From NCBI RefSeq assembly GCF_014652435.1, contig NZ_BMYU01000002.1, positions 62,001 through 126,000 of the forward strand: 64,000 nt of DNA. Reading direction: 5' to 3'. The notes below the pieces were generated by a model that saw nothing but the letters and a program-made list of their open reading frames with translations, searched no databases and was not told the origin of the DNA. A program made the translations under genes and the position numbers. This DNA is from Cognatundibacterium squillarum (GTDB lineage Bacteria > Pseudomonadota > Gammaproteobacteria > Burkholderiales > Burkholderiaceae_D). The number at the start of each line of letters is the position of its first letter. Within the stretch, counting starts at the first letter, position 1. Of the stretch, positions 1 to 64,000 are shown piece by piece.

Positions 1-22
1 ATCAATTTCTGAAAAATTCCTG

Positions 23-56
23 ATGTGCCGCCTGTGTAAAGAAGCAAGCGGCACAT
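23..56 (-). terminator. Hairpin downstream of the phasin gene
   Basis: Perfect 9-bp arms (ATGTGCCGC / GCGGCACAT) flank a 16-nt loop just after the phasin stop. Read on the minus strand, a T-rich stretch follows about 7 nt after the stem, so it is a plausible but not classical intrinsic terminator. Confidence 0.5.
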
Positions 57-66
57 GGCTCTGTGT

Positions 67-459
67 TTACGGCGAGAGTTTGTTGCTGAGCTGGCCCGCA
101 ACAGGGTTATGCAGACTGAACCAGTAACTGTAATTGACTTGCAGATTTTCCTGCAGACTGATCAGATCCACCAGTTGCTGGCTGGCAAGCTGACCGGCGC
201 TCATCACGACATTCATTTCCTGCTCAGCAAGCTTAGACATGGTATTGGCACGGCTGATTTGCGGTATGCGTTGTAACCATGCTCCCCACGCCTGCAGATT
301 ATCGTGCTGGGTTTGCAGCAGACGCTGCTGTGCAGACATATTCAGCTGAATCCAGCTTTGCAGGGCCGTCTGTAAAGGTTGTGGCATCAGTGCGGTATTG
401 TGCTGAGCCAGTGGCAGCGCATTCAGCGCTGGTATCAAATGGTGTTCACGTGCGGTCAT
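67..459 (-). CDS. Phasin-like granule-associated protein
   Basis: A small, helix-rich, Gln/Leu-rich protein of 130 residues without signal peptide, Cys or membrane segment. Composition and size fit the phasin family, which coats polyhydroxyalkanoate granules in the cytoplasm. The call leans on context: it lies 26 bp downstream of a PHB depolymerase gene on the same strand, so the two are probably co-transcribed. The start at 459 was chosen over the ATG at 465 because the AGGAGG Shine-Dalgarno has an 8-nt spacer to 459 but only about 2 nt to 465. Family membership is inferred from overall character, as phasins have no strict catalytic motif. Confidence 0.65.
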   Translation of the reverse strand: MTAREHHLIPALNALPLAQHNTALMPQPLQTALQSWIQLNMSAQQRLLQTQHDNLQAWGAWLQRIPQISRANTMSKLAEQEMNVVMSAGQLASQQLVDLISLQENLQVNYSYWFSLHNPVAGQLSNKLSP

Positions 460-485
460 GATCATTTCCTCCTGTCGTTACGGAA

Positions 486-1550
486 TCAGCCGCCCAAACG
501 GGTCAGCATCGCGTGGATAGCCTGAATTTGCAGTGCCTTTTTCGAAAAATAATCGGGATAGCCCGGCGTTTTACTGCTGTAGCCCCACCAGTCCCAGCAA
601 CCGTCGGGATTTTGGGTCTGACTGCTGTCGGAACCCGTCACTTGCGGAAACAGGATGATCAGATTATTTGCATCGGCAAATTCGATGTAACCGGTGCTGG
701 TGATATAGCGCATGCCGTAAGGCGGCTGATCCTGACTGTCGAGATTACCGAAGCTGTAATTCACAAATGCGCTGCCTTGTTTGCAGCCGTGAATCGCGAT
801 ATGTACCCGTGCCGCTGCGCCGTCCAGCACAGCTTGCGGAATATACACATAGCCGAACTCACTCATGCTGGCGGCGCTGTTGCTGTCGAAAAAGTCGCGC
901 TGATCAAAGCGCAGTAATTTACCGGTCGGATTGAGGGCAGGGGCTTTGCTGTCCGGATAAATATGCTGCAGGATCGCGTGTGCATGCACGAACGGACCGC
1001 GATTCAGATACGGCGGCTTGTTGTCACCCAGCGCATTGTCTTCCGGATTGGCCGTCAGCAGGCTGTGTCCGGCTGGCACGCTGTCGTCATAATGTATCTG
1101 TGCTTCGGGTACGCCGAGTAAGCGGTACATCTCGCGGGTTTGCGCCACCACCGGCGACATGACCACGCTGTCTTTGCTGCCGGTAAAAATGTACATGCGC
1201 TGACGCGCCATATTCGACAGCGGATCTATCAGCAGATCGCGTTCGGTTTGCTGTGCCAGTTGTACGGATTTACGCGCATCCGGCGCCAGTTCGGGAGTCA
1301 GCGGTGCCATGCACAGCTGCATGGCATTGATCTCCCACGCGTCTTCCGTGATCAGCGCGGAACCGCGAAAAGTTTCCACGCCACGGTAAGGGCCGCCTGC
1401 CACCACACCCGCACCGGTGAAACTGGCAGAGTGTGCCAGATGCAGCTGCACCGTCATAAATGCGCCGGAAGACAGGCCGGAAACCGAACTATGGCCTTTT
1501 TCTACATTCAGTTGCGGCAGTTTTACGATATCTGAAGCGAAATGCGTCAT
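486..1550 (-). CDS. phaZ: Intracellular-type poly(3-hydroxybutyrate) depolymerase
   Basis: A serine esterase of the PHB depolymerase family, 354 residues, which would release hydroxybutyrate from storage granules. The lipase box GLSSG is at residues 25-29 with Ser27 as predicted nucleophile. A GSKDSVV segment likely carries the catalytic Asp and an AGHSLL segment the His. The C-terminal GCWDWWGY motif is typical of this family's catalytic domain. No signal peptide is seen from the chosen start, so it resembles the cytoplasmic depolymerases that have the extracellular-type catalytic domain. An ATG 42 codons upstream is in frame, but the start at 1550 has an AAAGGAG site 8 nt away and the extra N-terminus looks non-coding. 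The phasin gene follows. Confidence 0.88.
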   Translation of the reverse strand: MTHFASDIVKLPQLNVEKGHSSVSGLSSGAFMTVQLHLAHSASFTGAGVVAGGPYRGVETFRGSALITEDAWEINAMQLCMAPLTPELAPDARKSVQLAQQTERDLLIDPLSNMARQRMYIFTGSKDSVVMSPVVAQTREMYRLLGVPEAQIHYDDSVPAGHSLLTANPEDNALGDNKPPYLNRGPFVHAHAILQHIYPDSKAPALNPTGKLLRFDQRDFFDSNSAASMSEFGYVYIPQAVLDGAAARVHIAIHGCKQGSAFVNYSFGNLDSQDQPPYGMRYITSTGYIEFADANNLIILFPQVTGSDSSQTQNPDGCWDWWGYSSKTPGYPDYFSKKALQIQAIHAMLTRLGG

Positions 1551-1806
1551 ACGCTGATCTCCTTTGATCAAGTGATGCCGGCGCTTACAGGATTCTTTGC
1601 TGAAACTGCAACGCGGGCGATGAGTTCTGGTCAGGCAAAGCGAGGGTAAAGCCAGGCCATGCTGGCACGCGTACATGACGGTTTGATGAATTTACAAAAA
1701 AATGTTGGATACACAGACCGCGGGACGTATCAGGCTGGACGAAAGGCCGGTACGTCGTTATCGTTGATGACGAAGCGCTGAGAAGATATTGCAAACTGAT
1801 AACGCT

Positions 1807-2307
1807 ATGAGAACCCCGAAATTTCCGGAATACAAATATTTGCATGGTGAAGCGGCCTGGCCGCTTTGGCTGAACATTTTACTGTTGTGCGGGTTGTTGT
1901 TGCTGATTCCGGCAATTTACTACGTACCGAAAAACTTCATATTTTTTATCGTGCCGTACGTGTTTATTCTGATCTTTCTTGCCCTTTGGCTCGCTCCGCG
2001 TGAAAAGATCATTCTCAGTCCGCGTTACATCGTCTGCGGCAAGACGGTGCTTTACTTCAGGAATATCCGCACAGTGAATATCCAGGCTGCGCATGGACGC
2101 TTGCGGCTGATCAGTGGCAGCGGAGAAGAGCTGACGATAGACAGAGAAAAATTCCCGACAAGTGCACGTAAAGAACACAAAATTGCAGCGAACAGACAGG
2201 CAAAATTCTGCAAGCTCGCGGATAAAATTCTGGCAAACGTCAGGCGCAGTGCGCCGGATGCAATAATCACAGGGGAAAGCAGTTTGAGGAAAAACAGCCA
2301 TGACTGA
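1807..2307 (+). CDS. Two-helix membrane protein of a radical SAM cassette
   Basis: Not recognised as a named family. Two hydrophobic helices near the N-terminus (about residues 18-40 and 45-62 from the ATG) are followed by a roughly 100-residue cytoplasmic part with alternating beta-type sequence (ILSPRYIVCG, RLRLISGSG), reminiscent of small PH-like membrane-associated domains. The end overlaps the start of the radical SAM gene by 8 nt, which indicates translational coupling and a shared role, perhaps anchoring or sensing. The start is uncertain: ATG 1807 has no clear Shine-Dalgarno, and a TTG at 1789 preceded by GAGAAG is an alternative. Confidence 0.7.
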   Translation: MRTPKFPEYKYLHGEAAWPLWLNILLLCGLLLLIPAIYYVPKNFIFFIVPYVFILIFLALWLAPREKIILSPRYIVCGKTVLYFRNIRTVNIQAAHGRLRLISGSGEELTIDREKFPTSARKEHKIAANRQAKFCKLADKILANVRRSAPDAIITGESSLRKNSHD

Positions 2308-4159
2308 GACAAAGGCCGTCAGTTGGCTGCCGCGCCGGCCTGCGGAGATTCATCAGCCAGCGCAGACTTATCAGCGCCATATCCATTTGCTGTACAGTCC
2401 GACGCTGGCCTGTAATTTATCCTGTCGCTATTGTTATCTGGGTGAGCAAACCAGTACCGCGCAAATTAAGCAGGATGCAGGTCGTGCGGTGGACACTCTG
2501 GCCTATGCACTGAACAAGCTGGAACAGGCACAAGTGCTGGCGTTTAATGTTTCATTGCATGGTGGTGAAGTGACGGTGATGCCACCGCCAGTGCTCGCGC
2601 AAATGTTTTCGCTGATCAGCAATTACTATCTGCAACATTTTGATGCCCTGAATGCGCTCGGCCATAAGAAAAATGCACCGCATATCAAAACAAATTTGTT
2701 TAAATTCGCCAGTCATTACGATTTATTTTGTCAGCACAAGGTATCGGTCAGTGCCAGCATTGATTTACCGCTCTCTCTGCATGCTAAATACCGTACTACC
2801 CGGCATGGGAAAGACTGGTCAGAACGGACGATAGAAAATTTACGCTTGCTGGCTGCCTATCCGCATGCCAAAAAAATCTCCGCGACGATATCACAGGAGC
2901 ATCTGCAGGATATACCAGCCTTTATCAATGATATCTGGTACATACACAGGGAGCTTGGTTTTGATATGAACCAGTTCAATCTGATGTTTGCATTTGCCTC
3001 GGAGCTGAATCAGCAGGATCAGGGCAGTCTGGTGCTGGAGCCGGCAAGCAGTGCGGCGCAGCTGGCGTTGTATGAAGCACTGCATGCAGAATTTACCGGT
3101 ACTGAACTCGAAGACGGGCTGAAGCGGCACTGGTTTGATGAATTTAAACCAAGCTATTGCACCAATTCTTATAACTGCGGCGAACGTTTTTATCTGTTGC
3201 AAAGCGATGGCAGTGTTTACTCTTGTGTGCGCGGGCAGGGTATCGCTGAGTTTTGTTATGGCAATATTTATACCGATAGTGTTGAAACTATCCTTGCCAA
3301 CGGCGCACGGCAGATTGCAGCAATCCATCAGCAATTCGGTATGGACCAGGATTGCGCCTCATGCGGAAGTTTGCCGCTGTGTAATACCGGGTGTCCGGTC
3401 GTGAAGTATCAGAGTAAGCAGGCGAAGTCTTACACCTGCGATCTGCAAAAACAAATTTATGCCGCGAATCCGCTTTCTTACCCGCTGGCTGAACCGGAAA
3501 AACAGCAAACGTATTTGCACAGTTATCTGCGTGGCATGCACCCCGCGCTGGCACTGACAACAGAACCACCGCAGCCGCCTGACAAGGTGCAACTGCCGAA
3601 TGACTTATATCAGGACAAAAACACCTTGCATGCGCTGATAGCGCAAGACCCGGTCTTGCAGCAACTGTACAGCGCAAACAATTTCTATCTGGAACTGAAT
3701 GAGGAATTGCTGCCGCTGAGTTCGCAACTGCTGAAAGCCCGGCGCGAACTCTATATCATTGCTGAGGGTGACCGCTGTGTAATCCATTTACCACGCGCAT
3801 TGTTTGCTGTTGCCTGTGATGAGCCCGTCAGAAATACGCTGTATCTGCAATTGCTGCGTGATACGCCGGTGGAATATGGCGATGAACAGCGTACCAAGCA
3901 GGCACATCTGTTCAGCTGGCAGTTGTACGCAGATTGCCTGTTACCCAGCGATAAAATGGGGCCGGAATTTGTGATGGCAGATCTGGCGCCATTATTAGCA
4001 ATGCACCGTCATTTGTTTATGCCCCGCGTACTGAACAATTTGTTTGTTACTACCCAGTATTTGCGTGATTACCATTATCAAAAGCAAAAAAATAATGCGT
4101 TCTATCATATACAGGCGATTAACCTGCCATTTCAAAATGCCGAATTTTATTATTTGTGA
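2300..4159 (+). CDS. Radical SAM/SPASM protein, putative peptide maturase
   Basis: A radical SAM enzyme of 619 residues. The CX3CX2C cluster that binds the SAM-cleaving [4Fe-4S] is at Cys38, Cys42 and Cys45 (CNLSCRYCY), followed by a barrel with a GGEVT strand. A Cys-rich SPASM region, ending in DCASCGSLPLCNTGC and a later Cys near TCDLQ, would hold auxiliary clusters at about residues 280-390. Such enzymes often modify ribosomal peptides or proteins. About 200 further residues follow the SPASM domain with no recognised fold, making it longer than typical maturases (about 400-480). It overlaps the upstream membrane-protein gene and sits 45 bp before a small gene with an Asn-repeat tail, its natural substrate candidate. 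That substrate relationship is inference. Confidence 0.85.
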   Translation: MTETKAVSWLPRRPAEIHQPAQTYQRHIHLLYSPTLACNLSCRYCYLGEQTSTAQIKQDAGRAVDTLAYALNKLEQAQVLAFNVSLHGGEVTVMPPPVLAQMFSLISNYYLQHFDALNALGHKKNAPHIKTNLFKFASHYDLFCQHKVSVSASIDLPLSLHAKYRTTRHGKDWSERTIENLRLLAAYPHAKKISATISQEHLQDIPAFINDIWYIHRELGFDMNQFNLMFAFASELNQQDQGSLVLEPASSAAQLALYEALHAEFTGTELEDGLKRHWFDEFKPSYCTNSYNCGERFYLLQSDGSVYSCVRGQGIAEFCYGNIYTDSVETILANGARQIAAIHQQFGMDQDCASCGSLPLCNTGCPVVKYQSKQAKSYTCDLQKQIYAANPLSYPLAEPEKQQTYLHSYLRGMHPALALTTEPPQPPDKVQLPNDLYQDKNTLHALIAQDPVLQQLYSANNFYLELNEELLPLSSQLLKARRELYIIAEGDRCVIHLPRALFAVACDEPVRNTLYLQLLRDTPVEYGDEQRTKQAHLFSWQLYADCLLPSDKMGPEFVMADLAPLLAMHRHLFMPRVLNNLFVTTQYLRDYHYQKQKNNAFYHIQAINLPFQNAEFYYL

Positions 4160-4204
4160 GCGCTGCTTATCCGGGTACCGGTGCCATACAGCGGAGGACA
4201 TAGT

Positions 4205-4651
4205 ATGGGCGTGACGCAGAGTGAAAGAATTGCATACACCGTTGAATGCTTTTTCAATGCGGCCAGGATTTCTGACGATACCGCCCGTACAGAACTGGAG
4301 CAAAGAGCTTGTCAATGGCTGCTGAGTTGTAACACCGGACGGTCATTTGCGATTTTGCACCGGCAAGCACTTTTTCTGTATCGCGATAAACTCAGTCCTC
4401 CGCTTCACTACGCCGCGCCACCGTCTGACGGCCCCAGTGTCTGGACTGATGGGAAAAAGATTTCACAACTGGATACAGCGCAATATCAGAATTCGCAGAC
4501 TTTACTGTTGCTGGGAAGTGCCGGACTGGTGCTGACGATGCCCGGGTTGAGCCAGGCAGAACAAAGAAAAGCTGAATACGAATTTTCCAGTAGTGTGAAT
4601 AGTAATAACAACAATAACAATAATAATAACAACAATAATAACAATGGCTGA
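4205..4651 (+). CDS. Small protein with a 14-Asn plus Gly C-terminus, candidate maturase substrate
   Basis: A 148-residue protein of unknown family. The first 60 residues look helical and leader-like (SERIAYTVECFF, TELEQRACQWLL). A middle section with Pro-rich and hydrophobic segments follows. The end is SSSVNS, 14 consecutive Asn and a terminal Gly. The start at 4205 was chosen over the ATG at 4181 because AGCGGAGGA lies 6 nt upstream. The Asn run mixes 8 AAT and 6 AAC codons irregularly, which suggests selection on the protein rather than simple slippage. It is the last gene of the cassette after the radical SAM enzyme, with a leader-plus-repeat layout like known radical SAM RiPP precursors. 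No known precursor family is recognised. Confidence 0.75.
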   Translation: MGVTQSERIAYTVECFFNAARISDDTARTELEQRACQWLLSCNTGRSFAILHRQALFLYRDKLSPPLHYAAPPSDGPSVWTDGKKISQLDTAQYQNSQTLLLLGSAGLVLTMPGLSQAEQRKAEYEFSSSVNSNNNNNNNNNNNNNNG

Positions 4652-4783
4652 GAAAAATCTGTTGCATGCATCAATGAAAAATTACAAGCAACGACGCGGT
4701 CTCAGGCCGAACACTACTCCGGTTTTCTTTCCTGTGTTCCGGTTTGATGTGTTTTCAGTTTTCTTGTTCTGCAGCAAACAATT

Positions 4784-4824
4784 TCAGAAGTCAGTTCTGA
4801 TTGTCAGAAAAATTCTGATATAGT
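4784..4824 (+). promoter_or_regulatory. Two tandem dyads over an extended -10 promoter of the copper operon
   Basis: Dyad 1 (4784-4800) is TCAGAA-N5-TTCTGA and dyad 2 (4804-4818) is TCAGAA-N3-TTCTGA. They abut an extended -10, TG-A-TATAGT, with TATAGT at 4819-4824. The same hexamer arms occur in both, as expected for an operator pair of a dimeric regulator. The ATG at 4832 is only 7 nt beyond the -10, so the first message may be leaderless. The regulator is unknown. Confidence 0.6.
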
Positions 4825-4831
4825 CTCATTT

Positions 4832-5209
4832 ATGAAACTCTCGCGTGCACATCTCCGACTCAGCAGCTGGATCACGATGATCGTGATGCTGTTTGCCGTG
4901 CTCGCGCCGGGTATTGCAACGGCGATGGCCATGCAGCGCGGGCAAGTGGTATTGCCGGGCATGATTTGTTCTGCCAGCAAAACGGTGCACGGTGCTGATG
5001 GTGTGCCGCTGAACGGAACGCATTCTTCCGGTATGCAGCACTGTGCATTCTGCCTGACCCATGCGGGTGATGCGCCTTTACCGGTTGCAGAAATTTCCCT
5101 CTCAGTATTACCGGCAGCTACCGCTGCCTATCCTTCTCTGTTCTACCAGTCGCGTTTCTTAACGCATATCTGGAGTCCCTCTGTCGCCCGTGCGCCTCCG
5201 CGCGGCTGA
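4832..5209 (+). CDS. DUF2946 family protein, copper-associated
   Basis: A 125-residue exported or membrane-anchored protein with an N-terminal hydrophobic segment (about residues 14-33), an HCAFC motif about residues 70-74 and the C-terminal ARAPPRG ending seen in DUF2946. Members of this family cluster with copper genes, and the HCxFC motif is a plausible metal site. It opens an operon of copper-handling genes, and a second, divergent copy lies at 9597. The start has no Shine-Dalgarno but is very close to the -10 element, consistent with leaderless translation. The biochemical role is not established. Confidence 0.72.
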   Translation: MKLSRAHLRLSSWITMIVMLFAVLAPGIATAMAMQRGQVVLPGMICSASKTVHGADGVPLNGTHSSGMQHCAFCLTHAGDAPLPVAEISLSVLPAATAAYPSLFYQSRFLTHIWSPSVARAPPRG

Positions 5210-5372
5210 TTCTTTCCTCTCATAGTTTGTGCTGTTGTAATGCGCTGCTGTCTGCAGTTGCTTTGCGTCCGCATATGTCATTGTTGTGCCTCGCTGTGCT
5301 GCCATGATGGATGTGCGCAGTGGTGGCTGCGTGCGTGTAACTTTGTTGCCGCACGGGAATGAATGCCGTGTT

Positions 5373-7538
5373 ATGAAATCTTTTCAGAAATCCACTTTAC
5401 AACTGGCCCTGATGGCCTGTTTTCTTCCTTACAGCGCTGTTGCGCTGGCGGGTAATGATGAAGCGAATCCGAACGTCGCTGCGGCGAATGCAGGTGCTGT
5501 GCACGAGGTTGTCGTGTCCGGTTCGCGTGCCGCGGCCGACCTGAACGAAACGCCGCAGGCAATTGGCGTAGTGACTGCCAGCATGCTGAAGCGGGATAAG
5601 CCGAAAACCATGGGCGATATCATCAACCGCATCGCCGGTGTTCATTGGAATGATCTGGGCAACGAGCAGCACAGCATGAGCATACGCCAGCCGGTGTCCA
5701 CCAATGCGGTGTACCAGTATCTGGAAGATGGTATTCCGATTCGTCCTTTAGGCGTGTTTAACCACAACTCGCTGAATGAAATGAATATGGCGGGCAGCAG
5801 CACGGTGGAAGTGGTGAAAGGTCCGGCGTCCTCTTTGTACGGCAGTAATGCGGTTGGCGGTGCAGTGAATTTTCTGAGCGCAGCTCCTTCGAAAGAGCTG
5901 ACCGCCTTGCTTGGTATGCGCTATGACCAGACTGCAGGTTTCCGTCGTATTGATACGATGGCGAGCAATACTTTCGGCGATCTGGGCCTGCGTTTTGCGC
6001 ATTACAGCTCGCGCCGCAGCGCAAATAACTGGCAGGAGTACAGTTATGGCAATAAAGACTCCCTGACAGCGCGCGCAGATTATGCGCTGACACCGACGGC
6101 GGTGTTACGCGCTTCGCTGGTACATACCGATCTGGATGCGGCGATGGCGGGTTCTCTGAATGAAACAGATTTCCGCAACAGCACCGGCAAGAGCGTCAAT
6201 ACTTTCACTTACCGCAAAGATAAAACCACGCGCGCTAGCCTGGCATGGGAAGCCGAAACTTTGCGTGATGGCGTGACGACGGTAACGCTGTTCAAGCGTC
6301 AGAATGATCACGGTCAGATTCCGAGCTACACCATGGTGGGTTGCAGCGGTACGGCAAAAGCCTGTCAGGGCACAGAGAACAATAACCATGTTGATTCTCT
6401 GGGACTGGATCTGAAGCACCAGCAAAACTTCAACTGGATGCAATCGCGCCTGATCGCCGGTGTGTACTGGGATAAGAGCGATAACCCTTACTACAGCAAC
6501 AACATTGCCGTGGTGCGCGATCCGGTTTCCGGTAAAAACATCAGCTATACGCTGGCGAATGCCACAACACCTAAAGGTGTACGCAATTATCAGACCGATA
6601 TCGATAATCTGGCTGTATTCGCGCAGTACGAAATGAGTCCGTTGCAGGATGTGCGACTGGTGGCCGGTGTGCGCAATGACCGTATCGAATACAACTACCA
6701 CAATCTGCTGGCTCCGCAAGGCAGCGCTAACTATGGCGCACCGGACGAAGTGCGCAGCTTTTCACGTCTGAGCCCGAAAATCGGCGCGACCTGGGCAGTG
6801 ACGCAGCAAGCCAGTGTGTACGGCAATATCAGTGAGGGTTTTACGCCGCCGGAAATCAGTCAGTTATACGGCAAGACTGGGATACCTGACTTGTCACCGG
6901 CAACTTACCGCAATACCGAAATCGGTCTGCGCATGGCATTTCTGGATGGCAAACTGCGGCTGGACAGTGCGCTGTACCGCCTTGATGGCCGCGATACCAT
7001 CGTCAGCTACACCGTCACGCCGGGCAACAGTGAAAACCGTAATGCGGGCCGCACACGCAGCGAAGGCATAGAACTTGCGCTGAATTTCAATGCCGGTGCA
7101 TGGGATGCACGTCTGGGTACGACTTTCGCCCGTCACCGCTTCCAGCGTTATCAGGTGTCGTCCACGCTCGATTACAGTGGCAAAGATATGCCGCAGGCAC
7201 CACGCGATATCACCAGCGCGGAAATCGGCTTTAAACCGCTTGCCGGTGCGCGTGTGGCGCTGGAATGGGTGCATCAGGGCAAATACTGGATGAATAATGC
7301 GAACACCGTGGAATACGGCGGTCATCATTTGTTCAATCTGCGTGCGCACTATGAAGTGAATCGTCAGCTGGAAATCTGGCTGCAGGGACGTAATCTGGCG
7401 AACCGCCTGTATGCGGATTCTGCTTCCAGTTCGTATTCCGGTGTAGGTGTGTATCAGCCGGATGTGCAGAACAGTTACACCCAGGGAGCGCCGCGCAGCT
7501 GGATGATAGGGCTGAACTACCGTTTTGGTCAGAAGTAA
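5373..7538 (+). CDS. TonB-dependent outer-membrane receptor, likely copper-related
   Basis: A 721-residue TonB-dependent receptor. The signal peptide is residues 1-25 (MKSFQKSTLQ onward, ending in Ala-Gly). The plug domain has the usual motifs (ETPQAIGVVTA, MGDIINRIAGV, VEVVKGPASSLYGSNAVGG). A beta-barrel follows and ends in the aromatic LNYRFGQK. These receptors import metal chelates or other scarce ligands across the outer membrane using TonB energy. The start at 5373 gives the signal peptide, and the 29 extra codons upstream look non-coding. Its place among DUF2946, PCu(A)C and MbnPH genes suggests copper or a copper complex as ligand, but the sequence alone does not prove the substrate. 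Confidence 0.9.
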   Translation: MKSFQKSTLQLALMACFLPYSAVALAGNDEANPNVAAANAGAVHEVVVSGSRAAADLNETPQAIGVVTASMLKRDKPKTMGDIINRIAGVHWNDLGNEQHSMSIRQPVSTNAVYQYLEDGIPIRPLGVFNHNSLNEMNMAGSSTVEVVKGPASSLYGSNAVGGAVNFLSAAPSKELTALLGMRYDQTAGFRRIDTMASNTFGDLGLRFAHYSSRRSANNWQEYSYGNKDSLTARADYALTPTAVLRASLVHTDLDAAMAGSLNETDFRNSTGKSVNTFTYRKDKTTRASLAWEAETLRDGVTTVTLFKRQNDHGQIPSYTMVGCSGTAKACQGTENNNHVDSLGLDLKHQQNFNWMQSRLIAGVYWDKSDNPYYSNNIAVVRDPVSGKNISYTLANATTPKGVRNYQTDIDNLAVFAQYEMSPLQDVRLVAGVRNDRIEYNYHNLLAPQGSANYGAPDEVRSFSRLSPKIGATWAVTQQASVYGNISEGFTPPEISQLYGKTGIPDLSPATYRNTEIGLRMAFLDGKLRLDSALYRLDGRDTIVSYTVTPGNSENRNAGRTRSEGIELALNFNAGAWDARLGTTFARHRFQRYQVSSTLDYSGKDMPQAPRDITSAEIGFKPLAGARVALEWVHQGKYWMNNANTVEYGGHHLFNLRAHYEVNRQLEIWLQGRNLANRLYADSASSSYSGVGVYQPDVQNSYTQGAPRSWMIGLNYRFGQK

Positions 7539-7608
7539 TACGTTGAGAAACTCCCGTCTGCCTGCTTGCCGGGAAGACGGGACTGTACATTTTGAGGGGG
7601 GAACGCAG

Positions 7609-8865
7609 ATGCCGCATTTCAGCAAATCACTGCGCCTGCTGCTAATTGGTCAGCTGTTTGCATGGTCTGCACCATTGATGGCGCAACATACCATGCATGG
7701 CGCTGCGCCGGCACCCGCCGCCCCAACGGCTGCGCCGGTGGCAAAACAGAATCTGGTGACAACCGCTGCGACAGCGCCGGATGGCAGTTTGTGGGTGCTG
7801 AATATGAATGCGCAGGGCCAGTTACGCATCTTGCAAAGCCGTGATGGCGGACTGCAATGGTTGCCGGAGCGTGTGCTGGATACCGCGCAGGATAAACCGG
7901 CGCCTGCCGGTGAAAGCCCGGTGCAGCTGGCTTTCGGTCCGCGTCAGCAAGTGGTGATTGCTTACCCGCAATCGCTGGGAAAACGCTTTACCGGCGAAGT
8001 CCGTCTGATCCGTTCTGCCGATGGTGGCGCGAGTTTCAGTACACCGGTGACGGTGCATGCAGACCGTCAGATCATCGGTCACAGTTTTCCGCGCGTATTG
8101 TTTGACGGTGACGGCGTGCTGCACGCTGTCTGGCTGGATGGCCGTGAAAAAGCGGCACTTGCGAAAGCCGGTGTGGCAGATGCGGAGCTGAAGCAGCAAT
8201 ACCGTGGCAGTGCGGTGTACCGCAATGTGTCGCTGGATGGCGGGGCGAGTTTCGGGCCGGATCTGAAACTGGCGGATCACAGTTGTGAATGCTGCCGGAT
8301 TGCGACCACGCTGGATAACAGCGGCAAAGTGCGCCTGATGTGGCGGCATGTGTTTGCGCCGAATTTGCGTGATCACGCATTTGCCACGCTGACTGCCGAT
8401 AGTCCGCTGATCAAGGCACCGGTACGCGCCACGTTTGACAACTGGGCGGTTGATGCCTGTCCGCATCATGGCGGTGCGCTGGCACAAGCGGCTGACGGCG
8501 GATTTCATGCGCTGTGGTTCGGCATCCGTGGCGAGGTCGCGGCGGTACGTTATGGCCGTTTAACGGCTGAAGGGCAACCGCAGGGCGAATCCCGGGTGTT
8601 GCCGGATGAGCGCGCCGAGCATGCCGACATTGCGGTGCGCGGCAAGCAGGTCGTGATTCTGTACCGCGTGTTTGACGGCGAGCAGACGCTGGTAAAAGCC
8701 TGGATTTCGGACGATGACGGTCAGCATTTCACGCTGCGCCAACTGGCATCCAGTGCAGAAGAAAATGATTATCCGCGCTTCGTCAGCACCTTGCCGCAGC
8801 AAAAAAATCAGCCTTTACGCTGGATCTGGAATACCAAAGGAAAACTGTATGTGGAAACGCTTTAA
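7609..8865 (+). CDS. Exported Asp-box (BNR) repeat protein, sialidase-like fold
   Basis: A 418-residue exported protein. A signal peptide (residues 1-24, ending MAQ) precedes a His/Met/Ala/Pro-rich linker. A beta-propeller follows with several Asp boxes of the S-x-D-x-G-x-x-(F/W) type (SRDGGLQW, SADGGASF, SLDGGASF, SDDDGQHF). Annotation tools often label such proteins exo-alpha-sialidase, but the operon points to periplasmic copper handling rather than sugar cleavage. A CECC cluster near the middle (about residue 225) could bind metal or form disulfides. The start is supported by a GAGGGGGAA Shine-Dalgarno. The 3' end overlaps the next gene by 17 nt. Confidence 0.78.
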   Translation: MPHFSKSLRLLLIGQLFAWSAPLMAQHTMHGAAPAPAAPTAAPVAKQNLVTTAATAPDGSLWVLNMNAQGQLRILQSRDGGLQWLPERVLDTAQDKPAPAGESPVQLAFGPRQQVVIAYPQSLGKRFTGEVRLIRSADGGASFSTPVTVHADRQIIGHSFPRVLFDGDGVLHAVWLDGREKAALAKAGVADAELKQQYRGSAVYRNVSLDGGASFGPDLKLADHSCECCRIATTLDNSGKVRLMWRHVFAPNLRDHAFATLTADSPLIKAPVRATFDNWAVDACPHHGGALAQAADGGFHALWFGIRGEVAAVRYGRLTAEGQPQGESRVLPDERAEHADIAVRGKQVVILYRVFDGEQTLVKAWISDDDGQHFTLRQLASSAEENDYPRFVSTLPQQKNQPLRWIWNTKGKLYVETL

Positions 8866-9352
8866 TCCGTGGCGCAGCTGGCGGAATAGCGGCTTGTTGC
8901 TGGCATTTTTCTTGATCAGCACTATCGCGCAGGCCGCCACACTGGATTTCACAACTCAGAGCTGGAACCGCTTTGTACAGCAAAACAAAGCGGCGATTGT
9001 GGTGTTTACCAGCACCGATTGTTCGCATTGCCCTGCGGTGGTGGAAGCCCTGCATCAGCAATTACAAAACGGTAAGCAAGGCCACCGCGTGCCTTTGCAT
9101 CTGGTGGTGATGGATGGTGCTGATGAGCCGGAAGCCTTGCAGCACGGGCATTACAGTCTGGCAGATCAGCTGTGGGTGTTTCAGGGTAACAGTGCGGCGC
9201 TGCAATACAGTGTGAACAGCAAATGGCGCGGCATCACGCCGTATATCGCGCTGGTCAGTCAGCAGCAGGCAGATTTTATTCTCGGTAAACCGGACAGAGC
9301 CCGTTTGCAGGACTGGCTGGAAAAAATAAAGAGTACCTATCCGGCGAAGTAG
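8849..9352 (+). CDS. Exported thioredoxin-like protein with CSHC site
   Basis: A 167-residue thioredoxin-fold protein. It has a TAT-less signal/anchor (residues 13-29), then a VVFTSTDCSHC segment with the redox pair Cys58 and Cys61. It probably works in the periplasm as a disulfide reductant or metallochaperone. AAAGGA 7 nt before the ATG supports the start, which overlaps the Asp-box gene and implies translational coupling. The CxxC dipeptide (Ser-His) differs from classical thioredoxin CGPC. In this copper cluster it may keep Cys of the CECC or DUF2946 proteins reduced; that is inference. Confidence 0.78.
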   Translation: MWKRFNPWRSWRNSGLLLAFFLISTIAQAATLDFTTQSWNRFVQQNKAAIVVFTSTDCSHCPAVVEALHQQLQNGKQGHRVPLHLVVMDGADEPEALQHGHYSLADQLWVFQGNSAALQYSVNSKWRGITPYIALVSQQQADFILGKPDRARLQDWLEKIKSTYPAK

Positions 9353-9409
9353 CCGGTCGCTGTCACACCGCAGCAGGCTGAATGGCCTGAAAACAGGCTG
9401 AAACGGGCC

Positions 9410-9515
9410 AAATGCGGTGTTCAGCACAGAAAAAAGCCGGTTTTTTGCGAACGTCCGCAGAAAGTCTGGCCTGCAGGGCAGGTCTGAAAATGCCTGAATG
9501 CGGAGTTCTGCACAG
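9410..9515 (-). repeat. Intergenic palindromic repeat, copy 1 (long variant)
   Basis: A minus-orientation copy of the 85-bp repeat. It shows both ends (AAATGCGG and CTGTGCAG, reverse-complemented) and the internal CAGAAAGTC arm, but is 106 bp long, about 21 bp more than the other copies. It lies inside the copper operon between the thioredoxin-like and second DUF2946 genes. Confidence 0.7.
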
Positions 9516-9596
9516 AACACGCAGTATTCGGGAGACCACCGCGCAAAAAATTTGTCGTCGTTCGTTTAGTCTGAATCACGGAGAGATGCACTGACC

Positions 9597-10064
9597 ATGC
9601 AAATGCATGCCTTACACCGACAACGCTGGCTCGCTGCCATGATCGCCTTTGCGATCATGCTGCAGGCGTGTCTGCCGTCGCTGGGGTTTGCGCTGATGCA
9701 TGCGCAAAGTCAGCGCATGGCGGCGATTGCCAGCGTCACGCAAGTGATTTGCGGTAGCGGTGGCAGCCGTGTGATCAGCCTTGCATCAAAAACCAGCGAT
9801 GATGCCGCACGCAAACCGGATACGGCGTTCAGCAGCGTCGCCGTTCAGGTGCAGAAGTCTGTGTCAACAGAAACCGCACCCGATGCCCATGCTTCACCTT
9901 GCCCGTTCTGCCAGACTGCTGCTGCGCCGCCAGCGCTGCTCGCCGCCGACCGTTGTGTGCTGCTGTTGCCGCGCCTCGGCGAAAGCTGGCCGGATCTGTT
10001 TTATCACGCCGCCTCGCCACTGTTCCAGTGGGCGGTTCCGCTTTCCAGAGCACCTCCGCTCTGA
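9597..10064 (+). CDS. Second DUF2946 family protein
   Basis: A 155-residue exported protein with an N-terminal hydrophobic segment (about residues 11-33), a CPFC motif near residue 101 and the SRAPPL ending that marks DUF2946. It is longer than the first copy at 4832 because of an inserted Ser/Thr/Ala-rich stretch (about residues 60-95). The ATG at 9597 follows GGAGAG by 11 nt, and the ATG at 9603 is an equally possible start. The gene lies in the copper operon after a repeat element, immediately before the PCu(A)C chaperone. Copper association is established for the family context; a mechanism is not. Confidence 0.65.
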   Translation: MQMHALHRQRWLAAMIAFAIMLQACLPSLGFALMHAQSQRMAAIASVTQVICGSGGSRVISLASKTSDDAARKPDTAFSSVAVQVQKSVSTETAPDAHASPCPFCQTAAAPPALLAADRCVLLLPRLGESWPDLFYHAASPLFQWAVPLSRAPPL

Positions 10065-10222
10065 TCTTCCCTGACAGCGTTCTGCTGTCGCTGATCTTCA
10101 GCCGCTTGCTGAGTGTCTGCACCGTTGGTGCGGATATGCCATGCAAACAGCGGTCTGTCTGATCGCTTCATCCCTGTTGTTTTCTTCAATTTTTTCAACC
10201 ATTTCATTTTTTGAGGTGATGT

Positions 10223-10690
10223 ATGTTTGCTTTGCCACTTCGCGGGGCAGGCGCCATGGCGCTTGCTCTGAGCTTACTGTGTACTGTTTCTGCTGCGCGC
10301 GCCGAAGTGCAGGTCAGTGATCCGTGGGTGCGTGCCACGGTTGCCGCGCAAAAAGCCAGCGGGGCATTCATGCAATTGCAGTCAGCGACGGCTACCCGTC
10401 TGGTGGCGGTCAGTTCGCCGGTGGCAGGCAGTTGCGAAATTCATGAAATGAGCATGCAGGATAAGGTCATGAAAATGCGCGAAATCGGCAAGCTCGATCT
10501 GCAGCCGGGTAAAGCCGTAGCGCTGCGGCCGGGCGGCTACCACATCATGCTGATGGGTTTAAAGGCGGCGCTGAAAGAAGGCGAAACCGTACCGCTGAAG
10601 CTGCGTTTTGAAAACGCTGACGGTAAAACCGAAACGCTGGAAGTCCGCGCTACCGTGCGTGCGATGCCGACTGCGCAACATCAGCACTGA
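10223..10690 (+). CDS. Periplasmic copper chaperone, PCu(A)C family
   Basis: A 155-residue periplasmic protein with a signal peptide (1-27). It matches the PCu(A)C copper-binding pattern exactly: H74-X10-M85-X21-H107-X-M109, with further Met/His residues (M76, M83, M111) and a C-terminal His tail (QHQH). PCu(A)C proteins carry Cu(I) to cytochrome oxidase assembly factors or to other copper proteins. TGAGGTGATGT, close to the ATG, provides a Shine-Dalgarno. Position between DUF2946 and the barrel-like protein gene supports a copper-trafficking operon. Confidence 0.92.
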   Translation: MFALPLRGAGAMALALSLLCTVSAARAEVQVSDPWVRATVAAQKASGAFMQLQSATATRLVAVSSPVAGSCEIHEMSMQDKVMKMREIGKLDLQPGKAVALRPGGYHIMLMGLKAALKEGETVPLKLRFENADGKTETLEVRATVRAMPTAQHQH

Positions 10691-10698
10691 GGCCGGCG

Positions 10699-11658
10699 AT
10701 GACGATGCGATTACCACGATGGCTGGCACTGGCCGCCGTCACGTTCACAGCGGCGTACGCCACGCAGGCGCAGGCATCCTGCGGCGCCAGTTTTTGTCTG
10801 GTGAATACCGACTGGGGCATGCAGGGCGCGTGGCAGGAAAAAGGCTGGCGTGCTGATTTCCGCTATGAGCAACTCTTACAAAACCGCTTGCGCAGCGGCA
10901 CGGATGCGGTGCTTGCCAGCGCGCTGGACCCAAGCCACCGCGAAACCGAATCGCTGACACGGCGCTGGGTCAGCACGCTGGATTACGGCTGGGATGAACA
11001 CTGGTCGGCCTCAGTCACCCTGCCATTTATTGACCGGGAACACCGGCACATTGAAGACAGCGCACCGGCCAGCTGGCATTACCGTCAGTTCGGTGATGCC
11101 AAAGTCAGCCTGCGCTATCAGACCAATCTGCATGACAGCGACGAAACGCTGGGTGTCGGCGGGCTGCATGCCGGCCTGAAGCTGCCGAGCGGACGTACCG
11201 GCGTACGCAACAGCACCGGCACGCTGGCTGAACGTGCGCTGCAACCCGGCAGCGGCGGCACAGGCTTGCTGCTGTCTGCTTATTACCGCCAGTTTATCGC
11301 GCCGCTGCAACTGAGCTGGTTTGTTCAGCTGAATGCCGATCTGCCGCTGAACACCGTGGATGGTTTCAAAGCCGGTCGCCAGACCGGACTGGATCTGGGC
11401 TTATCACGGCCACTGACGTCGCGTATCACCGGCTTGCTGCAACTGAATCTGCAGCAGCGTGGACGTGATGCCGGCGCGCAGGCAGAACCGGAAGCTTCCG
11501 GCGGACGCAGTGCATTTCTGAGTCCCGGCATCAGTGTCAGCGTCGCACCGCAAACCCGTGTGTACGGCTTTGTGCAATTACCGCTGTATCAGTACGTCAA
11601 TGGTCAGCAATTGACAGCACGTTATGCATTCGCACTCGGTGCGCAAACCCGTTTCTGA
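10699..11658 (+). CDS. Exported outer-membrane beta-barrel-like protein of the MMP copper cluster
   Basis: A 319-residue exported protein. The signal peptide (1-26, AQAS) is followed by CGASFCLVNTDWG, a Cys pair near the mature N-terminus. The rest alternates aromatic and polar residues in strand-like stretches and ends in a terminal Phe (GAQTRF), as outer-membrane barrels do. Proteins of this kind sit beside MbnP/MbnH-type genes in many Proteobacteria. It starts 8 nt after the PCu(A)C stop. A role as a metal-compound porin or transporter is inferred from location only. Confidence 0.68.
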   Translation: MTMRLPRWLALAAVTFTAAYATQAQASCGASFCLVNTDWGMQGAWQEKGWRADFRYEQLLQNRLRSGTDAVLASALDPSHRETESLTRRWVSTLDYGWDEHWSASVTLPFIDREHRHIEDSAPASWHYRQFGDAKVSLRYQTNLHDSDETLGVGGLHAGLKLPSGRTGVRNSTGTLAERALQPGSGGTGLLLSAYYRQFIAPLQLSWFVQLNADLPLNTVDGFKAGRQTGLDLGLSRPLTSRITGLLQLNLQQRGRDAGAQAEPEASGGRSAFLSPGISVSVAPQTRVYGFVQLPLYQYVNGQQLTARYAFALGAQTRF

Positions 11659-11692
11659 ATTTCTGAATTGATTTTTTTGTTAAGGAATAGGT

Positions 11693-12628
11693 ATGAAAGC
11701 AATATCCCGCGCAGTTTCTTTATCTCTGATTTCCGTAGCAGTACTGGCAGCCTGCGGTGGCGGCAGTGACAGTACACCGGCAGCACCGGGCGGTCCGCGC
11801 AGTGTGTCCATCAGCTTTGACATGATTGCAAATGGCGTTGCAGCAAAGTGCGGCACCCCGATCACCGGACTGGGCAGCAAATCCAGTACCGTGGATTTAC
11901 AAAACGCTTCCTTTTACGTGAGCAATATTAATTTCGTGGATGCTGCAGGCAATCTGACGCCTGTTACACTCGCCAGCAACGACTGGCAGTATGACAAAGT
12001 TGCACTGATCAATTTCAACGATGGCAGCAGTACCGCATGCGGTGGTAAAGCACAGGCAAGCAATGCCGTGATCACCGGTACCGTTCCGGCAGGTAATTAT
12101 GTCGGTATTCAGTATGAAATCGGCGTGCCGGAATCCCTGAATCACACCGACTACGCAAGCGCACCGAAACCACTGAATGTGCAGTCTATGGCCTGGAGCT
12201 GGACTTCCGGTCGTAAATTTATGCTGCTGGAAGTCAATCCGGTTGGCGGCGTTATCGTAACGCGCACCAATAACACCACCAATCCGCCAACCGTAACCAG
12301 TTCTACACAAGCATCGTGGTACACCCATCTGGGCGCAACCGGCTGCACATCCGATGCGACTAAAGGCACTTATGCCTGCACCAATGCAAACCGCATGCTG
12401 GTACGTCTGAACAGCTTTAATCCGGATACCCAGAAAATCACGCTGGATCTGAATGCAATGTACAACAATGTCGATCTGAGCTCCGATACGGCTGGTGCAC
12501 CGGGCTGTATGTCGGGCAAAACGGATACCGAATGCCAGGGTATTTTCTCCAACATGAAAATTGATCTGAACACCGGTGCGCCAGCGACGGCCGGTATCCA
12601 GTCTGTCTTTATCGCGAGAGCAAAATAA
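11693..12628 (+). CDS. MbnP-like metallo-mystery-pair copper protein (lipoprotein)
   Basis: A 311-residue lipoprotein with the lipobox LAAC at about residue 21. The mature part fits the MbnP / metallo-mystery-pair family: CGTPI, YVSNINFVD, WQYDKVALINF and ACGGK, with paired Cys (GCTSD, YACTN, GCMSG, ECQGI). In studied MbnP/MbnH pairs the di-heme partner oxidises a Trp of MbnP to kynurenine, creating a Cu(I) site. Candidate Trp residues lie in DWQYD, AWSW and SWYTH. The gene shares one base with its partner (TAATG overlap). A GGAATAG stretch precedes the ATG. It is the operon's penultimate gene. Confidence 0.87.
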   Translation: MKAISRAVSLSLISVAVLAACGGGSDSTPAAPGGPRSVSISFDMIANGVAAKCGTPITGLGSKSSTVDLQNASFYVSNINFVDAAGNLTPVTLASNDWQYDKVALINFNDGSSTACGGKAQASNAVITGTVPAGNYVGIQYEIGVPESLNHTDYASAPKPLNVQSMAWSWTSGRKFMLLEVNPVGGVIVTRTNNTTNPPTVTSSTQASWYTHLGATGCTSDATKGTYACTNANRMLVRLNSFNPDTQKITLDLNAMYNNVDLSSDTAGAPGCMSGKTDTECQGIFSNMKIDLNTGAPATAGIQSVFIARAK

Positions 12629-13812
12629 TGGTCAGCGCGATCTGTTTACTGATGCAACAGCGGATCGCCGTCTGTGCTGCGGCTGTGATGTTGGCAGCCT
12701 GCAGCGCAGGTGGTGAGGGCGGCAATCCTTCCGGCAACGGCCATCATCACGGCAGTACCGGCTTGCCTGCGGTGGATGGCTTTCCGGTGGCAGTGGTACC
12801 CGCTTCCAATCCGTATACAGAAGATAAGTTTCAGCTGGGCCGTGCGCTGTTCTATGACACACGTTTATCCGGCAACGGCACGCAGTCCTGTGCCAGCTGT
12901 CATCATCAGGACAAGGCATTTACCGATGGCCGGATAACGGCATTGGGCTCCACCGGCGAAGAACATCCGCGTAATGCGCAAGGGCTGGCCAATGTGGTGT
13001 ATCACGCCACACTGACCTGGGCGAACCCGGTCATGATTGATCTGGAACGTCAGATGGAAGTACCGATGTTCGGCGAACATCCGGTGGAAATGGGGATTAA
13101 CGACAGCAACAAAGCAACCGTGCTGGCCCGTCTGCAGAATGACACGGCGATGTATGGCTTGTTCCGCAAAGCCTTTCCGACCGATGCCGCACCGGTCAGC
13201 TTTGGCAATATCATCGCCGCCATCGCCACGTTTGAACGCGGCCTGATTTCCGCAGATTCGCGTTACGACCAGTATCTGCGCAAGCAAACCACACTCAGCG
13301 AATCCGAACTGCGCGGTTTGAATCTGTTTATGGGTGAAAAAGCAGAATGCTTCCATTGTCACGGCAGCTTTAACTTCAATGATCAGGTGCGCTACGTCGG
13401 CCTGAGTCAGGTGGACACACCGTTCCACAATACCGGCTTATATAACATCGACGGCAAAGGCGGTTTCCCTTTCCCGAATCGCGGCTTGTTCGAAGCAACT
13501 ACCAATCCCAAAGACATGGGTGCATTCCGCGCACCTAGCTTGCGCAATGTCGCTGTGACTGCGCCGTATATGCATGATGGTTCAGTGGCGACGCTGGAAG
13601 AAGTGCTGGATTTCTACGCTGCCGGTGGTCGCGTTATCCGCAGTGGTTTATACGCCGGAGATGGCCGTGTTAACCCGTATAAAAGCGGTCTGGTGAACCA
13701 GATCAACCTCACTGAACAAGACAAGGCCGATCTGGTCGCCTTCCTCAAAACCCTGACAGATCAGGGCTTCCTCACCAACCCGCGGTTTTCAAAACCTGCA
13801 ATCAGCCAATGA
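12628..13812 (+). CDS. MbnH-like di-heme cytochrome c peroxidase
   Basis: A 394-residue di-heme protein of the CcpA/MauG superfamily, in the MbnH branch that pairs with MbnP. Two heme c sites are seen: CASCHH about residue 90 and CFHCH about residue 242. The conserved YMHDGS near residue 318 provides a distal-side ligand region. The N-terminus carries a lipoprotein-type hydrophobic stretch ending LAAC. Expected role: oxidising its partner MbnP in the periplasm. The ATG overlaps the MbnP stop by one base, so translation is coupled. A strong terminator follows, ending the copper operon. Confidence 0.9.
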   Translation: MVSAICLLMQQRIAVCAAAVMLAACSAGGEGGNPSGNGHHHGSTGLPAVDGFPVAVVPASNPYTEDKFQLGRALFYDTRLSGNGTQSCASCHHQDKAFTDGRITALGSTGEEHPRNAQGLANVVYHATLTWANPVMIDLERQMEVPMFGEHPVEMGINDSNKATVLARLQNDTAMYGLFRKAFPTDAAPVSFGNIIAAIATFERGLISADSRYDQYLRKQTTLSESELRGLNLFMGEKAECFHCHGSFNFNDQVRYVGLSQVDTPFHNTGLYNIDGKGGFPFPNRGLFEATTNPKDMGAFRAPSLRNVAVTAPYMHDGSVATLEEVLDFYAAGGRVIRSGLYAGDGRVNPYKSGLVNQINLTEQDKADLVAFLKTLTDQGFLTNPRFSKPAISQ

Positions 13813-13869
13813 AAGGAGATGTTATCGGAGAGAGCTAACACTTGTTGTAAATCCAAATACTCTGTTTTT

Positions 13870-13896
13870 GGGCTGCCTGCGGGCAGCCTCTTTTTT
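13870..13896 (+). terminator. Intrinsic terminator of the copper operon
   Basis: GGCTGCC-TGCG-GGCAGCC forms a 7-bp stem and 4-nt loop, followed by TCTTTTTT. This is a classical rho-independent terminator 58 nt after the di-heme peroxidase stop. Confidence 0.92.
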
Positions 13897-13954
13897 AAAT
13901 TTAACTTAAAATATTTGACTATTTTCTTATTGGGTAACAGTCGAAAGGATTTAC

Positions 13955-14374
13955 GTGGCTAAGAAACTTGCAGGAATCATACTATTGACGGCTGCAGTGA
14001 GTGGTTGTGCGCAGTACGGTGCGATGGGCACGAATCCGATAGTAGGGGGGGGATTTGTAGATATGGATGGAATCGGAAAACTCCATAAAGTCTATTATAT
14101 GTCTACGCCATTCGCAAAAAATAACATTAGCGACTCCATGATGGTCAGATGCGCAGAAATAGCCAAAAGCAAAAACAAGCCGTATTTCGCTATGTATAAC
14201 AATTTGATGGATGCTATTCGTGACAAAAAAGAGTATGAGCCTGTTGTTTGGTCGCACCTGCTCATGTCTGAATCAGAGGTTTATATCTTGTTATCTGAAA
14301 ATGACCAGTCCGGATACTTCAACGCTGAAAAAATTTTGCAAGATCTCGGCCAGAAAGTTAAAGGGAGTAAATAA
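13955..14374 (+). CDS. Small lipoprotein of unknown function
   Basis: Not recognised. It has 139 residues, a GTG start preceded by AAAGGA, a signal peptide with lipobox VSGC (Cys18), and a mature domain of about 120 residues with DMDGIGKLHKVYYMSTPF and many charged residues. It would be anchored to the inner or outer membrane. Its stop overlaps the next lipoprotein start by one base (TAATG), so the two are a coupled pair. The composition is more A+T-rich than the copper operon, consistent with the edge of an accessory block. Function unknown. Confidence 0.7.
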   Translation: MAKKLAGIILLTAAVSGCAQYGAMGTNPIVGGGFVDMDGIGKLHKVYYMSTPFAKNNISDSMMVRCAEIAKSKNKPYFAMYNNLMDAIRDKKEYEPVVWSHLLMSESEVYILLSENDQSGYFNAEKILQDLGQKVKGSK

Positions 14375-14802
14375 TGAGAATACTTAACTCTATCTTGTTA
14401 ACTTTCACTGTTTTTTGTCTTACCGCTTGTACCGCGACATATACGCCTGCACAAGATGAGGCGACTGCAAAATTGAATCTCCGCGGGATGGCGATGGGTG
14501 GCAGTTTTCAAAAACGATTTTGTCACAATGGCAGTTTCAGTTTTCCTAAAGTAGCTGATAACGGCTATGGCCTAATTCCCGCAGGAAAACGAATCACTGT
14601 CGAAGGATCGTACACTGATGACAGACGTTCTTGCAGTGCATACATCAGTTTTATTCCCGTGGCGGGCATGTCGTATTACCCGGATTTTGAGCGGGCAGGC
14701 GGACGTTGCAGAATACTTATCCACCGAGAAGATGAATCGCAGAAAACTGGGTTCGCGTTCGAACCCAGTTTAGCTCCGAGGGAGGATTGCCAGTCGCGTT
14801 GA
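14374..14802 (+). CDS. Small lipoprotein of unknown function, coupled to the previous one
   Basis: Not recognised. It has 142 residues with a lipobox LTAC at about residue 19. The mature part is rich in aromatic and Arg residues and has three to four Cys (FCHNGS, RSCSAY, GRCRIL, EDCQSR) that could form disulfides. It begins within the stop codon of the preceding lipoprotein gene, after AAGGGAG. A perfect 12-bp inverted repeat lies inside its 3' end (14744-14771). A clear terminator follows at 14842. Function unknown. Confidence 0.68.
   Translation: MRILNSILLTFTVFCLTACTATYTPAQDEATAKLNLRGMAMGGSFQKRFCHNGSFSFPKVADNGYGLIPAGKRITVEGSYTDDRRSCSAYISFIPVAGMSYYPDFERAGGRCRILIHREDESQKTGFAFEPSLAPREDCQSR
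14744..14771. repeat. Perfect 12-bp inverted repeat inside a lipoprotein gene
   Basis: AAACTGGGTTCG and CGAACCCAGTTT flank a CGTT tetraloop, within the coding 3' end of the lipoprotein gene at 14374. The stem is perfect, yet no T-run follows and a separate terminator exists 71 nt downstream. Confidence 0.75.
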
Positions 14803-14841
14803 TTTACGAATTACCTTCATGATGCGATTGAGCGAAGACGC

Positions 14842-14874
14842 AAAAGGCATTTACAGTGAGGTAAATGCCTTTTT
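14842..14874 (+). terminator. Intrinsic terminator after the lipoprotein pair
   Basis: AAAGGCATTTAC-AGTGAG-GTAAATGCCTTTTT makes a 12-bp stem with a T-tract. It ends the 13955-14802 pair. Confidence 0.93.
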
Positions 14875-15008
14875 CATTGTCTTTTTGCAATGTTTTTGCT
14901 ATGCATATAAAATTGCAAACCACTTACCCGCCACTTAGCGAAAGTTCACATATATTTGGCTGCTAATAATGCTAGAATGAATAAAGCAGTTAGTATTTCA
15001 GCCAGTTA

Positions 15009-16463
15009 TTGTTTATCGTGCCCGCATCCACTCCACCTGATTCATCCCTTCCTTCCGCATCTTCCGGTGTCGATACAGGAATCAACCACGCCGATTTTAT
15101 GCGGCGTCATTTCAACCTGACAAAAATTTATCCTCTGGTACAGAGTGAGTTTGACAAGCGTCTTGCTGCCTGTACGGAACATGATCCTCTTGCGCTGAAG
15201 CAAATACGTCAGGGATTTCTGGCGGAACTGAATGCGCTGAAGACCAATGCAGAATGGGCGGAATTCACGATTGCGTTTTACGGTGACGTTGGTTGCGGAA
15301 AATCCAGCATTATCGAAGCATTACGCATTGTTCTGGCAGAAGCGGCGAAACAGGAAGAACGTCAGGCCTTTGTGGCAAGCAGTCAGGCCAGCACACTGAC
15401 GCTGGCCGGCTATCAGAAAGCCTTGCGCGCCCGGAATGCGACGCGGCAGGAACTGATGGCATTTCAGACCGAGCTGGGTGTGGTGGAACATCAGGCGAAG
15501 GTCGCAGAACTGAACGCGACTGAGCAGCGTCAGGCTCTGCGTCAGAAACTGGCGCAAAAGCTGGACAATGCTGCAATCTGGAACAAACTGCGCTACCGCC
15601 TGCGTCCGCCGCCGGAAAAACAGCAATTGCTGGAGATGGCGAAGCGCTGGAAAAATGAACGTGTGACCGAACGCCGCCGCATCATCAAGATGCGCGAGCA
15701 GTTACCGGCATTGCATGATCAGTCAGCCGTCACGGAAATCGTGCTGGCGCAATTCACCCGCAAACGCGACGCGCTGAAAAAAATCTGCGACGGCAATATC
15801 ATCGGCGATGGCGGCAAACCGCAAACCACGCAGCCGCAGTTTTACCATTTCGCCACCCGCTGGGGACGCTTCCGTATTACCGATCTCGGTGGTACCGGCC
15901 TGCCTTCTCAACTGGCGGCGATTCAGAATCTGCAAGCTTTAAGGCAGGCGCACGCAGTGTTTTATGTAGTCAATGATGCGATCATGCCGACGCCGGCCGC
16001 ACTGGAAAAACTGCGCAGACACCTGAACGACCAGACCGAAATCCGCCTGATCGTGAACTGGCAGGCGAATACGCTGGCGCAATGGAAGAAACGTCTGGAA
16101 TCGCCGAAAATCCAGCACCGCGTGCAGTCACTCGACACCATGATGCGCCAGCAATTCGGCGAGCACTATCACGGTATGCTGACGATTGCCGCCAAACCGG
16201 CCTTCTACTCGGTCGCAGCCTGCCTGCCGCCTTTCGGCAACGAGGAGCAGCAGCAACAGCACTTTTTAAGCCAGCACACACCGGAAGAACTGATGGCCTT
16301 GTCCGGCCTGAATACGCTGGTACAAACCCTGTGCAATAAGATGCTGCACAACGCCTCGGCCAAGGTGAGAAAAACGAATATCCATAAAGCCGACTGCCTG
16401 CTGCGCAACGCCATCATCGCCCTGAACAGCGCCCGCCACGATCAGCAACCGCAAGTCGCCTGA
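15009..16463 (+). CDS. P-loop GTPase-like protein with coiled-coil insertion
   Basis: Not a named family. It has 484 residues from a TTG start. A Walker A / G1 motif (GDVGCGKSS, residues 92-100) follows IAFY. A predicted long coiled coil (about 110-260) precedes the G3-like ITDLGGTGLP (Asp292, Gly294-295), then VFYVVNDAI and RLIVNWQA, where a G4 NKxD would sit. The pattern suggests a GTP- or ATP-binding switch protein related to large or septin-like GTPases, with the G4 motif altered. No membrane segment is seen. The start is weak: there is no Shine-Dalgarno at 15009, and GTG 15018 and ATG 15099 are alternatives. It precedes the triple-AAA gene by 651 bp. Confidence 0.72.
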   Translation: MFIVPASTPPDSSLPSASSGVDTGINHADFMRRHFNLTKIYPLVQSEFDKRLAACTEHDPLALKQIRQGFLAELNALKTNAEWAEFTIAFYGDVGCGKSSIIEALRIVLAEAAKQEERQAFVASSQASTLTLAGYQKALRARNATRQELMAFQTELGVVEHQAKVAELNATEQRQALRQKLAQKLDNAAIWNKLRYRLRPPPEKQQLLEMAKRWKNERVTERRRIIKMREQLPALHDQSAVTEIVLAQFTRKRDALKKICDGNIIGDGGKPQTTQPQFYHFATRWGRFRITDLGGTGLPSQLAAIQNLQALRQAHAVFYVVNDAIMPTPAALEKLRRHLNDQTEIRLIVNWQANTLAQWKKRLESPKIQHRVQSLDTMMRQQFGEHYHGMLTIAAKPAFYSVAACLPPFGNEEQQQQHFLSQHTPEELMALSGLNTLVQTLCNKMLHNASAKVRKTNIHKADCLLRNAIIALNSARHDQQPQVA

Positions 16464-17114
16464 ACTTTCCGCATCGGCGCGTACCTGATACGTGCCGCTG
16501 CGGATACTCGCTGACATGCACATCCCGACTGACTGACGTACTGAGCCTCAGTGTGAAAGATGACAGCTGTCTTTTGCCAGTGTATTTCCCGAGTCGCGGC
16601 TCAGCGCAGGTTTTTGAGTTTTCCGAAGCAGATGGAAATTTTTGTACATCGTACCGGCGTGTATCTATTACATATAGGCCTGCAAACTCTCGCAGGTCCA
16701 GAGTTTGTTGGCAAAGATTAAAGCGCCAAGGGTTGCTTGTAAATAATGTAATTTTCTGAAACTTCAATATATCGGGAAGCACTTAGTTTGCTTCCCGATT
16801 AGTTGTTACCGCAACTCAGATTTTATAATCCGGAAAATTTCCTGTCACTTTCATGTAAGAACAACCCTATTGTTGTCGTTACTTTCCCCATTGCTCCGTC
16901 AGTACATTAAAATTAGAGCTAGAAAAATTACTTATTTTTACAATTAATCTCTACCACAAAGATTGGTTGTTGAATTTTTTATGCTGCGAATTTTTTTGCA
17001 AATGAAGCAATCATTTCTTTCATTAAAAAATCGAACCAATTTCAGATCCTAGCCGATCTATATAAACCAAAAACACAAAACTAACGTGTGAATTTTCGAA
17101 ACTTGGAGAAAAAT
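16464..17114. other. Intergenic stretch with terminator-like hairpin
   Basis: No convincing gene is seen in these 651 bases. The second half is strongly A+T-rich and must hold the promoter for the AAA gene, though no box stands out. A hairpin at 16771-16799 is described separately. Confidence 0.5.
16771..16799 (+). terminator. Perfect hairpin between GTPase-like and AAA genes
   Basis: ATCGGGAAGC / GCTTCCCGAT, a perfect 10-bp stem with a 9-nt loop, followed by TAGTTGTT. The T-rich tail is broken, so it is a probable but not classical terminator about 300 nt after the GTPase-like stop. Confidence 0.5.
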
Positions 17115-20100
17115 ATGACCGACTGGGATGATGAAATTCCTCAACCAATCCGGGAGCGGGTAAAGAAAAGTGCGGCTTCGCTTGAAGTTGCCGCGCAAAA
17201 AGTTGAAGAGGTGCGCAACAGACTTAACGCGATTCAAGCTGAGGCTGAGGTTGCTCTGAATGCTGTGAAAGAAGGCATGGCTCCGGCCATTCAGCAAAGT
17301 AAAGATGCTATGTTTAAAAAGCGACTCAGTGAAGAACGCTGGGGTAGCGCTCTGAAACTGACTGGCCTGAATACCGCATTCAATGGTGCGCAATATGCTG
17401 CTTACGCATATTTTTTGCTCTTTTTGTATTCTTTTGGGATATTCACTAATCTCGGGCTTTTCCCCGTCTATATTTACCATCTCCTGACCAGTTTCAAAGG
17501 AATAGTATTTTTTATCGCACCATATTTCTTATTGGTCCGGCAAAGTCGGCGTTTGGCTGCTCGAGCAGCTCTGAAAGCTTCATTCGCACATTTAGACCAG
17601 ACCTTAGCTAAGGCTGAAGTACAGATATCAGGAAATGCTACTACTGGTAAAGCAACACCGGACGCCCTCGCTTTGTATCCAACTGCCGATGGTAATTGCG
17701 TTGGGTACTACCCCCCTTTCGTGAATGATCTCGTTCCCACAATGCTTAACGGGCCTGGTGCTGTACATATTCTGCTTACAGCAAGCTCAGAAAAAAGTCA
17801 GCAGCGACTGAAATTAGGCTACAAGCATAATGCTCATGAATTAATCGTTTCTGGCGATGCTTCTCTAAATAAATATCCGGAATTTAATCGTTTAATTGCA
17901 GCCAAGCTCGAATCTATCCGTCCAGTGATGAATACGCTGGCGGATGGATTTATAGAGTTTAAATCCGTCAAAGACGCGTATGCGATCTGTAAAATTCAGT
18001 ATGAGAAAGATCTTGAACTTGCAAAAGCCTGGTCGCAAATCGCTTTACCAGACGAAACCAGCAACAAATTAATCAAGCTGATTGAGCTATTTACCAGCGA
18101 ATCTGATGTCAGCCCAAAAGGCATTTTGCTGTATGGTCCTCCGGGAACTGGTAAAACCAGTATCGCAAATGTATTAGCTAAAACGGGGAATTTATTTTTC
18201 CAGAAGATCAGCGAAAGTGATCTGAAAGGACAGTATCAGGGTCATACAGGACCAAAAGTACAGGCAATTTTCTCAGAACTGAGAAAACATCAACCAGCTA
18301 TTTTATTTGTTGATGAATGTGAAGGTGTATTCAAGTCACGCTCAAGCAGTAATGCTACGGGCAACGTCAATTTTGACACCGAAATGCTGAAAGAATTCCT
18401 GGTGCAATGGGGTGGCATTGCAAGTGACAGCAAGACTAAGATCCTCGTTATTGGTGCCACGAATCTTCACGAAAATATTGATTCTGCAGTCATGAGCCGT
18501 TTCACAACCCGCATTGAAATTGGGCTGCCTGATAAACGTTGCCGCGAAAAAATCTTGCGAAACGAAATGAAAAAAGCAAAGTTAATTGTTCCTGATGATC
18601 TGAGTAAAGTCATCAGAGACACAACTGGTTTTGCCGGACGTGATTTAGAAACACTTGTCGTCTCTTTAGCCGCAGATCTTACTGGTCGCAATGACCCTAC
18701 CGAGGCGGAAATACTCAAAGAAATTCGCCTTGTACGAGGTAAGAGTTCTACGGACGTACTTGATCAGACCTGGGACGACATTGTCTTACCCGAGAACATC
18801 AAAAACCAATTTATCAACCTCGGTAAAATGTTAAAGAGTCATGAGGCGCTGAAAAAATCCGGAATTGATGTTCCTTCGGGCGCATTATTATGGGGACCGC
18901 CCGGGACTGGTAAAACTCAACTGGCTAAAGTACTGGCAGGTGAATCCGGGTTAGGCTATATCGCAGCCTCGACAGCTGAAATTCGTAAAAGCAACCTTGG
19001 TGAATCAGGCATTGCTGTTAAGAACTTGTTTGAACGTGCCCGCTCGCAATCGCCTTGCATTTTATTTATTGACGAAATTGAAATTCTTGCGCCGTCACGC
19101 TCGGGCGATCAGGCTAACTCTGTTTCGACTGAAATTATTGGCCAGTTGCTACAAGAAATGGACGGCATTAAGAGTCAGAATGGTATGGTCTTTGTTCTTG
19201 CAGCAACCAATCATCCTGCCTTACTGGACTCAGCTGTGGCTTCACGTCTTGAGCCCAAATTAGAGTTACCTCTGCCAGACCTCGCAACCCGAACAGCAAT
19301 CCTTAAAATTATCCTTAAGAATAAGCCGATCGACTTCGATCTGGAACACGGGGCTCATCAAATCGCCTTACTAACAGAAGGAAAGTCAGGACGGGACTTG
19401 AACACGCTGGTTAAGGGGGCCGGAAGCCGGGCGACAACGCGTGCACTGACAACGGGCGAATTAATCGATGAGGCAAATCCCGTCGTGCTGCAGTTAGCCG
19501 ATATGACCAGTCAACTGGACGAGGCGCAAGAAGTTGTGAAAGTAGCTGATTTGAGTTGGGAGGATATTGTACTGCCTGACAGTGTCAAGGATCAGTTCGT
19601 CACTCTTGGTAAGATGCTGAAAAATGCTGAGGCATTACGCAGTTCCGGCATTGACGCTCCGCGCAGTGCATTACTGTATGGCCCTCCGGGCACTGGTAAA
19701 ACACAATTGGCCCGTGTACTGGCTTCTCAATCAGGCTTGTCTTTCTTTGCACCGACGACAGCAGAATTACGTCAGAAATACATCGGACATTCCGGTGCTG
19801 CTGTACGCGACATGTTTGAGAAGGCACGTAAAATGTCCCCCTGTATTTTATTTATTGATGAAATGGAGATACTTGCAGGACAGCGCACAGGCTCGGACAA
19901 CGAAGCGACAACCGAAGAGATCGTTGGACAGTTTTTGCAGGAAATGGATGGTATTAAGAGTCAGGCCGGACAAGTATTTGTGCTTGGTGCGACAAATCAT
20001 CCGGAGTTTTTAGATAGTGCAATCCTTTCACGCTTTCTTCAAAAAATTGCAATTCCTTTACCAGAGCTGCAAGCACGGCAGGCTATCCTTAAAAATCTTC

Positions 20101-20336
20101 TCCGTAATAAACCAGTAAGTGCGGATATTGATGTAATCGTACTGGATCTTGCCGCACAAACCGAAGGTTATTCTGGCCGGGATTTACGTAATCTTGTCGA
20201 TGGTGCTGCTAACAGTGCGACAACACGTGCTATGAAATCCAGTGAGGCAATTGATCCGGTCAATAATCCGATTCGTATTACCAAAGAAGATTTGATGCAA
20301 GCATTGTCTGCCCGACAGGTAACACAATTAGTGTGA
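17115..20336 (+). CDS. Membrane protein with three tandem AAA+ ATPase modules
   Basis: A 1073-residue protein with a short N-terminal coiled coil (about 15-60) and two hydrophobic segments (about 90-150). Three AAA+ modules follow: GPPGTGKT at about residues 339, 591 and 853 and Walker B FVDECE, FIDEIE and FIDEME at about 398, 651 and 912. Each module ends with an Arg-containing SRF/SRL-type segment. Modules 2 and 3 are near-duplicates (each begins WxDIVLP, then GxDxPxxALLxGPPGTGKTQLA), and module 1 is more divergent. AAA+ proteins remodel or unfold other proteins; three modules plus membrane helices is unusual. The start at 17115 has TTGGAG 8 nt upstream. A terminator follows at 20387. The substrate is unknown. 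Confidence 0.85.
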   Translation: MTDWDDEIPQPIRERVKKSAASLEVAAQKVEEVRNRLNAIQAEAEVALNAVKEGMAPAIQQSKDAMFKKRLSEERWGSALKLTGLNTAFNGAQYAAYAYFLLFLYSFGIFTNLGLFPVYIYHLLTSFKGIVFFIAPYFLLVRQSRRLAARAALKASFAHLDQTLAKAEVQISGNATTGKATPDALALYPTADGNCVGYYPPFVNDLVPTMLNGPGAVHILLTASSEKSQQRLKLGYKHNAHELIVSGDASLNKYPEFNRLIAAKLESIRPVMNTLADGFIEFKSVKDAYAICKIQYEKDLELAKAWSQIALPDETSNKLIKLIELFTSESDVSPKGILLYGPPGTGKTSIANVLAKTGNLFFQKISESDLKGQYQGHTGPKVQAIFSELRKHQPAILFVDECEGVFKSRSSSNATGNVNFDTEMLKEFLVQWGGIASDSKTKILVIGATNLHENIDSAVMSRFTTRIEIGLPDKRCREKILRNEMKKAKLIVPDDLSKVIRDTTGFAGRDLETLVVSLAADLTGRNDPTEAEILKEIRLVRGKSSTDVLDQTWDDIVLPENIKNQFINLGKMLKSHEALKKSGIDVPSGALLWGPPGTGKTQLAKVLAGESGLGYIAASTAEIRKSNLGESGIAVKNLFERARSQSPCILFIDEIEILAPSRSGDQANSVSTEIIGQLLQEMDGIKSQNGMVFVLAATNHPALLDSAVASRLEPKLELPLPDLATRTAILKIILKNKPIDFDLEHGAHQIALLTEGKSGRDLNTLVKGAGSRATTRALTTGELIDEANPVVLQLADMTSQLDEAQEVVKVADLSWEDIVLPDSVKDQFVTLGKMLKNAEALRSSGIDAPRSALLYGPPGTGKTQLARVLASQSGLSFFAPTTAELRQKYIGHSGAAVRDMFEKARKMSPCILFIDEMEILAGQRTGSDNEATTEEIVGQFLQEMDGIKSQAGQVFVLGATNHPEFLDSAILSRFLQKIAIPLPELQARQAILKNLLRNKPVSADIDVIVLDLAAQTEGYSGRDLRNLVDGAANSATTRAMKSSEAIDPVNNPIRITKEDLMQALSARQVTQLV

Positions 20337-20386
20337 ATTTGCTAAAAGTAAATTCTCGTATTTTAATGATTGGTTGAATTAGTCTG

Positions 20387-20421
20387 AATAGGGGGAATGC
20401 ATACGCTTCCTCCTATTTTTC
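20387..20421 (+). terminator. Intrinsic terminator after the AAA gene
   Basis: AATAGGGGGAA and TTCCTCCTATT (one wobble) form an 11-bp stem around an 8- to 9-nt loop, followed by TTTTCT. It lies 50 nt after the AAA gene stop and separates it from the caspase-type operon. Confidence 0.82.
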
Positions 20422-20600
20422 TATATATCACAGCTGAGACAAAAACCTGGCGTTATTCCTCAAATTGGTCCTTGTAGAGAAAGACATAGCGAGAAATACT
20501 TGCATTATAAAAATAGTAATTTTATGGTTCATTGAATAATTGAAATACTGAATATCTTTAAGCAATTTGATTACCCATCAGAAAATACAAAGGTTGCTGA

Positions 20601-21017
20601 ATGTCGCTCTCAGATGATAAAGAATCAAATTCTGTGCTCGAGTTAATTGCTGCATGGCTCAGTCGCAAGTCAGCCTTGGTACTGATTCTGATGATGATTC
20701 AGCTTGGATTGCTCCTGGCAATGTATAACTTATCTGCGTCGATAGGTAAGCAGCAGCTGAGTCAAAGTAGCCGCGGTACGGCCAGCGCTGTTTGTGGACA
20801 GTACGAAGTCGTCTTCTCGGCCAGTACCAGCATGCAAGATGTGCAGCAATGGGCGCTGAACTTTAACGCCACAATTGTGAATGGACCCAATAGCCGTGGT
20901 GCCTTTGAAATGGAAATACCCGGACTGACACTGCCGGAAACTCGTCAAGCATTTGGGTCGCTGGCAATCGATATCCGGATTAACCCGCTCTGTGGATCAT
21001 CGGAGCGTCAGGAATGA
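20601..21017 (+). CDS. Single-helix membrane protein with Cys-bounded extracytoplasmic domain
   Basis: A 138-residue protein. The first 25 residues are cytoplasmic, one membrane helix follows (about 25-47), then an extracytoplasmic domain bounded by Cys65 and Cys131. Inside it, STSMQDVQQW, TIVNGPNSRGAFEM and DIRINPLC match the end of the anti-sigma factor encoded at 24096-24764 (SATIEDLTRI, QVVAGPDAKGYYRI, EIKPADDC), where the two Cys are again exactly 66 residues apart. It is thus a paralogous sensory or ligand domain without the anti-sigma part. It shares an ATGA overlap with the SulP-like gene. The exact role is unknown. Confidence 0.75.
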   Translation: MSLSDDKESNSVLELIAAWLSRKSALVLILMMIQLGLLLAMYNLSASIGKQQLSQSSRGTASAVCGQYEVVFSASTSMQDVQQWALNFNATIVNGPNSRGAFEMEIPGLTLPETRQAFGSLAIDIRINPLCGSSERQE

Positions 21018-22615
21018 ACAAGAATAAGGGTATGTCACAAGTAATTGCCGATTGCGCGATCGGAGGACTGGCTGCGCTGATTTATGTCGGTGAATATCTC
21101 GGGCAAGGTGCTATCGCGAATAAGGCATTTAATACCGGTTCAGTGACGGCACTCATGACCGCAGCAATCGGTACGCTGTTAGTCATTTTGTTTTCAGCAC
21201 GTCGAAATCCACTCACAGGGCCACGATTCCTGTCCGTTGTTTGCTACGCCATGATTCTCGAGTACGCCTTGACGTTGCCAGCCATCAAAGTAGGTGGCGC
21301 CATGTCTGCGTTTATCGTTGCATCTCTCTGCGTCACTTTCTCAGGGGTCATACTCCTCGTTATTGGCTACATGAACTGGACGGATCGACTGCGCTCTTTC
21401 ATGTCGATCCCTGCCTTGTCTGCACTGGCTTTTATCGTTGCAACGACGACGATTTCCGGACAAATTTCTGGTATGAATCAATGCTCAGAGAGCGTTGCCT
21501 GGCCAGCACTGGCAGTAGCATCCACGGTGATTGCCATTTCCTTTGGCATCAAATACAGGCTGCAACCCGGAACAATGCTATACCGGAGTCGCTTATTTAT
21601 CAGTATCGTGATCGGCTCTCTGGTCTACTTTGCCTGGCGAAACTACGCACCAACCCCCGCTTTGTGTAGCACCGTCAGCCAGATACATGGCGGTGAAATT
21701 GCTAACGCACTATTGGGGTTCTGGCGGTGGCCGTGGCAAAAACTGGCGTTTTTATCGGATATCCAAGTGATCCTGACATTATTTTCAGGCAGTGCGATTC
21801 TTGCATTGCTGTGTCTGATCGATACGCTTTCTGCGGCTTCTTCGCTTGCGAGCGATGAAGGTCAACCCGATGCGATGGTGCGGAACGAATTGCTAGCCAA
21901 TGCATGGGGCAATACTGTATTCGGGACACTCGGTTTGTTGCCTATCTCTATCTCATTATCCCGAAGCAGAACAATCTCTGAGCTCAAACCGGCAGACAGC
22001 AAAATACCCGCTATTTCTCATTCTGCTTTTCTGCTATTGCTGATTTTCTTCCTGATCGGATTGCAATGGCCGTTACTCGATTATTTACCAAAAGCAGTTA
22101 TCGCCGGGACTTTAGTGGTCGTCTCGGTCGAAATGCTGGATGAAAAATCTGTACTGTTATGGCGTACAGCACTTGGTGCATCGAAAGCACGTAAGGCACT
22201 GGTGAACGGACTTTGGATTTTTTTACTTGCGGTAAGTATTGCAGTATTGATGGCGATCGGCCCATGGTCAAAATTAGCCGTCACGGTTGCCTTTCTGGCA
22301 GCGGTCATTGTCTCGCTAACCGGTTTGCTCCTCGCACCAAAGCAGAAAACTCCAAACAAAGGTGTTTTTAGCGGCAGACTTCACTTTTTGAACATTGGGT
22401 CTCATATGCGGCGCTGGAAAGCTGGTGAGCATCGCAGTATTGATTTATCGATGACTCAGGCAATTGACTTTACAGCAGCATGCGCCATACGTGACATTAC
22501 CCGTGCCCAAGCGAGGAATACCCAGATTTTGATTGGCGAGAACACAGGAAAAGAAGTTTCTGAAATTCTGGAAGTGCTTTGTCCTGAAAGCTTAAAACCT
22601 TACCGCACGGAGTAA
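21014..22615 (+). CDS. SulP/STAS-like membrane transporter
   Basis: A 533-residue polytopic protein with about 11-12 hydrophobic helices across residues 10-445 (for example GGLAALIYVGEYLG, LIIFFLIGLQWPLL). A short C-terminal soluble part resembles a STAS domain (SIDLSMTQAIDFTAACAI). The best fit is the SulP family of anion transporters, though helices 1-3 lack strong signature motifs, so the substrate is unknown. It begins within the preceding gene's stop (ATGA) and is followed after 4 nt by the caspase-like gene, so the three genes form a translationally coupled operon. Not a housekeeping sulfate permease context. Confidence 0.72.
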   Translation: MNKNKGMSQVIADCAIGGLAALIYVGEYLGQGAIANKAFNTGSVTALMTAAIGTLLVILFSARRNPLTGPRFLSVVCYAMILEYALTLPAIKVGGAMSAFIVASLCVTFSGVILLVIGYMNWTDRLRSFMSIPALSALAFIVATTTISGQISGMNQCSESVAWPALAVASTVIAISFGIKYRLQPGTMLYRSRLFISIVIGSLVYFAWRNYAPTPALCSTVSQIHGGEIANALLGFWRWPWQKLAFLSDIQVILTLFSGSAILALLCLIDTLSAASSLASDEGQPDAMVRNELLANAWGNTVFGTLGLLPISISLSRSRTISELKPADSKIPAISHSAFLLLLIFFLIGLQWPLLDYLPKAVIAGTLVVVSVEMLDEKSVLLWRTALGASKARKALVNGLWIFLLAVSIAVLMAIGPWSKLAVTVAFLAAVIVSLTGLLLAPKQKTPNKGVFSGRLHFLNIGSHMRRWKAGEHRSIDLSMTQAIDFTAACAIRDITRAQARNTQILIGENTGKEVSEILEVLCPESLKPYRTE

Positions 22616-22619
22616 AAAC

Positions 22620-24026
22620 ATGGCAGACCGCCGGAAAATACTGAAAAAGTCACTATGCGCACTGGCTGTATACAGCCTGAGTACATCCCTCGCTTTAGCT
22701 AATGCATCCACACCAAAGAAAGTCGCTCTTGTCATCGGCAACGCAGCCTACGCCAGCAATGAAAAACTGAAGAATCCAGTTTCTGACGCTACCTTGACGG
22801 TTAATAGTCTGAAGCAACTCGGGTTTGCCACCACACTGGCAACGGATCGTACCGCTGCACAACTCAAAAGCGACTTGCAGACTTTCTCGCTTGTCGCAAA
22901 AGATGCGGATATCGCTCTGCTGTTCTACGCAGGTCACGGCATTGCTGTCGATAACATTAACTACCTTATTCCAATTGATCAACGCTTATCCACACTGAAA
23001 TCTCTGGATCTCAAGCGGGATGGCATTTCGTTACGCTGGATTGAAAGCGTTCTGGCACAGAGCAATGCACAGGTATCCGTTCTGATCATTGATGCCTGCC
23101 GTAATCCGCTGATGCGGGGCGCACCGACTCAGGGTATGGTTGATCCTGCGACGCCACCGCACGGGACACTGACATTCTATTCCACCGCACCGGGGACGCA
23201 GGCAGGCGATGGCTCTGGCAAGAACAGCGAATTTTCGCTGGCGTTTAACCGCAATATCCTGAAACAGGATCTCAGCCTGATGCAGGCGATCTTGGCTACA
23301 CAAGCCGACGTCAGTAAGGCTACCGGTGATACGCAAATCCCCTGGGTCAACAGTGGTTTGGTCAATGATGTTCAGCTTTCCACAGCAAAACCCTTAGCCA
23401 AGTTATCAAAAACTGATAAGAACACGCCGCTGGCGGGAGTACAGCGCGGCACCGAAACAAAATCTGAACCCGCTGCCTTGCAAAAGTACTGGGATGAAAA
23501 TCTCGCACGACTGGACGAAGCAATCCAGTACAACGCGATGAATTTTGATGTCAATGGCAAAGTCACTCTGGAAAAAAGAGCGAAAACGGGTGATGTACTG
23601 GCGCTAACGACGCTGGGACTGGTCTATGCGACGCCCGAACAAGTCAGTATGAAAACCGTGCATACCGGATATGGACTGGAATCCAAGCCAGTCAAAAAGG
23701 GCAATGGTGTCGTTCCCTATAACCCGGTACTGGCCGTGAAATATCTCTCGCAGGCAGCCGCCAAACATTTTCCGGTAGCGCAGACCCTGCTGGCTGAACT
23801 ATTGATTGAAGCGCCCAAAGGGGTTCCAAGAGATTATCAGCGTGCCGAAAGCTTACTCAAGGAAGCCGCGAGTACCGGATATGGCCGTGCACGTCTTGAT
23901 TTGCTGGATTTAAATGTCCGTCGCGGCAATTACAGTCCAGAGGAGCTGGCGAAAGAGTTAAGGAATAACAGCAGTACGATTAAAAATTATATGGACCGGT
24001 GGAGTAAACCTCAATCACCTAAATAG
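22620..24026 (+). CDS. Exported caspase-like (C14) peptidase with Sel1-like C-terminus
   Basis: A 468-residue protein with an N-terminal Lys/Arg-rich signal sequence (1-28, ALANA). Then comes a caspase (peptidase C14) fold: KVALVIGNAAY, FYAGHG with catalytic His106, and VLIIDACRNP with catalytic Cys160. Its last 100 residues contain Sel1-like repeat sequence (KYLSQAAAK, AESLLKEAASTGYG), which often mediates protein binding. It would act outside the cytoplasm. CGGAGTAAAAAC gives the Shine-Dalgarno, 4 nt after the transporter stop. The convergent sigma/anti-sigma pair makes the anti-sigma factor a natural candidate substrate; this is inference. Confidence 0.88.
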   Translation: MADRRKILKKSLCALAVYSLSTSLALANASTPKKVALVIGNAAYASNEKLKNPVSDATLTVNSLKQLGFATTLATDRTAAQLKSDLQTFSLVAKDADIALLFYAGHGIAVDNINYLIPIDQRLSTLKSLDLKRDGISLRWIESVLAQSNAQVSVLIIDACRNPLMRGAPTQGMVDPATPPHGTLTFYSTAPGTQAGDGSGKNSEFSLAFNRNILKQDLSLMQAILATQADVSKATGDTQIPWVNSGLVNDVQLSTAKPLAKLSKTDKNTPLAGVQRGTETKSEPAALQKYWDENLARLDEAIQYNAMNFDVNGKVTLEKRAKTGDVLALTTLGLVYATPEQVSMKTVHTGYGLESKPVKKGNGVVPYNPVLAVKYLSQAAAKHFPVAQTLLAELLIEAPKGVPRDYQRAESLLKEAASTGYGRARLDLLDLNVRRGNYSPEELAKELRNNSSTIKNYMDRWSKPQSPK

Positions 24027-24054
24027 TCGTTTTCCGGTCCATAGCGATCTTGAT

Positions 24055-24092
24055 AATCATCCTGGTCATCCAAAATGAAGACCGGGAGGATT
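24055..24092. terminator. Possible hairpin between convergent caspase and anti-sigma genes
   Basis: AATCATCCTGGTC and GACCGGGAGGATT pair with two mismatches around an 11-nt loop, with TTTGTT after the right arm. It may terminate one or both convergent operons; the evidence is weak. Confidence 0.35.
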
Positions 24093-24095
24093 TGT

Positions 24096-24764
24096 TCACA
24101 GTGACTTGTGTGCCTGACTGCAATCGTCGGCGGGTTTGATTTCGGTCGCTATATCCTTCAACAAAATAACGCCATCGTCCGGCAAGCTGGTTTGTCCGAC
24201 GATACGGTAGTAACCCTTAGCGTCAGGTCCTGCTACCACTTGCATCTGTCCTTGCGTCAATATGCGCGTTAAATCTTCTATCGTCGCAGACGACTTCAGG
24301 CGCACAAGTATTGCCGGGCATTGCGTTGTAATGCCTCCCCTTGTGTCAGTTTGAGGCTCAATTTGTGATACGGGCTTGTTATAGAGCCACACCAGTCCAC
24401 CGCTCTGTGCAATGATAACGACCGTTGCCAATACCGGCATTGCTGCACGCAAGGGCGAAAACCATTGTCCCAACCACGAAAACCAGCGTGATACAGGTTG
24501 TGATTGTTCGCTCGCAGCCGGCGATGCCTCCTGACTTTGCCGGGCGAGTTCCCTGAATTTCAGCCATGCGGTATCTTCGTTTTGCGCGATACGCTGCTCA
24601 AGGCGCAAGTTTTCCAGTAAAGCAATCAGTCGTGCATCTCCTGCCAATGAAGGATCCTCAGAGAGTGCCTGACGCAGGCTTTGTAACTCAGCATCTGTTA
24701 ACAATCGTTCCAGCTGGGTCAGCAACAGTGCCTCTTCTTTTGATACGGGTATGTTTTCGCTCAT
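24096..24764 (-). CDS. Transmembrane anti-sigma factor with Cys-bounded domain
   Basis: A 222-residue protein. The helical N-terminal cytoplasmic part (1-105) would bind the sigma factor. One membrane helix (about 107-128) follows, then a periplasmic domain between Cys149 and Cys215. It lacks the zinc-finger HxxxCxxC of zf-HC2 anti-sigma factors. The periplasmic domain repeats the one in the 20601 protein with identical 66-residue Cys spacing. The start at 24764 overlaps the sigma stop (ATGA), and CGGAGGA lies just upstream, so the two are co-translated. An upstream in-frame ATG at 24791 is rejected for lack of a Shine-Dalgarno. Confidence 0.8.
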   Translation of the reverse strand: MSENIPVSKEEALLLTQLERLLTDAELQSLRQALSEDPSLAGDARLIALLENLRLEQRIAQNEDTAWLKFRELARQSQEASPAASEQSQPVSRWFSWLGQWFSPLRAAMPVLATVVIIAQSGGLVWLYNKPVSQIEPQTDTRGGITTQCPAILVRLKSSATIEDLTRILTQGQMQVVAGPDAKGYYRIVGQTSLPDDGVILLKDIATEIKPADDCSQAHKSL

Positions 24765-25381
24765 ACATCCTCCGAATGAATACCCATGCAACGCTTCAGC
24801 TTTTTAACCGCTTCGTTGATACGACTTTTAACAGTTCCCTCGGGAATACCAAGCATCAGCGCTGTATCTGCTTGCCTTAAATCACCCAGTACACAACGAA
24901 TCACTTCACTTAATTTCGGCGTCAAATGATCAACACATCGTTGTAAACGCTGTACTAACTGAAGATTTTCCAAAGCGTCATGAATCGGATCATCGTCTTC
25001 TTTCGGCATGAGTGACTCATACATCGTATCGTCTGAGCAATCGTCCTGGTTCGAAGTGATCAGGTCACGCAACAAAATCTCATCCTTGTGCTGTTCAAGC
25101 ATATCGAGCAAACGACGAAACGCGACTGTTCTTGCCAGGAAACGAATGAGCTCTGCTCTGAAGAGTTCAGTATGGACTGGGTGAACAGATGAGAACTGTC
25201 CAAGCTGATCGCCCCATAATTGCTTAAACGTCTGCATGACGGCGTCTTCCAGCAATTGATGCGGGATCTTCGGAAACCGGTATCCGAGCACGCGCAACAT
25301 GGTGCTTCTCGCATGCTGAAAAAACTGGCGCATCTCGTCAGGAGACGTTGCCAAATGATCTAAAAAAGGGCGCAGCGACAT
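24761..25381 (-). CDS. ECF-family RNA polymerase sigma factor
   Basis: A 206-residue sigma factor. The N-terminal half has the sigma-2 pattern (LEDAVMQTFKQLWG). The C-terminal half has sigma-4 with the helix-turn-helix LTPKLSEVIRCVLGDLRQADTAL, then GIPEGTVKSRINEAVKKLKR. It is a cytoplasmic regulator that directs polymerase to target promoters and is held by the anti-sigma factor encoded next, with which its stop overlaps. A long acidic linker (DDCSDDTMYES) lies between the domains. The promoter region to its right is shared with divergent lipoprotein genes. Likely targets are the caspase operon and these lipoproteins; this is inference. Confidence 0.87.
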   Translation of the reverse strand: MSLRPFLDHLATSPDEMRQFFQHARSTMLRVLGYRFPKIPHQLLEDAVMQTFKQLWGDQLGQFSSVHPVHTELFRAELIRFLARTVAFRRLLDMLEQHKDEILLRDLITSNQDDCSDDTMYESLMPKEDDDPIHDALENLQLVQRLQRCVDHLTPKLSEVIRCVLGDLRQADTALMLGIPEGTVKSRINEAVKKLKRCMGIHSEDV

Positions 25382-25491
25382 TTTTTAAAAAATCTGCAAA
25401 AAAATCGAACCTTTCGAGCAGTCCGGGCGAATTAGAAATTAAGCGGTCAGATTGTACAGCCGTTTATTGGAAATATTTTAAGGAGAGCCCG

Positions 25492-25830
25492 ATGAAGTCT
25501 GGATATATTGTTTTTCGCAGCGTACTGATTGCAGTGTTAGTCGTCCAAGTGAGTGCATGTTCTTTCGCACCTGTTGTTGCTCAAAAGCTGGGCGTGGGTA
25601 CGGTCGATGAAAAAGAAGTGGCTGAGGCCACAGCAAAGGTATTCGCTGTCAAACCGACGGATATCAGTATTGCCGACATGCGTAAGGACAACACACTGAA
25701 TGGCACGCAAGTGTTTTTCACTGCGACGGTTCGTGGTAAGTCCTACCGCTGCGGCATGCTCTCTTCATTTGCCGGTGCAACGTTGCCGAAGTGCGTGAAG
25801 CCTGGTGAACCCTTGCCAGCTCTGCAGTAA
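25492..25830 (+). CDS. Small lipoprotein near ECF sigma
   Basis: Not recognised. It has 112 residues, a lipobox VSAC (Cys23) and a mature domain of about 90 residues with a Cys pair (YRCGML, PKCVKP). The start at 25492 has AAGGAG 7 nt upstream, whereas the longer upstream frame lacks a signal sequence. It is divergent from the sigma/anti-sigma genes across 110 bp and followed 11 nt later by another lipoprotein, so it is a likely sigma target. Function unknown. Confidence 0.72.
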   Translation: MKSGYIVFRSVLIAVLVVQVSACSFAPVVAQKLGVGTVDEKEVAEATAKVFAVKPTDISIADMRKDNTLNGTQVFFTATVRGKSYRCGMLSSFAGATLPKCVKPGEPLPALQ

Positions 25831-25841
25831 AAGGGAGCGAC

Positions 25842-26729
25842 ATGATGCGTATTCCAAAAGTACTTTTTATGCTTTCAGCCAGTTGCTGTGCATTACTGCT
25901 GGCAGCCTGCGGCGGCTCTTCTCCTTCGAATAACACAGTTGACGTTCCCAACGATCCGGGCATTCCCATCGTAGTAACACCGTATAAGGGGGCATATACC
26001 TCCGGATCAGTGACGGCAAAAGATTCTTCAGGGAAGATTATCGCGACCGGTACGATCAATGGCAGCGTTGCGAATATGAACATGCCGGTGAATGCTGTGT
26101 ACCCGGTCACGTTGTATGTCAGCGGTACCTATCGTAATGAGGCAACCGGTAGCCCCGAAACCAGCCAGGCGATCTTACGCAGCGTTATTCCTGACGTTGG
26201 CTCTGTCAAAAGCGGTATCGCCATCACACCGTTGACTGAAATCGTTGCGGCAGTACTGGACAAACGTGTGTCTGACGGAGAGACGATGACAGCTGAACTC
26301 GTCAATAGTGTCACAACAATGGTTGCCAGCTCCGTGCTGAATCTCTCCTTGTCACAAGCGATGGCACCGCCTGTGTTTAATGTCTCGAACGGAAAAACAT
26401 CCGACGTTACCACCTTCAAACTCGCTGCTCTGGCACTGGCAGCCAATACCGATGGTGCCGGTGCGACGCAGGCGGACAAGGTCGTGAATATTGCCAATCG
26501 TATTGCCAAAGGCGAGGTACCTGACAAAGTACTTTCTCATTTCGCCGATTCGCTTGCTGCTGTCACCGCGTCGAGTGGAGTGAGTTCGCAACAGGCAGAC
26601 AGTACACACCCGGTAATGGTCCCTGCAGTCACCTTGGCAAACTACCCGCTGGTCGATACACAGCCGGTCACAAAAGACACTTTACGGTGGGACAGCAGCG
26701 GTATCTGGGGAACTGCGCAATGGCGCTGA
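25842..26729 (+). CDS. Lipoprotein, uncharacterised, likely part of the sigma regulon
   Basis: A 295-residue lipoprotein. The lipobox LAACGG (Cys24) is followed by a Ser/Asn/Thr-rich spacer. Then comes a beta-rich domain (YKGAYTSGSVTAKDSSGKI, about residues 48-95) and a helical C-terminal half (AVLDKRVSD, FKLAALALAA). No recognised family. The gene sits 11 nt after the small lipoprotein stop, with AAAGGGAG before the ATG. It is probably a surface or periplasmic protein of the sigma regulon. Function unknown. Confidence 0.7.
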   Translation: MMRIPKVLFMLSASCCALLLAACGGSSPSNNTVDVPNDPGIPIVVTPYKGAYTSGSVTAKDSSGKIIATGTINGSVANMNMPVNAVYPVTLYVSGTYRNEATGSPETSQAILRSVIPDVGSVKSGIAITPLTEIVAAVLDKRVSDGETMTAELVNSVTTMVASSVLNLSLSQAMAPPVFNVSNGKTSDVTTFKLAALALAANTDGAGATQADKVVNIANRIAKGEVPDKVLSHFADSLAAVTASSGVSSQQADSTHPVMVPAVTLANYPLVDTQPVTKDTLRWDSSGIWGTAQWR

Positions 26730-26775
26730 CCTGGTCATCTGAAAAAACATTTTTATCATTTACAGGAGATACACC

Positions 26776-27453
26776 ATGAAATTGTCTTTCATCAAGCTCA
26801 CCGCTATCAGTGCCATGTTCATTGCGTTGCATGCGTCAGCAACCACTGTTCCGAATACGTTCACATCGGGACAACCCGCCAGTGCGGCGGCGGTAAACCA
26901 GAATTTCCAGGCACTGGCGACTGCAATTGACAGTGTTAATTCAAACTTATCGGCACTGTCGGCCAGGGTCGCCAAAATGGAATCCAACAGCACTCTGACG
27001 ATCAATGACTTTATCGGCAGCTATAAACTGATGATGCTGGATACAGGTGTCGGTACGGCGTATGTCAGTGTCCGGCAGACATTGGGAACGGTCGTGTTTT
27101 CTGCCGTCAATAACGGCAACAATATTGCCTACACAGCGACCTTAACTTGCAGCGCAAACAGCGGCGAAGAAGTCAGTCCGAACTCCGGCTATGGAAAAAC
27201 AACGAACGGGGTGACTGACGTAACCCCGTTCAATAACAAGCTGATTTCCGGCTGCAATGGCGTTCTTGGAACCACGTTGAACTGGAACTTCGATCAAAAC
27301 AGTAAAACGATTAATCTGGCCGGAACAAATGTTGTTCTCAGCCCAGTCGGAGGCGGCTTGTTAATCGGTCGGGACATTTCAACAGAAACCGTCGGTAATG
27401 ATCCGGTCAGGACAAATACCGGGATGTCTTTGTTAATTTTAGTTCGCCAGTAA
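26776..27453 (+). CDS. Exported coiled-coil protein of unknown function
   Basis: A 225-residue exported protein with a signal peptide (1-23, ASA). The mature N-terminus has the TFTSGQPASAAAVNQNFQAL pattern common in uncharacterised exported or phage-tail-like fibre proteins. A short coiled coil follows (about 55-75, NSNLSALSARVAKMES), then a beta-rich C-terminal domain. ACAGGAG lies 8 nt before the ATG. It ends the lipoprotein run, with a strong terminator after it. Role unknown. Confidence 0.7.
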   Translation: MKLSFIKLTAISAMFIALHASATTVPNTFTSGQPASAAAVNQNFQALATAIDSVNSNLSALSARVAKMESNSTLTINDFIGSYKLMMLDTGVGTAYVSVRQTLGTVVFSAVNNGNNIAYTATLTCSANSGEEVSPNSGYGKTTNGVTDVTPFNNKLISGCNGVLGTTLNWNFDQNSKTINLAGTNVVLSPVGGGLLIGRDISTETVGNDPVRTNTGMSLLILVRQ

Positions 27454-27461
27454 CCATTAAT

Positions 27462-27486
27462 GGGCAGCTTGTGCTGCCCTTTATTT
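27462..27486 (+). terminator. Intrinsic terminator at the right end of the accessory block
   Basis: GGGCAGC-TTGT-GCTGCCC is a 7-bp stem with a 4-nt loop, followed by TTTATTT. It ends the lipoprotein operon. Confidence 0.9.
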
Positions 27487-28063
27487 GGGGGAATGGGAAG
27501 TGGTGGATATTCGTTCATAACGCAAGACAAACGCGGCCTGTGTGGAATGGAATTCCTTTGACACGGTAGCGTCAAAACGCAGATGAATGGCTGGCTTCAC
27601 CGCTTCACGCATACGTGATACCGTGGCATTTTTGCTGACGGGTTTGATGAAATTGAGGAGTGCTTGGGTTTGATCCGGCAGTATCTGCCGCCGGGATACG
27701 GCTCTTCTGTGCAGCATCAGTCAGCTTAGCGATGAAGAAAAATTCCGGAAATTCCTGCAGCATGAAATTTGCCTGATGGTGAGCTGAATATCGAAAGTAA
27801 CTCCGTTAGCTGAAGAGTGGAACGCAGCGAGTTCTGTCAGCAGCATTCAGACGCCAAAACCGGCTTGGACATGCCCGAAAAGCCAATTTTGACCCCAAAT
27901 GCGGACTTCCGCACAGCAATCCGGCGGTCGTCGGCAGAAAGTCCGGCGCTCCGAAAACAGTGGATGACGATAGCTGCATAATTACGCTCGCTTCCGTCTG
28001 ACGGAGCCGGCAGAAGACAATGCAGCCGCCAACCGTCACGCGACTTCTGCGACCGCTGCAGAT
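27487..28063. other. Intergenic region with a repeat copy, no supported gene
   Basis: 577 bases without a credible gene. A reading frame at 27481-27717 on the minus strand (78 residues) has no start signal or family match and is not called. The stretch holds repeat copy 2 (27897-27981). Confidence 0.6.
27897..27981 (-). repeat. 85-bp palindromic repeat, copy 2
   Basis: The minus-strand copy is 85 bp between AAATGC and TGCATAA. It shows the GCAGAAAGTCCGG arm inverted relative to GCGGACTTCCGC, with a direct-repeat half at the far end. It is in intergenic DNA. Confidence 0.85.
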
Positions 28064-28426
28064 TCACGCTTCCAAAGGAGGTGGCTGGTGATGCTGATTG
28101 CTGTCCGCCGGTGCCTGCGCCCGTTCATGCATGCCGTAGTCGCGCAGCACGCTGGCAACGCGCAGGCGGTAGCCGGCGAACCATTTTTCGCGTCCGGCTT
28201 GCTGGGCGATGCGGTGTTGCGGCTGATTGCGCCACGCGGCCACTGCAGCTTCATCGCGCCAGAACGACAGTGATAACAGCTTGCCCGGCGTGCTGATGCT
28301 TTGAAAACGTTCGATCGAAATCAGCCCGTCGGCCTGCTGCAATACGCCGGACAGCGCCGCTGCAGCGTCCGGATAAGCGTTTTGCGCGTCTTCACGCACG
28401 CTGACTTCAAAGATCACGGCAATCAT
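28064..28426 (-). CDS. Antibiotic biosynthesis monooxygenase (ABM) domain protein
   Basis: A 120-residue small cytoplasmic protein with the ABM ferredoxin-like fold: [34 protein letters not shown] and the C-terminal Tyr/Arg segment. ABM proteins may be small oxygenases or quinone-binding dimers; the reaction here is unknown. It overlaps the NIPSNAP-like gene by 20 nt, so the two form a coupled pair that is divergent from the ArsR-like regulator at 28929, a possible regulator. Length is normal for the family. Confidence 0.8.
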
Positions 28427-28751
28427 GGTTTGCCTGCTTCAGAAAAGTACTGTCCACCACTTCCGTAAAGCTGCGTTCTTCGCGCAGGATGAAGCGCTTT
28501 TCCTGCGCCATCCGGAAATTCGCGCGGCCTTCGTCGTCTGTACGCAGACGGGCACGGTAGGCTTCATAGGCAGCCAGACTGTCAAACGCGATCAGACCCC
28601 ACGCGATATCGTTACTGCCTTCATGCGGCAGAAAATAACCGAGCAAATGTCCGCCGCAACGCGGAATAATCCGTCCCCAGTTGTCGGCATATTCTTTGAA
28701 TGCATCGCGCTGAAAAGGGTCAATCTGATAGCGGATAAAACAGGTGATCAT
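28407..28751 (-). CDS. NIPSNAP family small protein
   Basis: A 114-residue protein with the NIPSNAP/ABM-like alpha-beta fold: [32 protein letters not shown] and EERSFTEVV. Family members are small dimeric proteins of unclear function. It overlaps the ABM gene downstream by 20 nt. The pair is transcribed away from a divergent ArsR-like regulator, 177 bp of intergenic DNA away. The start is taken at 28751, as GGGAGAAAAATCC precedes it. Confidence 0.82.
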
Positions 28752-28928
28752 GGATTTTTCTCCCGATAAATGCTGCCGTTGCAGCGGATGGCAGGACTAT
28801 ACGGTGTAGCGTAGCCGCGATGCTTCGATGCGGATCGAAGGGTGCAGGGCGGCGCTGCTGTTACTATGGCGGGGCTGCTGAACGCGGCGATAAAACACAG
28901 ATGTAAACTCAGTTCCGGAAAAAATACG

Positions 28929-29672
28929 ATGAAAGACGGCCCGAATATTGTCGCGATTGCTGCACTGATTGGTGACCATGCGCGTGCGGAAGTGCTGACG
29001 GCGCTGATGTCCGGCATGGCGCTGACAGCCACCGAGCTGGCGGAGATTGCCGGTGTGAGCCGGCAAACCATCAGCAGCCATATGGCGAAATTGCTGGAAG
29101 CAGGTCTGGTGGCGGTCGAGGCGCAGGGGCGGCATCGCTATTTCCGGCTGGCGAATGAGGATGTCGCGCAGTTGCTGGAATCGCTGATGAATGTGGCGTT
29201 TCGCAGCGGTGCGTTGCGGCTGCGTTCCAGTCCGCGTGAACCGGCGTTACGCAAGGCGCGGGTCTGTTACGACCATCTGGCCGGTGAGCTGGGGGTGCTG
29301 GTGTACGACAGGCTGCTGCAGGCGGCTTGCCTGACGGTGGGCGAACAGGGCATGGCGCTGACGGCGCACGGCCAGCAAGTGCTGTCGCAGATCGGTATCA
29401 CGCCGGAAGACCTGACACCCGGTAAACGTCCTGTTTGCCGCCACTGTCTGGACTGGAGCGAGCGCCGCCATCATCTGGCTGGTTTACTGGGGAATCTGCT
29501 GCTGTTACGCTTTACCGCGCTGGGCTGGGGAAGACGATTACCGGATTCGCGGGTGTTTGCTTTCAGTGCCGGTGGTGAACAGAATTTGCTGCGCTGGCTG
29601 TCAGATGCAGACCGGCAACATTCTTCCAAAACAAACCATAACGATATTATTTCTCAGGGGACATCATGCTGA
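28929..29672 (+). CDS. ArsR-type winged-helix transcriptional regulator
   Basis: A 247-residue protein whose N-terminal 90 residues are a winged helix of the ArsR type (ALTATELAEIAGVSRQTISS, then HMAKLLEAGLVAVE). A C-terminal part of about 140 residues has a CRHCLDW Cys pair that could bind metal or cofactor. It lies divergent from the ABM/NIPSNAP pair and would repress it, the usual arrangement. The extra upstream frame from 28842 lacks a ribosome site; the ATG at 28929 is preferred. It overlaps the next gene by 7 nt. Confidence 0.82.
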   Translation: MKDGPNIVAIAALIGDHARAEVLTALMSGMALTATELAEIAGVSRQTISSHMAKLLEAGLVAVEAQGRHRYFRLANEDVAQLLESLMNVAFRSGALRLRSSPREPALRKARVCYDHLAGELGVLVYDRLLQAACLTVGEQGMALTAHGQQVLSQIGITPEDLTPGKRPVCRHCLDWSERRHHLAGLLGNLLLLRFTALGWGRRLPDSRVFAFSAGGEQNLLRWLSDADRQHSSKTNHNDIISQGTSC

Positions 29673-30316
29673 ACTTCCGCCGTCGAACATTACTGATACT
29701 GACGCTGAGCGCCATTGCGCTGACTGCGCAGGCACAACAAAGCCCGTCTGCGGCAAAAGATCCGGATCTCGGTGGTCTGGGTGGCTTTCCTGTGCCACAG
29801 GGCGCCGGTGGCGCGCCGGAATACAATTTTTGTGTGATGTACGCAAAACGCACCTGGCATCTGACGAATATGATTGATGAGGGTGAGCTGACAGTGGAAC
29901 AGGCAAAGCAGGCGAGCAGGAAAATCATGGGGGAAAATGCTGCCCGCGAAGAAATCGCTGACTTTACCGCGTTTGAAGACAAAACCTATGCATCCGGCAA
30001 TGCGATGGCAGGTGCGCGTTTTTACCGTTGTGCTGAGAAACTGCAGTTGAATCCGCAACCGTCGCATCGTGCCAAAGCCGAAACCTGCTTCAGTAAAATG
30101 CGCTTGCTGGAGTACGCCGCCCGCCAGCGCAATGCCGGCAAAAACCGCGATCAGGTGCAGGCAGCCATCAAACAACGCATTCCGACACTGCCAGCCGACT
30201 TTTTAAGCGCCACCCTGAATCTGGCCTATGGCGGCGCAAGACTGAGTGAAGGCAACACCATCATCGAAGACGTCTTCAACGATTGCTTCAGCCGCAACGA
30301 AAGCGGCGCGAAATAA
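29666..30316 (+). CDS. Exported protein of unknown function
   Basis: Not recognised. It has 216 residues, a signal peptide (1-24, AQAQ) and a helical mature protein with three to four Cys (NFCVMY, FYRCAEK, ETCFSK, NDCFSR). CAGGGGACATC gives the Shine-Dalgarno, and the start overlaps the ArsR-like gene, so the two are likely co-transcribed. It is followed by repeat copy 3. Function unknown. Confidence 0.7.
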   Translation: MLNFRRRTLLILTLSAIALTAQAQQSPSAAKDPDLGGLGGFPVPQGAGGAPEYNFCVMYAKRTWHLTNMIDEGELTVEQAKQASRKIMGENAAREEIADFTAFEDKTYASGNAMAGARFYRCAEKLQLNPQPSHRAKAETCFSKMRLLEYAARQRNAGKNRDQVQAAIKQRIPTLPADFLSATLNLAYGGARLSEGNTIIEDVFNDCFSRNESGAK

Positions 30317-30336
30317 ACCTGAAGGTAGCCTGCACA

Positions 30337-30421
30337 TTGTGCAGACTTCCGCATCAGCGATTTCCGGATCGCCGGACTTTCTGCCGGCGAGAGCCGGATG
30401 GCTGTGCAGAAACCCGCATTT
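30337..30421 (+). repeat. 85-bp palindromic repeat, copy 3
   Basis: The plus-oriented copy starts TTGTGCAGACTTCCGCAT and ends in GCATTT with exactly 85 bp between landmarks. The CGGACTTTCTGCC arm and the GGCTGTGCAGAA arm are in inverted relation. It lies 20 bp after the exported protein's stop. Confidence 0.85.
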
Positions 30422-30493
30422 CAGGTGGTTTCGGGCGGTTGCAGGGTTATGCGAAGAGATGAATGCGTATCAGCCGGCATGCCGGACCGCAAC

Positions 30494-30533
30494 GGAAAAA
30501 CGTCCGCCCTGCACGCTGCAGGCGGACGTTTTG
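30494..30533. terminator. Bidirectional terminator between convergent genes
   Basis: GGAAAAACGTCCGCCCTGCA - CGC - TGCAGGCGGACGTTTTG: a 14-bp stem with one bulge, with an A-run before it and a T-run after it. It serves the exported protein (+) and SDR (-) genes. Confidence 0.8.
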
Positions 30534-30557
30534 TGACGATGGTCAGCGGACTCAGTT

Positions 30558-31307
30558 TCAGCCGGCCATCATGCCGCGTATCTGGTCTTCCAGCGCTTTC
30601 GGTTTGCTGTGCCACAATTTACCGAACTCCTGAGCCACCGGATCCGGATAAATTTCTTCCTGACCGGCTTGCATTGCCTGCAGCATGGCGCTTGCAGCGG
30701 CGGCCGGGGTGACTTTGTCAAAAGGCACCTGTTCTGCCATACGGGTATCAACCGGGCCGGGGTAGATGCCGAATACCCGTGTGCCTTGCCCTTCCAGTGC
30801 CAGACGGGCGGCCTGCGTGACGGAATGGGTGGCGGATTTGGAAGCGCTGTAGCTCAGGAACAGCGGGAAATTTACCAGCGCCGCGACGGAAGCCACATTC
30901 GCAATTGCGCCGCCACCGTTACGTGCCAGCACCGGGGCAAATGCCTGCATCATGGCCAGCGTGCCGAAGTAATTTACTTCCATTTCCGTGCGGCCTGCGC
31001 TCAGCCATTGCGGGTCAGCAAAGTCATTGCCCATATGAGCTGCCACGCCGGCGTTATTGACGAGCAGCGTGAGATCGCCTGCCAGCGCGGCGGCGGCCTG
31101 AATGTCATCCGCGCGGGTGACATCCAGTTGTACTGCCACCAGTTTGTTGCCGTGGCGTGCTTGCAGTGCTGCCAGATCGGTGATTTGCCTTGCAGCGGCA
31201 TACACTTTGCCCGCACCGGCAGCGATCAGTGCGTCAACCAGCGCTTCACCGATACCACGATTTGCCCCTGTTACCAGCGCCACGGCGCCTTCGATATGAA
31301 ATCCCAT
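30558..31307 (-). CDS. Short-chain dehydrogenase/reductase
   Basis: A 249-residue classical SDR. The NAD(P)-binding TGANRGIG is at residues 13-20, NNAG at 84-87, and the catalytic Ser140, Tyr153 and Lys157 lie in SYSASK. It would oxidise or reduce a small alcohol/ketone; the substrate is unknown. The start at 31307 has CAGGAG 6 nt upstream; the upstream frame of 110 residues is non-coding. It is transcribed divergently from a TetR-type regulator with a shared promoter region, so the two are very likely regulator and target. Confidence 0.9.
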   Translation of the reverse strand: MGFHIEGAVALVTGANRGIGEALVDALIAAGAGKVYAAARQITDLAALQARHGNKLVAVQLDVTRADDIQAAAALAGDLTLLVNNAGVAAHMGNDFADPQWLSAGRTEMEVNYFGTLAMMQAFAPVLARNGGGAIANVASVAALVNFPLFLSYSASKSATHSVTQAARLALEGQGTRVFGIYPGPVDTRMAEQVPFDKVTPAAAASAMLQAMQAGQEEIYPDPVAQEFGKLWHSKPKALEDQIRGMMAG

Positions 31308-31337
31308 ATTGCACTCCTGATCATTGAATGAATGAAA

Positions 31338-31397
31338 AAACAGACAGGTCTGTCTGTTTGCGGAGTTGACTTTAGACTGACCGGTCTGTATTGTCAA
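31338..31397. promoter_or_regulatory. Overlapping divergent promoters with TetR operator palindromes
   Basis: Site 1 (31338-31359) is a perfect palindrome with 10-bp arms AAACAGACAG / CTGTCTGTTT. Site 2 (31374-31390) shares GACxGGTCTGT. Plus strand: TTGACT (31366-31371), 17-nt spacer, TATTGT (31389-31394). Minus strand: TTGACA (31397-31392), 17-nt spacer, TAAAGT (31374-31369). The -10 and -35 elements interlock with site 2. Confidence 0.75.
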
Positions 31398-31400
31398 CAC

Positions 31401-31979
31401 ATGACGACAAAAAAAATTTCCGCAAAATCCGGCACCGGCGTGCGCGAACGCCTGATCAATAGTGCCGATCAATTGTTTTATCAGGAAGGCTTCCGCGCCG
31501 TGGGCATAGATCGCGTGCTGGCGGATGCCGGTGTGGCCAAAGCTTCGATGTACACGCATTTCCGCAGCAAAGATGAACTGATGGCTGCCTGTATACAAAG
31601 ACGAACGCTGGATGCGCGCGCGCAGATTGAGGCGCAAGTCGGCAGCCTGCCGCCGGCGGAGCGTGCGCTGGGCTTATTCGACTTTTTACTGAACTGGGTC
31701 AGCCAGCCGGATTTCCGTGGTTGTCCGGTGCAGCATCTGGTCTCGGAATATCCGGATGCGGCGCATCCTGCCCGTACCGTCGCACGTGAACAGCGCCAGT
31801 GGCTGCAACAGCAACTGGTGGCCTGGTGCGCGGACGCCGGTGCCTCAGAACCACAGCGCACGGCGGATGCCTTGCTGGTGTTGTTTGACGGTGCCACCGC
31901 CGGATCTGAGCAGGATGGCATTCAGCGTGCACAGGATGCGCGCTGGGCTGCAAAAAGGCTGTTGTCGCGTGCGGAATGA
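31401..31979 (+). CDS. TetR-family transcriptional regulator
   Basis: A 192-residue regulator. The N-terminal helix-turn-helix (residues 11-60; LINSADQLFYQEGFRAVGI, VAKASMYTHFRSKDEL) is typical of TetR. The C-terminal helical domain would bind a ligand. It lies divergent from the SDR and presumably represses it and itself through the palindromes between them. The ATG is only 7 nt after the -10 TATTGT, so the mRNA may be leaderless; no Shine-Dalgarno is seen. Repeat copy 4 starts 8 bp after the stop. Confidence 0.9.
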   Translation: MTTKKISAKSGTGVRERLINSADQLFYQEGFRAVGIDRVLADAGVAKASMYTHFRSKDELMAACIQRRTLDARAQIEAQVGSLPPAERALGLFDFLLNWVSQPDFRGCPVQHLVSEYPDAAHPARTVAREQRQWLQQQLVAWCADAGASEPQRTADALLVLFDGATAGSEQDGIQRAQDARWAAKRLLSRAE

Positions 31980-31987
31980 GTGTGGCA

Positions 31988-32072
31988 ATGTGCTGAAATC
32001 AGCATTTGTTATTTTCGGACAACCGCACTTTCTGCCGGCGAGCGCCGGATCCCTGTGCTGAACACCGCATTT
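31988..32072 (+). repeat. 85-bp palindromic repeat, copy 4
   Basis: The plus-oriented copy runs ATGTGCTGAAATC to GCATTT in 85 bp. It has the CGCACTTTCTGCC arm and the CTGTGCTGAA arm. It lies between the TetR stop and the convergent MBOAT gene stop. Confidence 0.85.
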
Positions 32073-32089
32073 CTGCCAGTTTTATGCGT

Positions 32090-33346
32090 TCAGCGGGCAC
32101 CATACACACCGCCCAGCCCGCTGCGCCCGATCAGCAGGATCAGCAGCAACAAAGCGATCTGTACCGGCGTGCGGCGCAACAGGCGGTAATGCCTGACCTG
32201 ACGCGGAAAAGCGATTTCACAACCAATCCAGACCGCGACACACATCAGGCCGGTGGCGGTTTGCCAGTCCATGGATATACCGCTGATCCAGCTGTCTGCC
32301 GCATCACGCCAGCCAGCCAGTTGCTGCAACTTATGCAGCAGGATGTGGGTGTCGGCTTCAGAGAAAATCAGCCGGCCGGTGAGAATCACCGGGGCCAGTA
32401 GCGCGAGTGCACTGCGACGCCAGCCATGCCGGATCAGACTGTGCGAAACCAGCCAGGCACATGCATGGAAACTGCCCCACAGTACAAAATTCAGCGTCAC
32501 CCCGTGCCACAGCGCGGAAATCAGAAAGACTGCCGGTACCGCCAGCCAGATGCCGCCCAACGGGCGCAAGGGCTGAAAAATCAACAGTTTCAGCACTTGT
32601 GACAGTGAGATATGCCAGCGCTGCCAGAATTCCGGGACATGACGTGCAGAAAACGGTGCCTGAAAATTCAGGATAACCGGCAAACCGGCCAGTTTCAGCA
32701 GACCGTACACCATGAAACTGATGCCGCTGAAATTGAAATACACATACAGTTCAAACACCAGTGCAAACAGCAGAATGTCCGGCGCGGCAAATGACTGTCG
32801 CAGCAGTAACAGCGGCGATAAGGCGGCAGCCGGCACGCTGTAAAAGAATGCCCCCAGCAATATCCAGCTCAGCGCAGAACGCAGGCGTCGTGTCTGAATT
32901 CGCCGTGGTGCTGAGCGTGTATCCGGCAGTGCGCAGGGACCGGAATTAAAGCGCCAGGGCTGCACACAATCCAGCCACTGCGGCATGGTCAGCGGTGCGC
33001 GGTATAAACCGGCAGCCAGCGATGCGCAAACGAAGCTGATGCCGGTCCAGTGCTGATGCTGATTGTTACCGGCAAACCCGGTCAGCACGCCAATGCTGCC
33101 GGTGGCGGTCAGCACCGCGGGTAACATCAATACACATAAAGCTGCGCCGCGCCGCAGGGGCGCTGGTAAAGCAGAGATCAGGAAGGCGGCAACACCCGCC
33201 AGCAGCAACGTTGCGCTGCCCGCCTGCCAGCCTTGCAGATAAGCGAGCAGCAGCCAGCCGCTGCCGAACATCAGCCAGCGGCGCGTCAGCAGACTCAGCG
33301 GCTGTTGACGATTTGCAGCACTTCGCGGGTGATTGCTGTGCTCCAT
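32090..33346 (-). CDS. MBOAT-family O-acyltransferase
   Basis: A 418-residue polytopic protein with about 10 hydrophobic helices. The MBOAT hallmarks are EFWQRWHISLS (conserved Trp/His segment) and SALWHG, whose His is the predicted catalytic residue. Such enzymes transfer acyl groups, often acetyl, onto exported polysaccharides or lipids. It overlaps the SGNH hydrolase gene by 52 nt on the same strand, giving a coupled pair as in alginate- and peptidoglycan-acetylation loci. A shorter start at about 33271 (MFGSGW) is possible. The acceptor is unknown. Confidence 0.85.
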   Translation of the reverse strand: MEHSNHPRSAANRQQPLSLLTRRWLMFGSGWLLLAYLQGWQAGSATLLLAGVAAFLISALPAPLRRGAALCVLMLPAVLTATGSIGVLTGFAGNNQHQHWTGISFVCASLAAGLYRAPLTMPQWLDCVQPWRFNSGPCALPDTRSAPRRIQTRRLRSALSWILLGAFFYSVPAAALSPLLLLRQSFAAPDILLFALVFELYVYFNFSGISFMVYGLLKLAGLPVILNFQAPFSARHVPEFWQRWHISLSQVLKLLIFQPLRPLGGIWLAVPAVFLISALWHGVTLNFVLWGSFHACAWLVSHSLIRHGWRRSALALLAPVILTGRLIFSEADTHILLHKLQQLAGWRDAADSWISGISMDWQTATGLMCVAVWIGCEIAFPRQVRHYRLLRRTPVQIALLLLILLIGRSGLGGVYGAR

Positions 33347-33933
33347 GCGCGGTAGCCATCGTCGTAAAAATGCTGGCCGTCAGCGGTTGCCCACTGACCG
33401 GGACGGCTCATGGTCAGCGAATTGATATAGCGGCAGGGGGCGACATGCTCTGCCAGAAAATCCGAGACTTGTTTAACCCGCTGATTGGATTTCTGCAGCG
33501 CACCGCCGTCATTGCCCCAGGGGGGGCCGACCCAGATACAGCGGGTCTGACTTTGTTCCAGTTGAGAGGTCAGTTGCTGCACTTCCGTCCATGCCCACTG
33601 GCGTGAAAAATTCCCTTCTTTGTAACCGGCCAGTGTATCGCCCATGACCACAATCACCCATTGCGGCTGGTCTTGCGCAATCAGTGTGCGGACAGGCGTG
33701 GTATGGGCAGCGCGCAGTATTGACAGTCGTGGCGGGGATTTACCCTTGCGCTCGGCACTGCCGCACAAACCCTGGGTTTCACTGACCCAGGCCGACGGCG
33801 TGACGCCGCAGACGCCGATACTGTGCACTTGCGCACCTTTGGCCTGCAACTGATCGTGCAGACCGGTAATCAGATAGCCCGGTGTGGCCAGATGACTGGC
33901 GCCGATGATTAAAATGCGTATGCCTTCCAGCAT
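33295..33933 (-). CDS. SGNH-fold hydrolase/acyltransferase partner
   Basis: A 212-residue SGNH protein. The block I motif is GASH (residues 11-14, variant of GDS, as in AlgX/PatB-type acetyltransferase partners). The Asp-His pair occurs in DGQHFYDDGY near residue 190. No signal peptide is seen, so unlike AlgX it may be cytoplasmic or the start may be upstream. It precedes and overlaps the MBOAT gene, so it probably takes part in acetyl transfer to an exported polymer. The GASH variant lacks the classical Asp next to the nucleophile. Confidence 0.75.
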   Translation of the reverse strand: MLEGIRILIIGASHLATPGYLITGLHDQLQAKGAQVHSIGVCGVTPSAWVSETQGLCGSAERKGKSPPRLSILRAAHTTPVRTLIAQDQPQWVIVVMGDTLAGYKEGNFSRQWAWTEVQQLTSQLEQSQTRCIWVGPPWGNDGGALQKSNQRVKQVSDFLAEHVAPCRYINSLTMSRPGQWATADGQHFYDDGYRAWSTAITREVLQIVNSR

Positions 33934-34017
33934 CGTGATCTCCCCCTTTTGATTTCAGTGTAGTCGTCATCGGGGTTCCGGCAAGCTGTTCGCCACGGTC
34001 TGTGGCAAAGGTGATGC

Positions 34018-34048
34018 AGCCGTTTCAGCATGTGCTGCTGAGACGGCT
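34018..34048. terminator. Hairpin after a small conserved gene
   Basis: AGCCGTTTCAGCA and TGCTGAGACGGCT pair with one wobble. On the plus side a T-run follows (AGGTTTTTCC). It touches the stop of the gene at 34048. Without a T-run on the minus side, terminator function for that gene is uncertain. Confidence 0.45.
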
Positions 34049-34347
34049 CAGGTTTTTCCTATGTTCTTGAGCAGGGCCTGAATTTCGGCATCGGTGGCCA
34101 GATGATGTTGGCGCAATAGCTGGATATTAAGTACCAGATTTTCTAATACCAGGCGTGCTGCGACCGCCATTAATGTGATTTCCCGGTCTTCCGCACTCAG
34201 GTTTTGCATTTGTCCGCTCATGTTGCACAGGTCGCTGGCAACTTGCTGTCGCAGCGCCTGATCATCAAACGGTAAGTCGGCGAAATCGATCGGGTCTTCG
34301 GTTTCGATTTCGCGTATCAGTTCACACAGTTCGGCAGCGCTGACCAT
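34048..34347 (-). CDS. Small uncharacterised helical protein
   Basis: Not recognised. It has 99 residues, is acidic and all-helical (LCELIREIETEDPIDF, LVLENLVLNIQLLRQ), with no signal or membrane segment. GCGGGAGAGC precedes the ATG. It looks like a cytoplasmic adaptor or regulatory protein. Its neighbours give no functional hint. Confidence 0.65.
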   Translation of the reverse strand: MVSAAELCELIREIETEDPIDFADLPFDDQALRQQVASDLCNMSGQMQNLSAEDREITLMAVAARLVLENLVLNIQLLRQHHLATDAEIQALLKNIGKT

Positions 34348-34417
34348 GATGCTCTCCCGCGACGGCAGACAAATTCAGTATAGGACGCGGCGTGATGTTT
34401 TGTGTGAAAACTCAGTT

Positions 34418-35170
34418 TTACAGATACAACAGGTGGTAACCGGCAGCGGGCAGGATTTGTTCATTTTCCAGTTCGCGTGCGATGAAATTTCCACAAAACC
34501 ATTTACTGCCATAAGGATTTTTCCTCGCTTCGGTCGCAGCGACAACGCGCTCCTGCTGACCGCGTAACACGATTTGCTGATGCGGATTATCGTAGCAAAC
34601 AGCGACGCCTTTGGGATTTGAAATGAAGATACGGTAGTACCACGGGACCATTTCGCGTAAGGCTGTGCGGCCGGCATCGAGACTGTCGCGGATTTGCGCG
34701 GCGCTGAAACCATCCGGCGGCAGCACCGGTACCAGCGTCAGGTCGGCACCAAGACTGCCTTTTTTCTGATTCGTCACGAATTCCGCCCCTTCCGCATAGG
34801 CTTTGGCGATCACGGGCACATCGATAATACCTTTGTCACTGACCGGCACCGGCCAGCGGTTTTCGTTGCTTTCCAGCCGGATTTGCAGATCCGGAATCTG
34901 TTGTCTGGTGCCGGATGCGAGCACACGGATGATGACCCTTACTTTATCCTGCGTTGCTTTCTGAATACCGGTTAACATTTCATACGCTTGTTTATACGGC
35001 ATGATGGCCGGATCGCGTAAGGCTTTCACTTCAATTGCAGGAGCGGTGGTCTCTGCTGGCTGGCTGGCGGTGGCGGCTGTCGTTGTTTCGTCCGCGCAGG
35101 CGGTAAATGCGGTGCAAGCCAGGGCCACTGACAAACTGAGTTGTGCCAGCGGTAAAGGGGAAAGGCGCAT
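34418..35170 (-). CDS. Exported lipoprotein-like protein, DUF2987-like
   Basis: A 250-residue exported protein with an N-terminal hydrophobic stretch ending in FTAC (lipobox-like). PYKQAYEMLTGIQKATQDKV then resembles the DUF2987 start, with beta-rich sequence to the end and one Cys pair (AVCYDN, KWFCGNF). The start at 35170 has CGGAG 8 nt upstream, better than the ATG 18 nt further upstream. It lies divergent from the LexA-boxed radical SAM gene. Function unknown. Confidence 0.65.
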   Translation of the reverse strand: MRLSPLPLAQLSLSVALACTAFTACADETTTAATASQPAETTAPAIEVKALRDPAIMPYKQAYEMLTGIQKATQDKVRVIIRVLASGTRQQIPDLQIRLESNENRWPVPVSDKGIIDVPVIAKAYAEGAEFVTNQKKGSLGADLTLVPVLPPDGFSAAQIRDSLDAGRTALREMVPWYYRIFISNPKGVAVCYDNPHQQIVLRGQQERVVAATEARKNPYGSKWFCGNFIARELENEQILPAAGYHLLYL

Positions 35171-35327
35171 GGTGATGGTCTCCGTCATGGTCTGATAATC
35201 ATCGATACTGTACTTTGCTCGTTTTCGCGCCGGACTGCTATTTTTGTGACTAAAGTGGCATCAGATGCAATGTGTCAGTGCAGAAAAAAACACCAGTCGT
35301 ATGCTGGAAATACGCTACAATCTAAAA

Positions 35328-35347
35328 TACTGTATATATGATCAGTA
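35328..35347 (+). promoter_or_regulatory. LexA-box-like operator
   Basis: TACTGTATATATGATCAGTA matches the SOS box pattern TACTGT-N8-ACAGTA with one deviation (TCAGTA in the right arm). It sits 7 nt before the radical SAM ATG. LexA control of this gene family is known from memory in Pseudomonas and is inferred here. Confidence 0.7.
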
Positions 35348-35354
35348 TTTTCTT

Positions 35355-36531
35355 ATGTCCCGTAAAATCCGCACTTTTATTCGTATTGCTGAACCTGCCG
35401 AACCGCTGGTACAGGTAGCTTTGCACGCGACAAAAGGGCGTGGAGCAATCGGAAATATTGCGCACCGTTTTCATCAGCAGCAACGCAGTGCAGAAGATGA
35501 CGGGTGGCAGCACCCCTTATCAGACATTGATTCTGAAGACAGTGAGCGCTCGCTGAAAACGCAGGTGCAAGCGGTGCAGGCGAAAACGATACTGAGTCGT
35601 AACCAGTCGCCGGATTTGCCGTTTTCGGTGTCGCTGAATCCGTATCAGGGTTGTGAGCATGGCTGTATTTACTGCTATGCACGACCCAGCCACAGTTATC
35701 TGGAGTTATCGCCGGGGCTGGATTTTGAAACCCGTCTGTTTGCCAAAACGAATGCAGCGGAACTGTTGACGAAAACCTTGCTGAAGCCCGGCTATCAGCC
35801 CGAGCCGATTGCTGTGGGTGTGAATACCGATGCTTACCAGCCTTGTGAGCGCGAATTCGGTATTACGCGACAGGTGCTGGAAGTGCTGCATCGTTCCCGT
35901 CATCCGGTGGCGATGATCACCAAATCTTCGCTGATCGAGCGTGACATTGGTTTACTGGCAGACCTTGCTGCTCAGCAGAAGGCGACGGCCGCCATTACTC
36001 TGACAACGCTGGACGCTGATCTGGCGCGTATTCTGGAGCCGCGCGCCACCACACCGGCGCGCCGCTTGCGCACCATACGCGCTCAGCGACGCAGGCATCC
36101 CGGTCTGTGTAAGCATTGCGCCGGTCATTCCTTTCATCACCGAGCCGGATCTGGAAAAAGTGATCGAAGCCGCCGCAGATGCCGGTGCGCACAGTGCGGG
36201 CTACATCGTGCTGCGTTTGCCGCAGGAACTGAATCCCTTGTTTCAGGAATGGCTGCAAACGCATTATCCTGAACGTGCGGCACGGGTCATGAACCGTGTA
36301 CGTGATATGCGCGGCGGAGCAGATTATGTGGCAGATTTTGCGCAGCGGATGAAAGGGACGGGCATCTGGGCTGATCTGATACGCCAGCGGTTTGAAAAAG
36401 CAGCGGCACGTTGTGGCATTAAGGACCGCGGTCGCCATTTTAAAGGTCTGAGTACGGCGGATTTCAGGCCGGATTTGCTGACGTCCGGCATACAGAATGT
36501 TGCAGACGCCGGACAGTTATCGCTGTTCTGA
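35355..36531 (+). pseudogene. PA0069-family radical SAM protein, broken by a 2-bp deletion
   Basis: The first part, from the ATG at 35355, has the radical SAM site C100-E-H-G-C104-I-Y-C107 (CEHGCIYCYARP) and then runs in frame to about 36078. There the frame shifts: the expected RALSDAGIPV continues only if two bases (GC) are added in the CGCGC run at 36078-36082. The remainder of the protein, from SDAGIPVCVSIAPVIPFITE to GQLSLF, is intact to 36531 in the other frame. A slippage deletion or a sequencing error is possible. The LexA-like box upstream suggests a role in the DNA-damage response. Radical SAM enzymes of this family lack a proven substrate. Confidence 0.8.
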
Positions 36532-36615
36532 ACGTTGTCAGCGAAATGTCAAACAGGCGGTTTATACTGCACTGACAGATTACAGCGTTCTCTTACCCCT
36601 ATCCGGAGCCAGCTT

Positions 36616-36948
36616 ATGAAAAAACCAGACACTGTCGTACAGCGGCAATTAGATGCCTACAACGCGCACGATCTGGAGCGCTTTGTCGCTGAATACAGCC
36701 ACGATGTTCAGGTTTTTCGTCCACCGCAGCCGGAACCGGTGTTACAGGGTATGCAGGCGTTCAGCGAGCATTACGCAAAAAACCGTTTCACGCTGCCGGA
36801 TCTGCATGCAAAAGTGCTCAACCGCATTGTCAGCGGCAATATTGTGGTGGATCACGAAGAAGTCACCGGTCTGGATCCGTCCCCGCGTCATACGGTTGCT
36901 GTATATGAAGTGGACGATGGCCTGATACGCCGCGTGTGGTTTTACTGA
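36616..36948 (+). CDS. SnoaL/NTF2-like small protein
   Basis: A 110-residue NTF2-like fold protein: RQLDAYNAHDLERFVAEYS, VFRPPQPEPV, FSEHYAKNRFTLPD and VDHEEVTGL. The family includes ketosteroid isomerases and polyketide cyclases, but many members have no known activity. ATCCGGAG precedes the ATG at 36616. It stands alone between the broken radical SAM gene and a convergent TonB receptor gene. Function is not inferred. Confidence 0.8.
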   Translation: MKKPDTVVQRQLDAYNAHDLERFVAEYSHDVQVFRPPQPEPVLQGMQAFSEHYAKNRFTLPDLHAKVLNRIVSGNIVVDHEEVTGLDPSPRHTVAVYEVDDGLIRRVWFY

Positions 36949-36964
36949 ACGCGGCGCAAAACGC

Positions 36965-39106
36965 TCAGAATTGCTGTTCCCATTGCAGACGGAAATTGCG
37001 GTAGGTCCGCTCTTCCGACTGACGGTACAGCAGGTAGGCATCATGATAGCCTTCGCCGGTCACCACGTGCGGATGCAGCAGGTTACCCGCGAACAGCTTT
37101 AACTGAGTCTGCTTATCAATTTTCCAGTTCCAGTAGGCATCCAGCACTTTACTTGTGCCGATATAGGTATCCAGTTTTTCAGAAGGGCGGATTTTCCCGT
37201 TACGCTGGAATTGCAGATTCCAGCCGGCGCGCATGGTGTCGCTGAGCACAAAATCCATTCCTGCATTCAGGCTCAGCGGTGTTTGCCGTACCAGCCGGTT
37301 ATTCGGGCCCGGTACGCTGTCGACTTCCGACCAGTTACGGTTCAGATTGAGTTTCAGCTGTGCGCCGCGCAGGGCTGTGCTCCAGCGTTCCAGCGATAAA
37401 CGCGTATCGATTTCGATGCCGCGTACATGGGCTTTACCCTGATTGGCCGGCATGGAAACCCATTCATCACCGAAGCGGAATAACTGGAACGTGGTGACAT
37501 TGTCGATGCGCCGCAGATAGCCGGACAGGTTCAGATAACTGTATTTGGCCAGTGTTTTTTCCCATCCCAGATCCAGTCCCCATGCCAATTCCGGTAACAG
37601 GGCGGGATTCCCCTGAAAATCCGCATTGGCCGGGCTGTTGGCATTGTTCACGGTATAGCGGCGCGGCACCAGATCGCGGGTAGACGGCGCTTTATAAGTA
37701 CGCGAAATCGCCAGACGTAACTGGTCTTGTTTGTCTTCTGATACTTTCCACAACCACTGGCTGACCGGGCTGAACACGCTGGAACGATTGCGCACCGCAG
37801 GCAGTGCGTTGCCGCTGACATCGGTTTGCAAACCTTCCCAGCGTAAGCCCAGATAGGTTAGCAGCCGGTCGCTGATATCCCATTCATCCTGCGCAAACAA
37901 AGCCAGTCTGCGGATATCCGCATGGTAGTTTTCATCCAGCATGGATTGTCCGGCGACTGGCGGTGTCTGATCGAGTTGCAGGCGTTGTTCGGCGCGCTGA
38001 ATCATCGCGCCATCCCAGCCGAGTACCAGACTGTGTGCCTCACCGGCCTTGCGTTTATATTTGCCGCTGGTGCTCAGGGTTTTATCGAGGGCATACGACA
38101 ACACTTCGCGGCGCAGGCTGGTTTGCGGTACAGGCGCATCGCCATCGAAGAAATAGTCGCTGTCGCGCCGGTTGTAACGCAGCAATAATTTTCCTTCGAG
38201 GCGGGTATTTTCATCGAGCCGCTGGCTGGCCTGAATATCGGATTGCCAGTTGCGGACGCTGGCTTGTGACCGGAACGCGGTATCCGGATAGCTTGAATGC
38301 TCACCAAGCAGCGTAGTTTCATGATTGCCGCCATGCATATGATTTTCGCTGTATTCGATCAGATGCTGGGTCTGAACCTGATTCCCGTTGTCACCTTTCC
38401 AGTTCAGGCGCGGTGCCAGACTGATGGTATTGGTACGGAAAAAATCCTGTTCATCAAACCAGCGTTCTGCAAGCGGCTTACCTTGCAGCGTTGCCTGCTG
38501 TTCGGTAATACGAAGCCGGATTTCATTGCGCGTTTGCTTGACGACCGCATTCAGTCCGCCTTGCCAGGCGCCGCTGCCGGTAGTCCATTCCAGACCGGCT
38601 TGCGGCAAATGCCATCGCGGTGCGCTTTGCAGGCTGGCACGTAAGCTCAGCCCTTTTTGTGCGGTTTGCTTGCGCAGCACGATATTGATCGTACCTGCGA
38701 TCCCCTGTGCGCTGTATTCTGCGGAGCCAGAGCGCAGAATCTCGATTTTCTCGATCAGTTCCGGCGACAGGCTGTCGATGCTGAAACCGGGCGCGACCGG
38801 TTCTCCGTTCAGCAGAATCTGGGTGTATCCGCTACCCAGTCCGCGCAGCCTGATTTCCGTACCGCTGACGGTGATGCCGGGCAGACGCCGCAAGGCTTCA
38901 CTGACATTCAGATCACCGAATTGCAGCAATTCCTGACGTGTGTAGACGGCTTTTCCGGCGCTGTCGGTTTTGTGATCTGCAGGCTGCGTTTTCGCCTGCA
39001 CTTCGACTTGCTGTACGTTTGAGTTTGTTTGCTGGGCCTGAACGGCGGGGACGGCAGACAAGGGAAAGACGGAAACAAAAAGAGCGGTAATCTGGCGGCG
39101 CTGCAT
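36965..39106 (-). CDS. TonB-dependent outer-membrane receptor
   Basis: A 713-residue TonB-dependent receptor with a signal peptide (about 1-24, AVQAQ). The plug (VEVQAKTQ, GDLNVSEALRRLPGITV, ILRSGSAEYSAQGIAGTINI) is followed by a barrel ending in LQWEQQF. It imports a ligand such as a siderophore, metal chelate or cofactor; the ligand is unknown. It has no operon partner and no recognised metal box in the 334 nt upstream. The start at 39106 is chosen because it gives a signal peptide; an upstream M at 39163 is unlikely. Confidence 0.9.
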   Translation of the reverse strand: MQRRQITALFVSVFPLSAVPAVQAQQTNSNVQQVEVQAKTQPADHKTDSAGKAVYTRQELLQFGDLNVSEALRRLPGITVSGTEIRLRGLGSGYTQILLNGEPVAPGFSIDSLSPELIEKIEILRSGSAEYSAQGIAGTINIVLRKQTAQKGLSLRASLQSAPRWHLPQAGLEWTTGSGAWQGGLNAVVKQTRNEIRLRITEQQATLQGKPLAERWFDEQDFFRTNTISLAPRLNWKGDNGNQVQTQHLIEYSENHMHGGNHETTLLGEHSSYPDTAFRSQASVRNWQSDIQASQRLDENTRLEGKLLLRYNRRDSDYFFDGDAPVPQTSLRREVLSYALDKTLSTSGKYKRKAGEAHSLVLGWDGAMIQRAEQRLQLDQTPPVAGQSMLDENYHADIRRLALFAQDEWDISDRLLTYLGLRWEGLQTDVSGNALPAVRNRSSVFSPVSQWLWKVSEDKQDQLRLAISRTYKAPSTRDLVPRRYTVNNANSPANADFQGNPALLPELAWGLDLGWEKTLAKYSYLNLSGYLRRIDNVTTFQLFRFGDEWVSMPANQGKAHVRGIEIDTRLSLERWSTALRGAQLKLNLNRNWSEVDSVPGPNNRLVRQTPLSLNAGMDFVLSDTMRAGWNLQFQRNGKIRPSEKLDTYIGTSKVLDAYWNWKIDKQTQLKLFAGNLLHPHVVTGEGYHDAYLLYRQSEERTYRNFRLQWEQQF

Positions 39107-39440
39107 GGCTAGGTCGGGTGATCGGTCTTCGGAACACATTTCACCGGCAGCCACGAGTGGCAAGGCAATTTGCCTTTGGTGAAAAAATGCGTTTTGGTAT
39201 CGGGCCTGTGCAGTTATGCCTAAAGCGATGTCTGCGACAGGGAAGTGCGCAGCATACGGAGGCGATAATATTCAGTCAAATAATTTTTGAGCGCCGGATG
39301 GCGAGCGTATCTGCAGGCCACAACTAAGCAGATACCAACACAGAAAACCGTGGGCAGGAGTGATGCGGAAAACGGTACGACGTTGCCGGCCAGTGCAAGG
39401 CGCACCAGCCAGCGATTCGGTTCAGGTTTGCCGGAAGAAT
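39107..39440. other. Upstream region of the TonB receptor, no supported gene
   Basis: 334 bases between a receptor gene and a small protein gene. A 61-codon minus-strand frame from a GTG at 39405 has a hydrophobic stretch but no ribosome site or family match. A promoter for the receptor must lie here but was not identified. Confidence 0.5.
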
Positions 39441-39641
39441 TCAGGCAGAAGTATTGATCTGTGTGCCGACGCTGCCGACGGTTGCCAGCTTGCGTTCTGC
39501 TTGCTGCACTGCCTGTGCCTGCGGGATTTTGGTTTTATCGTTATCTCCATCCGCATCATTGCGGTTCAGGCTTGCGGATTTGAGTTGCGAAGCCAGTTGC
39601 TGAACCTGTTGCTGATTAACGCCGCTGACGGTACCGGACAT
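39441..39641 (-). CDS. Small protein with EF-hand-like loop
   Basis: Not recognised. A 66-residue polar protein with QQQVQQLASQLKSAS, then DADGDNDKTK (EF-hand-loop-like acidic run) and AQAVQQAERKLATV. It lacks a signal sequence and Cys. CGGAG lies 7 nt before the ATG. Probably a real small gene, perhaps a calcium-binding or regulatory peptide; the acidic loop alone is weak evidence. Confidence 0.6.
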   Translation of the reverse strand: MSGTVSGVNQQQVQQLASQLKSASLNRNDADGDNDKTKIPQAQAVQQAERKLATVGSVGTQINTSA

Positions 39642-39724
39642 GATGTGCTCCGTAAAAGTGTCGATTACGCTTTCATCATAGCGCTTTTGTCCGGTTTTTG
39701 CTGATTTCTTCCGGTAAAACAGTG

Positions 39725-40252
39725 TTACACCGCAGCGATCCAGTCATCTGTACTGAGCAACGGTATCCGGTTCCGGATGGCGCTCAGTGCGATCAGATGC
39801 AGTATTTCGGAAACGGTGGTGCAGGCGTCGCTCAGTATGCCAACCTCGTAAGCGTCTGCGCTGCGTGACAGAGCGGTATGGGTGACGCAATTGTGTGTCA
39901 TCATGCCGCATAATGTTATTTTGCTAATATTGAGCCGGCGCAAGTGCTGCTCCAGACTGGTTTCCCAAAAGCTGTCAGCCGCCTGTTTGATGACCACAGG
40001 TGCGTCCGGCACGAGTGCCAGCAAACGCGGGTGAATCGCAACGCCTTCACTGTCAGGATTAAAAAACGGCGCTTTACCCTGACTGGTATCCGCAACATGT
40101 TGCACCAGCAGGACCGGAATGCCCTGCGCTTTTGCATGGCTGACGGCACGCAGCGTTTGTTCCAGTACCGCTTCTGAATTCCAGAGCGGAAACAGGCCAC
40201 CGGCAAAATAGTCGTTTTGAACATCGATCACGATCAGTGCTTGTTGTGTCAT
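39725..40252 (-). CDS. Isochorismatase-family cysteine hydrolase
   Basis: A 175-residue cytoplasmic hydrolase. The triad of the family is visible: Asp10 (IVIDVQNDYF), Lys89 (VVIKQ) and Cys122 (MMTHNCVTHTA). It likely cleaves a small amide, ester or nicotinamide-like substrate. The start at 40252 has AGAGGAA 6 nt upstream. It is divergent from the GlxA-type regulator at 40373, an arrangement common for regulator and target. Confidence 0.88.
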   Translation of the reverse strand: MTQQALIVIDVQNDYFAGGLFPLWNSEAVLEQTLRAVSHAKAQGIPVLLVQHVADTSQGKAPFFNPDSEGVAIHPRLLALVPDAPVVIKQAADSFWETSLEQHLRRLNISKITLCGMMTHNCVTHTALSRSADAYEVGILSDACTTVSEILHLIALSAIRNRIPLLSTDDWIAAV

Positions 40253-40315
40253 GGTGTATTCCTCTTTTCGGTTGAGTGACACCGGGATTCTGCGCTCGCC
40301 CCGGGTCGCCCGCCA

Positions 40316-40344
40316 TTGACCTGAAAGACAGTAATCGGTAGGAT
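40316..40344 (+). promoter_or_regulatory. Sigma-70-like promoter of the GlxA-type regulator
   Basis: TTGACC (40316-40321), 17-nt spacer, TAGGAT (40339-40344), 28 nt before the ATG at 40373. Strength is moderate; the -35 has one mismatch and the -10 two. Confidence 0.5.
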
Positions 40345-40372
40345 CGGGTCAATCGAAATCTGGAGGGCGAGT

Positions 40373-41323
40373 ATGAGCAGCGTATTGCAAGTCGCGGTAC
40401 TGGCTTTTCCGGGGATCAGCCCCTTCCATTTATCGGTGCCTTGCCTGGTATTCGGCGAGGCGCATCCGGGTTTTCCGGCGGTGAACTGCGTTGTCTGCGC
40501 CGAGCAGACTGGGCAGATTTCGTCATCGGCTGGTTTTGAGATCCGGATTTCTCGCGGGCTAGAGGCCATATCCCATGCAGATATCGTCATTTTGCCCAGC
40601 TGGCATGCCGGTACACCCGTTTCGGAGACATTACGGCAAGCCCTGCTGGCAGCCGAAGCGCGCGGGGCGTATCTGGTGGGTTTGTGTCTGGGTGCGTATG
40701 TTCTGGCGGAATGTGGCTTGCTGAACGGATTGCAGGCCACTACGCACTGGGCATATGCCGATGACTTTCGTCAGCGCTTTCCGCAGGTCTTGCTCGATAC
40801 AGATGTGATTTACATTGAACAGGGTCGCATCATGACGTCCGCCGGAACAGCTGCAGCACTGGATTGCTGTCTGCATCTGGTACGTCAGCGATGCGGAGCT
40901 GAGGTCGCCAACCGGCTGGCACGCCGGCTGGTGATTGCAGCGCACCGGCAGGGCGGGCAAGCGCAGTTCATTGAACAGCCAGTGCCGGAAACCCGCAGCG
41001 ATCACAAACTCAGCGATCTGCTGGATGAAGTGCGCAACGCGCCGCAACGAAGGTATACGCTGGATCAGCTTGCCGAAAAAATGGCGATGAGCCGGCGCAC
41101 ATTCACGCGCCACTTTCGTCAGCTGACAGGCAGCAGTTTCACCGAATGGTTACTGCATCAGCGCCTGAGTCATGCTCAGCATTTGCTGGAAATGACGGGT
41201 TTGCCGGTCGAACAGGTTGCCGTGCAGGCCGGATTCGGTGCTGCAGAAACCCTGCGTATGCATTTTCGTCAGCGGTTCGGCATCCCGCCGCAGCAGTGGC
41301 GAAGACAATTCCGGCAATCCTGA
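40373..41323 (+). CDS. GlxA-family transcriptional regulator (DJ-1/PfpI plus AraC)
   Basis: A 316-residue regulator. An N-terminal DJ-1/PfpI-like domain (1-190, with VGLCLGAYVLAECGLL around the usual nucleophile site, Cys104) is fused to a C-terminal AraC helix-turn-helix pair (about 220-312; TLDQLAEKMAMSRRTFTRHF, VEQVAVQAGFG). GGAGGGCGAGT precedes the ATG. It is divergent from the isochorismatase-type gene and probably controls it. Effector unknown. Confidence 0.9.
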   Translation: MSSVLQVAVLAFPGISPFHLSVPCLVFGEAHPGFPAVNCVVCAEQTGQISSSAGFEIRISRGLEAISHADIVILPSWHAGTPVSETLRQALLAAEARGAYLVGLCLGAYVLAECGLLNGLQATTHWAYADDFRQRFPQVLLDTDVIYIEQGRIMTSAGTAAALDCCLHLVRQRCGAEVANRLARRLVIAAHRQGGQAQFIEQPVPETRSDHKLSDLLDEVRNAPQRRYTLDQLAEKMAMSRRTFTRHFRQLTGSSFTEWLLHQRLSHAQHLLEMTGLPVEQVAVQAGFGAAETLRMHFRQRFGIPPQQWRRQFRQS

Positions 41324-41585
41324 TTGAATTTCTTAACAAGATATTGATGCAGGCAGTTTTAAAACGACCTGATCAGCCTGCCGGCTGCACATCTGTCCGG
41401 TACAAACGCACTCTGTATGCTGCATTCACCAAACGGATTCGCCGAATTTTGGTAAAGTCTTATCTTTCGGACGCATTGCGCAATGGCGGGCAGAGATCTG
41501 TTGCTGTTGCGGATAATGGGTCCCGGTTTTCTGGTACTTGTCCAGAAGTGTTGGCGCAATGCCGGAAATTCTATGTGGAGCTGTG

Positions 41586-42374
41586 ATGCGTTTTAAAAAC
41601 CGGGTTCCGCTGCATACCGCAGCGGACGTAAAAAAAGCCAAATACGCGGGATCGCTGGCGGCAGAAGTGCTGGCGATGATTTCCGAACACATTCGTCCGG
41701 GTATTACCACCGATGAGCTGGACCGTATTTGCCACGACTTTATCGTGCATAAACAAAAAGCCAAGCCTGCCAACGTTGGTTATCACGGCTTCCCGAAAAC
41801 TGTGTGCGCATCGCCGAATCATGTGGTCTGTCACGGTATTCCGGACGGAACGGTGCTGAATGAAGGCGATATTCTGAATATCGACGTGGCCGTGATCAAA
41901 GATGGCTGGTTCGGCGATACCAGCCGCATGTACACCGTTGGCAAAGTCAGCGACGATGCGCAGCGTCTGGTCGATACCACCTATTACGCAATGATGGCCG
42001 GTATTCAGAAGGTCCGCGCCGGTGCAACGCTGGGCGATGTAGGACATGCGATTCAGAAACTGGCAGAAGAAGCCGGTTACAGCATCGTGCGCGAATACTG
42101 CGGCCACGGTATCGGCAAAATTTATCACGACGAACCTACCGTGCTGCATTATGGTCGTCCGGGCACCGGCATGACGCTGCAGGCTGGCATGATTTTTACC
42201 GTCGAACCGATGCTGAATGCAGGTCAGCGCGACATCATGCAACTGAAAGATGGCTGGACTGTGGTGACCAAAGATAACTCTTTGTCAGCGCAGTGGGAGC
42301 ATATGGTGCTGGTGAAAGACGGTGGCTTCGAAATTCTGACGCCGTGGCCGGACGGACCGGGTCGTTTTGCCTGA
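41586..42374 (+). CDS. map: Type I methionine aminopeptidase
   Basis: A 262-residue cytosolic metallopeptidase that removes the initiator Met. Metal ligands are visible: Asp in NIDVAVIKDGW, Asp in GDTSRM, His in CGHGIG, Glu in TVEPML and Glu in QWEHMV. Length is normal. The start at 41586 has TGGAG 5 nt upstream; the upstream frame is non-coding. It is not next to ribosomal genes, so it may be an accessory second copy (inference). The flavin reductase follows 10 nt later. Confidence 0.92.
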   Translation: MRFKNRVPLHTAADVKKAKYAGSLAAEVLAMISEHIRPGITTDELDRICHDFIVHKQKAKPANVGYHGFPKTVCASPNHVVCHGIPDGTVLNEGDILNIDVAVIKDGWFGDTSRMYTVGKVSDDAQRLVDTTYYAMMAGIQKVRAGATLGDVGHAIQKLAEEAGYSIVREYCGHGIGKIYHDEPTVLHYGRPGTGMTLQAGMIFTVEPMLNAGQRDIMQLKDGWTVVTKDNSLSAQWEHMVLVKDGGFEILTPWPDGPGRFA

Positions 42375-42384
42375 GGAGTGCCGG

Positions 42385-42963
42385 ATGTCCCGCTTTGAAC
42401 CAGTCGCGCCGGAACATGCATCCAGATTGCTGAACCACGGCCCGACCGTGCTGGTCACGACGGCCTTTGCGGGGCAACGTAATCTGATGGCTGCCGCATG
42501 GTCGATGCCGGTGGAATTCACGCCACCGCGCATTGCAATTGTGATTGATAAATCCACGCTGACCAAAGAATTGATCAATGCCAGCGGACAGTTTGCCATC
42601 GTCATTCCGAGCGCAGAATTTGCAACGCAAACCTATGCCGCTGGCAGTATCAGCGGTCGCGACGGAGACAAGTTTGATCGCTTGCAATTACAAGTGCAGC
42701 AAGGTCCTGCGCTCGGCTTGCCGGTACTGGAAGACGGTTGCATCGCATGGATGGAATGCCGCCTGATTCCTGAGTCGCACACAGAACAAGCCTACGATAC
42801 TTGTTTTGCGGAAGTCATTTCCGCTGCCGCAGACCCGCGCGCATTCTCCAATGGCCACTGGCATATGGATGTCTCTGACCCGGCAACCCATACCATTCAC
42901 CATCTCGGTGGCGGTCTTTTCATGTCGCTGGGTGGCCAGATCACAACTCAGTCACCATTCTGA
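42385..42963 (+). CDS. Flavin reductase-like FMN-binding protein
   Basis: A 192-residue flavin reductase-like split-barrel protein: VLVTTAF, NLMAAAWSMPVEFTPPRIAIV, GSISGRDGDKFDRL, and ends in GGGLFMSLGG. It likely binds FMN and reduces it or a small substrate. GAGGAG 7 nt before the ATG, 10 nt after the aminopeptidase stop, suggests co-transcription. The 3' end overlaps the convergent hydrolase gene by 16 nt. Confidence 0.85.
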   Translation: MSRFEPVAPEHASRLLNHGPTVLVTTAFAGQRNLMAAAWSMPVEFTPPRIAIVIDKSTLTKELINASGQFAIVIPSAEFATQTYAAGSISGRDGDKFDRLQLQVQQGPALGLPVLEDGCIAWMECRLIPESHTEQAYDTCFAEVISAAADPRAFSNGHWHMDVSDPATHTIHHLGGGLFMSLGGQITTQSPF

Positions 42964-44021
42964 GAGGCTGGCGTATCGTCGGCGGAACAGTTTTCTGTTG
43001 CCGGACGATCCTGCAAAATCGCTGCGACACAGCGCGCACTGAACATTTTCTTCTGATCATGTCCGGTGCGCGGAATCACGATAAATTTGTGTCCGCTGGA
43101 ATATGGCCCGACCATCTGGGTTTGTTGCGCCAATTCTTGTAAAAATGCCCGGTAACCAAGTCCGCGTGCGAGTCGGTACGGTCCCTGCAGTTCGGCAGCA
43201 CAATGTTTATCCAGCAATGGATGCTGCGGATCGGTATCCAGCTCACCCAGCAGGTAAGAAACGTGTCTGCTTAAATAGCGTTTGCCGACCTCATTTGAAT
43301 CAGCAACATCGCTGTTCGGGATTTGCTCCAGACCATATTTGTACTGATTCCAGTCAGGGCAGTTAACACTTGCGAGATCCGGTTTTGCAAGGATGAAAGA
43401 ACCATCTTTTTGTAAGACAGGCCTGACGGGACTGGTATACAAATAACTTGATGGATTAGCGACCAGATAACGTACATCAGTACCTTGTGCCCGTAGTTGC
43501 TCGTCGATAGGATTCAGTACGGCAAAGCGCTGAATGAATTGCCCGCCACCAGAGTGACCAGCAAAAATAATCTGGCGGAAAGCATGCGGATGCTGCATTT
43601 GCAGTAGTTGAATGATGTCCTGATACACCCGGAAAGTGCCCGGACCTTGCCCGTCAACAGAAGGAATCAGTCCCGTAATCCACGATGACGCCGTCCACCT
43701 GGGACCGGCATATCCCTTACCTGATTCGTCGGTTTTCGTCAGAAAAGCAGGCGCAATCACCAGTGTGCGCTGATCTGACTGAACAATGGAATCCATCGTT
43801 CTGAAATAATCATCAGCATTGCGTTTTGCACCATGCTGCACAAAGATGATCCGCTCAACCGCGGGTGAGATTCTCTCAAGTGGTTGACTGGCAAATACCG
43901 GAAAAATGTAAGTATGGTTGCTATCGCTTAGCCTGACCCACTGCATTTGTGTTTGCTCCGCATGCACAGAAAACGGAAACATACAAAAAAACATCAAGCT
44001 GTGAGTCATTGTCCGACGCAT
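42948..44021 (-). CDS. Exported alpha/beta hydrolase
   Basis: A 357-residue exported protein with a signal peptide (1-21, FSVHA). The nucleophile elbow is GHSGG (155-159, Ser157), and a late RTGHDQKKMF carries the likely His. The family is uncertain: it resembles large periplasmic esterase/peptidase-like hydrolases. Four Cys residues (NCPDW, HCAAE, RCVAA, NCSAD) may form disulfides. It runs convergent to the flavin reductase gene, and the APS kinase gene starts upstream on the same strand with 19 nt between. Substrate unknown. Confidence 0.78.
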   Translation of the reverse strand: MRRTMTHSLMFFCMFPFSVHAEQTQMQWVRLSDSNHTYIFPVFASQPLERISPAVERIIFVQHGAKRNADDYFRTMDSIVQSDQRTLVIAPAFLTKTDESGKGYAGPRWTASSWITGLIPSVDGQGPGTFRVYQDIIQLLQMQHPHAFRQIIFAGHSGGGQFIQRFAVLNPIDEQLRAQGTDVRYLVANPSSYLYTSPVRPVLQKDGSFILAKPDLASVNCPDWNQYKYGLEQIPNSDVADSNEVGKRYLSRHVSYLLGELDTDPQHPLLDKHCAAELQGPYRLARGLGYRAFLQELAQQTQMVGPYSSGHKFIVIPRTGHDQKKMFSARCVAAILQDRPATENCSADDTPASQNGD

Positions 44022-44040
44022 GATCTGATCTCAAAAAAAC

Positions 44041-44556
44041 TTAAAGAATTGTTTTACTGAGGATGCTGGTAACACATTGTTCAATACTTTTTTTATCGGT
44101 ATCGATGCTGATATCCGGACTCGCCGGGACTTCGTATGGTGCTGATACACCGGTAAACTCGGATAATTCGCCTGATCTTGCACGCCGGTAAAGTCCTTTA
44201 ACATCCCGCATTTCGCAGATTTCCAGTGGCGTGGCGATGTGAATTTCCCGCCATGCAGTGCCAATAATTGCTTTTGCCATTGCGCGGTCGGAGCGCATTG
44301 GCGAAATTGTTGCGACGATCACGTGCATGCCAGCATGATTGATCAGTTTTGCAACCTCAGCAATTCGCCGCAGATTTTCTGTCCGGTCAGACGGGCTGAA
44401 TTTTAAATCTTTACATAATCCCTGCCGGAGCACATCGCCATCAAGGACATATGCCGGATAGCCATCCGCTTTCAGTTTTAATGAAAGCGCATTTGCAATG
44501 GTAGATTTACCGGCCCCGGATAATCCGGTAAACCAGAAAGTTAAGGGTGCCTTCAT
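44041..44556 (-). CDS. cysC: Adenylylsulfate kinase
   Basis: A 171-residue APS kinase. The P-loop GLSGAGKST is at 11-19, with DGDVLRQGLCKDL, FSPSDRTENLRR and a C-terminal FTGVSAPYEVP, all characteristic. It makes PAPS from APS and ATP for sulfate assimilation or sulfation. It is orphaned: no CysD/CysN/CysH genes occur nearby. It sits between an exported hydrolase and an acyltransferase 3, so a role in sulfating an exported polymer is possible. The length is slightly below the usual 200 residues. Confidence 0.9.
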   Translation of the reverse strand: MKAPLTFWFTGLSGAGKSTIANALSLKLKADGYPAYVLDGDVLRQGLCKDLKFSPSDRTENLRRIAEVAKLINHAGMHVIVATISPMRSDRAMAKAIIGTAWREIHIATPLEICEMRDVKGLYRRARSGELSEFTGVSAPYEVPASPDISIDTDKKSIEQCVTSILSKTIL

Positions 44557-44681
44557 GTTGTCTTATTTAAAACATTTTGAGTCGCGCATTGTACCGGTTG
44601 TCGAAATGCTGAGTAGAACATTTGTGTTATTTTCTTTTTCAGCTTGTAATAACCCATAATAACCAGTAATTGGGCCGACTG

Positions 44682-45863
44682 TCAGACAGCTTCTTCAACA
44701 GATGAGCGCCATGTGCGAAGTTTTTGCAACGCAGGCTTTGCAAGGCGCATTCCTGGCACTTCCACGCACCGGAAGCTGACATAACTGAGCAGAATCACGC
44801 AGGGGATTAACGCAAATACGCTCAGCCAGTGTTCCTGCACACTCAGTGCTGCAGCCTTGTCATTTCCCATCAGCAGCGAAAAGCATGAAAACAGCAGAAG
44901 TCCGTGTATTAAGTAAATGCTGTAGGCAAACTCCCCCAGCAGACGTGAGACAGGGTTCGTCAGACTTCCGAACAGATGACTGCCGTTCGCGATCAGCGCA
45001 AATGCCAGCGTGAGTAAGGGCAGCGCCGCCGGATGGCGGATGCTGTCGCAAAGACCAAAGCACAGCATCAGTGCACCAGTTGCCACGAAGGAGCCGGTGC
45101 GTGAAGTCGCGAACGCACAAACGCCCTGTGAAGACCTAAGCTTTGCAGCAAGCATGCCGCCCGCAAATGCGATTAAGTGCTGCCATTGTGGCTTCCACGC
45201 GATAAACAGCAATAGGAAAAACAGTCCCGCCCTGTGGAAAGCCGCTGGTGCTTTCTGCCCCTGACTCCAGGCAATGACTGGCAGGCAAAGATAGAAAAAC
45301 CATTCGTATGGCAATGACCAGGTAACGCCTGCCAGTATCAGAGTTGTTTTTGCAAAACCATTCAGATCCGGCGCCGCATAAGTCGTGAACAGCAGCCAGT
45401 GCGCGACTTGTTTTGCCAGATGGGCGGGGGAATCGGAAAGTGTTCCGTTAGTCAGAAAACCGACCAGCACAAACAGGATCGCAACCACAACAAAATACAG
45501 CGGGGCGATCCGGCACAGTCGCGACATCCATAACTGTCCCCAGTCGACCGGTTTTTGCCGGCTATCGAGAATTTTGCTGAAAAACAAAAAGCTGGTAATC
45601 ATAAAGAACAGCGCGACGCTGCCCTGACCCAGCTGGTTATACAGCGCAGTTGGCGGAGCCTGCCATTCTCCGCTGCGCAAATAAAAATACCAGATCGCTG
45701 CATGGTGAATGAAAACAGAAAACGCAAGATAACCGCGTAAGCCATCAATGCTTGTTGTCCGCCCGTGGGCGGCAGGTGGCGGGACAAACCGGCTCAAAAT
45801 AGCGGTAACGGCATACGCACACAATAACGCTGCCACGTAGAAAAGCGGGTGAACTGGACTCAT
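44682..45863 (-). CDS. Acyltransferase 3 family membrane protein
   Basis: A 393-residue polytopic protein of the acyltransferase 3 family with about 10 hydrophobic helices. SIDGLRGYLAFSVFIHHAAIWYF holds the conserved RGYLA and HH segment; further hallmarks are PLYFVVVAIL, LPYEWFFYL and YSIYLIHG. Such enzymes acylate surface polysaccharides, peptidoglycan or lipids. The start at 45863 is an ATG; the TTG 60 nt upstream is less likely. With the APS kinase it may belong to a surface-glycan modification set, which is inference. Confidence 0.85.
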   Translation of the reverse strand: MSPVHPLFYVAALLCAYAVTAILSRFVPPPAAHGRTTSIDGLRGYLAFSVFIHHAAIWYFYLRSGEWQAPPTALYNQLGQGSVALFFMITSFLFFSKILDSRQKPVDWGQLWMSRLCRIAPLYFVVVAILFVLVGFLTNGTLSDSPAHLAKQVAHWLLFTTYAAPDLNGFAKTTLILAGVTWSLPYEWFFYLCLPVIAWSQGQKAPAAFHRAGLFFLLLFIAWKPQWQHLIAFAGGMLAAKLRSSQGVCAFATSRTGSFVATGALMLCFGLCDSIRHPAALPLLTLAFALIANGSHLFGSLTNPVSRLLGEFAYSIYLIHGLLLFSCFSLLMGNDKAAALSVQEHWLSVFALIPCVILLSYVSFRCVEVPGMRLAKPALQKLRTWRSSVEEAV

Positions 45864-46416
45864 GAATCGGCTACTTGCTGGAGGAAGGCAGGCAATGCGC
45901 CGCAATGCATGTGTTCCCGTCAATTCACAGCGTTTTCGCCCGGATGTTTGACTGAGGAGTTTTATTGCCAGCGCGAAATGCCATCTGAATGTCCGATTTT
46001 ACTTGATTCGACTTTATTTTCGTCGATATCAGCATAGATTGTGCGTGCTGAGCAGAACCGGATTCCGAGCTCTTCGGGGCGTTTTACGCAGAAAGTCGGA
46101 TCACTATGGTTCGCGTATATCCAGCCTCCGATACAAGGCGCGTTTCTTCTGTCGCAGCCGTCATGCACTGACCGGTGTCGCTTCGCGGTATGACGAATTC
46201 AGGACGCATTTGTCCGGACGGTGCAAAGCCTGAAAAAACTGCATTCGACCTTCCAATCTGCATACAGATCATTGCTGCCGCGCATAGTCCGTACTAGCAC
46301 AGGTATTCCCGCGCTTTCCGGATTCACCGCAGACAAGCCCTTGTTTTTAAAGGAAACAGACATGCCCACGATTTACTGGAAAATTTTTCTGTGAATTTAT
46401 CTGTATAAAATACTGA

Positions 46417-46440
46417 GGTTGATTATAAAAGTAATCAACC
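46417..46440. repeat. Perfect 9-bp dyad in the gene-poor region
   Basis: GGTTGATTA - TAAAAG - TAATCAACC, a perfect dyad, in an A+T-rich stretch with no gene within about 550 bp on the left and 760 bp on the right. No T-run follows, so it may be an operator or a relic rather than a terminator. Confidence 0.6.
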
Positions 46441-46758
46441 CTTAATTTAGTTGCCCATAGTGGCTGAAAAACTGCAAAAATCCCGGTTTTCGTCCTGAAT
46501 CTCATCCGGTTCGATATGGTGTGACCGGCTGTGACCGAACCACCACGTCAGACAAATAAAAATTCAGCATAAGTTTGAAACGGCGGCGGATGCGCTTTTG
46601 GGATTATCAATTTGAAAATGTCTCTTGAGGTTGCCAATTTGAAATGTGGCTGTGCATACGCCCGACCGGAAGAAGATGGGGGCCGTGAATTACTTCCGTG
46701 CTCCGTCGTGCTGAATGGCAATGTGATACCTGACTATCATTCGCAGCGCTGAGGGGAC

Positions 46759-46843
46759 TATGCAAGAATGCGCATCCGCATTTTCCGGACGACCAGACTT
46801 TCTGCCGACGACCGCCAGGTTGCTGTGCGAAAATCCGCATTCG
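46759..46843 (+). repeat. 85-bp palindromic repeat, copy 5
   Basis: The plus-oriented copy starts TATGCAAGAATGCGCAT and ends in GCATTC at exactly 85 bp, with the AGACTTTCTGCCGACG arm and the TGCTGTGCGAAAATCC arm. It is inside the gene-poor region. Confidence 0.85.
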
Positions 46844-47201
46844 GGCCAAAATTGCCTGCTTCCGGCAGGCGGCGGGGGAAAAGGAATTTCTTCGTTTCCG
46901 GTGCAGGAACTTTCTTCCTGCGATGGATGCCTTGAATCTGACGATGACATTCACCGGTAACATTCGTGACAATCCGGTTTTTGCAGCGGATGACGTGAGT
47001 CTTCTTCAGTAACAGCGAATTCCGCAAAATCGCATGATCTGTGAATGACCGGGCGAATTGCTTTCTTCTATAATCAAAAAGTTTCCTTAGAGTAAATTTT
47101 AGGGGCGATTCTTGTCCGGATGTGCGGGACTGTGCGGAGATCAGCGGCCTGATCCGGCGCAAGGCCTTTCGGACAGATTTCGCCTGTGATTGAAAGCCCG
47201 C

Positions 47202-48071
47202 ATGCCTGTAACCGTTTTTGCTCCCCTGCTGTATTTGTTTGTCGGTTTTTTGCTGGGCAAATCCCGATTGAACGTGAAAGCCAGTGCTTCGACTTTGCTG
47301 ACCCGTTTGATTATTCCGCTGGTGATTATTTTTAATATCGCGACGCATCCGCCGGGCGTGTTTGTGGTGATTGGCGGCATCATGGTAGTGATGTCGCTGA
47401 TGCTGGTGATCAGTCGGCTGGTCACGAAAGATCCGGTACAGAATCTGTGCTTTTGTTACCTGAACATCGGCTGGCTCGGGTTGCCGGTGGCCAGCAGTTT
47501 GTTTGGTAACGGGGCGGCGATGATTTTTATCGCGGCGTATGTCGGCAGTTCCCTGTTCGGGAATTCGGTTGGTGTGGGATTGCTGGTGAAAGGGGCGGAT
47601 TTGCGTACCCGCATACGTGAAACGCTGAAAGCGCCGCCGGTATGGTCACTGGCAGCCGGTATCTTACTCAGTCCTTTCAGCGACGTGATTGCGAGTCAGG
47701 GGCAGGCGGCGTATGCGGTACTGAAGTTTCTGATGAGCTTTACCGGCATGGCAATTCTCGGCATCTGGCTGTCAGAAACGCCGGTGCGTGTCAGCGATTT
47801 CCGGCAGGCGCTGCTGCCGTTTATTGGGAAGGCACTGGGTTTATTTGTATTGCTGAGCGGGTTTATCGTGGTCTGCATGCAGTGGCAGATTGAGCTGGTC
47901 AGTCAGAACCGGATTGCGCTGTATATGATTTGTCTGCTGCCGCCAGCGGCAAATATCGTCGTGCTGGAAACCCATTATCTGCAGACCGGCAGATCGGCCA
48001 GCATGATTGCCTGCGGCACCGTGCTCAGCATCATCGCCGTTGCCATTTATGCGTTGTGCGTGTTGCTCTGA
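47202..48071 (+). CDS. AEC-family transporter (auxin efflux carrier type)
   Basis: A 289-residue membrane protein of the AEC family (pfam Mem_trans) with about 9-10 helices (VFAPLLYLFVGFLLGKS, LLTRLIIPLVIIFNIA, LNIGWLGLPVASSLFG, LPPAANIVVL). It likely exports or imports a small carboxylate such as malate, but the substrate is unknown. The ATG at 47202 is preferred; a TTG at 47190 is in frame and the Shine-Dalgarno is weak. It has no obvious operon partner. Confidence 0.85.
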   Translation: MPVTVFAPLLYLFVGFLLGKSRLNVKASASTLLTRLIIPLVIIFNIATHPPGVFVVIGGIMVVMSLMLVISRLVTKDPVQNLCFCYLNIGWLGLPVASSLFGNGAAMIFIAAYVGSSLFGNSVGVGLLVKGADLRTRIRETLKAPPVWSLAAGILLSPFSDVIASQGQAAYAVLKFLMSFTGMAILGIWLSETPVRVSDFRQALLPFIGKALGLFVLLSGFIVVCMQWQIELVSQNRIALYMICLLPPAANIVVLETHYLQTGRSASMIACGTVLSIIAVAIYALCVLL

Positions 48072-48159
48072 GGCGGCATCGGCAGCTTCATCAACAGTGC
48101 GCCTGAAGCCCTGATCCTTAAGCCGGTTGCGGCGCGAAGGCCTTATCAGCCTTACGTTT

Positions 48160-48354
48160 TTATCTGCCGCCGCCCAGCAAACGCGCCGGCAGCATCACAA
48201 TCGCACGCAGCAACTCAAACACGCCATCGACTGCGATACCCAGCACGCGGAAGGGCAGGGTGATCAGCCAGCACAGCGGATACAGCAGCAGCGCAAAGAT
48301 GGCGAGCGGCCAGCACAGAATAAACAGGCAAAGCCAGATCAGAAATCCGAGCAT
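48160..48354 (-). CDS. Small membrane protein (64 residues)
   Basis: A 64-residue protein with two hydrophobic segments (LGFLIWLCLFILCWPLAIFA, then LLYPLCWLITLPF) and a short amphipathic end. No recognised family. The start at 48354 lies 11 nt after the stop of a 29-residue ORF upstream, so the pair is probably one operon. The longer in-frame start at 48486 would cover that small ORF and lacks a Shine-Dalgarno. Confidence 0.6.
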   Translation of the reverse strand: MLGFLIWLCLFILCWPLAIFALLLYPLCWLITLPFRVLGIAVDGVFELLRAIVMLPARLLGGGR

Positions 48355-48365
48355 GATGTCTGTGC

Positions 48366-48455
48366 TCAGGCCAGTAATTGCTGTGCGAATTGCATCAGCG
48401 CGACCAGTGCAATGCTGGCTAACAATAAGCTGTCGAGTTTGTCGGTCATTAACAT
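48366..48455 (-). CDS. 29-residue membrane peptide ORF
   Basis: A tiny ORF coding for M-L-M-T-D-K then a hydrophobic stretch ending QFAQQLLA. AAGGAAAGATC just before the ATG is a good Shine-Dalgarno, and the stop is 11 nt from the next gene's start. The strong Shine-Dalgarno and single helix suggest a genuine small membrane peptide, as such peptides often regulate a partner. Confidence 0.55.
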   Translation of the reverse strand: MLMTDKLDSLLLASIALVALMQFAQQLLA

Positions 48456-48741
48456 GATCTTTCCTTTCAGATGTTTCAGGGTTCACTGCGGTGAGTGCAT
48501 GTGCTTACTGTAGCAAGCGCAGATTTGCATTGCCTGCGGATTGCGACCAACTGCGGTTTGCGCGGTGCAGAAAGCAAATGACGATGATTAGCGGCGTTGC
48601 GAGTGTGCAGGTTTCATTGTGGTTTGACGTGACTCTTGCTGATAAGAAAGATAGTCAGATAAGCAATTTTTATGTGCTATATTCGTCATGCATCCTGCGA
48701 CGACACGGCGGGTCGCTCACCCCAAATCCGGAGGTACTGGA

Positions 48742-49218
48742 ATGACTCAAATGCAGAAAAAATGGCAGGTTCTGATGATGGCAGCAGCGTTTTTCGTGAC
48801 GCCGCTGAGTTTTGCGATGGGCTGTAATGATGCCGGTGAGCCTGTGCAGTCCGTGGATTTAAGTGTAAATGGCAAGGTACTGGATTCCTGGGATGTGCTG
48901 AATACCGAATATCACCGCGTGAAGTTGCCGAATGGCATGGAACTGGGTATCAAAATCGAGCCGGCGGAAAAAGAAAAATACCTCGAGATTCTGAAGCAAA
49001 CGAAACGGACTGCCTTTTCGGAGCTGGTCAAAATCACCCTGCAGGATATGAATCAGTCCGCACCGAAAAAAGATTCATTTACATTGGGTGGTACCAATTC
49101 CCGGCAGGGCTATGGCAATGTCGGAAAAAATGACAGCCGGCCGGGTGTGCAGGTAGATTTGTGGTTACTCAAGCCGCACTGCGTCAGCGAGAAATCGCTG
49201 ATGAAGGACAGTAAATAA
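48742..49218 (+). CDS. Exported protein of unknown function
   Basis: Not recognised. It has 158 residues, a signal peptide (1-26, PLSFA), mature GCNDAGEPVQSVDLSVNG and a domain of about 100 residues (VKLPNGMELGIKIEP, FSELVKITLQDM), with two Cys (GCND, HCVSE). GGAGGT precedes the ATG at 48742. Terminal part: KSLMKDSK. The neighbours give no functional hint. Confidence 0.65.
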   Translation: MTQMQKKWQVLMMAAAFFVTPLSFAMGCNDAGEPVQSVDLSVNGKVLDSWDVLNTEYHRVKLPNGMELGIKIEPAEKEKYLEILKQTKRTAFSELVKITLQDMNQSAPKKDSFTLGGTNSRQGYGNVGKNDSRPGVQVDLWLLKPHCVSEKSLMKDSK

Positions 49219-49284
49219 GGAGCGTTCATCCGCAGCCTGTATTGTCCATGTCTCCCGCCATCATCTGACCGACGGCGGGCATCA

Positions 49285-49369
49285 TTGTGCTAACGTCGTC
49301 ATCCCGTCTTTTTGAAAGCCCGGACTTTCTGCCGACGACAGTGCGGTGGCTGTGCAGAAGTCCGCATTT
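49285..49369 (+). repeat. 85-bp palindromic repeat, copy 6
   Basis: The plus-oriented copy starts TTGTGCTAACGTCGTCAT and ends GCATTT, exactly 85 bp. Arms CGGACTTTCTGCC and GGCTGTGCAGAAGTCCG are inverted with a one-base bulge. It lies between convergent gene ends. Confidence 0.9.
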
Positions 49370-49469
49370 GCGCCTGCATCCGGCTGTTTTCAGGCTGACG
49401 GACAGCGAAATGGCGGATCGCTCAACCCGAATGCATTCAGCCAGCCACAGCCCGACCCCCCCTGAGGCA

Positions 49470-52223
49470 TCATTGCAAGGTTCCGCCGGTAGGTGCCGAC
49501 GTATTCAGGAAGGTTTCTGCGTAGCGCGACGGAATACCGGATTGCGCGAACATCTCAAATAAATCCATATCCAGATGGCCGCCAGCCGCCATTTTGCGCA
49601 TGATTCCCAGTGCTTCCGCGATGGATTTTCCGGATTTGTACGGCCGGTCCGGTGCGGTTAAAGCTTCGAACACATCGGCAATCGCCATCATGCGGGCTGG
49701 TATGCTCAGCGATCCGGCCGCAACGGCGCGCGGGTAGCCCTTGCCGTCGATGCGTTCGTGATGACTGCCGGCGATTTCCGGCACATTGCTCAGATGGCGC
49801 GGGAACGGCAGCGCTTCCAGCATTTTGATGGTCAGGACGATATGTTCATTGATCTTATAGCGCTCTTCTTCGGTCAACGTGCCGCGTTCTACCGATAAAT
49901 TCCGTAATTCACCGCGATCGTACAAATATTCCGGTACCTGCATCCGGAATCCCCAGCGGTTTTCGGCAGAGAATGCCTGTCCGGCGGGGCGCGGGATTTT
50001 GTGATGTGGCTGGTCGTTCAGCAGCTTTTCCTGTACCGGCAGAACGGTGTCGTCCGCGGTGTCACCGCGCCGCAGTGCTTCTTCATGCGAGATGCCCAGC
50101 CGGTCATCCAGCGTGCGGGTCCAGGTTCTGTCCGCGATTTGCCGCAGGCGTTCTGTTGCCGCCGGCGACATGCTTTCGCTGCCCAGATTGCATTCCGCGA
50201 CGAAGGCAAAATCTGCGTCCAGCGCCTGTAAAGTCTGATGCAATGCCTGCGCTGCCGCTTCCGGCAATCCTTGCGGACAGGCTGCCTGCCATGCTGCCAG
50301 CGTGGCTTCCCGTTTGCAGACTTCAAACCGCATCCGGATTTCATGGATGCGGTCATACAGGGTTTCCAGTTTGGTCGCTTTATCGACCACATATTCCGGC
50401 GTGACGACTTTGCCGCAGTCGTGCAGCCATGCGGCGATATGCACTGCCTCGCGCAATTCTTCATTCAGCTGAAAACCGGCGACACAAGGCGCATCGCTGG
50501 CTGCCGCCAGTTCCACCAGCCATTCCGTCAGTACCGGAACGCGGTGGCAATGTCCGCCGGTATGCGGACTTTTGGCATCGACTGCTTCCGCCAGCAATTT
50601 AATAAACGATTCAAACAATTGTTTTTGCTGGGCAATGGCTTCGCGCGATTCCAGCGATAAAGCAGCGAATCCGGACAGAGTTTCCACAAAATTCTGATGC
50701 TGTTCGCTGAACGGCGAGCGACGGTCGATGACCAGTAAGCCCAGCAATTGCCCGCGTCGTCCCCGCAGTGGCAGCATCAGCGCGTGATGTCCGGTGGCGG
50801 ACTGGCTTTGCAGCATCGCGTTGCGCGCAGTTTGCGGCATTGCCAGCCAGGTATTCAGCCAGTCATGCTGATGACCGGGGCCGCGTTCAGCCCGCAATTG
50901 CCACTCGCTGCCATCATGGATATACAGCCACGAGGATTCGCCCCGCGCGACTTTGGTGGTTTCTTCCAGCACCAGTGGTAAAAGCTTTTCCGGATCGGCT
51001 TCGCGTGACACCTTTTCCAGCAAACGCAAAAAATCCGAGGTGGTGGTGCGGGTCTGTTCCAGTCCGGCTTCCAGCTGTGCAATTTCTGTGATGATGGTTT
51101 TTGTGCTGGCGAAGGCTTTGAAATCAAAGTGAATCAGCGCATCGGCACGCTCTGCCAGCGTCTGAAACACCGAGGAAATCCGCATCGCAGTTCTGCGCGT
51201 GATCAGCAGCGTCAGAAAGGTGATCAGTAAAGTCACCGCCAGCAGGGTATTCCGCAATTGCCGTGGTTTTGCCAGTAATTTGTCTTTTGGTACGGCCACA
51301 TGCAGTTTCAGACCTTCATAATTCTCAATATGAATATCTGCCGTACCCACCCACCATGATTCGCCTTTGTGATCAAACAGCCAGTCAACCCTTTGTGTGG
51401 CGGATGCGGCCGATGCGTGCTCCAGTCCTTTCAGAAATTCGGTCATGCCGGCATCTTGCCGGTCTGCTGAAACGATGGCACCGGAATATTCAAACAGGGC
51501 GATGTGCGCTGCATTCGCTTGCGCCAGTCGCGTCAGTTCCGTCTCCAGCGAATCGACACGGATATCCATGCCCATCACCCAGCCTTTGCCCATGTGTTTG
51601 GCAAGGGTAATACCGGTCTTACCGGTGGCATGAAACGTATACGCCGCTGTTCTGAGCACGCCGTCTTTTTCATGGCTGGCCTGATACCACGGACGGGTGC
51701 GCGGATCGTAATCTGCAAACGAACTGACACGGCGGCGCGCCAGTATCTGAAACTTATCATCCAGAATCACCCAGACCTGATCTTCGCCATCCGACGGATG
51801 CAGTCTTTGCAGCTGAACCAGCCACTGCGCATTGTCCGGAGCGTCGAAGCGCTTGCGATCCCAGTCAGAATGCAGGGTGCGTAATAACAGAAACTGGCCC
51901 TGCGGTCCGGCGACGTAAACGCTGCTCAGCATCTTGTTATCCTGCAGAATCGATGCCTGCGCAGGCAGCCGCAGCATCCAGTCTTCTTCCTTACCGGTTT
52001 TTAAATCCGGCACATTCACCAGCAATTTCAGCAGGGTGGTGGGTGGCTGCAACAGCTGATCCAGCACATAACCGGATTCGCCGGTCATGGAGCGCAGCGA
52101 TTTCACCGCATCATCTTCCGCCATGCGGCTCATGAAGGCATAACCGCCCATGGTGAACGCCAGACCAATCAACAAAACCAGTCCGCTCAGCTGATATTGC
52201 AAATACCGGTGAATACTGACCAT
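49470..52223 (-). CDS. Cache-GAF-HD-GYP sensor, putative cyclic-di-GMP phosphodiesterase
   Basis: A 917-residue protein. One N-terminal membrane helix (about 12-31) is followed by a large periplasmic Cache-like sensor (40-320) and a second membrane helix (about 328-346). A GAF-like segment (about 400-530) follows, then an HD-GYP domain: HTGGHCHRV, AAWLHDCGK and HHERIDGKGYP, with metal-binding His/Asp conserved. A roughly 200-residue insertion separates the HD and GYP halves. HD-GYP enzymes hydrolyse cyclic di-GMP and so switch biofilm/motility. No signal peptide is needed beyond the first helix. Confidence 0.85.
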   Translation of the reverse strand: MVSIHRYLQYQLSGLVLLIGLAFTMGGYAFMSRMAEDDAVKSLRSMTGESGYVLDQLLQPPTTLLKLLVNVPDLKTGKEEDWMLRLPAQASILQDNKMLSSVYVAGPQGQFLLLRTLHSDWDRKRFDAPDNAQWLVQLQRLHPSDGEDQVWVILDDKFQILARRRVSSFADYDPRTRPWYQASHEKDGVLRTAAYTFHATGKTGITLAKHMGKGWVMGMDIRVDSLETELTRLAQANAAHIALFEYSGAIVSADRQDAGMTEFLKGLEHASAASATQRVDWLFDHKGESWWVGTADIHIENYEGLKLHVAVPKDKLLAKPRQLRNTLLAVTLLITFLTLLITRRTAMRISSVFQTLAERADALIHFDFKAFASTKTIITEIAQLEAGLEQTRTTTSDFLRLLEKVSREADPEKLLPLVLEETTKVARGESSWLYIHDGSEWQLRAERGPGHQHDWLNTWLAMPQTARNAMLQSQSATGHHALMLPLRGRRGQLLGLLVIDRRSPFSEQHQNFVETLSGFAALSLESREAIAQQKQLFESFIKLLAEAVDAKSPHTGGHCHRVPVLTEWLVELAAASDAPCVAGFQLNEELREAVHIAAWLHDCGKVVTPEYVVDKATKLETLYDRIHEIRMRFEVCKREATLAAWQAACPQGLPEAAAQALHQTLQALDADFAFVAECNLGSESMSPAATERLRQIADRTWTRTLDDRLGISHEEALRRGDTADDTVLPVQEKLLNDQPHHKIPRPAGQAFSAENRWGFRMQVPEYLYDRGELRNLSVERGTLTEEERYKINEHIVLTIKMLEALPFPRHLSNVPEIAGSHHERIDGKGYPRAVAAGSLSIPARMMAIADVFEALTAPDRPYKSGKSIAEALGIMRKMAAGGHLDMDLFEMFAQSGIPSRYAETFLNTSAPTGGTLQ

Positions 52224-52667
52224 AGACCCGCCAATTCGGTGAATACGTCAAAGAAACAAGCAAGATGTGTGAATGCCGCAGCGTGAATGCGGCTGATGCG
52301 ACGCGCTGTATGTCGTCAGAGATGCAGAATGAATAATACCTTAAGAAGTGGTGAAAAAATGCATAGTAATCAACATCGCAACGTCGTCACTATGATCTGA
52401 ATGGAACTCATTTCATAAATAACCGCGCTGAAACAGCGTAATACACGAGAAAACACCGCGATTCCACCCGTTTCATTGTGCAAAAGTCGTCATATAGAAT
52501 TTGTGGAAGTCCGGACTTTCTGCCGACGACAGCGCGGTGGCTGTGCAGAAGTCCGCATTTGTGGCAAAAAAGCAGGAATTTCCGGCCTCAGGCTGCCGGA
52601 TAACGCGGAACTACGCCGAAAAACGGAGAAACCGGAAAAATCAGAAAATCCAGCCTGCTGCGCTTAC
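52224..52667. other. Intergenic region with repeat copy 7
   Basis: 444 bases between the HD-GYP start and the next gene's stop. No gene is seen. It holds the HD-GYP promoter region, not identified, and repeat copy 7. Confidence 0.6.
52476..52560 (+). repeat. 85-bp palindromic repeat, copy 7
   Basis: The plus-oriented copy starts TTGTGCAAAAGTCGTCAT and ends GCATTT, exactly 85 bp. It is nearly identical to copy 6 from the inner arm onward (CGGACTTTCTGCCGACGACA, then GCGGTGGCTGTGCAGAAG). Confidence 0.9.
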
Positions 52668-53312
52668 TTAATGCGATGACGGCGCGATTGTGTCTTCAAA
52701 CGCAAAATAACGAATCCCGTCCGGCCATGCACCCGCGTGGTAACGGAAGGCGATGCGGGCGTTGACGGACAGATAGTTTCTTTGTCCGGCCTGTGTCAGG
52801 CGAGGGCCGTTTTGCTGTAAATCCTGTTCACTGAGTTCTGCAGGGCGCACGATGGCGATATGGCCGGGTTTATGCGGGTCCGGACTCTGAAAACCGGCGA
52901 CGACCAGTTGTCCCTGATTTGCCAGTGTCTGCGCTGCGCGCGCATCCGCCACGGCTCGCCAGCCAGCAGCACGCGCAGCTTCGCTTTGCAGCCAGACCAC
53001 CTGTGCTGATGCCAGCAATACCTGCGAATGCTGCGGCGGACGCAGCAGATACACATCCCGCTTTTTGGCAAATGCGGCGGCGAAGGCACTGCAATGCGAT
53101 TTCGCTGGCTTATCGCCCTGATCCGGCTCGCCGCTTTCCCAGTCTACGTGTTTTCCAGCCAGCCACAGACGCTCGACACCACTGTTCTGTAACTGCTCCG
53201 CCAGTTGAACACCGCGCACACTGATTGCGCCACAGCAGGTTTCAGTTTCTGCTGCATGTGCGGAGAAGGACAAAGTCAGCAGCAGGGCGCTGATCAGCAT
53301 GGCAGTGCGCAT
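52668..53312 (-). CDS. Exported CHAP/NlpC-like amidase candidate
   Basis: A 214-residue exported protein with a signal peptide (1-20, SAHA). CCGAISVRGVQLAEQLQ starts the mature part. A Cys nucleophile candidate in KSHCSAFAAAF and a later His in KPGHIAIVRP fit the papain-like CHAP/NlpC fold of peptidoglycan amidases. Short mature length and no extra domain. The start at 53312 has only a weak GAG Shine-Dalgarno. It lies 13 bp downstream of an MgtC/SapB gene on the same strand, likely co-transcribed. Family placement is tentative. Confidence 0.6.
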   Translation of the reverse strand: MRTAMLISALLLTLSFSAHAAETETCCGAISVRGVQLAEQLQNSGVERLWLAGKHVDWESGEPDQGDKPAKSHCSAFAAAFAKKRDVYLLRPPQHSQVLLASAQVVWLQSEAARAAGWRAVADARAAQTLANQGQLVVAGFQSPDPHKPGHIAIVRPAELSEQDLQQNGPRLTQAGQRNYLSVNARIAFRYHAGAWPDGIRYFAFEDTIAPSSH

Positions 53313-53325
53313 AGGGCTATCTCGC

Positions 53326-54042
53326 TTATTCAGAGGTACTCGGGCTCCAGAACGCTTGCCGCACGGCAGCCTGTTCTGAAATCGTCGCGATAATTTTATC
53401 CAGTTCTGCCGCTTCAACGGAAGTGGCCATCAGCGTCGCTTCAATTTCGATATCGTCATCGCCGAAAGCATGCACTTCCAGATCACGAATCGGGTAATTC
53501 GCCTGTTCCAGTGCTTTAGACAAATACGCCAGCGTCCATTTCTGATGTGTGCTGGACGCAATCACATACACGGTATTGGTGACTTCCACATCCGCGCCCT
53601 CAATCGGCTGACGGTTAATGCGGTTCACGATCGGGCGCAGCAGCGTATTTGCTGCCAGCACAAACAGCGTGGCGGCTACCGCTTCCATGATCAGGTCCGC
53701 ACCGGCGGCAGCACCGACTGCTGCAGAACCCCACAAGGTCGCGGCAGTATTCAGGCCACGCACATTGCCGTCTTCACGCATGATCGCGCCAGCACCCAGA
53801 AAACCGATGCCGGACACAACATACGCAATCACATGCACCGCGCCTTCATGGCCTTCCAGCCGGTTTGCCATATCCACGAATACTGCCGCACCGACGGCGA
53901 CCAGCACATTGGTTCGCAGCCCTGCGGTACGCTGGCGTATCTGGCGTTCATAACCGATCAGTCCGCCCAGTATGAAGGCGGTTGTCAGGCTGATCATGGT
54001 ATCCAGAAACGATGTCAGATTGATGTTGTGTAATGCTTCCAT
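53326..54042 (-). CDS. MgtC/SapB-family membrane protein
   Basis: A 238-residue protein with four to five membrane helices and the MgtC hallmark GGLIGYERQIRQRTAGLRTN. GFLGAGAIMREDGNVRGLNTAATLW contains the family-typical GAGxI pattern. A C-terminal ACT-like cytoplasmic domain (about 165-238) follows. MgtC proteins help cells cope with low Mg2+ or acid stress and may regulate ATP synthase. The CHAP-like gene lies downstream. Confidence 0.9.
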   Translation of the reverse strand: MEALHNINLTSFLDTMISLTTAFILGGLIGYERQIRQRTAGLRTNVLVAVGAAVFVDMANRLEGHEGAVHVIAYVVSGIGFLGAGAIMREDGNVRGLNTAATLWGSAAVGAAAGADLIMEAVAATLFVLAANTLLRPIVNRINRQPIEGADVEVTNTVYVIASSTHQKWTLAYLSKALEQANYPIRDLEVHAFGDDDIEIEATLMATSVEAAELDKIIATISEQAAVRQAFWSPSTSE

Positions 54043-54253
54043 GGGTCCTCCGTAAAGCGTCAGGCGTGTTTTTTCAGCGCCGGGAGTTGGCGTGAGTTGC
54101 CAAAATGCGTTTTAGCTGCTGCTGATTGTCGGCAGCATTTGTGTCAGCACGATGAATGTGCGGTTTCAGTATGTATGGCTGAAATGGCGCTGAAACGGGG
54201 CTTTTGCTGATGCCGGTTCAGCGAACTGCAGAAAATCCGAAAGATCCGGAAAC

Positions 54254-55645
54254 TCAGACCAGTGCGACTTGCAGGGTGAAAATCGCACCGGAACCGGTAT
54301 TCGCCGCAACCACGCTGGCTCCGGCGCGGCTGGCGATATGCTGTACCAGCGATAAGCCCAGTCCGGCACCGGCGATACCGCTGGACTTGGCGTGCTGCCC
54401 GCGATAAAAACGTTCAAAAATATGCGGTAAATCCTGTTCTGCGATGCCGGGGCCGCTGTCCTGTACGCGGATCAGCAATTGCTGGCCATCCATGCTTGCT
54501 GACAGCCGGATTTCACCACCGTGGCCGGTAAACTTCAGCGCGTTCTCAAGAAAATTATTCAGTATCAGTTTACCTGCGCGCTCAGATAAACGGATTTCCA
54601 CAGGCAGGGAATTATCAAGCACCAACTGAATTTGCTTCGCATCGGCAGCACTGCGGTGTGCGCTGGCAACAGCTTCCAGCAATTGCTGCGCATTGCAATG
54701 GGCTCCGGCATCATCTTCCTGACCACTTTCTATGCGCGCCAGTAACAGCAATTCTTCGACCATACTGGTAATGCCACAGACTTCTTCCAGACAGGAGCGC
54801 AGGGTTTCGCGGTAGGCTTCCGGACTGCGTTCGCGGCGCAGGCAAATGTCGATTTCAGCACGTAAGCGTGTCAGCGGCGAACGCATTTCATGCGAGGCAT
54901 CGGCAGTAAAGCGGCGTTCGATCAGAAAGGCATTTTCCAGTCGCGCCAGCATCTGATTTAGCGTACCGGTCAGATGCGCGATTTCATCAGCATCCGAAGA
55001 TTGCGCCAGCCGCTCGCTCAGATTCGCATCACCGATGCGGTCTGCCTGACTCGCAATATCTTCAATCGCCATAAAGACTTTTTTGGTCAGATTGTTCGCG
55101 ACCAGTACCACGGCAGCGATCAGCACCACTGCAAGAATACTGAACAAGCCGGTGGCATAATCGACGATACGCACCGTGTCATCCAGCGAACCTGCTACCT
55201 GCACAATGTAATCCTTGCCACCGGCATGCACAGGCACGGCAATCATGCGCAAAGGTTCTTCGCCAAAATTATCAATCGTGACCAGCGCGGTTTCATTTGC
55301 CGCTGTCTGCTGCAGTATGTCTTTGGTCAGCGGTAAATCGGCGTCACCCAGATTCTGACTTTTTGCGATCACGGTGCCGTCGCGTAAGCTGATTTGTACC
55401 AGCCGGTCCAGCCGTACCAGCGAGGGCGGCGCTTTGCCGGTTTGCTGATCATGCACCCGCACCGGCTGATCCGGCGCACTGTTAAGTACGGATACTTCCG
55501 CATCCGCAATCGCCAGCAATGCCTGATCTAATTGCTGATTCATCTCATGCGACAAACCCCACCAGGTTGCAAAGGCGGCACAGGCCACAATGGCCGTAAT
55601 CGCGGCACTGTGTATCAGTGCCAGACGCTGGCGGAACGAGAGCAT
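54254..55645 (-). CDS. Sensor histidine kinase of heavy-metal type
   Basis: A 463-residue two-helix membrane kinase: TM1 (about 10-30), periplasmic loop (about 31-165), TM2 (about 167-188) and HAMP (190-240). HisKA has FTADASHEMRSPLTRL with the phospho-acceptor His, and HATPase has NFLENALKF, DSGPGI and GAGLGLSLV. It forms a two-component system with the response regulator 2 nt upstream, as CusRS/CzcRS-like pairs do. Divergent from a metal RND pump gene, so metal sensing is likely. Confidence 0.9.
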   Translation of the reverse strand: MLSFRQRLALIHSAAITAIVACAAFATWWGLSHEMNQQLDQALLAIADAEVSVLNSAPDQPVRVHDQQTGKAPPSLVRLDRLVQISLRDGTVIAKSQNLGDADLPLTKDILQQTAANETALVTIDNFGEEPLRMIAVPVHAGGKDYIVQVAGSLDDTVRIVDYATGLFSILAVVLIAAVVLVANNLTKKVFMAIEDIASQADRIGDANLSERLAQSSDADEIAHLTGTLNQMLARLENAFLIERRFTADASHEMRSPLTRLRAEIDICLRRERSPEAYRETLRSCLEEVCGITSMVEELLLLARIESGQEDDAGAHCNAQQLLEAVASAHRSAADAKQIQLVLDNSLPVEIRLSERAGKLILNNFLENALKFTGHGGEIRLSASMDGQQLLIRVQDSGPGIAEQDLPHIFERFYRGQHAKSSGIAGAGLGLSLVQHIASRAGASVVAANTGSGAIFTLQVALV

Positions 55646-55647
55646 GT

Positions 55648-56319
55648 TTACTCCGGTAAAGCGAACACAAATCCCTGCCCGCGTACGGTTTGTATCAGTG
55701 GCTCACAGCCGGGCAGGTCGATTTTTTTACGCAGATTTTTGATATGAACGTCGATCAGATTATCAATCGCAATCAGATCTGCTTTCCAGACATGTTCTGC
55801 CAGCTGATGGCGGCTGATCAGCTGACCTTGCTGGCGGATAAAAAATTCTAACAGTGCAAACTCTTTGCGGGTCAGTTCGATTTCCTGTCCGGCGCGCACC
55901 GCAGTGTGGGTTTGCAGGTGCAGACTCAGATCAAATGCCTGTAATACCGGTGCAGGTTGCAATTCTGCGCGGCGGCGCAAGGCTTCTATTCTGGCCAGTA
56001 ATTCTTCAAACGCATACGGCTTCACCAGATAATCATCCGCGCCCTGACGCAAACCCTGCACTTTATCCTGCAGCGCATCGCGTGCGGTCAGCATCAGGAC
56101 CGGTGTGGAAACACCCGCACTGCGCAGTTTGTTGCAAAGCAGCATTCCATCCATGCCGGGCAGATTCCAGTCCAGAATCAGCAAATCATAACCTTGCGGA
56201 ATCTGCTGTTCTGCCTCTTCAGCGCTGGCACAGTGATCAACCTGCCAGTTTTCTTCCTGTAAGCCTGCTACCAGCAAACGCGCGGCTTTCAGATCATCTT
56301 CCACCAGCAGAATACGCAT
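55648..56319 (-). CDS. OmpR-family response regulator
   Basis: A 223-residue regulator. The receiver domain (1-120) has Asp7-8 (VEDD), the phospho-Asp51 in LILDWNLPG and Lys about 102 (VKPYAF). The C-terminal winged helix (about 125-223; LLEFFIRQQGQLISRHQLAEHVW) is of OmpR type. It is followed 2 nt later by the sensor kinase gene, and is divergent from the pump operon with a CCTGAA-N6-TTCAGG dyad between them that may be its binding site. Confidence 0.92.
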   Translation of the reverse strand: MRILLVEDDLKAARLLVAGLQEENWQVDHCASAEEAEQQIPQGYDLLILDWNLPGMDGMLLCNKLRSAGVSTPVLMLTARDALQDKVQGLRQGADDYLVKPYAFEELLARIEALRRRAELQPAPVLQAFDLSLHLQTHTAVRAGQEIELTRKEFALLEFFIRQQGQLISRHQLAEHVWKADLIAIDNLIDVHIKNLRKKIDLPGCEPLIQTVRGQGFVFALPE

Positions 56320-56380
56320 GCGCTACCTCCGGATTTGCGATGCCGTGCAGTATAGCAGCGACGCTGACTCGTCCGCGTTT

Positions 56381-56398
56381 CCTGAAGAAAGATTCAGG
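56381..56398 (+). promoter_or_regulatory. Dyad in the divergent regulator/pump promoter region
   Basis: CCTGAA-GAAAGA-TTCAGG, perfect 6-bp arms, between the response regulator start and the adaptor gene start. A plausible site for the neighbouring OmpR-type regulator; not proven. Confidence 0.45.
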
Positions 56399-56480
56399 TG
56401 TGCAGCGCAGCAAGATTGCCTACGATAGCGCCCGTTGACAGGGTGTACATCCTTGTTCGTTGCAAAGAAAGGGCTGCATT

Positions 56481-57638
56481 ATGATCAGAAAATCCATCCA
56501 TCCCCGCCGCTTACTGGCGGGCATACTGAGTCTTACTGTACTGGGTGGCAGCGTGTGGCTGCTGGCAAACCGTAGCGCAAGCGCGGATAACAAACCTGCG
56601 CAGGCAGAAGGCTATACCCGTAACGCAGATGGCCATATTCTGATCGCGCCAAAATCTGCGCTCGAAAAATCTTTACAAATTGCGGTGGTGCAGCCGCAGG
56701 AAGTGGCATTACCTTTGCAATTACCTGCAGTGGTGGAAGCCGATCCGTTGCGTTTTGTAAAAATCATGACGCCGCTGGCAGGCCGGATTACTGCCGTGCG
56801 CAAACAGGCTGGCGATATCGTCAAAGCCGGTGATGTGCTGTTCACCATCGATTCCGCCGATCTGCCGCAGGCAATCAGCGATCAGGAAAAAGCACGGGCG
56901 GCGCTGAATCTGAGCAAGCGTCAGTTAGAACGCCAGCAAGCGATGGACAAAGCCGATGTCGGCACCAAACGCGATCTGGAACAGGCGCAGAGCGATGTGG
57001 CGCAGGCACAGGCAGAACTGAGCCGTGCTGAAGCTCGTCTGGGCTTGCTGGGTGCGAAAGCACAAAGTGCCGGAGATGTATTGCCGGGGCATCAGCTGGT
57101 GGTACGCGCACCGGCTGCCGGTCGCGTGGTGGAGCTGAATGCGGCGCCGGGCGCTTACTGGAATGATGTGAATCAGCCGCTGATGAGTATCGCGGATTTA
57201 TCGAAAGTCTTTGTCACCGCCTCTGCTAAAGAAAAAGATCTGGCCATGCTGGCGGAAGGCCAGAGCGTAACGATTCGTTTTGACGCATATGCAGAAGCGG
57301 TGCAGGCGAAAGTCCAGTACGTCGGTGATGTGCTGGACCCTGATACGCGCTCGGTCAAAGTCCGCATTCCGTTAAACAATGCCGATAAAAAACTGAAACC
57401 CGGCATGTTTGCCAAAGCCGAGCTGAGTACCGGCGCACATCAGGGCTTGCTGGTTCCGGCGACGGCTGTCGTGCAGCAGGGGTTTGCCAGCAAAGTGTAT
57501 GTGGAAGTCGCGCCGCGTGAGTTGGCTGCACGTGAAGTCAAAGTCGGGCCGCTGAATAACGGTCGTTTTGAAGTACTGAGCGGTCTGAAAGCTGGCGAGC
57601 GTGTATTGCTGAAAGACGGGGTGATTTTCAATGATTGA
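56481..57638 (+). CDS. RND periplasmic adaptor (CzcB/CusB type)
   Basis: A 385-residue membrane fusion protein with an N-terminal signal/anchor (about 12-31). The barrel-sandwich lipoyl region has KIMTPLAGRITAVRKQAGDIV, a coiled-coil hairpin (about 130-195), the VRAPAAGRVVELN half and a C-terminal beta-barrel. It links an inner-membrane RND pump to an outer-membrane channel. The start at 56481 follows AAAGGG; an upstream frame of 7 codons is not needed. The end overlaps the pump gene by 8 nt. Confidence 0.9.
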   Translation: MIRKSIHPRRLLAGILSLTVLGGSVWLLANRSASADNKPAQAEGYTRNADGHILIAPKSALEKSLQIAVVQPQEVALPLQLPAVVEADPLRFVKIMTPLAGRITAVRKQAGDIVKAGDVLFTIDSADLPQAISDQEKARAALNLSKRQLERQQAMDKADVGTKRDLEQAQSDVAQAQAELSRAEARLGLLGAKAQSAGDVLPGHQLVVRAPAAGRVVELNAAPGAYWNDVNQPLMSIADLSKVFVTASAKEKDLAMLAEGQSVTIRFDAYAEAVQAKVQYVGDVLDPDTRSVKVRIPLNNADKKLKPGMFAKAELSTGAHQGLLVPATAVVQQGFASKVYVEVAPRELAAREVKVGPLNNGRFEVLSGLKAGERVLLKDGVIFND

Positions 57639-60600
57639 TCGCCTCGTTACCCTGTGTTTTAACCGGCGCGGTATCGTCGCGCTGGTGTTTTTACTGGTTG
57701 CCGCGTATGGCTGGTTTGCATGGAATCAGTTACCGCTGGAAGCTTATCCGGATATCGCCGACACCACCTCGCAAGTCGTGACGCAGGTGAATGGTCTGGC
57801 GGCGGAAGAAGTGGAGCAACAGATCACGATTCCGCTGGAGCGCCAGATTATGGGTACGCCCGGCATGCATGTGATGCGTTCCAAGAGTACCTTTGGCTTA
57901 TCGCTGATTACGGTTGTTTTCAAAGACGGAGCAGATGATTACTGGTCGCGTCAGCGTTTGCAGGAACGCATCAGCAGTGTATCCCTGCCTTATGGCGCAC
58001 AACCGGGGCTGGACCCGCTGACTTCGCCGATTGGTGAGATTTTCCGCTACACGCTGGTATCGAAAACCCGCAGCCTGCGTGAATTGTCTGAATTGCAGTT
58101 GTGGAAAGTGATTCCGCGCCTGAAGCAGGTTTCCGGCGTGGTCGATGTCGCGAATTTCGGCGGTATCACGACCCAGTTTATGCTGGAGCTGGACCCGGCA
58201 GCACTGAGCAAATACAAGGTGTCACTGAATCAGATTACCGCAGCCATCAATGCGAATAATGCCAATGCGGGCGGCAGTGTGCTGACCCGTGGCGAGCAGG
58301 GCATGGTGGTGCGCGGTGTCGGCCTGATCCGTAATCTGGATGATCTGGGCAATATCGTCATCACGCAAAAAGCCGGTGTGCCAGTGTTGCTGCGCGATCT
58401 GGGGCAGGTGACTTACGGCCATCAGGAACGTCATGGCGTGCTGGGGATTGATCACAATCCGGATTCGGTGGAAGGCATTACGCTGCTGCTGAAAAATGAA
58501 AACCCTTCGCGTGTGATGGCGGGTGTGCATGAAGCCGTGAAAGAGCTGAACGAGCAGATTTTGCCGAAAGATGTGCAGGTGGTGCCGTATATGGACCGCA
58601 GCAATCTGGTGAACGCGACCGTCAGCACCGTCAGCCATACGCTGATTGAAGGGATTGCGCTGGTGACACTGGTACTGCTGCTGTTTCTCGGCAGCCCGCG
58701 TGCCGCGATTATCGTTGCGATCACGATTCCGGTTTCGCTGCTGATTGCATTTATCCTGATGCACCACTTCAAAATTCCGGCGAATTTGCTGTCGCTGGGC
58801 GCGATTGATTTCGGGATTATCGTGGACGGTGCAATTGTGATGATGGAAAACATTCTGCGCCGCCGCGAAGAAGAACCGCAAGCAACGCTGCAGGGCAAAA
58901 ACATTATGCAGTCGGTACGTCAGGTGACGCGGCCAGTGTTTTTCGGGATTCTGGTTATCATCATCGCGTATCTGCCTTTGTTCGCATTCCAGCGCATTGA
59001 ATACAAACTGTTTTCACCGATGGCCTACGCGGTTGGCTTTGCGCTGCTCGGTGCTTTGCTGGTTGCGCTGTTGCTGATTCCCGGTCTGTCTTATATGGCG
59101 CTGAAAAAACCGGTGAAGATTTTTCATAATCCGGTGCTGGAATGGCTGAAACCGCGTTACAACAGCGTATTGAACTGGCTGGTAGGCCGCAGCCGCGTGG
59201 TGACCGGTATCTTTATCGCGACACTGGCGGCGGTGATTGTCAGTGGTGCGACCATCGGCCGCGACTTTTTACCGTATCTGGATGAAGGTTCGATCTGGCT
59301 GCAAGTGACGCTGCCACCGGGCATTTCGCTGGATAAAGCAACGCGTATGGCGGATGCGCTGCGTGAAGCAACGCTGGAATTTCCCGAGGTGAATCACGTC
59401 GTTACTCAGCTGGGTCGCAATGATGACGGTACTGATCCGTTCACACCTTCGCATATCGAAACCGCCGTCACGCTGCATCCGTATAGTGAATGGAAAAGTG
59501 GTCTGACCAAGCAGGAACTGATCGCAAAAATGGCGGAGCGGTTCAAAAAATTGCCCGGCACGCAGGTTGGCTTCAGCCAGCCAATGATAGACGGTGTGCT
59601 GGATAAACTGGCCGGCGCGCACAGCGATCTGGTGGTAAAAGTAATGGGCAATGATTTCCGCGAAACCCGCCGTATTGCGAATGATGTGGTGCGTACCCTG
59701 AGTGCCATTCCCGGTGCGGAAGACGTGATTATTGATCAGGAGCCACCGCTGCCGCAGCTGAAAGTGGATGTGGACAGGCTTGCCGCAGCCCGTCTGGGTA
59801 TCAATGTCGCGGATGTGATGAGCCTGATACAAACCGGTATCGGCGGTGCGCCGGTCACGCAGGTGTTTATCGATGAGCGCAGCTATAACATCGCTGCCCG
59901 CTTTAATAACACCGTGGTCAACAGCCCGGAAGCAATCGGTCATCTGACGCTGATCACACCGTCGAATGCAGAAATTCCTTTATCGCAAGTGGCGCGTATT
60001 TCGTTTGCCGAGGGTGAAACCACGATTACCCGTGAAATGGGTAAGCGTCACCTGACGGTGCGTCTGAACCTGCGTAACCGTGATCTGGCAGGCTTTCTGG
60101 ATGACGCCCATGCCGCAATCGAAAAACAGGTGCAGTTCGACCACAGCCGTTTTTCACTCCACTGGGGCGGCCAGTTTGAAAATCAGCAACGGGCACAGGC
60201 GCGTCTGGCGATGATTTTACCGATGGTGCTGACACTGATGTTTGTGCTGCTGTTCGGCGAATTTAAAAATCTGCGTCAGCCAGCACTGATTTTGTCTGCC
60301 GTACCGCTGGCAACGCTGGGTGGTTTGTGTGCACTGCATTTGCGCGATATGACACTGAACGTCTCGTCGGCGGTGGGCTTTATTGCACTGTTCGGCGTGG
60401 CAGTTCTGAATGCGATTATTATGATTTCGAATCTGAACCGCTGGAGTAAGCAGCCGGATCTCAGCCTGAAAGAGGCAGTTATCAAAGCCGCTGGCGAACG
60501 TCTGCGTCCGGTGCTGACCACCGCGACCGTGGCAGCGCTGGGACTGATTCCGGCCGCGATGGCACATGGGCTTGGTAGTGACGTTCAGCGTCCGCTGGCA

Positions 60601-60750
60601 ACTGTGGTGGTGGGCGGCCTAATTACCGCAACCGCACTGACGCTGCTTGTACTGCCGGCTTTGTATTACATGATTGAATCCGGTGTACGTAACCGTAAAA
60701 AAGTCGCGGAACAACCGGTGCAATTTGATGCCAGCGAAGGAGAGGCATGA
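57631..60750 (+). CDS. Heavy-metal efflux RND transporter (HME family)
   Basis: A 1039-residue inner-membrane RND pump with 12 helices. The HME signature DFGIIVDGAIVMMEN near residue 393 marks it as heavy-metal type (CzcA/CusA). Further landmarks are NQLPLEAYPDIADTTS at the N-terminus and TTATVAALGLIPAA late in the protein. It expels divalent or monovalent metal ions using proton motive force; copper/silver versus zinc/cobalt/cadmium cannot be told from the sequence alone. The gene overlaps both neighbours (8 and 4 nt), so the tripartite pump is translated together. Local regulator: the divergent two-component system. Confidence 0.93.
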   Translation: MIDRLVTLCFNRRGIVALVFLLVAAYGWFAWNQLPLEAYPDIADTTSQVVTQVNGLAAEEVEQQITIPLERQIMGTPGMHVMRSKSTFGLSLITVVFKDGADDYWSRQRLQERISSVSLPYGAQPGLDPLTSPIGEIFRYTLVSKTRSLRELSELQLWKVIPRLKQVSGVVDVANFGGITTQFMLELDPAALSKYKVSLNQITAAINANNANAGGSVLTRGEQGMVVRGVGLIRNLDDLGNIVITQKAGVPVLLRDLGQVTYGHQERHGVLGIDHNPDSVEGITLLLKNENPSRVMAGVHEAVKELNEQILPKDVQVVPYMDRSNLVNATVSTVSHTLIEGIALVTLVLLLFLGSPRAAIIVAITIPVSLLIAFILMHHFKIPANLLSLGAIDFGIIVDGAIVMMENILRRREEEPQATLQGKNIMQSVRQVTRPVFFGILVIIIAYLPLFAFQRIEYKLFSPMAYAVGFALLGALLVALLLIPGLSYMALKKPVKIFHNPVLEWLKPRYNSVLNWLVGRSRVVTGIFIATLAAVIVSGATIGRDFLPYLDEGSIWLQVTLPPGISLDKATRMADALREATLEFPEVNHVVTQLGRNDDGTDPFTPSHIETAVTLHPYSEWKSGLTKQELIAKMAERFKKLPGTQVGFSQPMIDGVLDKLAGAHSDLVVKVMGNDFRETRRIANDVVRTLSAIPGAEDVIIDQEPPLPQLKVDVDRLAAARLGINVADVMSLIQTGIGGAPVTQVFIDERSYNIAARFNNTVVNSPEAIGHLTLITPSNAEIPLSQVARISFAEGETTITREMGKRHLTVRLNLRNRDLAGFLDDAHAAIEKQVQFDHSRFSLHWGGQFENQQRAQARLAMILPMVLTLMFVLLFGEFKNLRQPALILSAVPLATLGGLCALHLRDMTLNVSSAVGFIALFGVAVLNAIIMISNLNRWSKQPDLSLKEAVIKAAGERLRPVLTTATVAALGLIPAAMAHGLGSDVQRPLATVVVGGLITATALTLLVLPALYYMIESGVRNRKKVAEQPVQFDASEGEA

Positions 60751-62243
60751 TGCGATTTTCAACATCATTACTGACACTGGCGTGTATTTCTGCGCTGACG
60801 GCTTGTACCGCGGGTCCTGATTATCGCCGGCCGGATTTACTGACCGGACATCAGGCCGGTTTGCCGCAGCAGGCGATGCAAGCGACTACCGGTAAGGTCA
60901 CGGCGGATGAAAAAGCCCTTGTTCAGCAATTGCTGCCCGGTCTGGATTTACAGGACGGCTGGTGGAAAGCGTTCGGGTCGGAAGCGCTGAATCAGCTGGT
61001 TGCGACGGCGCTCAGCAATAATGCAGATCTGCAGGCAAGCAATGCGGCGCTGAAGGTAGCGCAGGAAAATGCGCTGGTATTACGCGCCGGTCTGCTGCCT
61101 TCGGTCGATGCCAGCTGGCAGCCGACGCGCCAGAAAGTGGCCGATCCGCTGGCCAGTCCGGCGGCTTCCGGTGCGGGCTTATACACGCTGCACACAGCGC
61201 AGGTCAGCGTCAGCTATAACCTTGATCTGGCAGGCGGACTGAAACGTCAGAACGAAGCAGCTGCGGCGCAGGTGGATGCTGCCGGTTTCCAGGTACAGGC
61301 GGCCCGCACAACGCTGGTATCGAATGTGATTCTGGCGGCGGTGCAGGAAGCCGGTCTGCGTGAACAGTTGCAGATCGCACAGGCGCAATTGCTGGCGAAC
61401 CGTCAGCTGGCAGAACTGACCCGTCAGCAAAAAGCACTGGGTATTGCATCCGCCGCGGATGTTGCCACGCAGGAAGCGGCACTGGCGCAGGCAGAAGCTG
61501 GCTTATTACCGGTGCAGCGGGCGCTGGATCAGCAGCGCGGGCAGTTGCGTGTATTGCTGGGTTTGCTGCCCGGTGATGCGCTGCCAGCGGAATTCACACT
61601 GGCGCAACTGCAATTACCATCGCAGTTACCGCTGAGTATTCCGTCGGAACTGCTGGAACGGCGTCCGGATATCCGCATCGCGGAAGCGCAGTTGCAGGCG
61701 GCGAATGCGCAGGTTGGCGTGGCTGTGGCGGCGCGTCTGCCGAATCTGAGCCTGACCGGTACGCTGGGCAGCAGCAGCCTGACGCTGGCAAATCTGCTGA
61801 AAGGCAATTCCTCGTTCTGGAATCTGGGCGCGAATCTGACGCAGCCGGTATTCCGTGGCGGTGCGTTGCTGCATCAGCAACGGGCTGCGGAAGCGCAGTA
61901 TCAGCAGGCAGCGGCGCAATACCGCAGCGTGGTGCTGAATGCATTTCAGAATGTGGCGGATACCCTGCGGGCGCTGGATGCGGACAGCCAGCAATGGCAG
62001 CTGAACAGTAAAGCGCAGCAGGCAACCCTGAAAGCGCTGGAAGTCGCCCGCAAACAGCGTGCAGCCGGTGCGATTCCGCTGCAGACAGTACTGCAGGCAC
62101 AACTGGCAGAACAGCAAGCCAGTCTGGCTTTATTGCAGGCGCGGCTGAGCCGCTACGCGGACACGGTGGCCTTGTACGCGGCAATGGGTGTCAGCGTGCC
62201 TGACAAGCTCGCAGCAACGGCATCGCCCGTCGCACAGCAATAA
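60747..62243 (+). CDS. NodT/TolC-type outer-membrane channel lipoprotein
   Basis: A 498-residue outer-membrane efflux protein with a lipobox LTAC (Cys20) and TAGPDYRRPD at the mature N-terminus. Two internal helical repeats (about 90-260 and 295-480; ALKVAQENALVLRAGLLP, ERRPDIRIAEAQL) build a TolC-like trimer channel. It overlaps the pump stop (ATGA) and completes the tripartite system. Repeat copy 8 starts 31 bp after the stop. Confidence 0.92.
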   Translation: MMRFSTSLLTLACISALTACTAGPDYRRPDLLTGHQAGLPQQAMQATTGKVTADEKALVQQLLPGLDLQDGWWKAFGSEALNQLVATALSNNADLQASNAALKVAQENALVLRAGLLPSVDASWQPTRQKVADPLASPAASGAGLYTLHTAQVSVSYNLDLAGGLKRQNEAAAAQVDAAGFQVQAARTTLVSNVILAAVQEAGLREQLQIAQAQLLANRQLAELTRQQKALGIASAADVATQEAALAQAEAGLLPVQRALDQQRGQLRVLLGLLPGDALPAEFTLAQLQLPSQLPLSIPSELLERRPDIRIAEAQLQAANAQVGVAVAARLPNLSLTGTLGSSSLTLANLLKGNSSFWNLGANLTQPVFRGGALLHQQRAAEAQYQQAAAQYRSVVLNAFQNVADTLRALDADSQQWQLNSKAQQATLKALEVARKQRAAGAIPLQTVLQAQLAEQQASLALLQARLSRYADTVALYAAMGVSVPDKLAATASPVAQQ

Positions 62244-62273
62244 GGGGCTGCATCGCTGTTTTTTACACGCTGA

Positions 62274-62358
62274 TTGTGCAGATGTCCGCATCCGGCATTT
62301 CCTGAGGCCCGCACTTTCTGCCGACAAGCGCCGGATCGCTATGCAGAACACTGCATTT
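62274..62358 (+). repeat. 85-bp palindromic repeat, copy 8
   Basis: The plus-oriented copy starts TTGTGCAGATGTCCGCAT and ends GCATTT, exactly 85 bp, with the CGCACTTTCTGCCGACA arm. It lies between convergent gene ends. Confidence 0.88.
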
Positions 62359-62423
62359 GAGGCTGTCCGGCGCGTTTTAGGGGGAGAAGAATCGTCACCG
62401 GGCAGGAATGGGCCGCCGGCCTA

Positions 62424-64000
62424 TCATAAGGCCCAGTGCATTGAGATCGTGGTACCAACCCCGTCAGTGCTGTCGATGCGGAGCCGGATTCCAAGTTCCG
62501 ACGCACGCTGATGCAGATTCTTTAAGCCACGACCAACCCGTGCGGAGGCATCAAAGCCTGTGCCATTGTCCTGAATAAACAGAAAGTTATCTTCGGTATT
62601 GGTTCCCGCATCCACCCAGATCTGACTGGCACCGGCATGCTTAATGATGTTTGTGAATATTTCGCGAATCATTTGTTCGAACTGTATCAGGTTGTTCGAA
62701 CTCCACGCCGTGCTGGAAAATGGTTTAACCCGCCAGTTCAGCTGAATGCCGGCACGCTTGAAACGTGATTCGTGGCGGAAACGGAATTGTGCGAGTATGG
62801 TCGTCAGATCCTCACCGCTGGGGCTCAGGGTATCGATTGTTGCACGTAAAGTATCAAGCGCTTCTTGCAGCTCATGTTCAATTTCAGTTTTCTGTTGTGG
62901 TGCGGTTTGTACCAGCGACATCAGACTGACCAGTTGCGAACCGAGACCATCATGCATGTCTTTCATAATTCGTTCCCGCTCCAGCGTGACCGCTTCCTGT
63001 CTGGCCTGCTGAGCAAGTGCCTGATGGTGCTGTTCCAGAATTGCGCGCTGACGGCTGACTTCTACTTCCAGTACTTTTTGATACTGCGCGTCGCTGCGCA
63101 TAGCGCGCATATATTGCAGATTCAATACGATTCCAACCGCCAGGATAAAAAACAGTACGATCAGCGGCGTAAAGTAAAAACGCTGATAGGCATCTGCTGC
63201 ATCGGTCATCCAGACGTTCCAGTGGTCATAGACACCCAGTACCAGCATGACAAATCCTGCTAAAGATACGGCGATATTTCCCGGAGAAGGCGTGCGGAAT
63301 GCCTGAATCATGATGGAGATAAGCGCGCCGGTTCCTGCAACCACGACCAGGTCGATTCCCAGAGCCTTGTACACCGGAGGCGCTCCGAAGGCCAGCGCGA
63401 CAGAACTGCCAAGAAAGAATACCAGTGAGATCCATTGCGCGGCTTCCAGCCAGCGATACCGGATCTGATTGATGCGCATAGCAAGAATGCAAATCAGCGA
63501 CATCCAGACACCAAAACTCAGGTCAATCAGAAAAAACCAGATTGCGTAAGGTAGTGGCAATTCGTGCATGGACCACAGCCATGCTCGCAAGGCCCAGAAT
63601 CCGCAGGTAATGCCAAACAGCAACGCATTAAATGAGCGGTACAGCAGGGATGCGCTGAGACTCACAAAACACAAGATACTGCACACAACCACAATTGCGA
63701 CAGTCGACCAGATAAAAGTATCGACTTTTTGCTGATACAAAGGGGCGATATCTGTAAATTTTCCCGCAAGCATCTGGGATAAACCAGAGTAACGCCGGCA
63801 GTCACCGGCAACCTGAATGTAGAGCATTGTCGCGTTAGCAGACTGTTCAGTTGTCGGCAGCCGGAACATCATTGCATGATTACTGACATCCGTATCCGGA
63901 TTCAGAAAGTTTCCGGCTTCGGCAAATTGCTGATCGTTTAATAAAAGACGCAGACGATTTCCAGCGCGGTAAATTAATAAAGTACGGTCTTGCGGATCGG
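62424..64000 (-). CDS. 7TM sensor histidine kinase (7TMR-DISM type), 5' end off the window
   Basis: A sensor kinase reading into the window from the right. An ATG at 63872 is in frame, but the frame stays open past it to base 64000 with sensible protein sequence (DRTLLIYRAGNRLRLLL), so the true start lies outside the window. The visible part holds the end of an extracytoplasmic sensor, seven membrane helices (about 62900-63720 region), a coiled coil and a HisKA_3 site (RIMKDMHDGLGSQL). The HATPase has NIIKHAG, DNGTGFD and GRGLKNLHQR. Family: NarX/DegS-like kinases with 7TMR-DISM sensors. Confidence 0.88.
   Translation of the reverse strand, partial: DPQDRTLLIYRAGNRLRLLLNDQQFAEAGNFLNPDTDVSNHAMMFRLPTTEQSANATMLYIQVAGDCRRYSGLSQMLAGKFTDIAPLYQQKVDTFIWSTVAIVVVCSILCFVSLSASLLYRSFNALLFGITCGFWALRAWLWSMHELPLPYAIWFFLIDLSFGVWMSLICILAMRINQIRYRWLEAAQWISLVFFLGSSVALAFGAPPVYKALGIDLVVVAGTGALISIMIQAFRTPSPGNIAVSLAGFVMLVLGVYDHWNVWMTDAADAYQRFYFTPLIVLFFILAVGIVLNLQYMRAMRSDAQYQKVLEVEVSRQRAILEQHHQALAQQARQEAVTLERERIMKDMHDGLGSQLVSLMSLVQTAPQQKTEIEHELQEALDTLRATIDTLSPSGEDLTTILAQFRFRHESRFKRAGIQLNWRVKPFSSTAWSSNNLIQFEQMIREIFTNIIKHAGASQIWVDAGTNTEDNFLFIQDNGTGFDASARVGRGLKNLHQRASELGIRLRIDSTDGVGTTISMHWAL

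Follow-up and report, generated by a model that had tools for sequence, protein, structure and literature searches.

The window, the whole 64,000-nucleotide stretch of DNA that we analysed, holds a five-gene locus that we read, with a probability of roughly 0.5, as a proteolysis-controlled ECF sigma/anti-sigma module in which an exported paracaspase-like protease replaces the subtilase of related modules. This reading draws, at the level of sequence, on gene linkage, homology, the identity of the neighbouring protease, the distribution of an Arg-Gly motif and a MALT1-like active site. From these features we infer export and cleavage, the order of events, a site-2 step and the roles of the SulP-like transporter and of ORF1. 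All five ORFs that an earlier note on this DNA had described were present where it had placed them.

Composition of the locus

ORF1 (20601..21017, forward strand) encodes a membrane helix and a periplasmic beta-alpha-beta-beta-alpha-beta domain. The earlier description as a single-helix protein was right about the one hydrophobic helix but missed that the protein is a paralogue of the C-terminal half of the anti-sigma factor, helix plus periplasmic domain (E 7e-6 in that single comparison). A domain profile built with both proteins found no third copy in the same genome at E<=0.01. The predicted fold of the shared outer domain resembles subtilisin prodomains, and subtilisin propeptides and the I9 inhibitor POIA1 were among its best fold matches, with weak scores and unrelated folds among the top rows; the Pfam match to Fervidolysin_NPro-like was likewise weak and below the cut-off (E 0.087), and we do not take the resemblance as membership of the I9/subtilisin prodomains. 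Both the fold matches and the Pfam match would suit prodomain-like domains that act as inhibitors, such that the anti-sigma factor and ORF1 silence the caspase by binding and the signal is release rather than cutting, which we consider unlikely.

ORF2 (21014..22615, forward strand) is a divergent SulP-like transporter that ends in a degenerate STAS-like region; its gene overlaps ORF1 by ATGA, in agreement with the coupling noted earlier. ORF2 itself matched nothing in Pfam, PF00916 included, at E<=1; its Paraburkholderia homologue, 26% identical, matched PF00916 at 7.7e-28 and STAS at 3.2e-5. Judged from its relatives, ORF2 appears to lie near SulP, as the label 'SulP-like' given earlier implies.

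ORF3 (22620..24026, forward strand) is a caspase with C-terminal Sel1 repeats that is predicted to be exported, its N-terminus reading as a hydrophobic, export-type signal. Peptidase_C14 (PF00656) matched at E 2.2e-31, with 109.8 bits against a cut-off of 21.4, and the only other Pfam matches at E<=1 were Sel1, TPR_19 and a chance match to BACOVA_N. The catalytic residues proposed in the earlier note, His106 (22935..22937, forward strand) and Cys160 (23097..23099, forward strand), were both invariant in 7/7 aligned homologues, and ORF3 was the sole C14 match of its genome. The human enzyme MALT1 was the closest solved relative, both by sequence (E 3e-20, across the caspase domain) and by structure, where it filled the best 34 Foldseek rows (E 3e-12 to 2e-9, 20-24% identity). 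Acidic S1 residues are a general feature of C14B enzymes, and an acidic pocket is therefore not diagnostic of a MALT1-type paracaspase; such paracaspases carry Ig and death domains flanking the caspase domain, and Pfam detected neither in ORF3 at E<=1. Within that limit, Asp56, Asp158 and Asp197 of ORF3, invariant in 7/7 homologues, align with Asp365, Asp462 and Glu500, the S1 acids described for MALT1 (PMC4357240). The same protein could instead belong to a cell-death or damage device, in which a leaky transporter and a killing caspase are induced by the ECF sigma factor. Such a role is a frequent theme in discussions of caspase homologues from prokaryotes (PMC3501461), and the PADLOC caspase profile matched ORF3 weakly (E 4.5e-8). 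Against such a device, which we regard as very unlikely, stand the export-type signal, the likeness of ORF1 to the anti-sigma factor and the mutual exclusion of S8 and caspase genes described below, the last two of which it would leave unexplained.

Convergent to these three genes lies the sigma/anti-sigma pair. The ECF sigma factor (24761..25381, reverse strand) exceeded the TIGR02937 cut-off (44.9 versus 42.9 bits) and matched Sigma70_r4_2 at E 2e-10. The anti-sigma gene (24096..24764, reverse strand) overlaps it by ATGA; the listed ORF begins further upstream, with a TTG at 24791, and the ATG at 24764 is the codon that overlaps the sigma stop. Its product consists of a cytoplasmic part, one hydrophobic helix and a periplasmic, prodomain-like outer domain. 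Since the cytoplasmic part matched no Pfam family at E<=1, including any known anti-sigma domain, the name is given from position and architecture only. The convergent pair with an outer domain, as first proposed from the letters, is borne out by the TIGR02937 match, the ATGA coupling and the helix-plus-domain architecture.

Linkage and distribution of the five genes

Six further Burkholderiales genomes (Acidovorax, Paraburkholderia and four Pandoraea) contain relatives of the SulP-like gene with scores clearly higher than those of generic SulP, and in all seven genomes, window included, the remaining four genes lay within ~10 kb. The co-occurrence across Burkholderiales for which the earlier note had proposed a search was thereby found in further genera. 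This 7/7 linkage, in differing gene orders and orientations, counts genomes in which the SulP alignment to a system member has E <1e-15 and spans most of the protein, with G1211 set aside, where the match (E 1.3e-35) lies at a contig end and the partner genes were absent from the 10.5 kb examined; the neighbourhoods of the SulP matches in G892 (E 2e-23) and G1244 (E 7e-22) stand outside the count. Weaker SulP matches elsewhere (L008 among those listed) were classed as generic SulP on their scores, and for three genomes with weak matches (G569, G328 and G289) BLASTP detected neither the sigma and anti-sigma factors nor ORF1 nor the caspase. A contig scan of genomes with ORF2 alone as the first query gave no match, nor did tblastn of plasmids with ORF2 and its Paraburkholderia homologue. 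Plasmid caspases amounted to 240 records, outside the neighbourhood comparison.

The locus is rare and patchy: of 195 genomes sampled in the family, the window's own was the only one to carry it. Such a distribution would fit chance neighbours with no common function, but linkage of all five genes in 7/7 genomes despite rearranged order indicates more than chance, and we regard mere coincidence as highly improbable. A membrane protein that flanks the locus in six relatives had no counterpart in the window's own genome by single-sequence search, and the one ECF-type promoter pattern sought upstream of the genes was not found.

Between Paraburkholderia and Pandoraea, identity was 55-63% for the trio of ORF1, SulP and caspase, compared with 26-27% for the sigma factor and 28-30% for the anti-sigma factor. 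The far greater divergence of the latter pair suggests that the caspase is not always tied to one anti-sigma lineage. The pairing of one trio with quite different sigma/anti-sigma pairs would also suit an arrangement in which the sigma factor merely activates the transporter and caspase genes and the caspase targets other envelope proteins, never the anti-sigma factor. The two gene groups of the window are separate and convergent, and metacaspase genes occur in many kinds of operon (PMC3501461), both of which favour this alternative; we hold it to be rather unlikely, though a real contender, in view of the neighbouring proteases and linker motifs considered next.

A caspase in place of a subtilase

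Among 39 anti-sigma factors with the prodomain-like domain, a subtilase gene adjoined 23 and a caspase gene nine, and both adjoined none. Leaving out the five loci known only through SulP, the counts were 23/34 for subtilase and 4/34 for caspase. The caspase thus occupies the slot usually held by a subtilase beside the same kind of anti-sigma factor. In the loci examined the two proteases were mutually exclusive, which argues against a caspase directed only at other envelope proteins. No neighbouring protease was found at L105, L106, L107, L133, L134, L138 and L140; L138 is a contig of 3.1 kb and L140 one of 5.7 kb.

The domain profiles gave 28 matches in one search, four of them window and Acidovorax proteins, and 13 in another, two of them from the window. 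The remaining matches were all fetched with their surroundings, some on short contigs, and L121, L146 and L147, which matched the profile but by reading were not anti-sigma factors, are excluded from the counts. Neighbouring subtilases were detected by a profile built from Pfam-confirmed members; a stricter motif search had found none.

Arg-Gly motifs in the linkers

MALT1 cleaves at LxP/SR|G (PMC4659944), and an Arg-Gly in the anti-sigma linker would suit a MALT1-like protease. The window's anti-sigma factor carries this dipeptide between helix and domain (R151-G152 counted from 24791; 24336..24341, reverse strand), where we propose the site-1 cut. The motif was present in 8/9 caspase-linked anti-sigma factors versus 4/30 others (Fisher p 6e-5), in 5/6 versus 4/30 with Pandoraea counted once (p 0.0018) and in 3/4 versus 4/30 without the SulP-found loci (p 0.02); these p values still include kinship among the sequences, and the profiles, built from caspase-linked proteins that contain Arg-Gly, favour Arg-Gly matches in both groups. 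That the motif accompanies the caspase again speaks against a protease that never acts on the anti-sigma factor. Two loci depart from the pattern: the caspase-linked anti-sigma factor of L145 lacks Arg-Gly, and its caspase ends directly behind the domain; the anti-sigma factor of L133 has Arg-Gly in the same register in a genome (G1100) without any C14 match.

All 7/7 ORF1 proteins carry Arg-Gly between helix and domain, in the window as Arg58-Gly59 (20772..20777, forward strand), a proposed cleavage site within the model linker 49-63. In ORF3, Arg276-Gly277 (23445..23450, forward strand), between the caspase domain and the Sel1 repeats, is a candidate self-processing site. Both linkers fall in low-confidence model segments and are probably disordered. 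Arg-Gly followed the caspase domain in 8/9 linked versus 3/10 unlinked caspases (p 0.02); of 13 unlinked C14 matches these 10 were scorable, the other three aligning too poorly to place the linker, and one of the three unlinked caspases with the motif is a close paralogue. With Pandoraea counted once the p value was 0.12, so this motif alone is weak, and the joint value of 6e-4 that a shuffle test gave for Arg-Gly across the linkers of five caspases is likewise weakened by the unlinked caspases.

Proposed mechanism

On the preferred reading, the anti-sigma factor would keep the sigma factor cytoplasmic while displaying its own prodomain-like domain in the periplasm through the flexible Arg-Gly linker. 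An envelope or transport cue may activate the caspase, perhaps together with processing at the enzyme's own Arg-Gly linker, and the active enzyme would cut the anti-sigma linker (site 1), after which a general site-2 protease would release the sigma factor. The ORF1 protein copies the exposed half of the anti-sigma factor and is translationally coupled to the SulP-like transporter; it could be a second substrate or a transporter-tied decoy. The surface-signalling model of the earlier note gains from the co-occurrence, the caspase in the subtilase slot and the Arg-Gly of the anti-sigma linker; signalling itself we infer. Tentatively, and with more doubt than belief, we extend the reading to a paracaspase that replaced a subtilase in the role of dedicated anti-sigma site-1 protease, with one Arg-Gly code for the anti-sigma factor, the caspase's own linker and the transporter-bound ORF1 decoy, such that the transporter state sets sigma activity.

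Relation to known systems

RseA is a one-helix anti-sigma factor of the regulated intramembrane proteolysis type, and RsiV/RsiP, as far as described in the sources consulted, share with the present locus an ECF sigma factor that would be set free once its one-helix anti-sigma factor is removed. Unlike in these systems, the site-1 enzyme here would be a caspase, with both the site-1 and site-2 steps conjectural. Among the closest known systems are the ECF sigma/anti-sigma/subtilase (S8) clusters found in this study, which have the sigma factor, the one-helix anti-sigma factor with a prodomain-like domain and an adjoining protease gene; the present locus differs in its caspase, its Arg-Gly anti-sigma linker and the additional ORF1 and SulP. 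Group ECF54 has subtilase, carboxypeptidase and CHAT proteins as neighbours but, unlike the present locus, is described in the review as functioning without an anti-sigma factor (PMC8999054). The enzyme resembles MALT1 as its best solved relative, in the His/Cys dyad, the three acidic S1 positions and the proposed R|G site, and differs in being bacterial, predicted exported and equipped with Sel1 repeats.

Our literature search found no described locus combining caspase, SulP and sigma/anti-sigma genes. The earlier statement that no such system is described therefore stands only for the full composition, since metacaspase operons with sigma-70 genes have been published from Myxococcus, Anaeromyxobacter, Haliangium, Sorangium, Ralstonia and Fibrobacter (PMC3501461). 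They share the link between a caspase homologue and a sigma factor; in the section of that 2012 survey on these operons, compared here by description, an anti-sigma factor, SulP and a single-helix partner are not named.

For most bacterial caspase homologues, neither a natural function nor substrates are known. For metacaspase operons, 70/217 are reported without an assignable function (PMC3501461). The present locus itself offers a candidate substrate in the anti-sigma factor, a candidate site in the Arg-Gly linker of that protein and a read-out in transcription driven by the sigma factor. If the reading is true, it would link a caspase to signal transduction rather than cell death, suggest that protease folds can be exchanged within a given signalling position and provide a simple bacterial system for testing MALT1-like R|G cleavage. 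Should the single Arg-Gly code also hold, the enzyme would be a prokaryotic counterpart of MALT1, which likewise removes negative regulators at R|G bonds.

Five genes, among them a probably exported caspase, in one locus

The five open reading frames placed by the earlier note were recovered at the same coordinates. On the forward strand, ORF1 (20601-21017), a one-helix protein with a periplasmic domain and a paralogue of the C-terminal half of the anti-sigma factor, is joined by an ATGA overlap to the SulP-like ORF2 (21014-22615), followed by the caspase ORF3 (22620-24026); convergent with them, on the reverse strand, the anti-sigma (24096-24764) and ECF sigma factor (24761-25381) genes share a second ATGA overlap. 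Pfam assigned ORF3, which also carries Sel1 repeats, to Peptidase_C14 (E 2.2e-31); its own genome (GCF_014652435.1) has no second C14 match. The sigma factor passed the ECF profile cut-off, while ORF1, ORF2 and the anti-sigma matched no Pfam family at E<=1. From the N-terminal signals we infer that the caspase is exported; those of the window and Acidovorax caspases contain twin arginines, presumably a Tat motif.

Elsewhere in the window, upstream of these genes, a GTPase-like protein (15009-16463, +; LeoBC, E 2.4e-54) precedes a protein with three AAA modules (17088-20336, +; IetA, E 1.3e-105); in the related loci compared, the AAA protein was unmatched and the GTPase-like protein matched marginally at most. 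A radical SAM protein (2300-4159, +; Radical_SAM and SPASM both sub-threshold) and a 156-residue protein ending in a long asparagine run (4181-4651, +) are a possible modified-peptide pair, and an MbnP-like protein (E 2.4e-33) is partnered by a di-haem MauG-type protein (E 1.4e-47) at 11693-13812 (+).

The gene set recurs in other Burkholderiales genera

ORF2 and the anti-sigma had no relatives at E<=1e-5 in 194 further genomes from the family to which the window belongs. Across 399 genomes of the order, two ORF2 relatives stood out, the first aligning end to end at 54% (E 5e-177) and the second along residues 26-414 at 28% (E 3e-19), the remaining 44 genomes with matches lying at E 1e-7 or worse. 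The family of the second (150 genomes) held two further outstanding matches (E about 1e-169) and 26 others at 8e-12 or worse; that of the first (180 genomes) added no more than two matches, both weak and partial. When named genomes were scanned, six loci came up, in Acidovorax sp. Leaf160, Paraburkholderia metrosideri, Pandoraea nosoerga, P. communis, Pandoraea sp. ASV26 and a Pandoraea MAG, four being matches already found in the order and family searches. The grouping that the earlier note described recurs in other Burkholderiales genera, with sigma, anti-sigma, ORF1, SulP and caspase genes together in these six genomes and the window (7/7). Gene order varies: all genes run in one direction in Paraburkholderia, divergently in Acidovorax and convergently in the window, and lie about 4 kb apart in Pandoraea. 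Because Paraburkholderia and Pandoraea share 55-63% identity in ORF1, SulP and caspase vs 26-27% in sigma and 28-30% in anti-sigma, the sequences suggest that the first three move as a trio.

Two proteins without a Pfam match, one in the membrane and the other lipoprotein-like, accompany the set in 6/7 genomes (6725-8278 and 8284-9177 in locus L061, with homologues in L063-L068 and L102) and are probably additional parts of the system; a single-sequence search of the window's own genome did not find the membrane protein. Locus L102 combines them with sigma, anti-sigma and caspase, and no SulP or ORF1 turned up in its 16 kb. In the Pandoraea MAG (L066, 6780-8811), the membrane-protein gene is broken across two overlapping frames, a frameshift or assembly error.

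Caspases occupy a slot usually held by subtilases

A profile of the periplasmic prodomain-like domain common to the anti-sigma and ORF1 matched 22/250 genomes of the order (E<=0.01), and a similar profile 11/229 genomes of the class (E<=1e-4), own genome included in both. After three false matches were dropped, these searches yielded 34 anti-sigmas, neighboured by a subtilase in 23 cases, a caspase in four (window, Acidovorax, L102 and L145) and both in none; with five caspase loci known only via SulP, the counts among 39 were 23 and nine. All ten subtilases tested were confirmed by Pfam, the rest being found by a profile made from those. Since the L145 caspase (locus 6695-8851, with sigma and anti-sigma) is short and lacks Sel1 repeats, and its anti-sigma lacks the Arg-Gly pair described below, caspases may have entered this slot twice, L145 independently.

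An Arg-Gly pair marks the linkers of caspase-linked proteins

By profile, the caspase domain is closest among solved proteins to human MALT1 (E 3e-20), in agreement with the predicted structure. The three acidic S1 residues named for MALT1 (PMC4357240), numbered by counting from the catalytic residues through the alignment, correspond to Asp56, Asp158 and Asp197, which are invariant in 7/7. The MALT1 consensus is LxP/SR|G (PMC4659944), and a basic residue at P1 is likewise favoured by orthocaspases and metacaspases (PMC6426788, PMC8283722). Arg-Gly, the motif that emerged from the alignments, is thus what one would predict a MALT1-like protease to cleave.

In the stretch that joins helix to domain, the pair is present in 8/9 caspase-linked anti-sigmas vs 4/30 others (Fisher p 6e-5), in 5/6 vs 4/30 with Pandoraea counted once (p 0.0018), and in 3/4 vs 4/30 among the 34 from domain searches alone (p 0.02), all uncorrected for kinship; overall linker Arg frequency is equal in the two groups (0.065, 0.069). 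Two of the four pairs outside the caspase-linked group lie at the membrane edge and one almost touches the first strand; the fourth (L133) is in register, yet its genome has no C14 match. All seven ORF1 proteins carry the pair. So do 8/9 linked caspases, in the linker that follows the catalytic domain, where the L145 protein ends; the position of the pair, invariant in the 7/7 aligned, falls within the least confident part of the predicted structure (residues 260-288). As 3/10 scorable unlinked caspases also have it, the difference gives p 0.02, rising to 0.12 when Pandoraea counts as a single case, both uncorrected for kinship. Among those three is a second, closely related Paraburkholderia caspase (L160, 3711-5249) with Arg-Gly behind its domain; in the 9 kb examined there, nothing matched sigma, the anti-sigma domain or SulP.

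A variation on a known theme

Operons joining metacaspase and sigma-70 genes are published for Myxococcus, other deltaproteobacteria, Ralstonia and Fibrobacter (PMC3501461), so the earlier note's view that no such system had been described can hold only for the full set of caspase, SulP and sigma/anti-sigma pair, of which we found no account in the open-access literature, and not for caspase homologues beside sigma-70 genes. The locus is thus a variation on a known theme, new in its combination as far as that literature shows. Group ECF54 is accompanied by subtilase, carboxypeptidase and CHAT proteins and is described as lacking an anti-sigma (PMC8999054), whereas the present locus pairs a caspase with one.

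Gene linkage, homology, the class of neighbouring protease and the motif's distribution are read directly from sequence. We put the odds that the anti-sigma is a periplasmic target of the caspase at about even. The exported caspase would cut the anti-sigma, a site-2 step would follow, ORF1 could serve as a decoy and the SulP protein might act as the sensor.
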